Notes under the pieces: model-generated
Told to the model about the DNA's origin: nothing
Databases searched by the model: none
Seen by the model: the letters and a program-made list of their open reading frames with translations, nothing else
In this document: positions 1-46,755 of the stretch, one piece after another
Position numbering within the stretch: position 1 is the stretch's first letter
Layout of the letters: each line of letters starts with the position of its first letter
Made by a program: the position numbers and the translations under genes
Source of the DNA: Planctomycetota bacterium
Lineage (GTDB): Bacteria > Planctomycetota > UBA1135 > GCA-002686595
Direction: 5' to 3'
Length of the DNA: 46,755 bases
NCBI GenBank assembly: GCA_021730845.1
Contig: JAKFYL010000065.1
Location: 1 to 46,755 of the forward strand

Positions 1-2529
1 GTGGAAATCGAATCCTGCTCGCGCGGAAGCTTCGCGGTCGAGGGATGTGCCAAACCACGTGAGCGCGACCAGCAGCGTCGCCTTCCCGTTCGGCATCGAG
101 CGAATTTCCTGTCCCACGTCGTGACCGTTCATCCTGGGCATGCCGATGTCGCAAAACACCAACTGCGGTCGAAAACTGGCGAACTCCGACAGCCCCTGAG
201 CCCCAGAAAGGGCCGTACGAACATCGTGCCCACCAACGCGCAAGAGCATCGATAGGCTAACGGCCGAGTCTTCGTTGTCGTCGATGACCAAGATGCGCAG
301 CGGTTCGCTAGACGTCGCTACGGGCTTGTCCGCTGGTTTGCGCGCCGCGCTGCCGGACGCCGCGGCGGGCAAGCGCACCTGAAACTCGCTTCCGGTCCCT
401 GGTCCTTCGCTGTGGACTTGAACGCTGCCTTTGTGAAGCGCGACCAAGCGCTTCACCAGCGTCAACCCGATCCCGAGCCCCCCCTCGACGCGCTCTGATC
501 TTCCGCCGCCTTGCATGAACATATCCCAGATTCTCGAACGCATGCCGACCGGAATCCCCTGACCCGTGTCGTGCACGCTAATCTTGAATTCCGCGCCCTC
601 GCGCTCCACAGTTAGCCAAATGGAAGCCCCTTCGCCACTGTACTTGTGGGCGTTGTTCAGCAAGTTGGTTACGACCTGCATCAGCCGATCGTAGTCGCCG
701 TCGATCCAAGCCGGCGTTGGGGGAAGCGAAACGAACAAGCGCTGCCGTTTGGCCAGGATTGCCGGCAGCGCTTGGTCCGCAGCGTGGCGCATGGGTTCGC
801 GCAAATCGATGCGCTGGACTCGCAGCTCGAGCTTGCCCTGGCTGATGCGGCTAATGTCAAGCAGGTCGTCGATTAGCCGCGTCATGTGTTTGATCTGTCG
901 TTCAATGAACTCAAACGCTTGCGGAGCGTGCTCGGGCCCACCCTGTTTCAGCAATTCCAGCCCGTTGCGCAAGGGTGCCAGAGGATTGCGCAGCTCGTGA
1001 GCCAAGAGCGCGACAAATTCGCTGTTCCTTTGGACTGCCTCGCGCTGCGCCTGTTCGGCTTGCTTGCGAAGTTGGATGTCGTAGTTCATCGCGACCCACT
1101 CGCGCACGGTTCCATCCTCGTCGATTACGGGGACGGCACGCGTCGCCGTCCACAGGTAGGCGCCATCCGCGAGCCGCAGGCGAAACTCTCCGTAATAGGG
1201 CTGCTGCTTGGCGACGGCTTCCTTCCATGCCGTGCGGACGTGTTCTTGGTCTTCGGGATGGACTGCTCGCAGCCATCCGTCGCCCACCCATTCTTCGTAG
1301 GATTGCCCGGTCGCAGCTCTCCAGCTGGGGGAGTCTTCACGAGTGCGGCCAGAGGCTTCCGTCGTCCACACGATCTGAGAGGAAGCCGCAACCAACGACT
1401 GGAAGCGCATGACCCCGCGCGCCAACGCTTGGTCTCGCTCTCGCTGCTCCCTCGTGTCTCGCAACACGATGATCGACCCCTGCGAAACTTTGGAGTGCCC
1501 ACCCAGCGGGGCAGCGGTGCCGTCGACGGGCAAGACTCGACCGTCGGCCAGGCGAATCGTGGCTGCTCCGTTTGTTCGATGGACCCCCCCCTCTTTCTGC
1601 GCGCGGTCGAGGATCGACTCGCGGCTTGAGCTGGCGGATTCGTCGATGAACTGAAGGATGTCCGTCAGTGGTGTGCCGAGCTTTTCGTTGCCAACCGAAA
1701 GGACGGCTTGGCACGCAGGATTGCAAAAAGTCAGCCGGCCTTGATCGTCCGTGACGATGACCGCGTCACCAATGCTGGACAAGGCGTTGCGGAAGCGATC
1801 CTCGGCTGCACTCGAAGCACGCGCCACACTCTCCCGCAATCGATCAAATCGCGCTACGAAGAAGTACACGGCCGAGAGGAGCAGAACGCTTGAAATGGTT
1901 ACGCTGCTCTCCAAAATGAGTGCTGCGCTAGAGCTCTTGCGAGCGGAGCGGGTGCGTGCTAGTAGCAGATCCTGCTCGTGCGACTCGATTTCTTGGATCT
2001 GCATGAGAGCCAGATCCATAAATTGCTTGCCCTCCCCGGTTCGCACCATGCGGGCGGCGCCTTCGAGGTCGCTCTGCTTGGCGGTTTCCAGCAAGCGCTT
2101 CAAGTGTGCGAATGTGGCCTTGACGGTCGCAGCCAGATCGCGAACCCGCGCGCTTTGCAGCGCGTCATATTGTGCCAGGCTTTCCAACTGCGCCATCTCA
2201 GCCTCGATTTTCTGGATGGCGGCTTCGTAGGGTTCCAGAAATTCGGGATTGCCCGCCACTACGAAGCTTCGCACACCGGTTTCAGCGGCTGTCACCACGC
2301 TACTCACCAAACGACCCTGGGAAATCATGTGGTGAGCATGAATGATCAGTTCCGAATTCTTGCGCACCTTCTGGGTGTAATGCAAATCAAGCCATCCACC
2401 GCCCGCGGCGAGCGCCATCAAGAACAGAAAGCTCAATTGAATTCTGGCGTTCAGCGCGAAGCTCGGCCCGCGCGAGAAACGGTGAAAATCGAGGCGCTTG
2501 AAAAAGCGAGCCGCTCGGCGGTTAGGCAT
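1..2529 (-). CDS. Hybrid sensor histidine kinase: CHASE3, two PAS, HisKA, HATPase, receiver (C-terminus cut by window edge)
   Basis: Membrane sensor kinase with its own receiver domain; 843 codons are visible and the frame runs off the left edge inside the receiver. From the start MPNRRAARFF there is a first membrane segment (about residues 30-45) and a CHASE3 sensor region containing TGVRSFVVAGNPEFLEPYEA. A second membrane segment lies near 190-210. Two PAS domains follow (first begins SSIGDAVIVTDDQG). The HisKA H-box is LAHELRNPLAP with His near residue 511. The ATPase shows N-box NNAHKYS, G1 DTGQGIP and G2 GLGIGL. The receiver has acidic pocket VIDDNEDS and phospho-acceptor Asp in FCDIGMPRMNG near 794. 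An alternative in-frame ATG lies 39 bases upstream (2568); neither start has a good ribosome-binding site. It follows another kinase on the same strand, 270 bases away. The signal sensed is unknown. Confidence 0.93.
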   Translation of the reverse strand, partial: MPNRRAARFFKRLDFHRFSRGPSFALNARIQLSFLFLMALAAGGGWLDLHYTQKVRKNSELIIHAHHMISQGRLVSSVVTAAETGVRSFVVAGNPEFLEPYEAAIQKIEAEMAQLESLAQYDALQSARVRDLAATVKATFAHLKRLLETAKQSDLEGAARMVRTGEGKQFMDLALMQIQEIESHEQDLLLARTRSARKSSSAALILESSVTISSVLLLSAVYFFVARFDRLRESVARASSAAEDRFRNALSSIGDAVIVTDDQGRLTFCNPACQAVLSVGNEKLGTPLTDILQFIDESASSSRESILDRAQKEGGVHRTNGAATIRLADGRVLPVDGTAAPLGGHSKVSQGSIIVLRDTREQRERDQALARGVMRFQSLVAASSQIVWTTEASGRTREDSPSWRAATGQSYEEWVGDGWLRAVHPEDQEHVRTAWKEAVAKQQPYYGEFRLRLADGAYLWTATRAVPVIDEDGTVREWVAMNYDIQLRKQAEQAQREAVQRNSEFVALLAHELRNPLAPLRNGLELLKQGGPEHAPQAFEFIERQIKHMTRLIDDLLDISRISQGKLELRVQRIDLREPMRHAADQALPAILAKRQRLFVSLPPTPAWIDGDYDRLMQVVTNLLNNAHKYSGEGASIWLTVEREGAEFKISVHDTGQGIPVGMRSRIWDMFMQGGGRSERVEGGLGIGLTLVKRLVALHKGSVQVHSEGPGTGSEFQVRLPAAASGSAARKPADKPVATSSEPLRILVIDDNEDSAVSLSMLLRVGGHDVRTALSGAQGLSEFASFRPQLVFCDIGMPRMNGHDVGQEIRSMPNGKATLLVALTWFGTSLDREASARAGFDFH

Positions 2530-2799
2530 GGGGTGTTCCCAAAGGGCCGCAGTCCCCACTCGCTGCATCGTGTTGCACGCACGACTACGGGCGGGGATCT
2601 ACCGCAGGTGGTTAGATGGCGGCTGCAGGCACACACCAACAGCTACGCTCCCGGAGTATAGCAAACTGTATGCTTTTCTACGCTTGGCGCCAGTTTCCGC
2701 CCGGATACCAAACGCGCTTTTCGCGGCGCTGCGCTTGCGTACGATGCTCGGCCGCGCAGCGTCAGCTTGCAGTAGTCGATGCAGGCCATCTTTCCGCGG

Positions 2800-3651
2800 T
2801 TAGGCCTGCTTGGGCAGGCTCAGGCGCATGCTTGCACCCGTGCCGAGGGTACCGATCAGCGTAAGGGCCCCACCATGTGCCTCCAAAATTGCTTCTGCCA
2901 GCCCAAGCCCCATGGCGCATTCTGTTCGCGCCGAGCCTCGGCCGTGAATCAAGAACTCTTGCAGGGTCACTGGCTTTCGCGGAATTGCTTGCTGCGCGCC
3001 GCTGTCGCCGCATTCGAAATCGAGCAGCAACTCGGAACTCAAGCAGGCGATTGATACTTGGGCTTCAGCGATCAGAGCGTTGCGAGCGTCGGCCAAGGCG
3101 GCTACAAAGGCCTTCCATGCAAAGCCCACGATCTCTGCGTCCACATCGCAAACTGCGGCAAGTGAGCCGGGCCCGAGCTTCACGGATCGCGACCCGCCGT
3201 AAAAGTCCAGCACGGACCGGGCCAACAACAGAACATCAACGTCCGCAAAATGCAAGGGGCGGCTCGCGAGTTCAGAGGCAGTGGCCAGTCCCTGTACCAT
3301 CCGAGCGGCACAGGCGGCATTGCTGCGAATGCGTTGGCTGAGGTCGGCGATCGCTTCGTGGTCCATCACATGGCCCGACTCGAGTACGGCCGCGTAGTTC
3401 ACGATCGCGCCTAGAGGAGTTCGCAGATCGTGGGACAACGACCGTCGGACCCGTTCCAGAAAGGCCCCGCTTCGTTTGTCGAAACCGCTCAGCTTATGTT
3501 GGAGCATTGCCCTGATCTTCTGACGCGCGGACGCCTTTCGCAAGGTAGAATCACCAAACGCTGCGACCGAGCGGGCTCTACTGCCATCGAGAGCCGAAAC
3601 GGACCCTTGGATCTGCGAATGAGCTTGGCGAGGCACGAAGTCCAGCGCCAA
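2800..3651 (-). CDS. Small soluble histidine kinase with a degenerate ATPase N-box
   Basis: A 283-residue protein without PAS, receiver or membrane segments. The phosphorylation box reads LSHDLRTPLGAI with His near residue 74, inside a typical dimerisation helix pair. The C-terminal half ends like an ATPase domain (GLGLAEAILEAHGG, then GASMRLSLP), but the region expected to hold the Asn-rich N-box reads AALADARNALIAEA, so ATP binding may be altered. The open frame begins at a TTG (3651) with a GTG five codons later; neither start has a convincing ribosome-binding site. It lies 68 bases after the DUF1328 gene and downstream of the sigma-54 activator on the same strand, so it is a natural candidate kinase for that regulator. 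That pairing is inferred only from gene order. Confidence 0.8.
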   Translation of the reverse strand: MALDFVPRQAHSQIQGSVSALDGSRARSVAAFGDSTLRKASARQKIRAMLQHKLSGFDKRSGAFLERVRRSLSHDLRTPLGAIVNYAAVLESGHVMDHEAIADLSQRIRSNAACAARMVQGLATASELASRPLHFADVDVLLLARSVLDFYGGSRSVKLGPGSLAAVCDVDAEIVGFAWKAFVAALADARNALIAEAQVSIACLSSELLLDFECGDSGAQQAIPRKPVTLQEFLIHGRGSARTECAMGLGLAEAILEAHGGALTLIGTLGTGASMRLSLPKQA

Positions 3652-3719
3652 CAGGCCCGGACCGGAATTAACCCCCGCAGGCAGCCTAGTCTAAGCTGCG
3701 GTTGGAGATGCACCCGCCT

Positions 3720-3899
3720 TCAGGGGACCAAGGGCTTCCTCCCCGTTACCAAGCCAGCAAGCAAGGATAGCACGAACAGGACCACGAATACCCAAAAAAG
3801 AGTCGTGGCGATTCCCGAAGCAGCGCCTGCAATGCCACCGAACCCCAAAAAAGCGGCGATGATTGCGACAATGAAGAATGCCAACGCGTAGCGCAACAT
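3720..3899 (-). CDS. DUF1328 (YtjA-type) small membrane protein
   Basis: A 59-residue protein of two hydrophobic helices, starting [20 protein letters not shown] and ending [10 protein letters not shown]. The pattern [22 protein letters not shown]...AGIA matches the DUF1328 family, small inner-membrane proteins often found beside CsbD, PRC-barrel and DUF883 genes. A longer open frame extends upstream to 4079, but the upstream part is charged and unlike the family. The ATG at 3899 is preceded by GGAGAG at good spacing, which decides the start. A sigma-54-type promoter lies about 100 bases upstream on the same strand. Molecular function is not known for the family; a role in envelope stress is inferred from context. 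Confidence 0.9.
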
Positions 3900-4000
3900 G
3901 AAATCTCTCCGATTGTGGACGGACGTGTTTCTAAGTGGATGAAAAACGGTGTGGTACCGAGGCGCCTGGCGATCGCTCGCCTGGACCGTCATCGCATCCA

Positions 4001-4015
4001 GCACGAAACGTGCCA
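4001..4015 (-). promoter_or_regulatory. Sigma-54 promoter for the DUF1328 gene
   Basis: On the minus strand the sequence reads TGGCACG-TTTC-GTGC, with GG and GC separated by exactly 10 bases. The -24 element is a perfect consensus; the -12 element has one mismatch (GTGC for TTGC). The predicted start near 3989 gives a leader of about 90 bases before the ATG at 3899. The activator gene ends 61 bases upstream, so the promoter can act independently of it. Confidence 0.7.
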
Positions 4016-4075
4016 CGCCTTTTGCTCGGTTCCTGCCCCACCAGACACGCGCGAACGCGCGCTTTCTACAAATGG

Positions 4076-5449
4076 TCACGCTAGGGGCGAGGCTTCGTAG
4101 ACACTCAAGCGTGTGTACAGGGTCTTCAGGCTGATGCCGAGCGCACGTGCCGCAGCGGCCTTGTCGCCATTGAAATGCAGCAAGGTAGCCTTGATCAGGG
4201 TGCGCTCGGCGTCCGCAATCGAAGCGCCAACCGGCACCGTGATCACGTTTCCGGGCGCGCTGGCCAAGTGGTCACCGGCGAACCCCGCTGCGGCATCCTC
4301 CGCGCGCAACAAATCCCCGGCCAGAATGTACGCGCGGTGCACCGCATTGCGAAGCTCACGCGCATTCCCGCGCCACTCCTGCTGGTTCAACAAGTCTAGC
4401 GCTCCGGGAGCCCAGCGCTTGTCGGTATGATTCGATGCGTTGTGGCCGTCGAGGAAATGCTGCGCGAGTAGCGCGACATCGCCAGCGCGCTCGCGTAACG
4501 GCGGTAGTCGAATCGGGAATACTGCCAACCGGAAGTACAAGTCTTCGCGCAGCTTCCCGCACTCGATTGCAGTTTTCGGGTTGCGATTGGTGGCAGCCAA
4601 GACGCGCACATCCGTCTGCACCGAGTCCGCGCTGCCGAGGCGTTGCACTCGCCCGGTTTCCAACACCCGCAACAGCTTGACTTGAAGTTGCAGCGGCATT
4701 TCGGTGATTTCATCGAGGAACAACGTGCCGCCGTTGGCGCGCTCGAAAAACCCACGGTGTTGGCGATCGGCACCAGTAAAGCTGCCTTTCTCATGCCCGA
4801 ACAGTTCGCTTTCTATCAGACTCTCCGGGATCGAACCGCAGTTCACGGCAATCAGGGGCCCCGACTTGCGCTGGCTCAAATCATGCAGCGCCTGAGCAAC
4901 GATTTCCTTACCTGTACCGCTTTCACCTTCGATCAAGACACTGGCCTTTGTCGGAGCAACCCGCTGGATCATGTCGAAAATGGGCTGCATCGCGGGAGAA
5001 CGGCCCACGATCGGTCCAAGGCGCCCCCGTTCACGCAGCGCGGAGCGCAGATCGACAACCTCGCGTGCGAGCTGTCGAACGCGGGTCACACGTGATAGCG
5101 TCGCTTGCAGTGCACTCTGGTCGAGCGGCTTCGTCAAATAGTCTGCTGCACCGCGGCGCAGTGCGTCCACCGCGGCATCCACTGACGCGTAGCCGGTGAT
5201 CATGACGACTTCGACGCCTGGGGGACGGGCGGGATCTTCCAATAGATCGGAACCGCATCCATCCGGCAAATCCTGGTCGGCCATGACAGCATCGAACGGC
5301 TGCGCCTTGAGCGCTTCGCGAGCATCAGCAAGCCGGTCGCATTGATGCACTTCGTGGCCAAGTCCAACCAAAAGCCGTGCAAAGCTATCGCGAAAACTCT
5401 GGTCGTCATCCACCACGAGCAGCTTGAGCAAAGTAAGAATTTTGGTCAT
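4076..5449 (-). CDS. NtrC-family sigma-54-dependent response regulator
   Basis: A 457-residue activator with three parts. The receiver (about 1-120) has acidic pocket VVDDDQS, phospho-acceptor Asp58 in MADQDLPDG and Lys107 in YLTKPLD. The AAA+ domain (about 145-385) shows Walker A GESGTGKE (175-182), the sigma-54 contact loop as GSFTGA (222-227, Ser replacing the usual Ala), Walker B GTLFLDE and an arginine-finger region REDLYFRL. A Fis-type helix-turn-helix closes the protein ([17 protein letters not shown]). The start was placed at [10 protein letters not shown] because the 29 residues available upstream do not resemble a receiver. It is divergent from the PRC-barrel gene, which has a near-perfect sigma-54 promoter, and similar promoters lie before several nearby genes. 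It is therefore the likely master regulator of this cluster. Confidence 0.95.
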
Positions 5450-5592
5450 GGGAGATTCCGCGTGATGAGGTTTCGCATAGTATCGCATTTGCGACCCGCC
5501 GACACACGATTGGCACGAAAGTGACGAAAGCATCACGGAAGCAATGTGTGGAAGTTGCTACGCAACGCCGCCTGAGGGGGCTTGCCTGGGGC

Positions 5593-5607
5593 TGGCACGA
5601 TGATTGC
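5593..5607 (+). promoter_or_regulatory. Sigma-54 promoter for the PRC-barrel gene
   Basis: The sequence TGGCACG-ATGA-TTGC matches the -24/-12 consensus with the required 10 bases between GG and GC. The predicted start near 5619 gives a leader of about 79 bases before the ATG at 5698. It lies in the divergent space between the NtrC-type activator and the PRC-barrel gene. Two dyads upstream, TCGCATTTGCGA and GTTGCTACGCAAC, could be activator sites, but this is a guess. Confidence 0.85.
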
Positions 5608-5697
5608 CAGTCGCTTGCCGGCCCGTAGTTGCACGCCATTTGTATGCGTCGATGCGCGGCAGTTTAGATCCTCAACTCATTTCATGGAGATAGCTTT

Positions 5698-6561
5698 ATG
5701 ATGTTTCTATTACCGATCTTGGCTGCGGCTGCTTGCATGGTTGGGCAGACCGGTTCCGCGAATCAGAGCGCAACAGCCACGCCTCGAGAGGCGATCACGA
5801 ACCATGTACTGGCACCGGCCGGCAAAGTCCTCGGACTTTCGGTACACAACAATTCTGAGAAGAACCTGGGCGAAATTGGCGATCTGCTGATCGACCCTCG
5901 CACTGGAGAGCTTCGCTACGCGGTTCTGGAAGTTGGCGGATTCCTTGGAATGGGAGAAGCCCAGCGAATCGTACCGTGGGCCTACGTTCAGGTCATGCCC
6001 AACGAGAAGGAACTGAGCAAGTTCCACGCTGGCACGAGCCTCACGGAAGCTCAAGTGAAAGCCGCCCCGACTTTCAAATCAGGCGAAGTCTACGGCGAGG
6101 ACTTGGATCGTCGCGTGGAAGCCACTTTCGGTTCGCATCGAGATTGGGCCTACCACGGCGAGGGCAAGCCGACGTTTGTCAAAGCTAGCGATTTGAAAGT
6201 GCGACTCAAGGACGCCACGGGACGTGAAATTGGCGAAGTCGAAAGCCTGGTCCTGGCGCCGCAGAATGCCTGTGTTGCCTATGCGGTCCTCGACACCGCG
6301 AAGGAAGCGGGTGACAAGAGTGTTGCAGTGCCATGGAGCGAAATTCGCTACGCGTACGACCCGCAAGGCAAACTGGGCGCAAACACGACGATCGAATTGA
6401 GCCGTTTCGCGAACGCTCCGGAATACGACTCCAAGGACTGGAAGCGCATGTCCGGCACGCCCTGGATGAACGAGATTTGCAGCTACTACAGCTGCGAGCC
6501 GTTCTGGAAGTCGTCGCGCTTTGCTTCGGCGCGCAAGCTACCCGATCCCAAATCCCCGTAG
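5698..6561 (+). CDS. Exported PRC-barrel protein with two PRC domains
   Basis: A 287-residue protein starting with a hydrophobic signal sequence (MMFLLPILAAAACMVGQTGS), so probably periplasmic or membrane-attached. Two PRC-barrel repeats follow: one around residues 45-105 (GKVLGLSVHNNSEKNLGEIG, then GGFLGMGEAQRIVPW) and one around 160-225 (ASDLKVRLKDATGREIGEVE, then AVPWSEIRY). The C-terminus has a short Cys-containing tail (CSYYSCEPFW) resembling that of the second PRC-barrel protein at 23165-24064 (SYYSQPKYW). GGAGATA precedes the ATG at good spacing. It is the first gene behind a near-perfect sigma-54 promoter and is followed by CsbD. PRC barrels commonly mediate protein or surface interactions; the precise role here is unknown. 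Confidence 0.92.
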   Translation: MMFLLPILAAAACMVGQTGSANQSATATPREAITNHVLAPAGKVLGLSVHNNSEKNLGEIGDLLIDPRTGELRYAVLEVGGFLGMGEAQRIVPWAYVQVMPNEKELSKFHAGTSLTEAQVKAAPTFKSGEVYGEDLDRRVEATFGSHRDWAYHGEGKPTFVKASDLKVRLKDATGREIGEVESLVLAPQNACVAYAVLDTAKEAGDKSVAVPWSEIRYAYDPQGKLGANTTIELSRFANAPEYDSKDWKRMSGTPWMNEICSYYSCEPFWKSSRFASARKLPDPKSP

Positions 6562-6567
6562 TGAGGC

Positions 6568-6583
6568 GATGGCTTTAGCCATC
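6568..6583. repeat. Short inverted repeat between the PRC-barrel gene and csbD
   Basis: GATGGCT and AGCCATC form a perfect 7-base dyad with a TT centre, or a 6-base stem with a 4-base loop. It lies 7 bases after the PRC-barrel stop codon. There is no T-run, so it may be an RNA-stabilising stem or a small genome repeat rather than a terminator. Confidence 0.5.
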
Positions 6584-6623
6584 CCTAATTCAATTTGAGA
6601 ACCACTGTAACTAGGAGAATGCT

Positions 6624-6860
6624 ATGAACTGGGACAAAATCGAAGCAAACTGGAAAGTGTTGTCGGGCAAGGCCCGCGAACGATGGGGCAAACTGACCGA
6701 CGACGACATCGACAAGATCGCCGGCAAGCGCGAACAGCTCGAGGGCCGACTTCAAGCTTTGTACGGCACGGGCCGCGAAGAAACGAAGCGGCAAGTCGAT
6801 GATTTTCTCATGCGATTCGGCGCGGAACCGGAAGTTCGGGACCAACAACGCTCGGCCTAG
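6624..6860 (+). CDS. CsbD-like stress protein
   Basis: A 78-residue, highly charged helical protein starting MNWDKIEANWKVLSGKARER and continuing with GKLTDDDIDKIAGKREQLEG. This is the characteristic CsbD pattern (W-x2-IE-x-NWK...GK...WGKLTDDD...I-x-GK-x-QL-x-G). CsbD proteins are small, soluble and strongly induced under general stress in many bacteria; their biochemical role is unresolved. AGGAG precedes the ATG at good spacing. It lies 62 bases after the PRC-barrel gene with no promoter seen between them, so co-transcription from the sigma-54 promoter at 5593 is likely. A strong hairpin terminator follows directly. Confidence 0.95.
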   Translation: MNWDKIEANWKVLSGKARERWGKLTDDDIDKIAGKREQLEGRLQALYGTGREETKRQVDDFLMRFGAEPEVRDQQRSA

Positions 6861-6871
6861 TGACTATTCCT

Positions 6872-6908
6872 GGCGGGGTGGGCTGTGGAGCCTGCCCCGC
6901 CGCTTTTA
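6872..6908 (+). terminator. Rho-independent terminator after csbD
   Basis: GGCGGGG (6872-6878) pairs with CCCCGCC (6895-6901), with inner GGCT/AGCC pairing, and is followed by GCTTTTA. It starts 11 bases after the CsbD stop codon. It would end the PRC-barrel/CsbD transcript. Confidence 0.8.
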
Positions 6909-7124
6909 TGCCCAGCACATGCTCGGCCCAAAAGAGCGGAATGAAGCTGGCGGTCCCGCGCGTGCGTGACATTGCACCGATGGGGAAAGGAGAAGAGTGC
7001 GGCGCTCATCCTCACCCGTTCAAGTTCAACGGATCCGTTGCGGCCAGAGCGGCGCCCAAGAGTGGACGGCAGCGGTGCTGACCGATCTATGACGGCCACT
7101 TGTAGAAATGATCATCCGCAGGCT

Positions 7125-7137
7125 TGCAGGGCCTGCA
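7125..7137. promoter_or_regulatory. Perfect dyad upstream of a sigma-54 promoter, possible activator site
   Basis: TGCAGG-G-CCTGCA is a perfect 13-base dyad ending 19 bases before the sigma-54 promoter at 7157. NtrC-type activators bind dyads upstream of their promoters, usually farther away. The rest of the 6909-7156 interval shows no gene I can support. Confidence 0.35.
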
Positions 7138-7156
7138 TCCTCGATGTCCAGCGGAG

Positions 7157-7172
7157 TGGAACGGAAGTTGCT
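7157..7172 (+). promoter_or_regulatory. Sigma-54 promoter for the DUF883 operon
   Basis: TGGAACG-GAAG-TTGCT has a fully matched -12 element, one mismatch in the -24 element and exact GG-N10-GC spacing. The predicted start near 7183 leaves only about 8 bases before the GTG at 7191, which argues for the ATG at 7239 as the DUF883 start. Confidence 0.72.
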
Positions 7173-7238
7173 TGAGAGAAAGTCAGTCACGTGAGACGAC
7201 CGATTCCACCCGTTCCTGGCTACACACGACTTCCTCAA

Positions 7239-7592
7239 ATGAACCAAGCACAAAATCCCATTTCGAATCCGGGTACTTCACGCACGAACAGCTCCGGACG
7301 AGACACGAGTCTGGCCGAACACACCAGCAAGGTAGTCGACGACGTTCGGGAACTCGGGAGTGCCGCCATGGCCAGCGCCAGCGATGCCCTGGGAGCGGCC
7401 AAGCAAAAGGGCAGTGAAGCCGTCGACCACGCCCGCGAACGCGGGCAGCAGTTGATGGAAAAGGGACGCGCAGGCGTCGAGCGGTCTCGCGATCAGATGA
7501 TGGAGTGCGTGGCCGAGAATCCATTCAAGTCCGTGCTCATTGCCGCAGGCGTTGGGGCACTGATCGGCTACGTCATTCGCGGTCGTGAGTGA
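7239..7592 (+). CDS. DUF883 (YqjD/ElaB-type) membrane-anchored protein
   Basis: A protein of 117 residues from ATG 7239, or 133 from GTG 7191. It has an amphipathic, alanine-rich helical body (VVDDVRELGSAAMASASDAL, then AKQKGSEAVDHARERGQQLM) and a single C-terminal membrane segment ending the protein: FKSVLIAAGVGALIGYVIRG. This layout is typical of DUF883 proteins; E. coli YqjD and ElaB are tail-anchored inner-membrane proteins that bind ribosomes in stationary phase. The preceding sigma-54 promoter favours the ATG start. The two following genes match the E. coli yqjE and yqjK positions, suggesting a conserved yqjDEK-like operon. Confidence 0.88.
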   Translation: MNQAQNPISNPGTSRTNSSGRDTSLAEHTSKVVDDVRELGSAAMASASDALGAAKQKGSEAVDHARERGQQLMEKGRAGVERSRDQMMECVAENPFKSVLIAAGVGALIGYVIRGRE

Positions 7593-7664
7593 TCCGATTT
7601 CTTGAAACACCGCTGGCGACGGCCCGGACGATCCCGCCACCAACTTCGACCCCTAACTACCCCT

Positions 7665-8132
7665 ATGACTACGATCGAAGAACGCATGACGAATGGTCCG
7701 CGGCCGCACGCGGCGAACCCTAGGCACTACCCGCTTGAGCTGCACGAAGCGGTTTCGGCCGTGAAGGCCGAATTTCGGGAGGCGCGCGCCGCGCTCGGTC
7801 GAAGCTTGCGCCTCCAACGCAAAGCCCTGCGCTTGGCGGCTTTCGACTCGGCCTACAAAGCCGGCATAGGACTGGTGTACTTCGGCTTGGCTCTGACTAT
7901 GTCCATCGCGGCGGCTCTCCTTGGCCTGAGCGGGCTGCGCGAGGGGCTGGTCGTATGGACGCACGGCGCTTGGTGGGCGGATCTGCTTCTGGCACTGTTT
8001 GTGGCTCTAGCTCTTGCAGCAAGCGCGCTTGCGTTGCGTCGACGCGTATTTCGCTCCATCTTGATTGGTAGCAATCGTGTTTTCCGAGGCGCGCCCGTGT
8101 CGTCGCCAGCCAACCCCCAACCTGCTCGATGA
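7665..8132 (+). CDS. YqjE-like membrane protein (phage holin superfamily III / DUF1469 type)
   Basis: A 155-residue protein with a charged N-terminal part (ELHEAVSAVKAEFREARAAL) and two membrane helices: residues about 66-90 (AGIGLVYFGLALTMSIAAAL) and about 103-123 (WWADLLLALFVALALAASAL). A basic tail follows. The helix-hairpin layout and its position directly after a DUF883 gene match YqjE-type proteins. ATG 7665 was chosen over the frame opening at 7602 because the upstream residues are arginine-rich and unlike the family; no clear ribosome-binding site is present at either. Its stop codon overlaps the next start (ATGA), indicating translational coupling. The family assignment rests on topology and context rather than strong sequence identity. 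Confidence 0.72.
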   Translation: MTTIEERMTNGPRPHAANPRHYPLELHEAVSAVKAEFREARAALGRSLRLQRKALRLAAFDSAYKAGIGLVYFGLALTMSIAAALLGLSGLREGLVVWTHGAWWADLLLALFVALALAASALALRRRVFRSILIGSNRVFRGAPVSSPANPQPAR

Positions 8133-8503
8133 GTCGTGAACTGGATGCTTTGCGACGCCTGGCTCGTACCGAACAGGCCCAGGCTTTGGTGTGCCTGCGG
8201 CGACTGCCGGCGCGTTGCGGGGACGCGATGAGCGCGCTGGCCCGCGAGCACCCTTTGCTCAGCGCTGGTGGCGCCTCGATGATCGCGCTTCTAGTGATTG
8301 GCCGCCGCCGCAGGCGCAAGGGAACGAGCGGCTCGAAATCGATACCTGCAGCCTTGGCTGCGCTCGGTACACAAGCCTTGCCGGGCCTGCTTCGTTTCGC
8401 CGGACTGACGCTGGCAACAACCGCCGTGGGTTCGAAAAGTAAGGAGTCCCCAGCGGCGCAATCGGCTGACGGACCGCAGGTCGCGCCTGGCGAGCAGGCC
8501 TAA
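8129..8503 (+). CDS. YqjK-position small protein with one membrane segment
   Basis: A 124-residue protein whose ATG overlaps the stop codon of the preceding gene. The N-terminal part is charged and helical (MSRELDALRRLARTEQAQAL), followed by a hydrophobic stretch (LLSAGGASMIALLVIG), a very basic patch (RRRRRKG) and an alanine/leucine-rich stretch. E. coli yqjK occupies the same place in the yqjDEK operon and encodes a small basic protein; the sequence is too diverged for me to assert homology. It is probably co-transcribed with the two genes before it from the sigma-54 promoter at 7157. The function is unknown. Confidence 0.7.
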   Translation: MSRELDALRRLARTEQAQALVCLRRLPARCGDAMSALAREHPLLSAGGASMIALLVIGRRRRRKGTSGSKSIPAALAALGTQALPGLLRFAGLTLATTAVGSKSKESPAAQSADGPQVAPGEQA

Positions 8504-8638
8504 AACTCTCGCACCCAACGCTCGTACGTCCCGCGCAGTTTGCTTGGAAGCAACGCGCGAGGCTTTCTGACGCATCAATCCCAGTTACCGTATCCGCGCT
8601 GAGTGGCCTCGAATGGCCCCATACTTTAGGAGATGATC

Positions 8639-9319
8639 ATGATTTCTTTGTTGCTTACAACAGTTGGCGTCCTGCCGTTCAGCGTCTACCAGGCGCCGCA
8701 AGCGCACGATCCCGTCAGTTCGATCCGAATCGGCTGGGAACACCCAGCTGGCGCAGGCCCAGCTAGCGACTATTATCTACGCGTTTTTGGTGGACTAGTC
8801 ACGATGGAGAGTTCGTCTGGTCCGGACGAAGATATTGATTTCGATGAAGGGTACTTGCTTTCCTTGGGCCTAGGCCATCGCATTGGTGCACGTGAGACCG
8901 GCCTGGGCTTTGCCCTGGAACTCGAAGGCCTGTGGACGGACCAAGATGCGGAAGACGAAGGGCCAATCCAAGCCGTTCGAGACGTAACTGTGGGCGGCCT
9001 GATGCTAAACGGCATCGCCGACTATCGCGCTTGGGATCGTGTCAGTCTGTATGGAGGTGCGGGCATCGGCGCGGCTTGGCTGGACGTCGGCACCACCAGC
9101 GACGCGGTCAACGACTTTGACGACGAGGACGGTCCGTTTCTCGCCTGGCAAGCGAAAGCGGGCGTTGCATGGCACCTGAGTTCGAATCTGGCGCTTTCCT
9201 TGGGATACCGGTTCTTGAACACCGATGACGCGGAAATCGACGATGGGATCGGGAACGCCAGTTTCGATCTGGAAACCCAACAACACGTTGTGGAAGTAGG
9301 CTTGATTCTAGGACTGTGA
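8639..9319 (+). CDS. Outer-membrane beta-barrel protein (OmpA/opacity-porin-like)
   Basis: A 226-residue protein with a signal sequence (MISLLLTTVGVLPFSV) and a series of amphipathic strands. Acidic extracellular-type loops (SSSGPDEDIDFDEG, NDFDDEDGP) alternate with strands such as DRVSLYGGAGIGAAWLDVG and SNLALSLGYRFLNTDDAEID. The end, HVVEVGLILGL, is a typical final strand. The pattern G-AGIG-AW...LGYRF is common in eight-stranded outer-membrane barrels. An ATG at 8633 touches the Shine-Dalgarno sequence AGGAG, whereas the ATG at 8639 has ideal 6-base spacing, so the latter was chosen. It has its own upstream space of 135 bases without a recognisable sigma-54 site, and a hairpin terminator follows. 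Confidence 0.85.
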   Translation: MISLLLTTVGVLPFSVYQAPQAHDPVSSIRIGWEHPAGAGPASDYYLRVFGGLVTMESSSGPDEDIDFDEGYLLSLGLGHRIGARETGLGFALELEGLWTDQDAEDEGPIQAVRDVTVGGLMLNGIADYRAWDRVSLYGGAGIGAAWLDVGTTSDAVNDFDDEDGPFLAWQAKAGVAWHLSSNLALSLGYRFLNTDDAEIDDGIGNASFDLETQQHVVEVGLILGL

Positions 9320-9339
9320 ACAACCATCTGGGTGCTTGC

Positions 9340-9376
9340 GGTCTGCGGGGCAGGCAACAGCCGCGCAGACCATTTT
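9340..9376 (+). terminator. Rho-independent-type terminator after the outer-membrane barrel gene
   Basis: GGTCTGCG (9340-9347) pairs perfectly with CGCAGACC (9364-9371), with possible inner GGC/GCC pairing, followed by ATTTT. It begins 21 bases after the stop codon. Confidence 0.65.
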
Positions 9377-9466
9377 CGTGAAGACCAAGCCGACCCTGGC
9401 CAAGAATATCCGCATGTCCGGGTGATCCACGCTAGGCCAGTAGTTCGAACTGGATCTCCGAGAAAC

Positions 9467-9480
9467 CTTCGCGCGCGAAG
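9467..9480. promoter_or_regulatory. 14-base perfect palindrome just upstream of a sigma-54 promoter
   Basis: CTTCGCGCGCGAAG is fully self-complementary and ends 8 bases before the -24 element at 9488. A second palindrome, AGTTCGAACT, lies at 9442-9451. Either could be a regulator site; chance occurrence in GC-rich DNA cannot be excluded. Confidence 0.35.
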
Positions 9481-9487
9481 CCGCGCT

Positions 9488-9503
9488 GGGCACGAGACTT
9501 GCG
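9488..9503 (+). promoter_or_regulatory. Sigma-54 promoter for the ferritin-like gene
   Basis: GGGCACG-AGAC-TTGCG has the GGCACG and TTGC cores with exact GG-N10-GC spacing. The predicted start near 9514 would give a leader of about 209 bases to the GTG at 9723, or 95 bases to the TTG at 9609. Confidence 0.65.
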
Positions 9504-9722
9504 AAGTTGCAATCACTTCTCCCATGGGAACACCTCCACACCAGGCTCGGATTCGTGCGCGCGGACCGGACACAACTTGATGCTTCGATGAACCGGTGAT
9601 CGCAGGCCTTGCGCAGGATCGAAACTTCGGACGTTTCGCTAGCCCCTAAGCTCAATCAAACCCCGGCGCGGGCACATAGCCTGCGCCCACTTTCCAGTCC
9701 CCTTCAACTAAAGTGCAAAACC

Positions 9723-10334
9723 GTGAAAAAAAAGACCAACCCCACCTTGTCCAAGACTCAGCTGACCAACCTCGTGCACCAGGCTTTGGAAACGGAGTTA
9801 GGCGGTGTGCAAGTGTACCGGATGGCGATCAAATGTGCCCAGAATGAGGACTTGCGAGCGGAGTGGGAAAAGTACTTGGGCGAGACCGAAATCCATGTGG
9901 AGAAGCTCGAGGAAGTCTGCGTAGCGATGGGGCTAGATCCCGAGCAGGACGCGCCAGGACGGAAAGTCGTGCGACTCATCGGCAAGTCGCTCGTCAAGGC
10001 CATGCAATTAGCCGTTGGAGAGGCATCTCCGGAAGAGGCGGAAATCGTGGCCGCGGAGTGCGTAACTCTGGCGGAGACCAAGGATCACATGAACTGGGAA
10101 CTCTTGGGCAAAATCGCCAAGACGCTCACTGGCGAAGCGAAGCGCACCCTTACCGAGGCCTATGAGGCGATCGAGGACGAGGAAGACGAGCATCTCTATC
10201 ACACGACCGGATGGGCTCGTGAGCTCTGGATTCAGTCGCTCGGGATGCCGGCCGTGCTCCCGCCACCCGAGGAAAAGAAGGACGTCAAGACGGCCATCGG
10301 TGCCGCACGCGCGAAGCAGTCTTCCGGCCGTTGA
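9723..10334 (+). CDS. Ferritin-like four-helix protein
   Basis: A helical protein of 203 residues from GTG 9723; the frame is open from a TTG at 9609, but the extra 38 residues are unlike a folded domain. Four helices carry acidic/His residues at ferritin-like spacing: HQALETELGGVQVYRMAIK, GETEIHVEKLEEVCVAMGLD, ETKDHMNWELLGKIAKTL and EAIEDEEDEHLYHTTGWARE. The pairs E...ExxxH are what a di-iron carboxylate site needs, so iron handling or peroxide protection is plausible. The C-terminus is a lysine-rich tail. It sits behind a sigma-54 promoter in the stress cluster. The exact family is not certain; a DUF892-type or bacterioferritin-related protein are the alternatives. Confidence 0.75.
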   Translation: MKKKTNPTLSKTQLTNLVHQALETELGGVQVYRMAIKCAQNEDLRAEWEKYLGETEIHVEKLEEVCVAMGLDPEQDAPGRKVVRLIGKSLVKAMQLAVGEASPEEAEIVAAECVTLAETKDHMNWELLGKIAKTLTGEAKRTLTEAYEAIEDEEDEHLYHTTGWARELWIQSLGMPAVLPPPEEKKDVKTAIGAARAKQSSGR

Positions 10335-10674
10335 TCGGGAGCTGTTGCCACGGTGGTCGGAGTTCAGGGTTCAAGACGGAGTCCTCGAACACTGCGCAGG
10401 CATCCATGTAGCGACCCCTGACGAGCGGGGCTACCCGACACTCTTCCACCGGGGAGCTGAGACGCGTTTCACCCTGACTCCGCGCCTGTGCGCATACGTA
10501 GCCAGGCAGCTTGCGAGCAGCGCGATGGTTGCGCGAAGTGTAGAATACGTTTGTCGAGGCTAGACGAGAAGTCGATCTCGAGGGTGACCGCGATTGACAA
10601 TGGAAACACTGGGGACCGCGACGACCTCTGATTCGATTGCTTCAAGACCGGAATCGAGCCAGATACCTGGGCAG
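10335..10674. other. Intergenic stretch without a supported gene
   Basis: About 340 bases between the ferritin-like gene and the next sigma-54 promoter. Short open frames exist on both strands, but none has a ribosome-binding site or recognisable protein. No hairpin terminator with a T-run was found. Confidence 0.5.
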
Positions 10675-10690
10675 TGGCATCCAACTTGCA
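10675..10690 (+). promoter_or_regulatory. Sigma-54 promoter for the disordered-protein gene
   Basis: TGGCATC-CAAC-TTGCA matches the consensus nearly completely, with exact GG-N10-GC spacing and a perfect TTGCA -12 element. The predicted start near 10701 gives a leader of about 127 bases before the ATG at 10828, which has a strong AAAGGAG ribosome-binding site. Confidence 0.82.
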
Positions 10691-10827
10691 GTAGTTCCTG
10701 TCTTAGAGCACTCGAACCCAGCGCACGTTGAACGTATCGCTACAGATCGGTTCGGCGAAAGTGCATGTTGTCTCGCGGTAACATTTCAACTCAATTGACC
10801 CCAAATTCGAACGCAAAGGAGCCATCC

Positions 10828-11340
10828 ATGAACGACGACCCCAAAATCAACAAGAGACCAGTCACTCTTGGAAACTCATCGCTTTCCAATGGAACCTCGG
10901 CTGGAAGCGATAGCCAAGCGAACAATCCAGCTCCCGGCTTTACAACCAACGACGTTCCGCCGCCGGAATTTGGTGACAAACCCCTCGAATCGTCAAGGGT
11001 AAGGGTACGTCACCCCATGTCAGACCACGCCGGTGCCCAAGACGCCTCTGTTGGAACGAACGAGAGCCCTGACGAAGACGCTGGCGAGGGACACAAGGGA
11101 CCCCGAGTGGACGTTACGCGCGTTCCTTCCGATCACGATTCGCAGCACGAGCATCCTAGTGGCTCGAATCCCCAAGCTTCGCCACTGCATGCAAACCGTC
11201 CAGGCCAGCCGGACCAGCAAGCGCCTAAGCCGATGCAGAAAGACGACCACGGCAAGTCTGGCAACGACGGCTGCAATTCGGCCGCCCAAGTTGAAGAGGG
11301 GCAAGTGCGCCGTCAAAGTGAGAGCGCATCGAATGCCTAG
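10828..11340 (+). CDS. Disordered hydrophilic protein, unknown function
   Basis: A 170-residue protein almost without hydrophobic residues and very rich in Asp, Ser, Asn, Pro, Gly, Gln, Lys and His (SSLSNGTSAGSDSQANNPAP, PNESPDEDAGEG-like stretches, HEHPSGSNPQASPLHANRP). No signal peptide, membrane helix or domain is visible. The start is decided by the strong AAAGGAG eight bases before ATG 10828. The composition resembles hydrophilin or late-embryogenesis-like stress proteins, but no family repeat could be recognised, so this is only a resemblance. Transcription from the near-perfect sigma-54 promoter at 10675 makes it likely to be a real, stress-expressed gene. Confidence 0.75.
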   Translation: MNDDPKINKRPVTLGNSSLSNGTSAGSDSQANNPAPGFTTNDVPPPEFGDKPLESSRVRVRHPMSDHAGAQDASVGTNESPDEDAGEGHKGPRVDVTRVPSDHDSQHEHPSGSNPQASPLHANRPGQPDQQAPKPMQKDDHGKSGNDGCNSAAQVEEGQVRRQSESASNA

Positions 11341-11561
11341 GAACAGATCGAGGGGCAGGCCCAATGCCATTAACCGACTTTCGCGTGTCGATCGGGGTCG
11401 TGGACATGTCCTTGGGGCCCCCAACGTGATCTTGGTTTGAAACTGGCCTTTCGCGGGTTTTCATGCAGCGGAAGTAGCGCAGGTGAAATGCGTCCCGATG
11501 TCCCTGGCATTGCGGCGTGAGCCTTCGTCCCGAGGGCCTGACGCGAAAATGGTCTCGGTGA

Positions 11562-12188
11562 CGGGTTCGGCCCGTAGGGACGCCGACAAGCGCAATCGTC
11601 GGGACCTCGCCAAAGCATGATTCGCGCTGCGCCCCCCGGCCTCCCGATCACAGAAGGTGGCCCAGCTTGCCCGAGTTGAGGGTGGCCTTGTATGGCCGGT
11701 CCTTGACACCTCCCTTGCATCGTATCGCTCGCGCTCCCGGAGCCCTCGAGAGTGCTCTGCCCCCCGGCCCTTGGTTGGCACACGCACTGTCCGCGAAAAT
11801 GTTGCGGCAGGCCCTGAAGCGAGATGGCGTACAAGGCCCGGTTTCGTTCACCCCCGAACTTTCGGGTGCAACCCCAGCGCCGTTTGGGGCCCGACGCGCG
11901 GAATTTACGTGCGCATCCGTCGTGCCCCCGACGCATTTCTTGCCTGTGCGCCATTTGCGCCGGCGAATTGCAAGCCGCTTTCCAAACCTGCCGATCATCG
12001 TCGGCACTTGGACCCGCAAGTCCGAGCATCAGTAACTCAAGGAACGCCTTGCGACCATGATGGGTGTGCATCGTATCGCGTCGCTGGACTAAGCCAGCGC
12101 CAAACTGCGCGAGCCAGGCGGTTGCGTGCGCATCCAAGAAGCAACTCGCGTCCTTGTAGAGTCACCGAATACGGCGCCAACCGGATGA
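11562..12188 (+). pseudogene. Remnant of an AI-2E/PerM-type permease C-terminal region
   Basis: One reading frame carries traces of the soluble C-terminal part found in some AI-2E-family (PerM) permeases. It contains YGRSLTPPLHRIA (compare the family's YDRVLIPAL segment) and later RHLRRRIASRFPNLPIIVGT, which resembles the 'R-x-L-x-RRLRARFPDLPIVVG' stretch I recall in such proteins. After an in-frame TAA (12033-12035) the resemblance continues as LKERLATMMG. A second TAA (12090-12092) is followed by ASAKLREPGG, with a final TGA at 12186. The membrane part is missing, there is no start, and codon quality is poor. The identification is from memory of the family and is tentative; the stops within a still-similar frame argue for decay rather than chance. 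Confidence 0.4.
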
Positions 12189-12335
12189 GCTGCACGCTCA
12201 AGTTCGCAGCACGCCGTCCCTGGGGGCGGGCCGCTGCGAGATGCCGTGCAACGCATCCGATCAGGACGCGAGAGAACCCGCCGCGCCAGAATGCAAAGCT
12301 GGCTTACTGACGTAACCTCTCGCCGGGTTTGGAGT

Positions 12336-12986
12336 TCAGTTCTTGGGCGGCTTCGTCAGCTCGCATGCCTGCTGCGCCACAGCGCATTCACGCGCTGCGG
12401 ATTCGAGTTCAACTTGCGCATGGGAGACTCGAGTGAGGCATTCGCGAACTTCCGTTTCGAACTTCGGTACGTCCACGTCCGTGGATGACGCCAGGTTGGT
12501 CAGGGAATACGCGCGGGCCTTCTCCAGCTCGACGTTCGCCGCGGCATGCGCTTGCTCACGTTCGGCCACAACTTCGCCCTTCTCGGCCAGTTTGACTTCG
12601 CATTCGCGCCAGTGAATCAGGTTGTGCTGCGCGTCTGTACTTGCCTCTACGACCTGCAGTTTTTCGAGGGCTGCGTCCAAGTCCCCATGCGTGCCAGTCT
12701 CAGCGACGGTCACCACGGCTTTCGCCTTGTCGACATGCGCCTCCAACATTTTGAGTTCTTTCCTGGCCACGGTTAACTTGGCTTTGGCTCGGACGACTGT
12801 TTGGCGGGCGTTCGCCAACTCATCGCCGCAACGATCGTGCTCGACCCGCGCCTGGTCGATTGGTGCGCGTTGGGAGTCGGACAGTGAACCGATTATCGAG
12901 TCGTTTGCAGCCGTTGATTTTGGGTAGGTCGAGCACGCCGCTAGGGCGAACCAGGACATGAAGATGGGGATGCCGAGTGAGTTCAT
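12336..12986 (-). CDS. Coiled-coil lipoprotein (DUF4398-like)
   Basis: A 216-residue protein beginning MNSLGIPIFMSWFALAACST: a signal peptide with lipobox LAAC, so lipid-anchored, probably to the outer membrane. The rest is a long charged helix with heptad-like spacing (ARQTVVRAKAKLTVARKELK, VAEREQAHAAANVELEKARA), rich in Ala, Glu and Lys and containing several cysteines. This resembles DUF4398-type periplasmic lipoproteins. An in-frame upstream ATG (13004) is possible, but AAGGAA sits at good spacing before 12986. A sigma-54-like match lies about 200 bases upstream, which would put this gene in the same regulon. The function is unknown; such proteins often brace the envelope. Confidence 0.78.
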   Translation of the reverse strand: MNSLGIPIFMSWFALAACSTYPKSTAANDSIIGSLSDSQRAPIDQARVEHDRCGDELANARQTVVRAKAKLTVARKELKMLEAHVDKAKAVVTVAETGTHGDLDAALEKLQVVEASTDAQHNLIHWRECEVKLAEKGEVVAEREQAHAAANVELEKARAYSLTNLASSTDVDVPKFETEVRECLTRVSHAQVELESAARECAVAQQACELTKPPKN

Positions 12987-13715
12987 TGGTTTCCTTGGTA
13001 ACACGGGCTATGGATCTCCAGTCTCTTACGCCACGTTGGCTCCCGACAAACGTAGGCTCATACACTGATCTGGACGTCGGGATCTAGGTACTCCCTCGGG
13101 CACTACGGCCGCAGTAGATTTCCGTCGATTTCGGAGATAGGACCGGCATGGGTGCGGCGCGTGATAGGGACACTCAGCGGCGACTGGCAACCGCGGCGCC
13201 AACCACGGAATCACTGTCCTTGTGCCGTGAGTCAGGCGACACCGAGCCTCGGAATTCTAGGAGCGATACCCGGCCGACTTGGATCGTGCGACCACCGCAC
13301 CGTGGAGAGCTAGAGCGAGCACGGCACCAAGACATTTGTGGACTCTGCCGCGCGCGCTTCGGAAGTGTTCCGAGTGTCTCTTTTCTGCGCCCAGCAGATC
13401 ACCAGCTACCTTTGCTGAGAATCCGCGCCGCAGCGCGAGAGACCCCTCGCCCGGTTTGATTCAATCGAAGTCCACGGCTGAATCAGTATCTTGAGCGCGT
13501 TCGTGAGTCCAGTCGAGCTGGACGAGGGCGGATCGCGGATCCAGGATTGGGTGTAGGCTAATGTTCCGAACAAGTGGCCCGCGCCGCCGCGGCCGGATTG
13601 GCTGATCATGCCCGTCAGCCTGGGAACGTCTTCACTTTGGCCTCGGGACGTAAGTTACGGAACGAAACTGTCGGAGTTGGCCTGCTCGACCGTGATCACG
13701 GAGCTGATCGGCAAT
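12987..13715. other. Intergenic stretch without a supported gene
   Basis: About 730 bases between the lipoprotein gene and the end of the glucan synthase gene. Short open frames occur on both strands but have no ribosome-binding sites or recognisable products. The only candidate signal is the sigma-54-like site at 13187. Confidence 0.5.
13187..13201 (-). promoter_or_regulatory. Candidate sigma-54 promoter for the lipoprotein gene
   Basis: On the minus strand TGGCGCC-GCGG-TTGC has a perfect TTGC, exact spacing and two mismatches in the -24 element. The predicted start near 13175 would give a leader of about 190 bases. It is weaker than the other sites listed. Confidence 0.4.
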
Positions 13716-16700
13716 TCAGACACCGCCCGCATCGCCAAGCACCACGTTCACGCGATGGGTTTGACCATCGTCGATGAGTGCAATTGCCTTCGCATCGACA
13801 GCCACTCCATCAAGGAGCGCTCGAGCGATACCGCGGCAGCGATGGAGGGGGTTGGAAACTGTGATTTCGTAACTCGAACCGCCAAAGCGCCAAGTGATTT
13901 GGTATTCGGGCCAAGCAGCCGGGATGCAAGGGGCGATCTCGAATGTAGATCCCTTGCGGCGCAACCCGAGGATGCTTTCCAGGCCTGCGCGGTACATCCA
14001 GCCCGCTGAACCGGTGTACCACGTCCAGCCGGCGCGGCCCTCGTGCCCCACGTGGGCGGAGACGTCTCCAGCCAGGACGTACGGCTCACCCTTGTAGCGG
14101 TCTACATCAGCCCGGGTTCGCGTGCGGTTGATCGGATTCAACATGTGGAATATTTCCGCCGCTTCATCACCGCTGCCAAGCTTGGCGAGCGCCATGACAA
14201 TCCAGACCGCAGCCTGGGTGTATTGGCCACCATTCTCGCGCACCCCCGGAGGATAGCCTTGGATGTACCCGGGCGATTGCTCATGGCCGTCGAAGGGTGG
14301 GGTGAGCAGGAGCAGCAAAGCAGAACTGCGCCGAATCAAGTTCGTGCGAACCGCATCCATGGCCCGCTCGGCGAAGCGCTCTGGGACCGCGCCCGAGAGT
14401 ACAGCCCATGACTGTGCAATGGAATCGATCTTGCAGTCTGCATTTTGGGCCGAACCAATGGGTTTGCCATCGTCGAAATAGCCGCGCAAGTACCACTCCC
14501 CGTCCCAGGCCCGGGCAGCCGCGGCCGCCAGATGGCTCAACTCCGCGCGGTAGCGCTCGGCCCGCACCATGTCGCCGCGCCCCTCGCACAACGGCAAGAA
14601 TTCGGTCAATACCGCGTGCAAGAAGAACGCTAGCCAAGTGCTCTCGCCCCGCCCTTCGCGACCCACGAGGTTCATGCCGTCGTTCCAGTCACCCGTTCCA
14701 ATGAGCGGCAGGCCGTGGCTGCCCGCTGTGAGCCCACGGTCGATCGCTCGCACACAGTGCTCGAAGAGCGAGGCCGTTGCGTTCGAAACTTCGGGCTGGA
14801 AGTAGTGGTCGTGGGCGTCGAGCGCAAGCGCCGGCCCCACCAAGAACGGCACGGTTTCCTCGAAAACGGTTTGGTCCCCTGTCGTTTGGACGTAGTGGGC
14901 CACCACGAACGGCAGCCAAAGCATGTCGTCGGAACAGTGTGTGCGCGTGCCTTTGCCGCTGTGCTCATGCCACCAGTGCTGTACGTCGCCTTCCACGAAC
15001 TGACGCGCTGCGGCGCGCAAGAGATGGTCGCGAGCGAGCTGGGGAGCGGCCAGTATCACGGCCATGACATCCTGCAGTTGGTCACGAAAGCCCCAAGCGC
15101 CGCCTGGTTGATAGTAGCCGGTGCGGGCCAGAATGCGGCAACTGAGGTCCTGGTACAAAAGCCATTGGTTCATCAAAAGATCGAAGGAATCGTCGGGCGT
15201 ACGAACCTGCACGGTCTCGAGCGTCTGTTTCCAATTATGCTGCAGTGCGGCCAACGACCTGTATGCCGATTCCGGCGATCCGTGCCGGTCAATGAGTTCG
15301 CGCGCGTGCGCCACGTCCCGCCCCTCTCCAAGCAAGAACACGAAACTCCGCGTCTGCCCAGGCGCGAGTACGCAGGAAACTTGCTGGGCAGCGCACGCAT
15401 CAAGGCCAGCTCCGAGGCGCTTGGTCAATTCGGCGCGCAGCAGAGCTGCGGGCGCAAACAGAGTTCCATTGCGACCAAGAAAGCTCGTGCGGTCGCCGGT
15501 GATCGAGCGTGGTCGTTCGCTCGTGTGTGCGAATGCCACTCGGCCCGCAAATTCGCGATTCCACGCGTTCGTGGCCAAGACCGCGCCGGTCTGGGAATCT
15601 TCGGTAGTGACCACGTGCGTATGGTGGCCGGCTTGTGGCGGACCCAGCGCCCAATCGTTGTAGGAGAAGATGCTCAGCTTGCGCGCAACCGCGCTGCGAT
15701 TCGAAATTGTAAGCAAGGAAAACTTGACGGGATCGACTGCATCGACGAATACGAGTAGTTCGTGGTGAATGCCCTCGGTGCTGTGCTCGAAACGCGTTAC
15801 GCCGGCAGCGTGCCGGACCAGGTAGCGTGGAGTGGTTTCGTTTCGCGGCAACGGCCCCGGTGTAGTCGACCAGGCTGACCCGCTCTCTTCATCGCGCACA
15901 AAGAGCGCTTCGGATGTGGGATCGCAGACCGCATCGTTGGCGAATGGAGTGAGCCGGTTCTCGCGACTGTTGCCGGACCAGGTGTAGGCCGCCCCGGATG
16001 CAGTGACAAGGGTGCCAAAGTTTGCGTTTGCGAGCACGTTGGCCCACGGAGCGGGCGTTTCTTGCTGACCTTCGAGAACAATCACGTACTCTCGTCCGTT
16101 GTCGCTGAAACCGCCCATACCGTTGGCCAACGCCAGAATGGGAGTTTCGATGACTGCGTTGCTTGTGCGTGGTGCGTGCGAATCCACTTTCGACCGGAAT
16201 TCCCCTGCGGCGGCCTCGACGGAAGGAATGACCAGCGAATCGAGCTGTTTGGATAGCGTACCGTGCCCTTCGACGAGCACGGCTCGCGCGACCGCGGCCA
16301 GCAGCAGGCTTACCTCCTGGTCTTGTGGGTCGAGACGCAACAAGTAAACGCCGGCTGGCTTGTGCTTCCATGAACGCCAAGAACCATTGTCGAGCAGGTT
16401 GGTGAGCCCGCTTTGTACTTCGTCCAGGTAGCTCGGCGTGCTCTCGTTGTGGATCACCACATCGGCAGCCAGCCCCTTGAGTCGCCAGTACTCTTGCGCC
16501 TGTAGCGCTTGGCGCGCGAGTTCAAGTCCATCGACCGAGGTCACGCGTACCAGTAGGATCGGCAGATCTCCCGATATTCCATGCACCCACAGGCCAGACT
16601 GTCCCAGCCCGCCGGGGGCCTGGACCTCGATCTTCGCTCGCAACGAGGCATCCGCGTATAGTACGCGCGAGGCCAAACGCTCGAACAGCATGGCTTGTTC

Positions 16701-19700
16701 GCCCGAAATGCCCAGGTGGCGCAGGGCGCTGAGCGCGTGCGCCGAGGCCAACGCAAAGGTGCGCGATGTACTGGCAGGGTCGCGATAACGCAGGGCCAGC
16801 GCCAGCGCCGTCTCGCGCGAACTTGCCATGCCTGTGGAGAATGAAAGGCGAGCAACCGCACCTGGAACCAGGCGAATGCGTTGTCGCAAGCTGACAATGG
16901 GGTCCAAGCTGACACCGGTGGTTCCACCGAGCGCGCGGCCGTCCAGAGCTTGCGGATTGCGTGGACTCCGGCCGCGTCCGAGAAAGCGCGCGCGGTCCGT
17001 TTCCCACTCGACAGCACCTTGCGCTCGACCTTCTTGGCTCATGACATGGATACCCCACAGCCCAGCCTCATCCGGTGAACGCGGTCTGCGGCGACAGAGC
17101 AAGGCTCCGCTTTCGGGCACGTACTCGGATTCGACGAACAGCTTGGCAAAGGCCGGGTGGGCCAAGTCGTCCGCGGGCGGAGCTAGAACAATTTCTGCGT
17201 AGCTGGTGATCTCGATCTCGCGCGGCCGATCGCCGTGGTTCGTAACCAAGATTCGGCGCACCTCGACATCGTCTTCGGGGGATACTGCGATGTCCAGTTG
17301 AGTTCCGATGTCGTCGTCGCGCCGATAATACGTCACGCGGTCCAAGGCAAACGTGACCAAGTACTCGTCCGCCTCGCTGTCGGTGGGGTGATATGTCGCA
17401 GACCATACACGTCCTGTGCGAACGTCGCGCACATACAGAAACTGGCTTCCCGCATCGCTGGTCGGATCCAGTCGGGAGCGCGTGACCGATCGGCCCCTGC
17501 AGGAGCTGGACCCACCGCCGGAATTCGTCAGCACGGCGGTGTAGTTTCCATTGGAAAGAAACTGCGCGTGGGGGCAAGCGGTGTGGGGCGTGCGCAGACG
17601 CCGCAGCGGCGGCGCGAGCACTGGCATCGCGACACGAGCAACTTCGTCCAAACGCGGCCGAGCGATCGGTGCGTGGCGCGGAGCTCGTTCCTGGAGCAAG
17701 AGTTCGGTGGCCTGCACGCTGGGATTGGAGTGGAAACGCTTCACCATGCACTGATTCTTGAGCGCATTCGCAAGCGCGATCAACGTCATCCCCTGATGGT
17801 GGGCCAGGTACGATCTCAGAATCTTGCCCTTGGGGGAACGCGAGAGCGATATCGGGAGCACCGCCTCGTCGCCGTGGCGCGCGGTGTAGTCAATGGCTTC
17901 GTAAAAGCCGAACTCGCCTTCGAGGCCCGCGGCGGCAAGCCGGCGCAAGTTGATCACAGCGGATTTGGGCTCGATCATGACTGCCAGAGCGGTGGCGTAG
18001 GGCGCTACGACCAATTCGTGCGCCAAACCGCGCTTGAATCCCAGGCCGGGGACACCGAATGCCTTGTACTGGTAGTTGTCATGGCGATCGACCATGTTGT
18101 AGCCCGACTCCGAGATGCCCCAGGGCACGTGTCGCGCCGCCGCGTACTCACACTGCCTGGTGATGGCCATGCCGCACGATTGTTCGAGTAGCGTGCCTGG
18201 GTAGCTGCGCATGATCAGCAGCGGCATGAGGTATTCGAACATGGATCCGCTCCACGACAGGAGCGTCGGAACGGCGTGCACACCAGTGACTGTGCGCCCC
18301 AAACGAAACCAATGCAATTCGGGCAGGTCTCCCTTGGCAATCGCGATGAAGCTGGCGAGTCGTGCTTCCGAAGCCAGCAAGTCGTAGTGCGTCGAGTCCA
18401 ATCCTCCCGGCGCCGCGGAGTCCGCTGCACGGTAGCCAACTGAAAGCAACTTGCGTCGAGAGTCGTACAGAAAGCGGAAATTCATTTGCGTAGCGAAACT
18501 GCTCGCGCGCAGCGCTAAGCGCTCCAGTTGCTGCTCGGCATGCCATGCTCCACCACTTTGGGCGGCGCCCATGCCCGCCAGGCCGCGCAAGCCTTCGCTC
18601 AGAGTGATTAAAGCGCCGGCGAGGTTGCCGCTGTCGACTGTCGAGACATAACGAGGCAGCAAGGGAGCTAGGTCGCGCGTGTCATACCAGTTGAATAGGT
18701 GCCCTTCATGGCGCTCCAGACCCTCGATGGTAGTTAGCGCGGTTTCCAGCCGCTCGAGCAGTTCGTTCCGGTCGATGAAATCGAGGTCGTAGGCAGCCAG
18801 AGTCGACAGGAGCCCCATTCCCATGTTGGTGGGCGAAGTGCGCGGAGCAACTTTCGGGGCTGGACTCTCCTGGAAGTTGTCGGCCGGGAGCCCGTGGTGT
18901 TCAGGCCCCATGAACGTTGCGAAGTATTTCCACGTCCGGCCGGCCACAGCCAGCAAGTATTCGCGCTCGTGCGGGTCGAGCGAGTGCGCGCGAGGCGAGG
19001 GCGGTCGGCTCAAAGTGAATGCGAGATAGGGAGCCACAGCCCACACAGCTAGTAGCGGTGCGGCAACTGCAAGTGAAGCTGGACGTACGGACCAAACGAC
19101 GACCAAACCGAGCAGCGCTATGCTGGGACTTGCCGCCATACTGTGCAGGAAGGTGCTCGGACCGACAGCGTCGCCACGCTGCGCGCTGGTGGCGGATGTT
19201 TCCCATTCCAGCAGCCGACGTTGGGTGATCACTACTCGCACCAGGGTTACTACGGATGCGTGGGCCATTTCATAGGCGTGCTGTGCGAGAAAGGCAATTT
19301 GCAGAGTGATGCGCGCCAGCGCACTGCAAGCGTCTTCGGCGAAGGCCCGCAAATGGCCGAGCCAGGGCTCGTGCAGGTGTGGTCCGGCTAGCGCCTCCAC
19401 CGCAATCGGATACACTGGAAAGGCGAGCGCCGCAAAGAGCGCCATGCTCCAAACAAGCGCAGCCCCTGGCAAGACCGTCCAGGCACTAAACAACAGCAGC
19501 ACGGTCGCGATGGGAAGTAGGCTGCGCCGCAGATTGTCGAAGATCTTCCAGCGCGAAATGACAGGCAGGCGGTTGGGTTCCAGTCCTTTGCGGGTGGGGA
19601 CCCATGGAAAAAGCCAGGCGAGAATCTGCCAATCGCCGCGCGTCCAGCGATGCTGGCGACGCGCGTGAGCCAACACGCTCGACGGGTAGTCGTCCACCAA

Positions 19701-21941
19701 CTCTACATCCGTGACGAGGGCCACGCGCGCGTGCAAGCCCTCGAAAAGATCGTGGGACAAAAGCGTGTTGTCGGGGACGCGCTCGGTCAGCGCCGCCGCG
19801 AACGCATCCACGTCGTACAAGCCCTTACCTGTGAAGATGCCTTCGCCGAACAGATCCTGATAGGTGTCGGAGATGGCCGTGGTGTATGGATCAACGCCGG
19901 TGTGACCGGCGTAGATGCGCGCAAACAAGGACCCCGCAGCGCTCGCTGTGGTCACACTTACGCGCGGCTGCAGGATCCCATAGCCAGATGTAACTCGCTG
20001 CCGGATCGTGTCGAATCGGGGTCGATTCAACGGGTGGAGCGCAATGCCAATGAGTTTGCGGGCAGCGTCGCGCGGCAGGTGGGTATCGGAGTCGAGGGTG
20101 ATGCAGTAGCGCACCTTGGGCAAAACTTCCAGGTTTCCGACTTGTACGGTGTAGCTCGTGTCGGTGGCGCCTCGCAGCAACCGATTGAGCTCCTCGAGTT
20201 TGCCACGCTTGCGCTCCCAACCCATCCAGACACCCTCGCTTGGATTCCACGCGCGGTCTCGATGCAGCAGGAAGAAGCGGTCGCCGCGGCCATCGCTCAG
20301 GCGTGCATTCAGGCGCTCGATGCCAGCCTGGGCAGAGGCCAAGATCTCTGCGTCGCCTGGTAGCACTCGCTCTGAAGCATCCAAGTGATCTCCCAGGATC
20401 GCGAAATGGATGTAGGGATCGAGATTTCCCAGGGCCAATACGTGCAAGTGCTCAATCAGACTTTCGACTCCATCCAAGCTGGAGAGCAGAGTTGGCACCA
20501 CGACTAGGGTGCGCGCCTCGGCCGGGATGCCGCCCTCCAGATCCAAGCGAGGCAGCCGTTTGGGCCGCACCAGCCCGGCCAGCGCGCGCTGAATGCCCTG
20601 GATGGCTAGTTCACTGGCCGGTAACACAAGGAGCAGCGCGGTGAAAACCTGCATCACCCCGCGTGCTCCAGTGTGCTCGGCATACGCGATGCCGACGCTC
20701 ATGAGCAGCCCCGTCGCTAGCACGATGGCGCCAAGATAGAGCGCCGTTGCGTGGGCAAAGGCCTGGCGCTTGAGTGTGCGCACCAGCCCGGGGCGCCAAG
20801 CCAAGACGGCCTCCAGGTCACCTCGTCCTGCGCCAATGAGGTGATGACCTACATGCGCAGAGAGTGCGGCGGGACCATCACGTTCGGCACACAAACGTGC
20901 GCTCCCGATAGCACGCATCGCCACGCGCACTTGCTCCTCGCCGGTCTTCTCGGCCAACATTTCGACCGCTTGCCGATAGCGATCGCGTGTCAAGAAGTCC
21001 ATAGTTCCATAAGCGTTCGCCGGATCGCGCTGTAGCACGCGCTCCACCAAACTCACGGACTCGACAAACGTGGCCCAATCCAAGTCGGAGCACAGCCGCA
21101 AGCTTGCAATGGCGTTGGCTATCGACACCTGCACGGTCGCTTGGCGCTGGTGTTCTCTGCGGATCACCTCCTCGAGCGTGAGGCCATTGTTTGCACAATG
21201 CACTTCGATGTCGCGCAAGGTGCCGGCCATCCGTGGTCCGTATTCGCGGGCACGCTGCAGTAGCTGCACGACCATGGGTGGACGCACGTCGCCGGACAGC
21301 TTCAAGTGCATGCTCTTCGTGCGGTCCGCATGGGCTATCCAATCGTTGGCTGTGCGGCGCCCCAGGCGTGCGTCCTGGATTTCATCGGCCAAGCGCCTTA
21401 CGTTTTCTATGAGTGCCAGCTTGAGCATGCTCGGCCATGCCCAAAGCTCCCCGATCGTTAACGGAGTGACGGTCTGAAAACTGTCGATGAAACGTGTCAA
21501 CTGCTGGCGATCCAGCCGGCTGTCGCTGTGCCGGATCACCTCGACTGCAAGTGCATACACGCGTGCCTGGCCGTCCATTTCGCGTGCCGCCATTTTGGGG
21601 AGCTCACGGTAGTAGTCGCCTGGTAGGTCTTGGCGCACGCTCTGGAATTGGGATTCAATCAACGGAAAATTGTCGAGAACCCACTCCGCAGCAGCCGTGA
21701 TAAATTCACCGTGGTGCACGTCGTTGGATAGTTCCTTGTAGACCGTGCGAAGCAAGCGGACGTTGTCCTCTAGGCGCGCAAAGGCGCCGCGTCCGATTTC
21801 GGCCGTTGACGTCACCGTGAACCGCGCAGCCAGTGCCCGCGCACGCTCTTCCAGGCGTTCGACACTCAGCAGCTCGTCGCGAAAGGGTGCGGCACGAACC
21901 ACGGGCCTACGAAACCCAACAAACTTAGTCATTCCAAGCAT
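13716..21941 (-). CDS. ndvB: Cyclic beta-1,2-glucan synthase (GT84 + GH94), 2741 residues
   Basis: A giant inner-membrane enzyme that polymerises glucose from UDP-glucose into beta-1,2-glucan and closes the ring; the product acts in the periplasm in osmotic adaptation. An N-terminal helical region ends in membrane helices near 395-455. The GT84 glycosyltransferase (about 470-800) has DSDTHLP (near 617), [15 protein letters not shown] and the R-x-x-RW motif [11 protein letters not shown] (near 765). More membrane helices lie near 820-990, followed by a glucoamylase-like domain (about 1020-1400). Two GH94-type regions follow, the second with the catalytic-type motif [12 protein letters not shown] near 2415. 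The length matches known NdvB/ChvB proteins (about 2800). ATGs at 21941 and 21932 are both possible, with GGAGAG just upstream. It appears monocistronic. Confidence 0.96.
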
Positions 21942-23164
21942 ATCTCTCCATGTTGCGTTTCCGCTGATGAAGCGCTGCGAGCGCTGTCAAGTGCTCGCTG
22001 CGACGTTCATGAGGCCCCAACCCTGGTGTGGGCAAGAACGCCAAGGCCGCGTCAGGACAATGTTGCACCAGAAGCGCAGAACGCACTTTCCACGATCGGG
22101 CCGACAACTGGTGGTCCGCAGCCCTGGAGATTCGCTGAAATGCGGCCCAGCCGTGTTGCTGGACGCAGGATCGAACAGATCCACTAGCGCCGCGGCCGAT
22201 TCGCAATGACCAGCACAAGCAAGCAGTCGAATCAACGACTATCAGAGCAGGTCCGCGGGCAGCACGATTGCCCCCCAACTGCGAGCCAGGTCCACTCGTG
22301 CTCGCAGGGACCACCACAGGCGCGTAGCGTCTCGCGGGCTGGGTCGAAGCGCTGCTCTCAGATCGGGACATCTGTGCGAGATGTCGGCTGAGCATGGAGG
22401 CCTGCGCTCGGAGCGATCAGCAACGGCGCCGGCGTGACCAGGAGCAAGAATGGAATGCGACTACAAATGGTTCTCATCACGGTCTTGGTTTCTCACTTGA
22501 GAACGCTGATCCGATGAGCCTGGAATGAAGTGGACGTGGTTCTACTCGAGCCATGATCACACCCTGAACATGCTTCCAGCATGCCAGCAAAGTGGATCTT
22601 TCGCGGCGCGCCACTTGCCATCGAACATTCCAACCAGCACTTCGAGCGAGCTCTGTAACTTGCCAGTTGTGAGCCTGGATGCCCCAGTCTTGGCACAGCG
22701 CTGACAAGGATGCCGGGTCGCAGTCATGGAGAGCGTCCCGTCGCACTATGGGCAGGTCGAGTCTCACGTCGCGTTCGGATAGCGCAGCTATCGGCACCTG
22801 GGCGGAGCGGCAGCCGGAATACAAGAACCACATCTCGGTGCATGGCGTGAGCGCGGCTAGGACGCCCCTTGGCAGTCGTGCAACCGTGGTGCTGGATCCG
22901 TGTTTGCTCATGATTTGAATTCCCGCACCGTGACGCTTGCTGCATGCCGAGCATGAGCAAACCGATCCGAGACTTTTTTCGAATCTAATTCCAGCCCGCG
23001 GCTAGTCGCAATCGTCGCAAACCATGAGTGTGGCCACCAAGACTAGGTAGTTGCAGACGTGGAATGAAACGAGGCTCGGGAGTATGTCCCGAGCCGCGAA
23101 TCGAGAAATGAGCGTGCCGAATCGGCTTTTCGTTCGGCCGCCTGCCAATGGCTTGCGGTTGCGG
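21942..23164. other. Gene-poor stretch, possibly decayed
   Basis: About 1.2 kb between the glucan synthase gene and the second PRC-barrel gene. Many short overlapping frames exist, none with a recognisable domain. The only frame with plausible codon use is 22477-22911 on the minus strand, listed separately. No sigma-54 match with correct spacing was found upstream of the glucan synthase gene. Confidence 0.45.
22477..22911 (-). CDS. Hypothetical protein, weak support
   Basis: A 144-residue open frame starting MSKHGSSTTVARLPRG. It does not overlap a gene on the other strand, so it is not a shadow of one, and it has no signal peptide or membrane helix. It contains several Trp and Cys residues (SLSALCQDWGIQAHNWQVTE). 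No ribosome-binding site precedes the ATG and no family is recognised. A decayed universal-stress-type protein was considered but cannot be supported. It may equally be a chance frame. Confidence 0.3.
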   Translation of the reverse strand: MSKHGSSTTVARLPRGVLAALTPCTEMWFLYSGCRSAQVPIAALSERDVRLDLPIVRRDALHDCDPASLSALCQDWGIQAHNWQVTELARSAGWNVRWQVARRERSTLLACWKHVQGVIMARVEPRPLHSRLIGSAFSSEKPRP

Positions 23165-24064
23165 TCAGCGGTTGGATTCGTGCGCAGAGCCGATGACTTC
23201 CGTCGAAGTCCAGTACTTGGGTTGGGAATAGTAGCTGTAGACCGTGTCGATCCACTGCTGGTCGCACATTTGATCGCAATGCTCTTTGCCGCTGAGAAAT
23301 GAAGGGGCGCCGGTAAGCTGCTCTTTGGTACTGGCCAGGGTGATCAGCTTCTTGTCGCTCTCCGGGCCCGCCATCGAAAAGTTCAAGGATCCCCACGGCA
23401 CGGCAACGACCTTGTCGCCAACACCCAGGAAGCCTCCCACGGAAAGCGCGACGTAGCTAACACGACCGTTCGAATCGATCGCTAGTTCCTTGACATCGCC
23501 CAACTTCTCGCCCGTGGGGGTTTTGACGTTGGTGCCCTTCAGTTCCGACGTCCGCCAAGAAATGATGGAATTTCGCATTCCAGCCTCGGCCGCGCGCCTG
23601 ACATTGGGATTGACGTCACCCTTGTAAAAGGTGTCGACATCCCTCGTCCACTCTTGATTCGCCAAGCTGGGCCAATTCTTCTTGTCGAAACCAGGCGCGG
23701 TCTTGAGCCGCTCCTTTTCAAGCGGGAGCACCAGCGAGCGCTCGCCGACCTTCGCAGCCGGGTCGGCTTCCAGAGCCCGCAGAACATTCCACGGCATCGC
23801 GAAGTGTTTGTCGCCCATGCCTAGCCATCCGCCAAATGAAAGGACTGCGTAGGAAGGCTCGCCACCCGGGTGCACGACGACATCCTCAATCTTGCCCAAG
23901 TGCTCGCCGGACTGCGAACTGACCTTCATTCCGATGATGTCCTGCGCAAGCCAAACCCGAGGTACATCCTGGTGAGGCGTTTGCGCAGCCGAAAGCGACG
24001 GCAGCCCGACGAAGGCGCTAGCCACGGCAATTGTCAACAACTTCTTCATCTTCTTGATTTCCAT
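23165..24064 (-). CDS. Exported PRC-barrel protein, paralogue of 5698-6561
   Basis: A 299-residue protein with signal peptide MEIKKMKKLLTIAVASAFVG ending near LSAAQ, so exported. Two PRC-barrel repeats follow: residues about 40-110 (GMKVSSQSGEHLGKIEDVVV, GGWLGMGDKHFAMPW) and about 180-250 (GTNVKTPTGEKLGDVKELAI, GGFLGVGDKVVAVPW). The C-terminal tail contains CDQMCDQQW and SYYSQPKYW, like the first PRC-barrel protein. The open frame continues to 24151, but the hydrophobic signal defines the start near 24064 (or ATG 24049). A sigma-54-like site lies about 70 bases upstream. It probably shares regulation and location with the paralogue; both may be surface-interaction or stress proteins. Confidence 0.9.
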   Translation of the reverse strand: MEIKKMKKLLTIAVASAFVGLPSLSAAQTPHQDVPRVWLAQDIIGMKVSSQSGEHLGKIEDVVVHPGGEPSYAVLSFGGWLGMGDKHFAMPWNVLRALEADPAAKVGERSLVLPLEKERLKTAPGFDKKNWPSLANQEWTRDVDTFYKGDVNPNVRRAAEAGMRNSIISWRTSELKGTNVKTPTGEKLGDVKELAIDSNGRVSYVALSVGGFLGVGDKVVAVPWGSLNFSMAGPESDKKLITLASTKEQLTGAPSFLSGKEHCDQMCDQQWIDTVYSYYSQPKYWTSTEVIGSAHESNR

Positions 24065-24134
24065 CGAGAGGGTTCGCTCGCGGTAGGCCGGGACGCTGCT
24101 TGGGATCCAAGTCGTGTATGCGTTGCCCATCGCT

Positions 24135-24150
24135 TGCACTCTCAGTTCCA
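24135..24150 (-). promoter_or_regulatory. Sigma-54 promoter for the second PRC-barrel gene
   Basis: On the minus strand TGGAACT-GAGA-GTGCAA has exact GG-N10-GC spacing, with mismatches at one core base of each element. The predicted start near 24124 gives a leader of about 60 bases, a distance similar to that of the first PRC-barrel gene. Confidence 0.5.
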
Positions 24151-24443
24151 TCCTAATTCAGGACTGTGGCGAAGACAGTACACAGTTCCCCCCGAAATGC
24201 TTCGCGAAACGAGGTACCAACCGCGAATGTCGCGGAGCACGCTTGTTCCAAATCCATGCGTGTGGAGTGCGATGGAAATCCGATGGCGTGATCGTCAGCG
24301 CATGCGAAAGATGCGCGACGGAATCGGCGAGGAACGTAAAGCGTGCCAGGAAATCGTGCCAGCAGCTACATCGCTTGGGGCCCTGAAGGACTGCGCTCAG
24401 AGGCTTGAAGCACGACTGCGACCTGAATCCACGCGGTGCCACT

Positions 24444-24581
24444 GCTAGCAGTCCGTGGTGAAAGTCGCGTAGCGAGGCGAAGCGCGCGTTCGCCCTGCGA
24501 GGAGCACGACCCGACGAGCGCGACGCCGCAGGGTGATCGCGCGCAAAGCCGCAGTCGCTACTTTCACCACGGACTGCTAGC
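24444..24581. repeat. 138-bp element with perfect 22-bp terminal inverted repeats (MITE-like or long hairpin)
   Basis: The arms at 24444-24465 and 24560-24581 are perfect reverse complements over 22 bases: GCTAGCAGTCCGTGGTGAAA plus GT on the left. The interior is GC-rich and partly self-complementary (shared GCGCGC and CCCTGCG blocks in the inner arms), so the whole could fold as one long hairpin. No open frame of note lies inside. It sits in a gene-free region between two genes that read away from each other. This form suits a non-autonomous mobile element or REP-type repeat; target-site duplications were not evident. Confidence 0.75.
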
Positions 24582-25092
24582 CCCCTACCAGGCCTGGCCC
24601 GTAGCGATTTCAGCCGCGAGTGCGGCGACCAGCGCGCTCCCCAGCGTCCACGTTCGCCGATACCGAGGCTAGTTGGCGGAGACAATCCACACGCAAGCGA
24701 ACACACCGGCACGGATTGACAGGTACTGGCGATGGCCCATGGCCGCGCTGCTAATCTTGCACGCTGGCTGCTGCTGCTCTGCCGGAGTCGGGCCGAGTCG
24801 TGAGCACCACCGGAAGCGAGTGTCCACCTCTAGCTCGTGTTCGCAAGATTTTCCGAGGCGAGAATGGAAGGCTCACAATGGCCTGAAACGTGGTCCAGGT
24901 TGCTGGCGAGTATGCGCCACCGTTGCTGGGGCGAGCGCGCCAGGGGCCCGCAGGACGATTTTCTGGGACCCGGCGCTGCCTCTCAAGGGGTATCCGCGGG
25001 TAGATCGCAGTCATGCAGTGGAAATTGGTCATGCCGTGGGCTAGTCCGTGGACCCGCGGCATGGAGAGCCTCCCGCAGTCAGGGAAACGTTG
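24582..25092. other. Intergenic stretch without a supported gene
   Basis: About 510 bases upstream of the YbhP-like gene. An open frame on the plus strand from 24673 contains one hydrophobic run (WPMAALLILHAGCCCSAG), but it lacks a ribosome-binding site or family match. No promoter with correct sigma-54 spacing was found. Confidence 0.4.
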
Positions 25093-25887
25093 ATGCACTG
25101 CAAGCTGCTTACGCTCAATATTCACAAGGGCTATTCCAGCTTCAACCGCCGATTCATTTTGCACGAGCTGCGTGACGCCGTGCGCGACCTTGGCGCAGAC
25201 ATCGTCTTCTTGCAGGAGGTATTGGGAGATCGCGAGCGGCACGGCCGGGGCCGCAGCCATTCGCCGACCACATCGCAATACGAATTCCTGGCCGACTCCA
25301 TCTGGTCGGAGTTCGCCTATGGTCGCAATGCCGTGTACACGAGTGGCCACCACGGCAACGCAGTGTTGTCGAAGTTCCCGATCCTGCGCTACTTCAATCA
25401 CGACATCTCCGTTCGCGGGCGAGACAGGCGCGGGCTTCTGCATTGCGTCCTACAAGTTCCGGGGTTGGTCCCGGAACTGCATGCGATTTGCGTTCACCTG
25501 GGGCTCACAGGGGCTCACAGGTCCATTCAGTTGACACGGCTGTGCGATCTCATTGCTAAAGCCGTTCCCAAAGCCTCGCCGCTGTTGGTAGCCGGCGACT
25601 TCAACGATTGGCGAGCCCATGCCGGCCCGATCTTGAAGCTCGGCGCCGGACTCCAAGAGGTCTTTCTGCGCGCCGACGGTCGTGGGGCGCGCACTTTTCC
25701 TGTTCGCTGGCCGATGCTGCGACTGGACCGCATCTACCTACGCAATGCACATGCGCTTCAGTCGAGAGTCTTGTCCGAGGTTCCTTGGTCAAGACTGTCC
25801 GACCACGCCGGATTGACGGCGGACGTTTCATTCACTGAGGAGCTGCAGCGAGGGTGCCTGCAAAACGGCCTGCGAGGCGATCTGTGA
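25093..25887 (+). CDS. Endonuclease/exonuclease/phosphatase-family protein, YbhP-like
   Basis: A 264-residue metal-dependent phosphohydrolase of the EEP superfamily. Motifs in order are the opening strand LLTLNIHKGYSSFNRRF (catalytic Asn), metal-binding Glu in DIVFLQEVLG, a GNAVLSKFPI strand, AICVHLGLTGAHRSIQLTRL (catalytic His), the Asp/Asn pair in LLVAGDFNDWR, the LDRIYLR strand and the terminal His in RLSDHAGL. The sequence LNIHKG...NRRFILHELRDAVRDLGAD is characteristic of YbhP-type proteins, often encoded beside cardiolipin synthase ClsB, though no such gene is present here. ATG 25093 is preceded by GGGAAA; a GTG at 25048 is an alternative. The substrate is unknown, possibly a phospholipid-related or nucleic-acid phosphodiester. 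Confidence 0.88.
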   Translation: MHCKLLTLNIHKGYSSFNRRFILHELRDAVRDLGADIVFLQEVLGDRERHGRGRSHSPTTSQYEFLADSIWSEFAYGRNAVYTSGHHGNAVLSKFPILRYFNHDISVRGRDRRGLLHCVLQVPGLVPELHAICVHLGLTGAHRSIQLTRLCDLIAKAVPKASPLLVAGDFNDWRAHAGPILKLGAGLQEVFLRADGRGARTFPVRWPMLRLDRIYLRNAHALQSRVLSEVPWSRLSDHAGLTADVSFTEELQRGCLQNGLRGDL

Positions 25888-25956
25888 GGCCCTCAAAGGG
25901 CTGACCAACACTGAGATCGGTCTCAGGCGACCCGCCACTCGCAGGACCACTGGCAG

Positions 25957-26106
25957 TCAGACGAGTTTGCGGCCACTGATGACGCGCAGAAGCACCATGA
26001 TAATGGCTACGACGAGCAGCACATGGATGAATCCACCCATGGTGTATGTGGTAACAAGGCCTAGGAGCCAGAGAACGAGCAGGACGACAGCGACCGTGTA
26101 GAGCAT
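25957..26106 (-). CDS. lmo0937-family (DUF5670) small membrane peptide
   Basis: A 49-residue protein read directly from the minus strand. It starts MLYTVAVVLLVLWLLGLVTT, continues YTMGGFIHVLLVVAIIMVLL and ends RVISGRKLV. The pattern MLYT-x-A-x-VLLVLWLLGLV-(2-3)-YTMGGFIHVLLV-x-A matches the lmo0937/DUF5670 family of two-helix membrane peptides. Such genes commonly co-occur with DUF1328, CsbD and PRC-barrel genes in stress clusters. A longer frame on the same strand covers the same bases but encodes an unlikely basic protein. No strong ribosome-binding site is visible. A sigma-54-like sequence upstream has 11 rather than 10 bases between its elements, so regulation is unclear. Confidence 0.85.
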   Translation of the reverse strand: MLYTVAVVLLVLWLLGLVTTYTMGGFIHVLLVVAIIMVLLRVISGRKLV

Positions 26107-26409
26107 ATTTCATGAGCTTGGGGCGTGAAATCCATTTCCACGGTCCAGCGCTTGTCGTTGTAGCTCACGCTGTGAACACGGGCAATACGCAGTTCCACTC
26201 ATTCAAGCGCTCGGCCCTGGGTAATTGTTTGATAACCGCGGGAATCCAACGTTAGCTTGGAGAATTTTCGCCGCCCGCGAGACGATTTCGCTGCAGTGCT
26301 TGGCGAAACCTTGTACATAGAGTGCACTGATCGGCGTAGTCGCACTCAAACGACCAGCGCGTGCCTGGTGCGCGTTCCATGCCGAAGCTCGTCCGTGTGT
26401 TGCCTGCAC

Positions 26410-27252
26410 TCACTCGAAATCCGGCGCGGCTTGCGGTCCAAGCTGAGCCGTTACGGAGCGCAGCGAAAGGTCCGCCTGCTGAATCAATTCTTCGATCTGG
26501 GCCAGAGCTTCCCTCAAGTTCCCGTTCGGCGCATTTCTCATTGCAGCGAGCTTCAGTTTGGCCAAGGCCAGGTCTTGGCCCAGGCCCTCGTGCAGTTTGG
26601 TGGCCAGCGACCTGCGCAGGTTTCTCTCCGTGGCGATGATTTCAGAGGCGCGGAACTCCAATCGGCTTCTCTCGGTGGCGGCCCAACTTTCGGCGCGCCT
26701 AGTTTGGGTGATGTCTTGGGCGGTTCCAATCAAACCGCACACCAAGCCATCACGCTCGTACCACGCTGTCTGAGTCACCAGCAGCGTGGTCGGTATGCCA
26801 CGTATGTTGAAGGTGCCCTCGAAAGTTTGAGACTTCCCGGTGTTGATGACGCTGTGGTCAATGGCCATGATGCGCTGAGCGCTCTCGTTCTCGAACAGCG
26901 CCGTGTCGTCTTGACCAATGACTTCTTCCACGGAGTTTCCGAACATCTCCGCACCTTCTTGGTTGATGATCAGGTAGCGACCGGCTCTGTCCTTGGCGTA
27001 AACGGCACCGCGGGTTCTAGAAAGCACTTCCATGAGCAGCTGCGAGTTGGACCTGACTCTCTCGAGCAGGTCCATGAGCGAGCCCAGCACCGTGGCCAAC
27101 TCCGATGAGCTAGGAGCAGGATCCTTTTGATCCAAGAGTGCCTGCAACGACTTCAGGTGCACTTGGGCCATGTCGATACGCATCGTGAGGTCTAGCTCGT
27201 CCATGGTGTCCTGCTGGCATTGAAGCGTCTCAGGGCCGCCGAAACGATCCAT
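26410..27252 (-). CDS. PAS-HisKA_3 kinase fragment lacking the ATPase domain
   Basis: A 280-residue protein with an N-terminal helical region, a PAS domain (about 75-200: GAVYAKDRAGRYLIINQEGA, QTAWYERDGLVCGLIGTAQD) and a NarL-type kinase dimerisation domain (RNLRRSLATKLHEGLGQDLA, His near 221). It stops with TGA right after LGPQAAPDFE. The complete kinase next to it (28118-30199) continues at the matching position LSPPVLHDFGLEPALKWL into its ATPase domain, so about 130 residues are missing here. The frame after the stop is open for another 68 codons but shows no ATPase motifs. ATG 27252 was chosen; ATG 27204 is an alternative. It is either a decayed kinase or a naturally ATPase-less partner of the neighbour. 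Confidence 0.75.
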   Translation of the reverse strand: MDRFGGPETLQCQQDTMDELDLTMRIDMAQVHLKSLQALLDQKDPAPSSSELATVLGSLMDLLERVRSNSQLLMEVLSRTRGAVYAKDRAGRYLIINQEGAEMFGNSVEEVIGQDDTALFENESAQRIMAIDHSVINTGKSQTFEGTFNIRGIPTTLLVTQTAWYERDGLVCGLIGTAQDITQTRRAESWAATERSRLEFRASEIIATERNLRRSLATKLHEGLGQDLALAKLKLAAMRNAPNGNLREALAQIEELIQQADLSLRSVTAQLGPQAAPDFE

Positions 27253-27459
27253 AGTTCCATGGATTATCGCACCCGGGACTTGCAACGATCATGGTGGCGC
27301 GACCAAGCGCACGCGCTGCTGCATGCTTTGACGCCCCCCGGGGGACGGTCCTGGGACCTAGTTCGTACCAGGCCTTGGACTGGACCGTCTTGATCAGGAG
27401 CATTTCGCGCGCCGCAGGAGGACTACCCCGACTCCGGCGAGGCAAATCTGGCGCGGAGC

Positions 27460-28113
27460 TCAGATGTCCAGCGAGGTCAATCCTTCGCGGACTGCGTACT
27501 TGGTCAGCTCGGCGGTTCCGTGAAGTCCGAGCTTCTTGGAGATGTTGCGCCGATGAGTCTCGACTGTCTTGATGGAGATGTGCATGCACTTGGCTGTGGC
27601 AGCCGATGACTTGCCTTCAGCTACCAGCTGAAGGACTTCGCGTTCACGCGACCCCAGGGTCGTTTGGGCCGAGATGCCGCCGGCCACGTGAGCTTCGGTC
27701 GAGCGCTTGACCACCAAGCCCGCGATCTCCGAACTCAGATACGTCCGTCCGCGGCTAGCGGCACGCACGGCTTGGAGGAGTTCATCGTGGGCCGCGATCT
27801 TCACCACATAGCCCAAAGCGCCGGCCTCGAGCATGTGGTGTACGTAGTTCGAACCTGTGTGTGTGGACAGTCCTACCACCTTGACGCGAGGGAATTCTAG
27901 GTTGATGCGCCGGGTAGCTTCGACCCCATTCATGCCTTCCATGCCCACGTCCATGACCACGACGTCAGGCAGCAGCTTTCGAACGAGGTCCAAGGCTTCG
28001 CGCCCGTCGGATGCTTGTCCCACGACTTGGATGTCGGCGGAGCTAGCCAGCAAGGAACACAGCCCCTCGCGCATCATCCTGTGGTCGTCGACCAAAAGAA
28101 CTCGAATACTCAT
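27460..28113 (-). CDS. NarL/FixJ-family response regulator
   Basis: A 217-residue DNA-binding regulator. The receiver (1-120) has LLVDDHRMMREGL, phospho-acceptor Asp55 in VVMDVGMEGMNG, and Lys105 in GYVVKIAAHDEL. The C-terminal LuxR-type helix-turn-helix (about 150-215) contains LGSREREVLQLVAEGKSS, then AKCMHISIKTVETHRRNISK. It lies 4 bases after the sensor kinase gene, so the two are certainly co-transcribed and very likely a cognate pair. The kinase end provides GGGG-rich sequence that can serve as ribosome-binding site. The phosphorylated form would bind DNA as a dimer; targets are unknown. Confidence 0.96.
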   Translation of the reverse strand: MSIRVLLVDDHRMMREGLCSLLASSADIQVVGQASDGREALDLVRKLLPDVVVMDVGMEGMNGVEATRRINLEFPRVKVVGLSTHTGSNYVHHMLEAGALGYVVKIAAHDELLQAVRAASRGRTYLSSEIAGLVVKRSTEAHVAGGISAQTTLGSREREVLQLVAEGKSSAATAKCMHISIKTVETHRRNISKKLGLHGTAELTKYAVREGLTSLDI

Positions 28114-28117
28114 GCCC

Positions 28118-30199
28118 TTACCCCCTTTGCCCCGCCCTGACTATCGAGAGCGGCGCACTAAGGCGCATCTTCGTGCCTGCGCCAAGGCTCGATTCAATAC
28201 GCATCATGCCGCCAATGTGTAGCAGGCGTTCCTGAATGCTGAGCAGACCTGAGCCCTTGGAGAAGGCGAGGTCCGAGTCCATACCAACCCCGTCGTCTTC
28301 GATCGTTACGGCAAGACCGCTTTTCTTGCGTTCCAAGAGCAAACGAACGCGTTGCGCTTTCGCATGCTTGGCGGCGTTGATGAGAAGTTCGCGGACGGAC
28401 CGAAAGAGCATGATCCGAATCTCTTCGTCGGCGGACTGGCTGTCTCCCTCCACTTTTAGTTCGATCTTGATGCCGTAGCGTTCGTGAATGTTTTCTGCCA
28501 ACCATTTGAGCGCCGGCTCCAATCCAAAATCGTGCAATACCGGCGGGCTGAGCTCGAGGCCGATTGAACGGGCCGTTGCATTGGTCTGGCGTATGAGATC
28601 TTCGATTTCTCCCAAAGGCTTGGCCATCCGTCCATTGGTTGTTTGCCGCAAGGCAGCTAGCTTCATCTGCGTCAGGGCAATGGTCTGGCTCAATCCGTCG
28701 TGTAAGTCCATGGCCAAACGTCGGCGTTCCCGCTCCTCGGCCAACAACAGGTCCGCCACCAGTTGTCGCACGCGGGCCTGAGTGTTCATGACGGCTTGCT
28801 CTGATTGCTTGCGCGCCGTGGCGTCGCGCACGTAGATCGTGAGCAGCGGTGTTTCACCAATTCCGAGCGGGGCCAAAGCGACCTCAACCGGAAACTCGGT
28901 TCCGTCCAGCCGCATCGCGTGCGAGTCAAACCGCATGCTGCTGAAGTCGCCGACTTGCGTGGTTAGAAAAGTGGCGAAGGCCGTCCGTGCTTGATCCCGC
29001 GACCGGGGTGGAATCAGCAGCGGGATCAGCTCACTCCCGATTGCGGAAGTGCGCGGGCAACAAAACATGGTTTCAGCCGCGGCGTTGAACTCGAGCACAA
29101 GTCCTTGGCTATCGACCGTGATTACTCCGTCGAGCGCTGCGTCGAGGCTAGCGGCCTTGAGCGCTACGGCCTTCCGTTCCCGATTGACGCTTAGCTGGCG
29201 TTCGTGCGCTTGACCAATTTGCTGGCCTACTGCCGTCAAGAGCCTTACAACGGCGTCGTCCAGCTGGCGGATCGATCTGCAGTACAGGCGCAAGATGGCG
29301 CGAATCTTGCCGTTCACTAGGATGGGCAGGCGAAACATGCCATGCAACCCGAGTCGTCGGATGACAGGCTCGCGCGAGAGCACTTCGTGGGCCATGACAT
29401 CTTCGATCCATAGATACTTGCCGCTTTGCCAAGGTGGATCGATGTGAGGCGAAAAAACTTTGGAAGTCACGCCTTCCGCAATTGCGGATTGGTCGATGGA
29501 GGGCATAGCCCAGGACCGTGCGCAGGATGGCACCCCATATTCCGAGTCAATGGACCACAGCTCTGCAAGGTCCCACTGCAACCGCTCGCATAGCAGGCGC
29601 AGGATCGGGGCCATGGCTTCCTCAAAGGAATGCACTTCGGAAAACACGCATGCGATCCCGTAGTTCAAAGCCAAATGCGACTCAGCCTGCATGTGTTCCG
29701 TGGTCTCGATCGCCGTTGCCAGATGCTGACCGGATAAGGCGCCCGACAGGGGCTGTTGGGTGCCAATTTCCACAACCCAGCCGTAATCGCCGGCCTTGCG
29801 AATGAGTCGATACTCGACTCGAAAAGATGTGCAGGACTCCGAAGCGTGGCCGAGGACCTTTAGGCAGCGCTCGCGGTCGTCGGGATGAACGGCTTGCAAC
29901 CAGCCCGCTCCCAGCAGTTGCTCCATGCTGCGCCCGGTGAAAGCGACCCATGCCGGATTGAACCAGCTACTCGTCGCGTCGGCCGCCACGGCCCGCAGCA
30001 GAACGAGTGTGCGATCCGTAGTGTGCTTGCTTTCAGAAGTGGAGAATGTAGACGCGAGCGTACTGTGCAAATCGACCGCGCCGTCCTTGATGGGTTGAAA
30101 ATCGGCGTTACCGGTGCCTACGAGTCCTCGAGGGGCTGGCACTTCTTGGTCCACGCTCTTGGGATTGTGCTGCAACATACGCTCGATGACCGCGAACAT
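28118..30199 (-). CDS. Sensor histidine kinase: PAS-GAF-PAS-HisKA_3-HATPase
   Basis: A 693-residue soluble NarX/DegS-type kinase. It has a PAS domain (about 60-175: FNPAWVAFTGRSMEQLLGAG, VHPDDRERCLKVL), a GAF domain (about 190-340: ILRLLCERLQWDLAELWSID, GMFRLPILVNGKIRAILRLY) and a second PAS (about 350-465: ALDGVITVDSQGLVLEFNAA). The dimerisation domain has LAMDLHDGLSQTIAL with His500, and the ATPase has N-box ELLINAAKHAK, G1 EDDGVGMD and G2 GSGLLSIQERL. No membrane helix is present, so it senses a cytoplasmic or diffusible signal. CCRTS-type cysteines near the second PAS are not an obvious cofactor site. The start has no clear ribosome-binding site; ATG 30178 is an alternative. It is followed 4 bases later by its regulator. 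Confidence 0.95.
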   Translation of the reverse strand: MFAVIERMLQHNPKSVDQEVPAPRGLVGTGNADFQPIKDGAVDLHSTLASTFSTSESKHTTDRTLVLLRAVAADATSSWFNPAWVAFTGRSMEQLLGAGWLQAVHPDDRERCLKVLGHASESCTSFRVEYRLIRKAGDYGWVVEIGTQQPLSGALSGQHLATAIETTEHMQAESHLALNYGIACVFSEVHSFEEAMAPILRLLCERLQWDLAELWSIDSEYGVPSCARSWAMPSIDQSAIAEGVTSKVFSPHIDPPWQSGKYLWIEDVMAHEVLSREPVIRRLGLHGMFRLPILVNGKIRAILRLYCRSIRQLDDAVVRLLTAVGQQIGQAHERQLSVNRERKAVALKAASLDAALDGVITVDSQGLVLEFNAAAETMFCCPRTSAIGSELIPLLIPPRSRDQARTAFATFLTTQVGDFSSMRFDSHAMRLDGTEFPVEVALAPLGIGETPLLTIYVRDATARKQSEQAVMNTQARVRQLVADLLLAEERERRRLAMDLHDGLSQTIALTQMKLAALRQTTNGRMAKPLGEIEDLIRQTNATARSIGLELSPPVLHDFGLEPALKWLAENIHERYGIKIELKVEGDSQSADEEIRIMLFRSVRELLINAAKHAKAQRVRLLLERKKSGLAVTIEDDGVGMDSDLAFSKGSGLLSIQERLLHIGGMMRIESSLGAGTKMRLSAPLSIVRAGQRG

Positions 30200-30539
30200 C
30201 TGCGGACTGCACCCGGCGCTGTTGCGGCCGTTCGCATTCAGGCCAAGTCGGCTGTACGCCGCCCACAGATTGGCACGATTCGCGCTGAAGTGTAACCGAA
30301 GTTCCCTGAAAGCATTGCGGCAATTGGACGTTTCTCAAAATACCGAGTTTCCTACGCCGCATACCTGGCAATTGGGTATTCAAGTACGAATGCGATTTCG
30401 GGCACACGAGGATGTTTCTTTCCATGGCCCTGCTCTGAAGTCACTTCGAGTGCGCAAGTTCGACTCCTGGTGACCCGTGCCCTTTCGCTGTGGCCGTGCA
30501 GGATACGCGCAACCGGCACGCGCCATGCACGGCTCCGCC
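30200..30539. other. Intergenic stretch upstream of the kinase operon
   Basis: About 340 bases between the kinase start and the symporter remnant. It should hold the kinase promoter, but no convincing element was recognised. Open frames here lack ribosome-binding sites and family features. Confidence 0.4.
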
Positions 30540-31090
30540 GAGCGCAACCGACTTGGTTTTTATGGCTCGCCTCATGAGCTGGCCCGCGCGCGAGCCCTCT
30601 TGGGCAAGCTCCCCTAGCCTTCCTGGCGCGCGCCGCAGTGCCTCGGCCAGAAGCTGGCCAGATTGAGACTCTTGCGACTGCCGCCAGCGCTTTGGGCCGG
30701 GCGCGGAGCGCTTCGCGGCCTCGTGTACACCGTGGCGGGCGGCACGTGGGCCGACGCGATGACGGACACGCTCCAGGGGGCAGTGATTTGCATCGCATTC
30801 GTGGCGCTGGCGGCCTCGCACTCGCGTCCGAAGGCGTCAGCCAACTGGTCGAATGGGCTTCATCGCTGGGTAGCTCGGGTTTTTTCGTGACCACGATCCT
30901 GGGCCCGTTCACGAGCGTTGGCAACCAGCCCAGTGTCTATCTCGCCTGGAGCATAGGCGCCAGTACGTGTTTGGTCGGGCAGTACCAGCCCTTGCCCGCG
31001 CCTTGTCTTTCGTCGGTGGGCTTGCCATTGGCCAGCTACTGCGGCGGGTTGTTGTAGCCAAAGCGCCGCGCGCGCGCGCTATAGTGCGCG
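30540..31090 (+). pseudogene. Frameshifted fragment of a sodium:solute symporter (SSF)
   Basis: Three consecutive plus-strand frames carry pieces of one membrane protein. Around 30720-30825 a frame reads LVYTVAGGTWADAMTDTLQG, then AVICIAFVALA; this is the conserved SSF motif with Y-T-x-x-GG and T-D-x-x-Q-G followed by a membrane helix. The next frame (about 30830-30960) gives EWASSLGSSGFFVTTILGPF. A third (about 30990-31080) gives GGLAIGQLLRRVVVAKAPRA, resembling the SSF segment 'GSLVSQELIARVLASRSP'. The N-terminal helices and roughly the C-terminal half are absent, and the acyl-CoA synthetase gene begins immediately after. At least two frameshifts are needed, so it cannot make a functional transporter. 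Confidence 0.55.
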
Positions 31091-31099
31091 TTCTGCCGC

Positions 31100-32686
31100 A
31101 TGCACATCTGGTCGATCCTGCGCGAAGCCCGTTCCCGCTTCCCCACGCACACGGCCGTGCGCCAAGGCGAGTGGTCGCTGAACTACGCGCAGTTCTTCGA
31201 GCGCTGCCAAGCGCTGGCGGCCAACTTCCGGGCCCAGGGCTATCAGCCCAGTGATCGCATAGCGATTCTGGCGCCCAATGGGCCGGCCTTTCTCGAGGCG
31301 TATTTCGCGACAGCCGGCGCGGATCTGGTGCTTTGCCCGCTCAACACGCGGCTGCATGCGCTGGAACTCGCCCACATCTTGCGCGATTGCCAGGCGCGCG
31401 GGTGGATCGTTGCGAACGATTTTGCGGACGTCGCGCGCGCGACACTCGAGCACGCGCCAATGCTCGAGGACGTACTGTGGACCGGAGGCGCGGTGAAGCT
31501 CGAGATCCCGGGGAGAACATTGCGCTCGCAGTCCTGGGTCGAAGCACTGGCTCAGACAGGCGAGCGTGGGTTTGACCCGGATTCGGGCGACAGCGGCCTC
31601 GCGCATCTGTACTACACCAGCGGAACCACGGGTGAACCCAAGGGCGTCATGCTCACCCACGGCAACGTCAGCGTGCACGCGACAAGCGCCGTGAGCGAGC
31701 TGCGCCTTGACGAAGGCGACGTCTGGGGTCATTTCGCGCCGATGTTCCACCTGGCGGATGCCTGGGCCAGCTTCGCCATCACGCTCGTGGGCGGCACGCA
31801 CGTATTCGCGCCGCGTTTCGAGGAGCCATTGGTGCTCGACGTCTTCGAACAGGAGCGCGTCACACTGACCAACTTGGTGCCGACCATGTTGCAGCGGCTG
31901 GTGCGCTTTCCAGGCGTGGAGCAGCGCGATTTTTCGAGCTTGCGGCTGATTCTCTCGGGTGGGGCCCCCATCGCGCCCGATGTCGTGCGCGAAATCATGC
32001 GCGTGTTTCGCTGTACCTACGTGCAGACCTACGGCATGACCGAGACCAGTCCATACCTGACGCTGAGTTTGTTGCATCCGCACCTGGAGAAACTCTCGCC
32101 GGCAGAGCAGTTTCGGTACCGCGCCAAGACCGGCCGGTCGTTCCGGGGAGTCGCATTGCGCGTTGTGGCGGAGGACGGCAGCGACGTGGCGTCCGATGGC
32201 ATACAGGTGGGCGAAATTTGGGCCCGCGGGCCGACGGTCACGCCCGGATATTGGCAGCGGCCGGATCTCACTGCGGCAGCGTTCTCGGACGGTTGGTTGC
32301 GCACCGGCGACCTGGCCACGCTCGACAGCGAGGGCTATCTGGACATCGTCGACCGCAAGAAAGACATGATCATTTCGGGCGGGGAAAAGATCTATTCCAC
32401 GGAGGTCGAGCACGCACTCATGGCTCACCCTGGCGTGATGGAAGCTGCGGTCTTCGGTGTTCCCAGTGCCGAGTGGGGCGAACAAGTGCGCGCCGCGGTG
32501 GCGCTGCGTCCGGGCGCAACCGTCGATGCGAGTGAGCTCCTCGCTCACTGCCGCAGCATGCTAGCTGGCTACAAGTGTCCCAAGCAGATCGCGCTCCTTC
32601 CGGAATTGCCCAAGACCGGAACCGGCAAGATCGCGAAAGCCAAACTGCGCGACGCCGCCCGCGGCGCGGCAGCGCATCATTCGTAG
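31100..32686 (+). CDS. AMP-dependent acyl-CoA synthetase/ligase
   Basis: A 528-residue adenylate-forming enzyme that activates a carboxylic acid, probably a fatty acid, with ATP and CoA. The P-loop-like motif A3 is YYTSGTTGEPKGVMLTH (near 172-188). Motif A5 is QTYGMTETSP, A7 is WLRTGDLATLDSEGYLDIVD and A8 is RKKDMIISGGEKIYSTEVE. The catalytic lysine of A10 lies in PKTGTGKIAKAKLRD near the end. Length and motif spacing are typical of fatty-acyl-CoA synthases of the FadD/medium-chain type. No ribosome-binding site is visible before ATG 31100, and the gene starts directly after the symporter remnant. It converges on the cytochrome cluster (45 bases between stops). The substrate chain length cannot be told from sequence. 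Confidence 0.95.
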   Translation: MHIWSILREARSRFPTHTAVRQGEWSLNYAQFFERCQALAANFRAQGYQPSDRIAILAPNGPAFLEAYFATAGADLVLCPLNTRLHALELAHILRDCQARGWIVANDFADVARATLEHAPMLEDVLWTGGAVKLEIPGRTLRSQSWVEALAQTGERGFDPDSGDSGLAHLYYTSGTTGEPKGVMLTHGNVSVHATSAVSELRLDEGDVWGHFAPMFHLADAWASFAITLVGGTHVFAPRFEEPLVLDVFEQERVTLTNLVPTMLQRLVRFPGVEQRDFSSLRLILSGGAPIAPDVVREIMRVFRCTYVQTYGMTETSPYLTLSLLHPHLEKLSPAEQFRYRAKTGRSFRGVALRVVAEDGSDVASDGIQVGEIWARGPTVTPGYWQRPDLTAAAFSDGWLRTGDLATLDSEGYLDIVDRKKDMIISGGEKIYSTEVEHALMAHPGVMEAAVFGVPSAEWGEQVRAAVALRPGATVDASELLAHCRSMLAGYKCPKQIALLPELPKTGTGKIAKAKLRDAARGAAAHHS

Positions 32687-32731
32687 CGGACCCCCGCTGC
32701 GCTCGCACCTCCCGCGCCCCAAGCGTGCGGC

Positions 32732-35431
32732 CTAAGGAATCTGCTGGATTTCCAGGTCTTTCCAGCTCATTTCCGTCTTGGCGCCCAGGCTTTGCAGCAC
32801 GATGGCCCCCAAGTTGTGCGAGCGCGCCGGGTCCAGCGCGTCGTTGACTACCACGTCGTTGAGACGCACCACCAAACGTGTGCCGCCAGCTTCTTCCGTG
32901 CAGCGCACGGCCACCGTGAACCACAGATCCGGCTCCATCAACTGAGTGCCGAGCGCGGACAGTCCGCGCAGGCTGCCAGTTTTTTCACGGCTCGTGCCCG
33001 TGTGATTGAGCACCAGTTCGTAGCCGGGTGCCTGCTCCGGCGGCGCGTTGGAGCGCAGGAACACCGATCCCTCGCCGCCGCCGTTGAGTCGGCAACGACC
33101 GCGGAACTCGAATTGGCGATAATCCGTTCGAGCGCTCAGCAAACGACCGGCTCCACGAGCGACGATGACTCCGTCTTCGACCGTCCAGGGGTCCGATCCA
33201 GTGATCGAACCGGACTGCGCTAGCCAACCGGCAAGCGTGCTGCCGTCGAACAGCCTGACCCAACCCTGATTGGGATCACCGGGCAGGGCGCGCGGCTCGC
33301 GCAGACGCATGGTCAGGTCTTGAATCGCAATCTGGCCGCGACCGCCCTGCAACACCAAGGGCCCTTGCGGCTGCTCGCCCGTCAAGGGCGCTCCCGCGGT
33401 GGGCCCGGTGAGTTCGACCTCTTCTTGCATGAGCGTGTCGTCGATGAGCACGCGCAAGAATCGCGCGTTTGCCGTCTTGCGGCCGCTGGCATCGAAGCGC
33501 GGCGCGCAAAAGCGCACGCTCAAGCCGTGCCACTCCCCGGGCCCGCGGTAGGCTCCAAACACCGGCGCACGAGCCGCAAAGCTTCCGTCCGCTGCCGCCG
33601 CCAAAGCGCCACTGTCGTGCACGGACGCCTGAGCGCCGGGCGCTGCATGCTGATCGCGCAACTCGATTTCGTAGCGGCCCATCAAGAACAGTCCCGAGTC
33701 GCTGCCTTCGGGAAGCATGAAACGGAGCGAAAGATCGATGTCCCCAAACTCCATGCGCGAGGTCAAATCGTCCGGAGCCGGTGAACCCGCGTTGGAAAGC
33801 GTGCGCCCTTCGTGTGGCCGTCGATCGACTTCCTCTTCGGCAGTGCGCACGAGTTGTCCGGCGGCGCCCAAATCGATGGTGACTCCTCCTCGCGCCCAAC
33901 CCTGACCGGACCAGATCTTCAACGGCTCGTCCTGGGTCAGCAACAGCATGCCTTCGCCACCCGACTCGCGCGGCCGAGGCATGGAGTAGGGCTTGGCAAC
34001 AGGGACGACGGTAGGGTCGTCTGCCAAGCGCCTTACGGTGTAGGCCAGTTCATTCTGCACCAGCACTTCGCCTTGCGCGCTGCGCAGACCGTCGAACCGC
34101 AAGCGTGCGACCTTGCCGGCTGTCAGGCTGCGCACGAAAACTTTGGCGCTGCGGCAGTCCTTTGCGAGTTCGATGGACTCGACGGCCCGCGGCGCAATGT
34201 TTCGCAGCGGCGAACCATATTCCCACCAATATTCGTAGTCGTACTGGTGCACTCGAACTTTTTCGGCTACCAGTCCGCTGGGGTCGATGGGTTTGGTGAA
34301 ACTGATCGCAAATCCTCCCGGCACTAGGCGCGTCGATTGGATCTCGAACGGGGTCTGGCCGCTCCAGCGCATGCGTGCGACGCCGTCGCCGGGGGCTTGC
34401 CCGCCCCAGCCGCGATCAGTGAGTCCGCAAAACAGGCTTCCATCCGCGGCGAATCGCACCCGAATGGCCGAGCCCACCCCGCGGCGGAATGGGTAGACGA
34501 CGCCTTGGGTTACGCCACCGAAGTCCTCGAGCTCGGCGCGCAGGATCATGCCGTTGGTCATTTCGGCAAGGAACAACTGCCCAGCAAAGGGTCCGAACTT
34601 TCCGTCGCTGGTGTCGCTAGCCATGTCGCCGGTGGAGCGCGACCAGTCATAGGGAATCCAAATCGCTGCGTCGTCGCGGGCCTGCTTCGGAGCCATAGTT
34701 CCACTAGGAAGCCGCTTCTCGCGTTGGAACTCCTCGGTCCAGCGCAAGGAAGCTGGATGACCGTGGAAGGTCCCCTCGCGCGCATGGAACAGCCCACAAG
34801 CTGCCATCCAATCGCCCTGGTTGTCGGTCACGAGCAAACGGCCAGTGCTATCGCGGCCGATGCCGCACGGGCTGCGAAACCCGGAGGCAAAAGGATGCAC
34901 GGCGCCCTTGGGGTCGACGCGCAGCACCCAGCCGCGGTAGGGCACGGGCGAGACGCCCATCCACCAGGGATCTCCGAAGGCCACGTTCAGGGACACATAC
35001 CAGTTGCCTTGTTCGTCGCGCGGCAAGCCGAAGGCGAACTCGTGGTAGTTGCCGGAAAGCCCCCAGTCATTGGTTAGAGTTTGCACGCGATCACACTGGC
35101 CGTCCGAATCGTCGTCGCACAAGAGCGAAATCTCGCCGCGCTGCAGCACATAGATGGAGTTGCCCTCCACCGCCAGGCCCAATCCCTCTTGCAGTCCTTC
35201 GGCGAAGAGTCTCGGCATCGCGCTCGAGATGTCCGCGGTCAGGGGATCGCGGTAGATCCAAACTTGACCGCGGCGCGTGCTTACCACCAGTGCACCGTCG
35301 GGCAAGAAGCCCAGGCCACCAACCTCCAGGCGCTCACCGGGCGGAGACGGCAGATGCTCCACCGTGTATCCATCGACCTCCGACTGGAACAGCGCCATCA
35401 GGCTCGCGCCCACTACTAGAAAGCCGCTCAC
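32732..35431 (-). CDS. Sorbosone-dehydrogenase-like beta-propeller fused to DUF1080 domain
   Basis: An 899-residue exported protein with a short N-terminal signal (MSGFLVVGASLMALFQS). Residues about 20-370 form a six-bladed propeller of the PQQ-dehydrogenase/L-sorbosone-dehydrogenase type (GGLGFLPDGALVVSTRRGQV, GNYHEFAFGLPRDEQGNWYV, ASGFRSPCGIGRDSTGRLLV). A beta-rich linker region follows. The C-terminus (about 700-899) is a DUF1080/3-keto-disaccharide-hydrolase-like lectin fold (WVRLFDGSTLAGW, WTVEDGVIVARGAG, then EGSVFLRSN); a related partial copy lies near 570-680 (FGDIDLSLRFMLPEGSDSGL). Such combinations are common in Planctomycetota. Its start overlaps the stop codon of the monoheme cytochrome (ATGA), so the cytochrome probably accepts its electrons if it is a dehydrogenase; the substrate is probably a sugar, but this is inference. 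Confidence 0.85.
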   Translation of the reverse strand: MSGFLVVGASLMALFQSEVDGYTVEHLPSPPGERLEVGGLGFLPDGALVVSTRRGQVWIYRDPLTADISSAMPRLFAEGLQEGLGLAVEGNSIYVLQRGEISLLCDDDSDGQCDRVQTLTNDWGLSGNYHEFAFGLPRDEQGNWYVSLNVAFGDPWWMGVSPVPYRGWVLRVDPKGAVHPFASGFRSPCGIGRDSTGRLLVTDNQGDWMAACGLFHAREGTFHGHPASLRWTEEFQREKRLPSGTMAPKQARDDAAIWIPYDWSRSTGDMASDTSDGKFGPFAGQLFLAEMTNGMILRAELEDFGGVTQGVVYPFRRGVGSAIRVRFAADGSLFCGLTDRGWGGQAPGDGVARMRWSGQTPFEIQSTRLVPGGFAISFTKPIDPSGLVAEKVRVHQYDYEYWWEYGSPLRNIAPRAVESIELAKDCRSAKVFVRSLTAGKVARLRFDGLRSAQGEVLVQNELAYTVRRLADDPTVVPVAKPYSMPRPRESGGEGMLLLTQDEPLKIWSGQGWARGGVTIDLGAAGQLVRTAEEEVDRRPHEGRTLSNAGSPAPDDLTSRMEFGDIDLSLRFMLPEGSDSGLFLMGRYEIELRDQHAAPGAQASVHDSGALAAAADGSFAARAPVFGAYRGPGEWHGLSVRFCAPRFDASGRKTANARFLRVLIDDTLMQEEVELTGPTAGAPLTGEQPQGPLVLQGGRGQIAIQDLTMRLREPRALPGDPNQGWVRLFDGSTLAGWLAQSGSITGSDPWTVEDGVIVARGAGRLLSARTDYRQFEFRGRCRLNGGGEGSVFLRSNAPPEQAPGYELVLNHTGTSREKTGSLRGLSALGTQLMEPDLWFTVAVRCTEEAGGTRLVVRLNDVVVNDALDPARSHNLGAIVLQSLGAKTEMSWKDLEIQQIP

Positions 35432-37026
35432 AGGCCAAACTCCGCCAGGACGCGCTCCAGACCTGCCTCATCCGATGCCGCCGCGGGTGCAAACACAAGC
35501 CGCAGCTTGGCGGCAGACGCGTTCGAGCACGCCACGCGCACCGAGGCCGTACCACTTGGATCCAGACCGCAACTGAGCGCTCCTTCGATGACCAGCAGTG
35601 CGTACTGATCGGGAGCTACTCTTGCCCACCACGCAGTCAACGAGTTTGGCCCCTCCTGGGCCTCCGTCCCTATGTCCCCAAGCGCGCCAGCGCTCTTTGG
35701 CTGCGAACGAGAACCCACATGGTGATCTCCTGCTGGAAGCTTGGCTGCCAAGACAGTGACAATGGACGACGCGCTCGTGGCTTGAATCGTCAGCCGCCGT
35801 TCGATGGCGGTTCCTGTGGACAGCGCGATGGCCGACAGGTCTTCGCGGACCTGCGCGATGGTCTTGTGCTGGGGATCCAGCAGTTCGTAGGCAAGACCAG
35901 CCTCTTCCCCGCGGGCCCAGGTGTCCTGGATGCGCGCACCGGCCTTGAATTGCTGCCCGTCTTGACTGACATGGAACGCGGCACTTGCCCCGCCGGCCTC
36001 GTAGTGGTGAACCAGTGTTCCTAGCGGACGAAGGTAGCTGCCGCCGCGGCCATCCCAGTCTTCACGCTTGGCGAACGCCCCTAGGCGCGCAGCGATGGGC
36101 CGCACGTCGTCGAGCGCGTATTCCATACTCAGGCCGCCGGGAAAACCGAGCAAGAGCCCGCGCACGACTTCAGGTCCGTCTTCGACGACCGGCGGCAGCT
36201 TGCCGCGCGCCATGGCGCAGTGCCCCCGCACGACGAGCTGGGCACTGTCGCCGGACTCGTTCTCGGTCAACGGCATGAGCGTGCGCACGTAGTCAACGAC
36301 CAACCAACGCTCCTCTTCCGTCAACGAACCGGCGTAGGCGGGCATGACCGAGCGTCCTGGAAGCCCGGAGGAAATGGTGCGAAATAGCGCCTCGCGCGTG
36401 TTGCCAAAAGCAAAACCGCCGGCAGCGAAATCGCGCGCCACAACTTTGAGTTGCTTGGCCGTTTCGCCGTCACCCTTGCCGGTCAGGCCGTGGCAGCCAG
36501 CACAATTGCGCGCGTACAGGTACTTTCCATCGCGCGGTTCTTCGGGCTCCTCCACTTGCGTGGGTTGGACGGACGCCAGCACGCTGCCGCTCTTCGAGCG
36601 CTCGGCGCCGGCCGCGTTCACGCGCTTGCCGACAAAGCGTTCCAGCTCGGAGTCGGTTGCGACGGGCGTATCTTCGGTCGGAACTTTGCTAGGTACAGCG
36701 CGTATCTCTGGTTCGGGGGCGGTTTGCGCTGGCGCCGCTTGGCCCTTTGGCAGCACGAATCCCTCGATCCCCTTGGGCTTGGCCGGGACGGGCGCGGCTT
36801 GCGCAGGCGCCGACGCGGGCTCAGTTGCCTTCGGCACACCCTCCGCGGCTGCGACTGGCTTTGCCGTGCCGGCGACGGTCGATGCGGCGCCCTTGGAGGA
36901 GTTCGCCGAAACCTTGGTTCGCAGCGGATTGGATAGCGGCGGCGCGCAAGCCGCCGTGCAAACCGCCGCGAAACATACTCCCAACCACACGCCACGCGAA
37001 AGGTTCGTTTCCACAGGTGCGTCCAA
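35428..37026 (-). CDS. Monoheme cytochrome c lipoprotein
   Basis: A 532-residue protein with signal peptide and lipobox (GVWLGVCFAAVCTAACAPP), so lipid-anchored. A Pro/Ala-rich low-complexity linker occupies about residues 35-165. One class-I cytochrome c domain lies at about 170-255, with CXXCH in YARNCAGCHGLTGKGDGETA and distal Met in GRSVMPAYAGSLTEEER, ending WLVVDYVRTLMP. The C-terminal half (about 260-532) is beta-rich and contains repeated GRGG and acidic stretches; no family is recognised, though such regions in cytochromes sometimes bind a partner dehydrogenase. It is translationally coupled (4-base overlap) to the propeller/DUF1080 gene and follows the 11-heme cytochrome gene by 66 bases. 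It is probably the electron carrier linking the two. Confidence 0.88.
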   Translation of the reverse strand: MDAPVETNLSRGVWLGVCFAAVCTAACAPPLSNPLRTKVSANSSKGAASTVAGTAKPVAAAEGVPKATEPASAPAQAAPVPAKPKGIEGFVLPKGQAAPAQTAPEPEIRAVPSKVPTEDTPVATDSELERFVGKRVNAAGAERSKSGSVLASVQPTQVEEPEEPRDGKYLYARNCAGCHGLTGKGDGETAKQLKVVARDFAAGGFAFGNTREALFRTISSGLPGRSVMPAYAGSLTEEERWLVVDYVRTLMPLTENESGDSAQLVVRGHCAMARGKLPPVVEDGPEVVRGLLLGFPGGLSMEYALDDVRPIAARLGAFAKREDWDGRGGSYLRPLGTLVHHYEAGGASAAFHVSQDGQQFKAGARIQDTWARGEEAGLAYELLDPQHKTIAQVREDLSAIALSTGTAIERRLTIQATSASSIVTVLAAKLPAGDHHVGSRSQPKSAGALGDIGTEAQEGPNSLTAWWARVAPDQYALLVIEGALSCGLDPSGTASVRVACSNASAAKLRLVFAPAAASDEAGLERVLAEFGL

Positions 37027-37092
37027 GCATCCTGCGTGGCCGCGCGGACGTCAAGGTCAGCGCGGCCCCGAGCACCTACCTAGCGACCCGAA

Positions 37093-39879
37093 TCAGGGTC
37101 CAATGTAGGTCGAAGCGTTGCCGCGTGGCGCGCCGTTGGCGTCGATCCACGAATCCAGCACGATTCCGTTCACTGGGTCGGCCAGTTTTTGGATCAAAGT
37201 CGCGCCCAAAGGACCGGCCATTTCCGGATCCAGCGCGCCGTCGCGCAGGCTCGGCCCGACTGCGGCATCGAGCCAAGTGTGGTTGTTGGAACCGTTGGCT
37301 ACGCCGCTAGGTTCGACCACGCGGTCCAAGTTGAGCGTGACGTTGGCCGGGTTGAAGGCACTCGCCGGCGCCACGCCGTCGCATCCGATGCGATTGGCAT
37401 TGGTATCAAGCGGATTCACGGGCTTGCCGTCCTGATCGAACAGGAACAGTCCCGTGCCTAGGCCAGCGACCATGTGGGCCCACAGCGGCGAATCCATTTG
37501 GTTGCCGGTGTTCTGACCAAAGTGCGTCTTGAGCAACTGGAAATCCAAGGCTCCGAAGTTTCCGCTGGCCATGTTCGTGCGGAACGCGTTGTACTGCGCA
37601 CCGAACGATGCCAGAGCACTGTCGGTCAGGTGGCAAGTCGAGCAGTACCGCGGTCCCTCGGTCGTGGGCTGCACCTTGCCTCGAATCGAGTGCGCCATGA
37701 TCGAGTTGTGACTCAATGACGGGAACGCAGCCGGAGGGGCGTTGCCAATTCCCTTGCGATCCGTGAAAGCAAACACCTTGGAGAGCACTCCGTTCTGGTC
37801 CTCGAAACGATAGAAGACCTTGGTGTTCGCGCTGAACTGCGTGATCTTGCCGCGCGTGTTGACGCCCAATTGGAAGAACAGTGGTGACTGGTACGTGAAG
37901 TCCGCCGTCCTTTGCTTGTAGACGATGCGCTCGCCCGTGATGTTGCTGAAGTTGTTGCCGGTGTTGTACTCGCCGGACAAGTGGCAACCCATGCAGGTGT
38001 TGGTCCACGAACCGTGACAGGCAACGCAGTCCATGCGGTCGGTGTGGCTGAATCCTGCAGTAACACCGCCGGTTTGCAGCGGGCCCATGCCGTTGGTCGC
38101 ATCCGCGTCGACCCGCCCCATGGCGTAGCTGGCCTTGGCGGTGTAGATCGGTTGGTTGGTTGTCGGATGCAACTTGCCGGTGTTTGAAACCGTGTCCTTG
38201 ACTTGGGGAATGTAGTGTGTCGCCCCAGTCAACCGGCTCTTCAAGAAGTACTCGCCCGCACCGTTCTTGGTGACGTGCTTGAGCTGGTTGCCTTCGGCAT
38301 CGACCGCGACCTGGGCCGCCGTTCCGGCGTAGGTGGTGCCTGCCTGAGTCGACGCATAGGCTTCGATCGTGCCGTGGCAGCTCTCGCAGCGGATGGCGAC
38401 TTGCTGCTCCATGCGGCTGGCGATGTCGGGATTGGATCCGCCCGTCGTCCCACCCCCGTGCAAGTCCCAACTGCCGTGGCAGTCGATGCAGCCCATCCCT
38501 GCTTCGTAGTGTACGTCGGCAGGCGTGTCGTCTCGACCGTCGCCGTCGTAGTCCTCCTCGAGGATGTACTGGTTGTGATTGCGGCCATTGAACGTGTGGT
38601 TGTCCACGACCGGATCGAACAGGCGCTCGTCGCCGAACGTGGTCTTGAAAGTCACCGGGTTGGCCGGGTACTGCAAGTGGTTCTTCACGTCGGCGTTCTG
38701 GTCCAAACGCAGGCCCCAGTACTGCATGACCGTACGGTTGGAACCCTGGTGACAACCCGCACAGGCGTAGTCATCGATACCTTTGATGACCTCGCCGCTG
38801 GGCAGCGTCTTGTTCACGCTGGAAATCTTGTGCGAGCGCGGGTGGGAACGCTCCGGATCGTCGATGTCGTCCGGATCCACGGGCTCGAGCTTGTTGATAT
38901 TCGGGTCCGAGCTTCCCGAGCGTCCACCCAAGCTGTACTGCATGTGGCACGCGGTGCAGCCCGATGAGCGGAAGTCGCCCGCGCGGTTGTTGGCACCGGC
39001 GCTGCCCAAGTGGCAGTCACCGCAGGTGAAAGAGATTTGCTCGGCGAACAGTTTGGCGAGCGGTGAACCGTTGATCAGCGAGTTGTCGGCATTGACGTCG
39101 TCGACCAGAGCGCCCGCGAGGAAATCGGGGTTGTTGAACAGGTTGCCAGGGAGCGTAACCCCGAAAACGCTGTAGACCGGCATTTCCACCAATTGTGCGA
39201 CCGCCCCGACGGCCGCATTGGCCAGGTTGAAGTTGTTGTCCACCACGGCCCGGTGCGAGAAATCGCCAGCCGTGTCCTCGTACAGCCCGGCGTTGCCGGG
39301 TAGTGAGTTGTCTACCCCTGCGGCGAACAGCGCGCCCGAAAAAATGCCTGATTCGGTTGCGAGCAGGCTGCTGCTCACGGACTCGGCGTGGTTGGAATGG
39401 CATTGCCCACAACCCTCACCCTTGCTGACGACGCGCACGTCACCCGGGTTGATGAAGCGCAAGTAGTCGAGCGCCGTGTAGTTCTTGTTGCCAACTTGGT
39501 AATCCGGGAACTTGTCGATGCCGGCCAGCGTCAGACGGTTGAAGTAGGCCTTGGCGTTGTTGTCCTGGAACGCGTCGTCGCCAATTTCGGGCGGCGGCGG
39601 TACGTGGGCTGTGAGAACGTCATCCGCGTTCGGATTTCCCCCGTGGCAGGTCGAGCACATGATATTGGCGGCACCGGGGAAGGGGTGCGGATTCTCGATG
39701 CCTGGCCCCTTGTAGTCGTTCTTCAGACTGCCGTTGTGGCACAGCATGCAAGACTCGGCTTGCTGCGTTTGCAGACTGCCTGTTTCGCCGCTGCAAGAAG
39801 CGAACACGCCCAGGCCCCCAAGGAGCGCAAGGGCGATGGTGCGCAAGGCACCGTCCACTCTGGTTTGGATCTGGTTCAC
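37093..39879 (-). CDS. 11-heme cytochrome c lipoprotein
   Basis: A large exported cytochrome of about 928 residues with eleven CXXCH motifs: CMLCH, CSTCH, CGQCH, CGDCH, CTACH, CAGCH, CIDCH, CESCH, CVACH, CMGCH and CSTCH. They are spread from the N-terminus to about residue 770. The signal peptide ends in a lipobox (LALLGGLGVFASCSG), so it is lipid-anchored, possibly at the outer membrane or cell surface. The open frame extends to 40047. GTG 39879 gives a normal signal peptide with AGGAG 10 bases upstream; GTG 39918 has a stronger GGGGGAG and is the main alternative. No named multiheme family is recognised. It lies downstream of the barrel and 7-heme genes, suggesting it accepts electrons carried across the outer membrane. 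Confidence 0.9.
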   Translation of the reverse strand: MNQIQTRVDGALRTIALALLGGLGVFASCSGETGSLQTQQAESCMLCHNGSLKNDYKGPGIENPHPFPGAANIMCSTCHGGNPNADDVLTAHVPPPPEIGDDAFQDNNAKAYFNRLTLAGIDKFPDYQVGNKNYTALDYLRFINPGDVRVVSKGEGCGQCHSNHAESVSSSLLATESGIFSGALFAAGVDNSLPGNAGLYEDTAGDFSHRAVVDNNFNLANAAVGAVAQLVEMPVYSVFGVTLPGNLFNNPDFLAGALVDDVNADNSLINGSPLAKLFAEQISFTCGDCHLGSAGANNRAGDFRSSGCTACHMQYSLGGRSGSSDPNINKLEPVDPDDIDDPERSHPRSHKISSVNKTLPSGEVIKGIDDYACAGCHQGSNRTVMQYWGLRLDQNADVKNHLQYPANPVTFKTTFGDERLFDPVVDNHTFNGRNHNQYILEEDYDGDGRDDTPADVHYEAGMGCIDCHGSWDLHGGGTTGGSNPDIASRMEQQVAIRCESCHGTIEAYASTQAGTTYAGTAAQVAVDAEGNQLKHVTKNGAGEYFLKSRLTGATHYIPQVKDTVSNTGKLHPTTNQPIYTAKASYAMGRVDADATNGMGPLQTGGVTAGFSHTDRMDCVACHGSWTNTCMGCHLSGEYNTGNNFSNITGERIVYKQRTADFTYQSPLFFQLGVNTRGKITQFSANTKVFYRFEDQNGVLSKVFAFTDRKGIGNAPPAAFPSLSHNSIMAHSIRGKVQPTTEGPRYCSTCHLTDSALASFGAQYNAFRTNMASGNFGALDFQLLKTHFGQNTGNQMDSPLWAHMVAGLGTGLFLFDQDGKPVNPLDTNANRIGCDGVAPASAFNPANVTLNLDRVVEPSGVANGSNNHTWLDAAVGPSLRDGALDPEMAGPLGATLIQKLADPVNGIVLDSWIDANGAPRGNASTYIGP

Positions 39880-40102
39880 GAGTTGACTGCTCCTAACGCT
39901 TCGTTGCAACGTTCCCACGGCTAACTCCCCCTTTGCTTGGCCACCGCTTGCGGCGACACGTCTCCACAACAGTCCATCGGAGCCCGCCGGACAATGGCTT
40001 GAAAGCGAACGAGAATTCCTTCGATCGGGCCGGGAAGAAACTTCCACGTTCGGCTCGCCAATAGGAATGGGCGAGTTCGTGGGCCGGACCGCCGGGGGCG
40101 AG

Positions 40103-40759
40103 CTACAAGTTTTGCTCGGCCTGCTGCCAGGTGCGGGGTATGTGACATCGGTCGCAGCGATCGACCCATCCCAAGTTGAGGTGGTTGGGATTGTTGGCGT
40201 TGGCCAGATCGGCTCGATGGCACGTTACGCACTCGGTATCCACGGGTGTGAACTTGCCGACTTCCGCCCCGACGTGGCAGCGCCTGCAGGCGGTCGAGGC
40301 GTGCACCCCGATCAATGGGAAGCGCGTGCGCTGATGCATGGCGATTTGCCCGACCGGTTGCCAGGTTTGCTCTTGGTGGCAATCCTCGCAGCGTGAGCCC
40401 AGTTGCCCGGCATGGATGTCTTCGTGACACCCGCCACAGCCGCGCTGCGCAAACGTCGCCACGGGGCCGCGATCGTTGTGGCAGCGCAAGCAACTGGCCT
40501 GCGTGTGCGCGCCATTCAAAGGCACGCCGGTTTCGGCCAGGTGATCGAAGTGGAAGTCTTCGGAAAGCGTTTGCCAGCCGGATCCCACGTGGCACAGCGA
40601 GCAATCGCCGGGAAACGTTCCGTGCGGCAGGACAGGGCCAAGACCGCCCCACCACAGATGCTGTTTGACCGACTTGGAACCACCGGTCACGCACGCCGCA
40701 ACCAGCAGCAGGAAGGCCAGCACCGCTAGCGCTCGGCCCGAGAGCACGTCTTTGCGCAT
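40103..40759 (-). CDS. 7-heme cytochrome c lipoprotein
   Basis: A 218-residue exported cytochrome with seven CXXCH motifs (CSLCH, CLRCH, CGGCH, CEDCH, CRRCH, CVTCH, CDRCH), about one heme per 30 residues. Extra histidines follow between motifs, as in cytochrome c3 / doubled-CXXCH families. The N-terminus MRKDVLSGRALAVLAFLLLV with AAC forms a lipobox, so it is lipid-anchored. The start lies 3 bases after the barrel gene's stop codon, indicating coupled translation. By analogy with porin-cytochrome systems, a small multiheme protein encoded next to the barrel could sit in its pore or at its periplasmic mouth; this is inference. Confidence 0.92.
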   Translation of the reverse strand: MRKDVLSGRALAVLAFLLLVAACVTGGSKSVKQHLWWGGLGPVLPHGTFPGDCSLCHVGSGWQTLSEDFHFDHLAETGVPLNGAHTQASCLRCHNDRGPVATFAQRGCGGCHEDIHAGQLGSRCEDCHQEQTWQPVGQIAMHQRTRFPLIGVHASTACRRCHVGAEVGKFTPVDTECVTCHRADLANANNPNHLNLGWVDRCDRCHIPRTWQQAEQNL

Positions 40760-40762
40760 GGG

Positions 40763-42511
40763 TCAAAAGCTCCTTTGGAGGTACACGCCGAGCGCGACCG
40801 AGTTCTCGTCGTCCCAGAATCCCAATTCGACGTTGCCCGAAAAACTCCAGCCGGACTGGGTCTGATAGTCCCGGTTCAGGCGCAGGCGGTGTTGCGGAAT
40901 GTCGTTGTTGTTGTCCGAAAACGTGTCGATCTGATTGGCCGCGAATTCGTAGTCCAGCGCCCAACGCCCTTGAGGCGCGTTCCAGCTCAACGACAGCCGG
41001 CCACCCAGCGAGTCCGAGTGTCGTCCATTCGCTCCAAAAATGGACAGGTCGGTGACGCTTTGCTGGAAAATGAAGTTGCGCTGCTCCCAACCCACTTCCC
41101 CGTCGGCACCTTCCTCGTCTTCGTCAGCCCACACTCCCAACGCAGCGCGCCAACGAGAATCGGCGCTTGCTTGGCTGCGCAAACGCACGGCCAAGCGATC
41201 ATTGTGGTCATCGGCCAGTTGATCGTCTTCGACCGGCAAGAATTCTTCGCGATCGATTTCCGGGAATTCCATGTGGCTGTAGATGAAATCCAGCGTGGCA
41301 CCGTCCTCGGAGCGCGTGCCGGACGTCAAATAGGCTTGGGTGAGATCCACGCCGCTGCCTTTTTCTTCGTCACCACTGGTGTAGTAGTCGACCCAGACCG
41401 TGCCCGAAAAATTCCAGCCCTTGGGCGGCAAGTAAGCCAGCTTGCCGACCGCCAAGTCGCGATCGGCATTGGAATTGTGAAAGGTCTTTTGGAAACCCGC
41501 GGCGGCGGACAATTGCTCGCTAGCGTCCGCGATCCAGCGGTAGTAGGTCGAAACCTGGAAGTCCTGGAGGGATTCGAAACTCTTGTCGGGCTCCGGCATC
41601 CAGCCAATGCTGGCGCCGTAGGAATCGCCGCTGGGCAGTCGACGGCCCCACTCGAAGCCATCGATGACGCCGAACTCGCTCATGCCGCGACTGAGAAAGC
41701 GCCCGAATTCCAAGCGATCTGGCGCAAAGCGTGTGCCACCCAAGGAGTAGGAAATGCGCTCAGGGCGCAAGCGCCCTTGGCTCTCGTCGTCATCGTCGGG
41801 AACTTCCGTGCGGCGCACGTTGATTTCCCCTTCGAGGTGCAGCGCGTCGCCGATGCCGGTCAGGTTCTCGTACTCCACGTCCGCTCCCAAGCGGAAGAAG
41901 CCGTCTTTGCGGTCGTCCTCGCTGCTCCAGATTTGGTCGGCAATGAAATAGGTCCGCCCGGTGACGGACGGTGGGCGTTCTTCCGGCCGCACGGGTTGCA
42001 CTTTGGCCAGCAGCGGCTGGTTGGGCGTGAATTCGCTGTCCTGGTTGGTCCAGGTGGGCTGTTCGCGTGCCTCTTGCGCGTTCGTCTCGGTCGCTTGGAC
42101 AGGCGACTCTTCGGCCGGTTTGACTGCCGGTGCTTCGAAGCGATCCGCGGAGACTTGGGCCATGCCGCGCGTGCCCGGTCCAGGCAAGAATCCGGGATCG
42201 ACGAGTTCAACCAAGGATGATCGGTCTAGCGCTTCGCTGATCGTTCCCGCAAAGGTGCCGCCTTCCCGCGGCAGGAAGAACACGCGATCGCCGCTGCGCA
42301 GGCCGTCGGCTGTACCGCGATCGATGTTCACGAAATTGCCGCGTGCGGATGTGACCCGGAATTCGACCTTCTCGGGGTCGCCCGCGGAGCGGACCTCTTG
42401 ACTGGAGACCTGTTCCTCTTGCGCGGGCGCCGGCTCTTGGACATCCGCGCTTTGAGCCCAGGCCGAACCGGCGCAGGCCAAAGCGGCCGCGGCCAGCGCG
42501 ATGAAAGCCAT
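40763..42511 (-). CDS. Large outer-membrane beta-barrel with an N-terminal SH3-like domain
   Basis: A 582-residue protein with a clear signal peptide (MAFIALAAAALACAGSAWAQ). A short beta-domain lies at about 45-130 (FVNIDRGTADGLRSGDRVFF), resembling the SH3-like repeat of periplasmic adaptor domains. About 400 residues of alternating amphipathic strands with acidic loops follow (WIADASEQLSAAAGFQKTFH, GWNFSGTVWVDYYTSGDEEK), ending in aromatic Phe (LGVYLQRSF), the usual outer-membrane barrel terminus. The frame is open far upstream, but the preceding gene's stop at 42541 and the signal peptide fix the start near 42511 (or GTG 42523). Placed between 23-heme and 7-heme cytochrome genes, it is the candidate porin of an outer-membrane electron conduit. 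No MtrB/PioB-type motif was recognised. Confidence 0.85.
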   Translation of the reverse strand: MAFIALAAAALACAGSAWAQSADVQEPAPAQEEQVSSQEVRSAGDPEKVEFRVTSARGNFVNIDRGTADGLRSGDRVFFLPREGGTFAGTISEALDRSSLVELVDPGFLPGPGTRGMAQVSADRFEAPAVKPAEESPVQATETNAQEAREQPTWTNQDSEFTPNQPLLAKVQPVRPEERPPSVTGRTYFIADQIWSSEDDRKDGFFRLGADVEYENLTGIGDALHLEGEINVRRTEVPDDDDESQGRLRPERISYSLGGTRFAPDRLEFGRFLSRGMSEFGVIDGFEWGRRLPSGDSYGASIGWMPEPDKSFESLQDFQVSTYYRWIADASEQLSAAAGFQKTFHNSNADRDLAVGKLAYLPPKGWNFSGTVWVDYYTSGDEEKGSGVDLTQAYLTSGTRSEDGATLDFIYSHMEFPEIDREEFLPVEDDQLADDHNDRLAVRLRSQASADSRWRAALGVWADEDEEGADGEVGWEQRNFIFQQSVTDLSIFGANGRHSDSLGGRLSLSWNAPQGRWALDYEFAANQIDTFSDNNNDIPQHRLRLNRDYQTQSGWSFSGNVELGFWDDENSVALGVYLQRSF

Positions 42512-42540
42512 GGGCCGGCGCACTGCGACCGCGTTCCGGA

Positions 42541-44655
42541 CTATCTGTTGCGCGGCTTGCGCCGCAAAAACACGTCCTCCTCGACTCCGTGACAATCTAC
42601 GCATTCCGTGCCCATCGGCTTGTATCGGATGAACTGCAGTCCGCGCTCTACGACGGGCAGGTGGCAGGCGGAGCAGGCAACGTCCTTGTGGGCCTCTCCG
42701 AGCCGAAATCGGGAGTCGCGCTCGTGGTTGAAGCGCAGAAAGTTCGCCGTTTCGTCCGTGTGGCAACGGGCACAGTCAGTTTTTCCACCCAGTTCGAACT
42801 GGCGGCCATGGGGTTCGGCGTGGCAATCCGCGCAGGCCTGCCCCTTGGCGCGCTCCCAGGTTCGGCCAGCGGCCGCGGGACGCGCAAGGGGCGTGTGACA
42901 GGCGTTGCACGCGGCGGTGCCGTGCGCCCCTGCCAAGGTGAAGCCGGTCCACGCGCCGTGGTCGAAGCCCTGATCCAGTGTCCGGAACGACACTTCGTTG
43001 TGACAGCGCGCACAATCCGAGCGCGAACCCACCGCGGCCGGCAGTGCGGCCAAGTCGAAAGCGCCACCGTGGGGATCCGCGTGGCAAGTCACGCAGCCTT
43101 GGTATTCACCGAAGTGCTCGGACACCTTGCCGAAGGTCCGGCCGGCTTCGTCGGGTTCCGGGGCCAGCGGGTGGCAGACTTGGCAGCCTTCCGCCTCGTG
43201 GGCACCCTTGACGGCGAATCCGGTCCAGCGCCCATGATCGAAATCGTCAGGACTGACGGCGTCGAACGACTCGGTTTGGTGGCAACGCGCGCACTCGCCG
43301 TGCTCGGGTGTCGGCACGCCCGCGGCGAAGGGCGCGAAAAAACCGCCGTGGGCGTCCTGATGGCAACTGTCGCAGTTGCTGGGGGTGCCGTGGAATACAC
43401 GCGGCTGGTTGGCCGGCGGATCCTGGTGGCATTCGTTGCACTCGATCCGGGCGTGCTCGCCGGTCAGAGGCAACTCCGTCCGTTCGTGCTTGGCTAGATC
43501 GAACTCGTGCGGCAAGAAATGCTCGTCCGCGTGGCAAGCGCTGCAATCTCCCGCTCCCGCGGGCACCAGCGCCCGCGAGCGCGGCGTCAATGGCGGGAGC
43601 GCAAACGGGCCGCGCTCGAACTGGCCCAGGTGAGGATCCAGGTGGCACTGCGCGCATAGCCCTTGTTCGCGACCCGGATAGCGCGCCAGGAATTCTTCCG
43701 TCGCGGGGTCGTGGCACTTTGCGCACTCGACTTGGTCGTGGGGCGGGTCGAGGTCGAAACCGGAGGCCGAGTGCCAGCGCGGTTCCAGCTTCAGACGTTC
43801 GTCGCGAAAACTGATGTGGTCGGCCGCATGGCAGGTCACGCATGCCCCGGGGGCCGCGAGCGATTCCATGCGCGCGACTTCGTCCACGAAGTCGGTCTGG
43901 TGAGGAGATGCGTGGCAGTCGACGCAAGTCCTGGGGCTGGGCTTGCCCTTGCGCAGAGTCATGGCCTCCAAGGAAAAGCGCGAGTCCTTGGCGTGACAGT
44001 CACGGCATCCAACATCTGCGTGGCCGCCGATCAACGGCAGGTGTCGGTCGTGGTCCAGCGACTGCAATTGGTCAAAGGACTCCTGCCCGTGGCAACTGGC
44101 GCAACTGGAGGCCATCTGGCCTTCGTGCGGGTCTTCATGGCACGTCGCGCAATTGGAATCCAGTCCCAAGAAGCGCTGCGCGCCTTTGGGTAGCAATTCG
44201 ACGTCCGCGTTCTCGTGGCACTCCGCGCATTTGAGTTCCAGGTGCTTGCCATCCATCTTCCAGCCCAGCAATTCGTGATCGAAGTGCTCGGGATCCGGAA
44301 TGCCGGCACGCGCGAAGCTCAGCCGGTTGACGATCGCAAACCCGGTGCCGTGGTGTTCGCTGTGGCACGTGGCACAGGACTCGGCCAATGTGCGTTCGAC
44401 CTTTCCGTGCAACCCGGTACCCGCTTCGATTTGCTCCTCGATGGGCTCGTGGCACGCCAAACACGACGAAGTCATGCTCGAAAACCAACCGCCGTGGCAC
44501 TCCGAGCAGCTTTTCTTGGAACCCAGTGCCTCTTCGCGGCCGTGCACTGTGGTCAACGGACCCGGTGAAGTGCGCTCCATGTCCACCGCTGCGACCAGCG
44601 CAACGATGGTTATGGAAATGAAGGCGATGCCGGCCTGAGTTCGCCCGAACTTCAT
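42541..44655 (-). CDS. 23-heme cytochrome c with N-terminal membrane anchor
   Basis: A 704-residue multiheme cytochrome with 23 CXXCH motifs that I counted one by one, from CSECH near residue 50 to CVDCH near 690, about one per 31 residues. Many motifs are followed by HxxPHxGxF-type patterns (CHEDPHEGQ, CHLDPHLGQF, CHADPHGGAF), typical of cytochrome c3-like tandem modules, which suggests repeated internal duplication. The N-terminus MKFGRTQAGIAFISITIVAL is a single membrane helix without a clear cleavage site, so it is probably anchored in the inner membrane facing the periplasm. Its start overlaps the stop codon of the ferredoxin/FAD/cytochrome-b gene by 4 bases (ATGA). Role inferred: a molecular wire carrying electrons from that oxidoreductase across the periplasm. 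Confidence 0.94.
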   Translation of the reverse strand: MKFGRTQAGIAFISITIVALVAAVDMERTSPGPLTTVHGREEALGSKKSCSECHGGWFSSMTSSCLACHEPIEEQIEAGTGLHGKVERTLAESCATCHSEHHGTGFAIVNRLSFARAGIPDPEHFDHELLGWKMDGKHLELKCAECHENADVELLPKGAQRFLGLDSNCATCHEDPHEGQMASSCASCHGQESFDQLQSLDHDRHLPLIGGHADVGCRDCHAKDSRFSLEAMTLRKGKPSPRTCVDCHASPHQTDFVDEVARMESLAAPGACVTCHAADHISFRDERLKLEPRWHSASGFDLDPPHDQVECAKCHDPATEEFLARYPGREQGLCAQCHLDPHLGQFERGPFALPPLTPRSRALVPAGAGDCSACHADEHFLPHEFDLAKHERTELPLTGEHARIECNECHQDPPANQPRVFHGTPSNCDSCHQDAHGGFFAPFAAGVPTPEHGECARCHQTESFDAVSPDDFDHGRWTGFAVKGAHEAEGCQVCHPLAPEPDEAGRTFGKVSEHFGEYQGCVTCHADPHGGAFDLAALPAAVGSRSDCARCHNEVSFRTLDQGFDHGAWTGFTLAGAHGTAACNACHTPLARPAAAGRTWERAKGQACADCHAEPHGRQFELGGKTDCARCHTDETANFLRFNHERDSRFRLGEAHKDVACSACHLPVVERGLQFIRYKPMGTECVDCHGVEEDVFLRRKPRNR

Positions 44656-46755
44656 GGACGACCTCCTCGACCGAGGACGCCGCCATAGGTAAGGGCGTAG
44701 AGCACGTGCAAGCCGATGAGCACGAGCATCAGCACGGCGAGCCAGCGGTGCAGGTAGCGCCAGGTGTTCAGGATCGCGCGCAGATCCTCTAGGTGCGAGG
44801 CTGCCAGGCCCGTGCGGTAGGCCTGTTTGGCCATGAGCAAGGTTTCCGCGAGCTCCGCTGGCGGCACATCATGTTGTGTGCCCATGCCGTGGATCGACTT
44901 GAGCGCCATGCGCAAGCGCCGCTCGCCCGAGTACAGCGCGCGCACTCGCCCGAGGAAAGTAGCCTGCCACTGGATGGACTCGATCAGTTTCTCGATCTCG
45001 CGCCGCGCCAGCTCGACGAACTTCCAGTTGGACTTGTCCAACTGCTCTAGTTGCCCATGCAGCCGCAGCTTGAGTTCTTCCAACTCCAATTCGCGGCCAT
45101 TGGCGGCGCGTGGCAAACGCGCGTAGAAGTACCGGCCGATCGCGCCCGTGACCAGCAAGACGCCCATGAGCCAAAGCGCGTGCCCCCCGACCGTGTGGCG
45201 CGGCGACATGGCCGAGTGCAGGAGCGCGACCAAGAAGGCCATGATTCCAGTGCCGATGTGGCTGGTCATCCAAGCCCCGAGCGAACCGAGCTGGAAACCC
45301 AGCCAGCGCGCACGGCGCACCAGATAAAGCAAGTTGACGAAGACCAGCGCGAGCGACGCGATACCCAGACCCAGCCCGACATTGCGACCCGGACGCAGCA
45401 GCTCGTGCTTGTCCAAGGACGGACGGATTTCGTTCGGAAGCCAGTAGTAGTCAGAGTGCCAGGCCGCGAAAATCAACGCCGACAAAGACATCAACAGCGC
45501 GACGGCCAACGCTTGGGTGATTCCCGTGCCTTGTTCGATCAGGGGCTCCGATTTGGGCCTGAGATTGGGATCGAAGGACACGCCCGAATCGGATAGCAAC
45601 TGGAAGGGCGTGATACCCCCGGCCATGACGAATACTTCGTCGTTGGGAATTCGCTCGCGTCGCGCGGAGTCCCCATCCGCGATTTCTAGATCCACGGACT
45701 CCGGGTCGACCGCCAGCAACTGGCTCTTGGTAAGCACGCGCAGCTTTCCTGCGGCGACGCTCGCTTGCAAGTTGGCTTCGTTGCGCGCGCGCAAACGGGT
45801 GAAATGCTCTCGTCGGTAGCTGAGCGTGACTTCGTTGCCGGGTTGTTCGGCGAGCCCGAGCGCCGTTTCCACGGCGCTGTCCCCGCCGCCGACGACCAGC
45901 ACGCGCCTGTTCTGGTAGGAGTGTGCGTCGATCAAGCTGTAGGAGACCTTGGCCAGTCCTTCCCCGGATACGCCCAACTTGCGCGGCGATCCACGCCGCC
46001 CCAAAGCTAGGCAGACGTTGCTGGCTTCGATCACTCCGGCCGAGGTTTGCACAGCGAACCCGCCGCCTTCCAAACGCTGCACGCCCTGGAACGAAACGCC
46101 GCCGTGGATGGGAAGCTGCTGCTCTTGGGCTACTTGCTCCCACAGCTGGATCAGTTCCTCTTTTTCGTAGCTCGTGCGCTTGAGCTGGCCATGCAAAGGC
46201 AGCTCGACCGGCTGCGTGACGACCAGCTTGCGGCGCGGATACTTGGCGACCGAGCCGCCCAGACGCTCCTCCTGATCGATCGTCACGAAGTGCAGGCCAG
46301 CGCGCTTGGCTTCTAGGGAACACGCGAGCCCCGCAGGCCCTGCACCCACTACACACAGGTCATAGCGCTGGCTGTCGCGAGCGCCGTCCGCTCGACTGCC
46401 GGCCGTGAGCGCCGCGACTTTCTGCGCGACAGCAGTACCCTGATCGATGGCGCTCTTGATCAAGGCATGCGCCGTAATCTCGCCGGCTAGGAACAAGCCC
46501 GGCGAGCCGACGGCTTCCAAGCCATCGGATAGTACAGGGACATCTTGGCGCTTGGCGAGGTTGGAAATCGTGACCGTGATCGCACCCGCCGGACACTCGC
46601 GCTCGCAAGCCGCGTGGCCCACGCAACGCGCGCCATTCACGACCATGGCCTGGCCGTGCACGAGTTGCAGCACGCCATCTTCGGGGCAGGCCGTAACGCA
46701 CGTGCCGCAGCCCAAGCAGCGCGATAGGTCGACGACCGGGTGGTGGAGAACGGAT
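44652..46755 (-). CDS. Ferredoxin / FAD-NAD(P) oxidoreductase / cytochrome b fusion (N-terminus beyond window)
   Basis: At least 700 residues; the frame is still open at the right edge, so the true start lies outside. In order there is a 4Fe-4S motif CLGCGTCVTACP and a second cluster motif CVGHAACERECP with His in place of one Cys. Next is a segment SPGLFLAGEITAHALIKSAI like the FAD-closing motif of thioredoxin-reductase folds. A FAD Rossmann motif (VVGAGPAGLACSLEAKRAGL) and a second nucleotide-binding motif (VLVVGGGDSAVETALGLAE) follow. The C-terminal third has membrane helices with paired histidines (SHIGTGIMAFLVALLH, YLHRWLAVLMLVLIGLHVLY), as in b-type heme domains. It likely takes electrons from NAD(P)H or ferredoxin and passes them through heme b to the 23-heme cytochrome, whose gene overlaps its stop codon. 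Confidence 0.88.
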   Translation of the reverse strand, partial: SVLHHPVVDLSRCLGCGTCVTACPEDGVLQLVHGQAMVVNGARCVGHAACERECPAGAITVTISNLAKRQDVPVLSDGLEAVGSPGLFLAGEITAHALIKSAIDQGTAVAQKVAALTAGSRADGARDSQRYDLCVVGAGPAGLACSLEAKRAGLHFVTIDQEERLGGSVAKYPRRKLVVTQPVELPLHGQLKRTSYEKEELIQLWEQVAQEQQLPIHGGVSFQGVQRLEGGGFAVQTSAGVIEASNVCLALGRRGSPRKLGVSGEGLAKVSYSLIDAHSYQNRRVLVVGGGDSAVETALGLAEQPGNEVTLSYRREHFTRLRARNEANLQASVAAGKLRVLTKSQLLAVDPESVDLEIADGDSARRERIPNDEVFVMAGGITPFQLLSDSGVSFDPNLRPKSEPLIEQGTGITQALAVALLMSLSALIFAAWHSDYYWLPNEIRPSLDKHELLRPGRNVGLGLGIASLALVFVNLLYLVRRARWLGFQLGSLGAWMTSHIGTGIMAFLVALLHSAMSPRHTVGGHALWLMGVLLVTGAIGRYFYARLPRAANGRELELEELKLRLHGQLEQLDKSNWKFVELARREIEKLIESIQWQATFLGRVRALYSGERRLRMALKSIHGMGTQHDVPPAELAETLLMAKQAYRTGLAASHLEDLRAILNTWRYLHRWLAVLMLVLIGLHVLYALTYGGVLGRGGRP

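Follow-up and report, generated by a model that had tools for sequence, protein, structure and literature searches.

The closest described counterparts of the locus analysed here are the PCC3 systems, in which a porin is combined with two cytochromes, one extracellular (median 34 hemes) and one periplasmic (median 21 hemes), and with an inner-membrane protein (IMP) of ~300 aa (He et al. 2017, PMC5566968). The IMP has five transmembrane (TM) helices and two WX3HX13H motifs with SGXXG between them, and was read as a di-heme cytochrome b (PMC5566968). In Gallionellaceae, the periplasmic cytochromes of PCC3 carry 21–27 hemes and the extracellular ones 10–35, and the former were judged potentially long enough for crossing the periplasm (PMC10734462). 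Ferredoxin-NADP+ reductase genes have been found near other porin-cytochrome clusters in a 2026 study (PMC13264449); those clusters, in contrast to ours, feature large decaheme cytochromes, and neither a fusion nor a PCC3 IMP was reported for them. No link of FAD or ferredoxin proteins to PCC3 was found in the open-licence PCC3 papers searched, and a search of the open-licence literature for PCC3 combined with flavoprotein and multiheme returned no paper; an earlier report elsewhere is possible.

The window, i.e. the whole stretch of 46,755 nucleotides that was analysed, comes from a fragmented MAG that is 88% complete and that named relatives of the reductase assign to the Planctomycetota. 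At 32732–46755 it contains seven co-directional ORFs on the minus strand (Table 1), with 4-base overlaps at the reductase/H23 and monoheme/propeller junctions, and 42 CXXCH motifs in four of the encoded proteins (23 in H23, 7 in H7, 11 in H11 and 1 in the monoheme protein); both this gene layout and the heme total agree with what a sequence-only reading of the same DNA had given. The contig end falls within the reductase gene. The barrel likely starts at ATG 42511, as the ORF listed earlier overlaps H23, and the start of H11 is probably near 39858–39918 rather than at 40047. Elsewhere in the window (13716–21941, minus strand), a protein of 2741 aa resembles cyclic beta-glucan synthetases and contains a glucoamylase domain as well as GH94 supersandwich and catalytic domains.

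Table 1 Predicted features of the electron-transfer locus and its two adjoining genes
Feature	Coordinates	Strand	Basis
Fused inner-membrane reductase: Fer4 + FAD/NAD(P) + PCC3-type IMP domain	44652..46754	-	Pfam, relatives' alignment; 5' end missing
Fer4 domain, residues 3-60 of reductase	46575..46748	-	Pfam, ligand count over homologs
YpdA/TrxR-like FAD and NAD(P) domain, residues 130-400	45555..46367	-	Pfam, NCBIfam, PDB profile search
IMP (cytochrome b) domain, residues 410-690	44685..45527	-	Profile common to stand-alone IMPs, other phyla
WX3HX13H motif 1, W495-H513	45216..45272	-	Motif scan
WX3HX13H motif 2, W665-H683	44706..44762	-	Motif scan
H23, predicted 23-heme periplasmic wire	42541..44655	-	CXXCH count; kept in relatives
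Predicted outer-membrane barrel: small N-terminal beta domain + 22 strands	40763..42511	-	AlphaFold2 model, cross-phylum homologs
H7, 7-heme lipoprotein	40103..40759	-	CXXCH count; matches N-terminal module of larger cytochrome
H11, 11-heme lipoprotein, proposed surface terminus	37093..39918 (ORF opens 40047)	-	CXXCH count, conservation
Monoheme lipoprotein, adjoining, outside conserved conduit	35428..37026	-	Pfam cytochrome c; synteny
Propeller + 3-keto-disaccharide hydrolase (DUF1080), outside conserved conduit	32732..35431	-	Pfam, NCBIfam; synteny

By its IMP signature and its matching outline, the cluster is classified as PCC3-type, PCC3 itself being a prediction. It shares with PCC3 a predicted porin, a periplasmic cytochrome of more than 20 hemes, a predicted extracellular cytochrome and an IMP with both motifs and [ST]GXXG; however, the IMP is fused behind a Fer4-FAD portion here and stands alone in PCC3, the extracellular cytochrome is reduced to its 7-heme N-terminal module, a separate 11-heme lipoprotein is added, and the host belongs to the Planctomycetota, whereas PCC3 is of Proteobacteria. 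The sequence-only reading had put the conduit forward as a candidate for an undescribed one, which the PCC3 IMP signature (He et al. 2017, PMC5566968) contradicts. It had also held that conserved synteny with a characterised system would speak against its proposal; the synteny is indeed there, but with a system that has so far been predicted. Its wider proposal, a trans-envelope conduit with a Fer4/FAD/cytochrome b reductase, a 23-heme wire, a barrel and surface lipoproteins, is supported, with conserved synteny. PCC4 resembles the locus in having a porin, multiheme cytochromes and a five-helix IMP with the same motifs; some of its members have an Fe-S gene adjoining or joined to the IMP, and it includes Planctomycetes. 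We rejected it as the assignment because its cytochromes, with 4, 5 and 10 hemes, are periplasmic and none is extracellular, against 23, 7 and 11 hemes here. The general plan of MtrCAB, MtoAB and PioAB, with a periplasmic multiheme cytochrome, a barrel and (in MtrC) a surface multiheme lipoprotein, is likewise shared, but the periplasmic cytochrome has 23 hemes here instead of 10 and the inner-membrane entry is a different one.

In NADPH oxidases and ferric reductases, FAD takes electrons from cytosolic NAD(P)H and hands them to a pair of trans-membrane b hemes whose ligands follow the pattern HX13H. This comparison has been drawn for the PCC3 IMP (PMC5566968); in our case, unlike in NADPH oxidase, the flavin domain is N-terminal, YpdA/TrxR-like and accompanied by predicted Fe-S clusters, and the electrons would be accepted by a cytochrome wire. 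Fer4, Pyr_redox and YpdA/TrxR-like FAD domains were recognised in the reductase by Pfam and NCBIfam, and a PDB profile search placed the FAD domain in the YpdA fold family; the NCBIfam cut-off for YpdA bacillithiol disulfide reductase (TIGR04018) was missed, with 141 bits against 340. The WX3HX13H motifs begin at residues 495 and 665 and have TGAIG between them, a pattern shared by nearly all relatives; the T of the window stands in place of the S of SGXXG, and relatives have either S or T. As the alignment shows, relatives have about 45 extra N-terminal residues containing a TM helix and then a strongly basic stretch. Because this basic stretch follows the helix, the positive-inside rule suggests that the Fer4/FAD domain faces the cytoplasm.

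The Fer4 domain has four Cys in its first motif and three in its second, and of the 107 homologs in which this second motif is readable, 92 have His at the position of the fourth. Such a ligand set suggests that the second cluster may be a [4Fe-4S] cluster with a His ligand, or else a [3Fe-4S] cluster. An invariant PGLFLAGE-type segment (reductase residues 80–92; 46479–46517) precedes GxGPAG, although it is similar to the FAD motif that TrxR-like enzymes have at the C-terminus. This order raises a circular permutation of the FAD domain as a faint possibility, with the best PDB profile matches at E 0.06–0.11.

The reductase was found in 50 of the 392 Planctomycetota genomes searched, and its clusters were of three types. 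In type A, the order reductase, 23-heme cytochrome, barrel, 7-heme cytochrome, 11-heme cytochrome recurs across the Planctomycetota, so that the gene order of the window, for which a search in other genomes had been proposed, is indeed found elsewhere. Type B has a cytochrome of 23–29 hemes (mostly 26), a barrel and a larger cytochrome, mostly of 13–37 hemes, and in type C the reductase is split into two adjacent genes. The cultured strain Saltatorellus ferox Poly30 (L091) has a fused reductase, a 26-heme cytochrome, a barrel and a 16-heme cytochrome. As judged from this synteny, the conserved core is a set of five genes, namely those for the reductase, H23, the barrel, H7 and H11. A chance origin of the cluster can be dismissed, because both the cluster and its heme numbers recur in dozens of genomes. 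When public genomes were scanned with the reductase alignment, loci were also found in Calditrichota, Zixibacteria, Krumholzibacteriota, Neomarinimicrobiota, Acidobacteriota, Gemmatimonadota, Bacteroidota, Ignavibacteriota, Nitrospinota, Myxococcota and Proteobacteria. We counted 21 Fer4-FAD loci from other phyla that are flanked by 6 kb or more on either side: an IMP-motif protein was present in 18, a cytochrome of at least 19 hemes in 19, and both in 17; the IMP profile also matches gammaproteobacterial IMPs. In about ten other phyla, the Fer4-FAD flavoprotein is thus a steady companion of clusters of the PCC3 type.

The tree of the FAD domain requires two changes between the split and the fused form. 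One fused group consists of Planctomycetota (48 rows, SH-aLRT 99) and the other of Myxococcota (3 rows, SH-aLRT 100), and the reductase of the window sits in a supported set of 20 fused-form rows that contains type A clusters. This tree suggests that Fer4-FAD was fused to the IMP twice independently, in the Planctomycetota and in the Myxococcota.

Upstream of the reductase, a gene common to 16 relatives encodes a DUF2959 lipoprotein in the two examples tested, and a second gene, present in five relatives, encodes a cytochrome c assembly protein (PF01578) in the two examples tested; these neighbours were seen in loci L036, L041, L081 and others, and in this genome both would fall past the contig end. 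They may belong to the system. Several genomes (G335, G293, G359, G340, G240, G155 and others) have two full-length reductase genes, and in at least six of these the two genes are divided between a type A and a type B cluster, which suggests that two conduits with different surface ends could exist in one cell.

H23 was assigned to multiheme cytochromes c by Pfam and NCBIfam, has 30.6 residues per heme and aligns with 20–24-heme cytochromes from other phyla. The MtrA/DmsE decaheme family (TIGR03508) did not reach its cut-off, as only the C-terminal part matched, with 54 bits against 192. Its N-terminus is hydrophobic; of the membrane-anchored 23-heme cytochrome of the sequence-only reading, the 23 hemes stand by count, whereas the anchor is uncertain, since this N-terminus could instead be cleaved. 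The outer-membrane barrel that had been proposed was obtained as a confident AlphaFold2 prediction (pLDDT 81, pTM 0.70), in which a small N-terminal beta domain precedes 22 strands. From the strand number and standard barrel geometry, its radius can be estimated at about 20 Å, like that of plug-holding 22-strand barrels, so the predicted barrel would not be too narrow.

No Pfam or NCBIfam family was matched by the barrel, the best PDB fold matches of its model were pilus ushers and porins (TM-score up to ~0.44), and MtrB was not found among the 50 listed fold matches, which sets it apart from the barrels of MtrCAB, MtoAB and PioAB. The model supports a large barrel, but not kinship to MtrB. 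At the profile level, the barrel reaches those of other phyla (hhalign 99.9%), and these in turn reach gammaproteobacterial porins (95%); a direct comparison of the Planctomycetota barrel with the gammaproteobacterial porins gave 6%, the 95% being obtained via intermediates alone. Next to the gammaproteobacterial FAD genes, large proteins are encoded that were considered as barrels and rejected because of their repeat-like sequences. The missing family and MtrB matches could be taken to mean that the barrel is an unrelated porin, the cytochromes being periplasmic or electron stores, and that there is no conduit across the outer membrane; however, the barrel gene adjoins cytochrome genes in many phyla and the lipoprotein cytochrome genes directly follow it, and we regard this explanation as improbable.

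H7 and H11 were both assigned to multiheme cytochromes c by Pfam and NCBIfam. H7 aligns to the first ~220 residues of the larger extracellular cytochromes found in types B and C, suggesting that type A retains that module alone. With 31.1 residues per heme, H7 is wire-like, as is H23, and H11, with 89.5, is less heme-dense. H11 was present in 29 of the 34 loci with a 7- or 10-heme cytochrome and in none of the 37 with 13 or more hemes (kinship ignored). Among the five short-cytochrome loci without it, four stop at most 400 bases downstream, and in the fifth case (genome G013) H11 lies on another contig. Split clusters of type C with 10 hemes likewise have H11, and the pairing with a short cytochrome therefore extends beyond the type A clade. 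All 29 of the 392 Planctomycetota genomes with H11 also contained the reductase (hypergeometric 1e-30, kinship ignored). H11 genes without a reductase or H23 in the same stretch were seen at G013:C47 (L176) and at L175, in genomes that have the conduit elsewhere. These patterns suggest that H11 replaces the long heme extension, as a highly conserved lipoprotein where the extracellular cytochrome is short.

H11 is the best-conserved long component, with 56–66% identity between relatives and the window over ~900 residues. A PDB profile search found no significant solved relative (best E 0.015), and AlphaFold2 from 7 sequences gave a pLDDT of 30, from which no fold is claimed. An identity as an UndA or UetJ undecaheme cytochrome was considered, but the PDB gave no support for it, with no UndA-type chain at E ≤ 1. 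The high conservation, together with 90 residues per heme against 31 in the wires, hints that H11 might be a surface redox enzyme with a specific substrate, interchangeable with the long wire on a shared NAD(P)H-powered conduit, though we consider this rather unlikely.

Pfam identified the monoheme protein as a cytochrome c and the product of the last gene as a 3-keto-disaccharide hydrolase (former DUF1080) with a propeller-like stretch. Both genes were absent from the type A, B and C clusters of relatives in the synteny survey, and monoheme homologs, present in 50 of the 61 family genomes, lay on other contigs than the cluster where both could be placed. On this synteny the two genes are not part of the predicted conduit. 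The path had been thought to end in this monoheme and sugar-dehydrogenase-like pair, and the wire to comprise four cytochromes; neither gene accompanies the cluster elsewhere, and three cytochromes with 41 hemes are left. A pathway of all seven genes, in which the propeller/DUF1080 protein would oxidise an extracellular sugar and pass electrons inward via the monoheme protein and the wire, could draw on the common strand, the gap of 66 bases between H11 and the monoheme gene and the 4-base overlap that follows; but the clusters of relatives without both genes, and the monoheme homologs on other contigs, make it very improbable.

We consider it probable that the five-gene core encodes a PCC3-type electron conduit of a version specific to the Planctomycetota, with an exchangeable surface terminus. 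In such a conduit, with hemes loaded and the proteins in a physical complex, cytoplasmic NAD(P)H (or ferredoxin) would exchange electrons with the Fe-S/FAD domain, from which they could pass to the two b hemes of the fused membrane domain and on to the H23 wire in the periplasm. H23 would then deliver them to the H7 surface module, in or at the barrel, and H7 to H11 outside, the putative exchangeable terminus. Given a conduit, outward flow is somewhat favoured, on circumstantial grounds: the membrane potential would help electrons to leave the negative interior, no RuBisCO was detected in this genome (88% complete), and three heme-copper oxidases were found in it. On the other hand, the same conduit could run inward, with an extracellular donor such as Fe(II), Mn(II) or reduced humics feeding H11, H7 and H23 and then the b hemes, to reduce quinone or NAD(P)+. 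Iron oxidisers are where PCC3 was found, and it was modelled as a route of electron uptake (He et al., PMC5566968), and multiheme conduits can work in both directions (PMC10734462); however, entry into the negative cytoplasm would oppose the membrane potential, the PCC3 of Sideroxydans ES-1 was not induced by Fe(II), its clusters being lowered with Fe(II) instead (PMC8788666), and no RuBisCO was detected in this genome, so that inward flow seems the less likely direction, albeit one to be taken seriously.

The kind of conduit has been described before; what appears to be new here is the Fer4-FAD companion, H7 as a module and the pairing of H11 with a short cytochrome. PCC3 has been predicted since 2017, with a putative role for its IMP and no cytoplasmic partner in the open-licence papers searched. 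A companion flavoprotein in about ten phyla, together with the two fusions, provides a testable entry point, namely whether NAD(P)H reduces the wire. The swap between the long cytochrome and H11 points to which part may be the surface terminus, and if H11 were an enzyme, an NAD(P)H-powered trans-envelope machine would drive a defined extracellular reaction. For the Planctomycetota, this means a probable electron conduit in about one eighth of the sampled genomes, the cultured strain Poly30 included.

Follow-up and report, generated by a model that had tools for sequence, protein, structure and literature searches.

The window, a stretch of 46,755 nucleotides from a Planctomycetota bacterium (contig JAKFYL010000065.1), carries near its end an operon on the reverse strand, in the order flavoprotein-b fusion, 23-heme cytochrome (CYT23), outer-membrane barrel, 7-heme cytochrome (CYT7) and 11-heme cytochrome (CYT11). 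CYT23 (42541..44655, (-)) is a predicted periplasmic c-type cytochrome of 704 residues and 76.7 kDa, or 3.34 kDa per heme. Its ATG start is preceded by a GAGGAGG ribosome-binding site, and the gene overlaps the stop of the upstream flavoprotein gene by 4 bases. In agreement with the original prediction, direct motif counting gives exactly 23 CXXCH in the reading frame, whereas shuffled sequences of the same composition contain 0.23 on average and at most 3. CX3-4CH and CXXCK variants were not found in a motif scan of the same frame. All 46 cysteines (46/46) belong to heme motifs, and the protein contains 55 histidines in total.

Repeat structure of the 23-heme cytochrome

The CXXCH motifs are 15–49 residues apart and average one heme per 30.6 residues, close to the spacing of about 31 first reported. 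CH-x-DPH-like elements are found at hemes 5, 8, 11, 14, 17 and 20, that is, at every third heme, which identifies the real repeat as a three-heme unit of ~75–100 residues. Self-alignment, one of the checks suggested with the original prediction, defines a layout of 2 + 7x3 hemes: behind a two-heme N-terminal cap follow seven consecutive three-heme units (hemes 3–23; 42544..44376, (-)) that are 20–46% identical among themselves. The linear repetition originally described as CH-x-DPH-x-G modules is thus real, with a unit of three hemes instead of one. By sequence the units are cytochrome-c7-like. The second suggested check, a profile search, returned the Pfam model Cytochrome_C7 (PF14522) at 105 bits (cut-off 24.8) and related c3/MtrC-type models, and scores below cut-off for the DmsE/MtrA model TIGR03508 (54.3 bits, cut-off 192.2) and for the HmcA model NF045713 (34.8 bits, cut-off 400).

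A single N-terminal hydrophobic helix covers residues 6–27 (44575..44640, (-)); it is helical in the AlphaFold2 (AF2) model, and the N-termini of orthologues lack a clear AxA site. In Planctomycetota this helix is probably an uncleaved inner-membrane anchor, in line with the single-helix anchor of the original prediction. This does not extend to the homologues of a third phylum (see below), whose N-termini resemble ordinary cleavable signal peptides; judged by these sequences, the anchor is lineage-specific.

Conservation and heme ligation

No characterised cytochrome with this heme number and anchor had been recognised at first. We dropped the treatment of CYT23 as an orphan: matches occur in 27 of 41 relatives at E <= 1e-3 and in 52 of 392 genomes of the phylum at E <= 1e-20, numerous genomes from the same family, order and phylum encode orthologues with 48–57% identity over the full length, and the gene is part of a conserved operon resembling the porin-cytochrome cluster PCC3. 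Seven of eight 16S genes from relatives match the PLA46 signature with 0–1 mismatches, which makes Planctomycetota almost certain as the phylum. In an alignment of 31 Planctomycetota homologues all 23 CXXCH motifs are kept, a single motif being absent from a single row (30/31). Exactly 23 further histidines are conserved, 22 of them in every row and one in 97% of rows, and only two methionines are conserved in the whole protein. One partner histidine for each of the 23 CXXCH motifs points to bis-His ligation throughout, and all 23 hemes are probably coordinated in this manner.

Homologues with the same heme number exist outside the Planctomycetota. The cultured bacterium Emticicia oligotrophica DSM 17448 (Bacteroidota) encodes on its plasmid pEMTOL02, which carries the entire cluster, a 635-residue protein, 28% identical to CYT23, with 23 CXXCH motifs. 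The Emticicia protein is in turn matched at E <= 1e-25 in 39 of 188 genomes of a third phylum, that of a metagenome-assembled genome deposited as Deltaproteobacteria, which we guess to be Myxococcota. Among ten regions from this phylum, six encode a separate 23-heme protein, two encode it fused to a 13-heme cytochrome, and two have a single frame with 30 CXXCH. An alignment of 13 sequences spanning the three phyla keeps every one of the 23 CXXCH motifs and 20 of 23 partner histidines invariant, at identities of 28–56% (28–33% to the Bacteroidota and third-phylum proteins). The heme number does deviate in some relatives (27 in L003).

Organization of the operon

The order flavoprotein, CYT23, barrel is found in 20 of 20 regions compared. 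CYT7 comes next in 19 of them (in the other the contig ends), and CYT11 is present in every region of this type (type 1) that is not cut by a contig end. The same genomes contain a second, paralogous set (type 2), whose periplasmic cytochrome has 26 hemes, exactly one three-heme unit more. Paralogous clusters from the phylum (L039, L040, L041, L042, L043 and L045) combine this 26-heme cytochrome (23 hemes in L045) with a single outer lipoprotein cytochrome of 15–37 hemes, with the CYT7 module as its N-terminus. Trees of CYT23 and of the flavoprotein separate type 1 from type 2, with weak support elsewhere. In L043, L044 and similar loci the flavoprotein and CYT23 seemed at first to be fused in a single frame; this was rejected, since the flavoprotein lies in a different frame.

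The predicted inner-membrane flavoprotein and b module

Upstream of CYT23 lies an oxidoreductase with two [4Fe-4S] clusters and FAD/NAD(P) domains (Pfam Fer4_10, Pyr_redox_3), fused to a five-helix membrane module (44652..46755, (-)). About 45 N-terminal residues fall beyond the contig end; L037:6658-8892 is a complete orthologue. The FAD and NAD(P) folds are nearest to YpdA, thioredoxin reductases and ferredoxin-NADP reductases, and two ferredoxin-type cluster motifs are present. The second of these (46593-46625, residues 44–54) has only three conserved cysteines, C44, C50 and C54; its usual second cysteine is often a histidine (CxGHxxCxxxCP), also in Emticicia and in the third phylum. The N-terminal helix of the L037 orthologue is followed by basic residues, and this places the FAD part tentatively in the cytoplasm.

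The C-terminal cytochrome-b-like module of five helices (44655..45542, (-)) is homologous to a separate 281-residue Emticicia protein. It bears the motif WX3HX13H twice, as WMTSHIGTGIMAFLVALLH on the third helix (45216..45272, (-)) and as WRYLHRWLAVLMLVLIGLH on the fifth (44706..44762, (-)), and in both the tryptophan and the two histidines are present in 21 of 21 aligned rows. It is a predicted di-heme b module. Helix 4 reads TGAIG in the window and has SG or TG in homologues, at the place of the PCC3 motif SGXXG.

The arrangement of the two parts varies between lineages. Emticicia encodes them in two neighbouring genes, as a b module of 281 residues and a flavoprotein of 440; in Planctomycetota they are fused in the order FeS-FAD-b, and in the third phylum in the order b-FeS-FAD (L076, L077, L078, L082, L084). 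That fusions exist in both orders is most readily accounted for if the two parts belong to one electron path. Sphingobium plasmids combine a b module of this kind and a 7-heme cytochrome with a neighbouring NAD(P)H reductase of a different type, FNR. The iron-sulfur domain could trade electrons with ferredoxin, so that NAD(P)H as the donor is read from the fold only.

Predicted outer-membrane components

The gene downstream of CYT23 (40763..42511, (-), ATG at 42511) encodes a signal peptide and a predicted outer-membrane beta-barrel. Its AF2 model (pLDDT 79.4, pTM 0.66) has a small N-terminal beta domain and 22 long strands in residues 185–584, and matches ushers, OprD/Occ porins and TonB-dependent transporters in the PDB (best Z 17.1 over 277 residues). 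The modelled fold informs on location and says nothing of function.

CYT7 (40103..40759, (-)) is a predicted lipoprotein cytochrome with 7 CXXCH and exactly 7 other invariant histidines; its hemes all look bis-His. CYT11 (37093..39858, (-)), also a predicted lipoprotein (lipobox FASC), starts at GTG 39858 or upstream and has 11 CXXCH, 14 other invariant histidines, ~90 residues per heme and, on the longest frame, 9.5 kDa per heme. A published survey ties such peptide-rich cytochromes to catalysis (PMC7096707), and the high peptide mass per heme makes CYT11 a candidate surface reductase. A weak likeness to ExtM (82 of 800 bits) was not used to assign function.

Comparison with known cytochrome systems

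PCC3 was first proposed from iron oxidisers (Sideroxydans, Leptothrix and others) as a route of electron uptake (PMC5566968), and its periplasmic cytochromes, with 21–27 hemes, have already been suggested to span the periplasm (PMC5566968, PMC10734462). Compared by published description, PCC3 shares with the present operon a barrel and a large periplasmic multiheme cytochrome, as well as a five-helix inner-membrane protein whose helices 3 and 5 carry WX3HX13H, a trait of PCC3 and PCC4. As candidates for the extracellular multiheme cytochrome of PCC3 the operon has the predicted lipoproteins CYT7 and CYT11. The 23 hemes of CYT23 are within the PCC3 range, and the barrel and the paired inner-membrane motif are both found in the cluster. 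The system therefore appears to be a variant of the putative PCC3-type conduit that had been proposed before. Unlike PCC3, its inner-membrane module is fused to the 2x[4Fe-4S]/FAD/NAD(P) protein, the periplasmic cytochrome has 23 hemes (26 in the paralogues), two outer cytochromes are predicted lipoproteins, and the hosts are Planctomycetota, Bacteroidota and the third phylum. We found no description in the open-access literature of the flavoprotein fusion, of the fixed number of 23 hemes or of the cluster in these phyla.

The closest solved relative by profile is the dodecaheme cytochrome GSU1996 (PDB 3OV0, E 3.6e-9), likewise a single periplasmic polypeptide of linear three-heme c7-like units. 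GSU1996, however, has 12 hemes, one of them His-Met-ligated in each unit, whereas CYT23 has 23 invariant histidines outside its CXXCH motifs, does not show the His-Met pattern and is apparently bis-His at all 23 hemes; it also has the N-terminal helix and an operon that leads to the outer membrane. MtrCAB, MtoAB and PioAB similarly combine periplasmic cytochrome, barrel and surface cytochrome across the outer membrane, and CYT23 matches the Mtr-complex chain 6R2Q_A weakly by profile (E 2.7e-7); MtrA, in contrast, is a decaheme protein, and these systems have no flavoprotein-b fusion. HmcA of sulfate reducers resembles CYT23 as a multi-c3 periplasmic cytochrome tied to an inner-membrane complex, but has 16 hemes and no barrel.

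Could CYT23 reach across the periplasm? The AF2 model, built without hemes (pLDDT 73.5, pTM 0.40), has little secondary structure, which made structure searches uninformative: Foldseek against the PDB gave no useful match, and VIA-align returned the Mtr-complex chain alone (Z 2.2 over 81 residues). Edwards et al. estimated that ~200 Å needs ~27 hemes (PMC7096707). The same scaling gives ~170 Å for 23 hemes, somewhat short of 200 Å, and it is plausible that CYT23 bridges most of a periplasm. In GSU1996 the hemes lie 3–5 Å apart edge to edge (PMC10138318).

A putative electron conduit from cytoplasm to cell surface

Taken together, CYT23 is probably the periplasmic section of a PCC3-like conduit that would span the cell envelope and carry electrons from NAD(P)H to the cell surface. 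In the proposed mechanism, the FAD domain would oxidise NAD(P)H in the cytoplasm and pass electrons through the two iron-sulfur clusters to the two b hemes, which would lead them across the inner membrane to heme 1 of CYT23, adjoining the membrane. The 23 bis-His hemes, if close-packed, would then conduct electrons to the outer membrane, from where the 7-heme lipoprotein would receive them by a path through the 22-strand barrel or alongside it. As the last stage, the 11-heme lipoprotein (or the 15–37-heme one of the paralogous clusters) would reduce an extracellular acceptor, for example metal oxide or humic material. More tentatively, at a confidence clearly below even, the operon may encode a complete circuit from cytoplasm to surface, driven by NAD(P)H and independent of quinones, with the 23-heme protein as a ruler of fixed length that bridges both membranes, keeps its heme number in at least three phyla and is lengthened by whole three-heme units.

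Two-heme b modules are often quinone-active, which lends some weight to a second reading, that the module draws on the quinone pool, with the wire unchanged and the flavoprotein as an accessory. He et al. suggested that the inner-membrane protein of PCC3 is active with quinones (PMC5566968). Against this reading stand the two fusion orders of flavoprotein and b module and, in Sphingobium, a b module with a second, unrelated type of NAD(P)H reductase as its neighbour; we regard a quinol-fed conduit as unlikely.

In which direction would electrons flow? Heme chains of this kind are in principle reversible, and the conduit could take up electrons from Fe(II) or a different extracellular donor and deliver them to the inner membrane, the role for which PCC3 was proposed in iron oxidisers (PMC5566968). 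The source genome encodes heme-copper oxidases, which would suit such uptake. RuBisCO, however, was absent from the 41 genomes searched, and this absence together with the oxidases gives no sign of autotrophy, so that export fits better than autotrophic iron oxidation. Furthermore, to reduce NAD(P)+ through a b-heme wire, electrons from a high-potential donor would have to move against the redox gradient and the membrane potential alike, and in Sideroxydans ES-1 both PCC3 clusters are down-regulated with Fe(II) (PMC8788666). Uptake thus seems rather improbable; the cytoplasmic NAD(P)H-type flavoprotein, the RuBisCO-less relatives and the Fe(II)-repressed ES-1 genes favour export but do not prove it.

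It is very unlikely that CYT23 mainly stores electrons without bridging the membranes, a capacitor role suggested for the Geobacter proteins GSU1996, its closest solved relative (PMC10138318), and GSU2210 (27 hemes), because the operon with barrel and lipoprotein cytochromes is fixed, the number of 23 hemes is held in three phyla, which storage alone would not need, and in L076:9483-12389 and L082:8157-11366 the 23-heme and 13-heme cytochromes form one polypeptide with 36 CXXCH. For a conduit directed to the surface, this fusion places the two cytochromes in series, and it possibly reaches from the periplasm to the outside.

PCC3-type conduits are known from genomes and expression data only, and their electron source has been a guess. 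With flavoprotein-b fusions in both orders and a cultured carrier in Emticicia oligotrophica DSM 17448, a possible feed from NAD(P)H without quinones becomes directly testable. If the proposal is true, one periplasm-bridging protein with 23 hemes across phyla would explain how electrons cross the periplasm in these bacteria, and Planctomycetota that are widespread and show no sign of autotrophy would join the groups with extracellular electron transfer.

Neighboring genes

In four of five regions tested (L028:14254-15171, L036:14060-14785, L037:5841-6629 and L046:6475-7218), the flavoprotein gene is immediately preceded by a DUF2959 gene (PF11172); a counterpart at the window locus would fall past the contig end. 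Directly before the Emticicia plasmid cluster is a CcsA-type cytochrome c assembly gene (L057:8655-11741), and the plasmid may therefore carry its own heme-attachment factor. Cytochrome c assembly genes were also found in the source genome. On a Sphingobium yanoikuyae plasmid (L058:5366-8723), an FNR/2Fe-2S reductase, an HX13H b module and the 7-heme cytochrome form one operon; here and on related plasmids copper-related genes are nearby, and the 7-heme cytochrome occurs on ~30 plasmids, mostly of sphingomonads. Downstream of the operon in the window, and outside the conserved cluster, 32732-37026 encodes two proteins, a PVC-type one of 899 residues with a 3-keto-disaccharide hydrolase domain and a monoheme cytochrome protein of 532 residues. 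Elsewhere in the window, 13716-21941 encodes a protein of 2741 residues with glycosyltransferase, glucoamylase-like and GH94 domains that resembles cyclic beta-glucan synthase.
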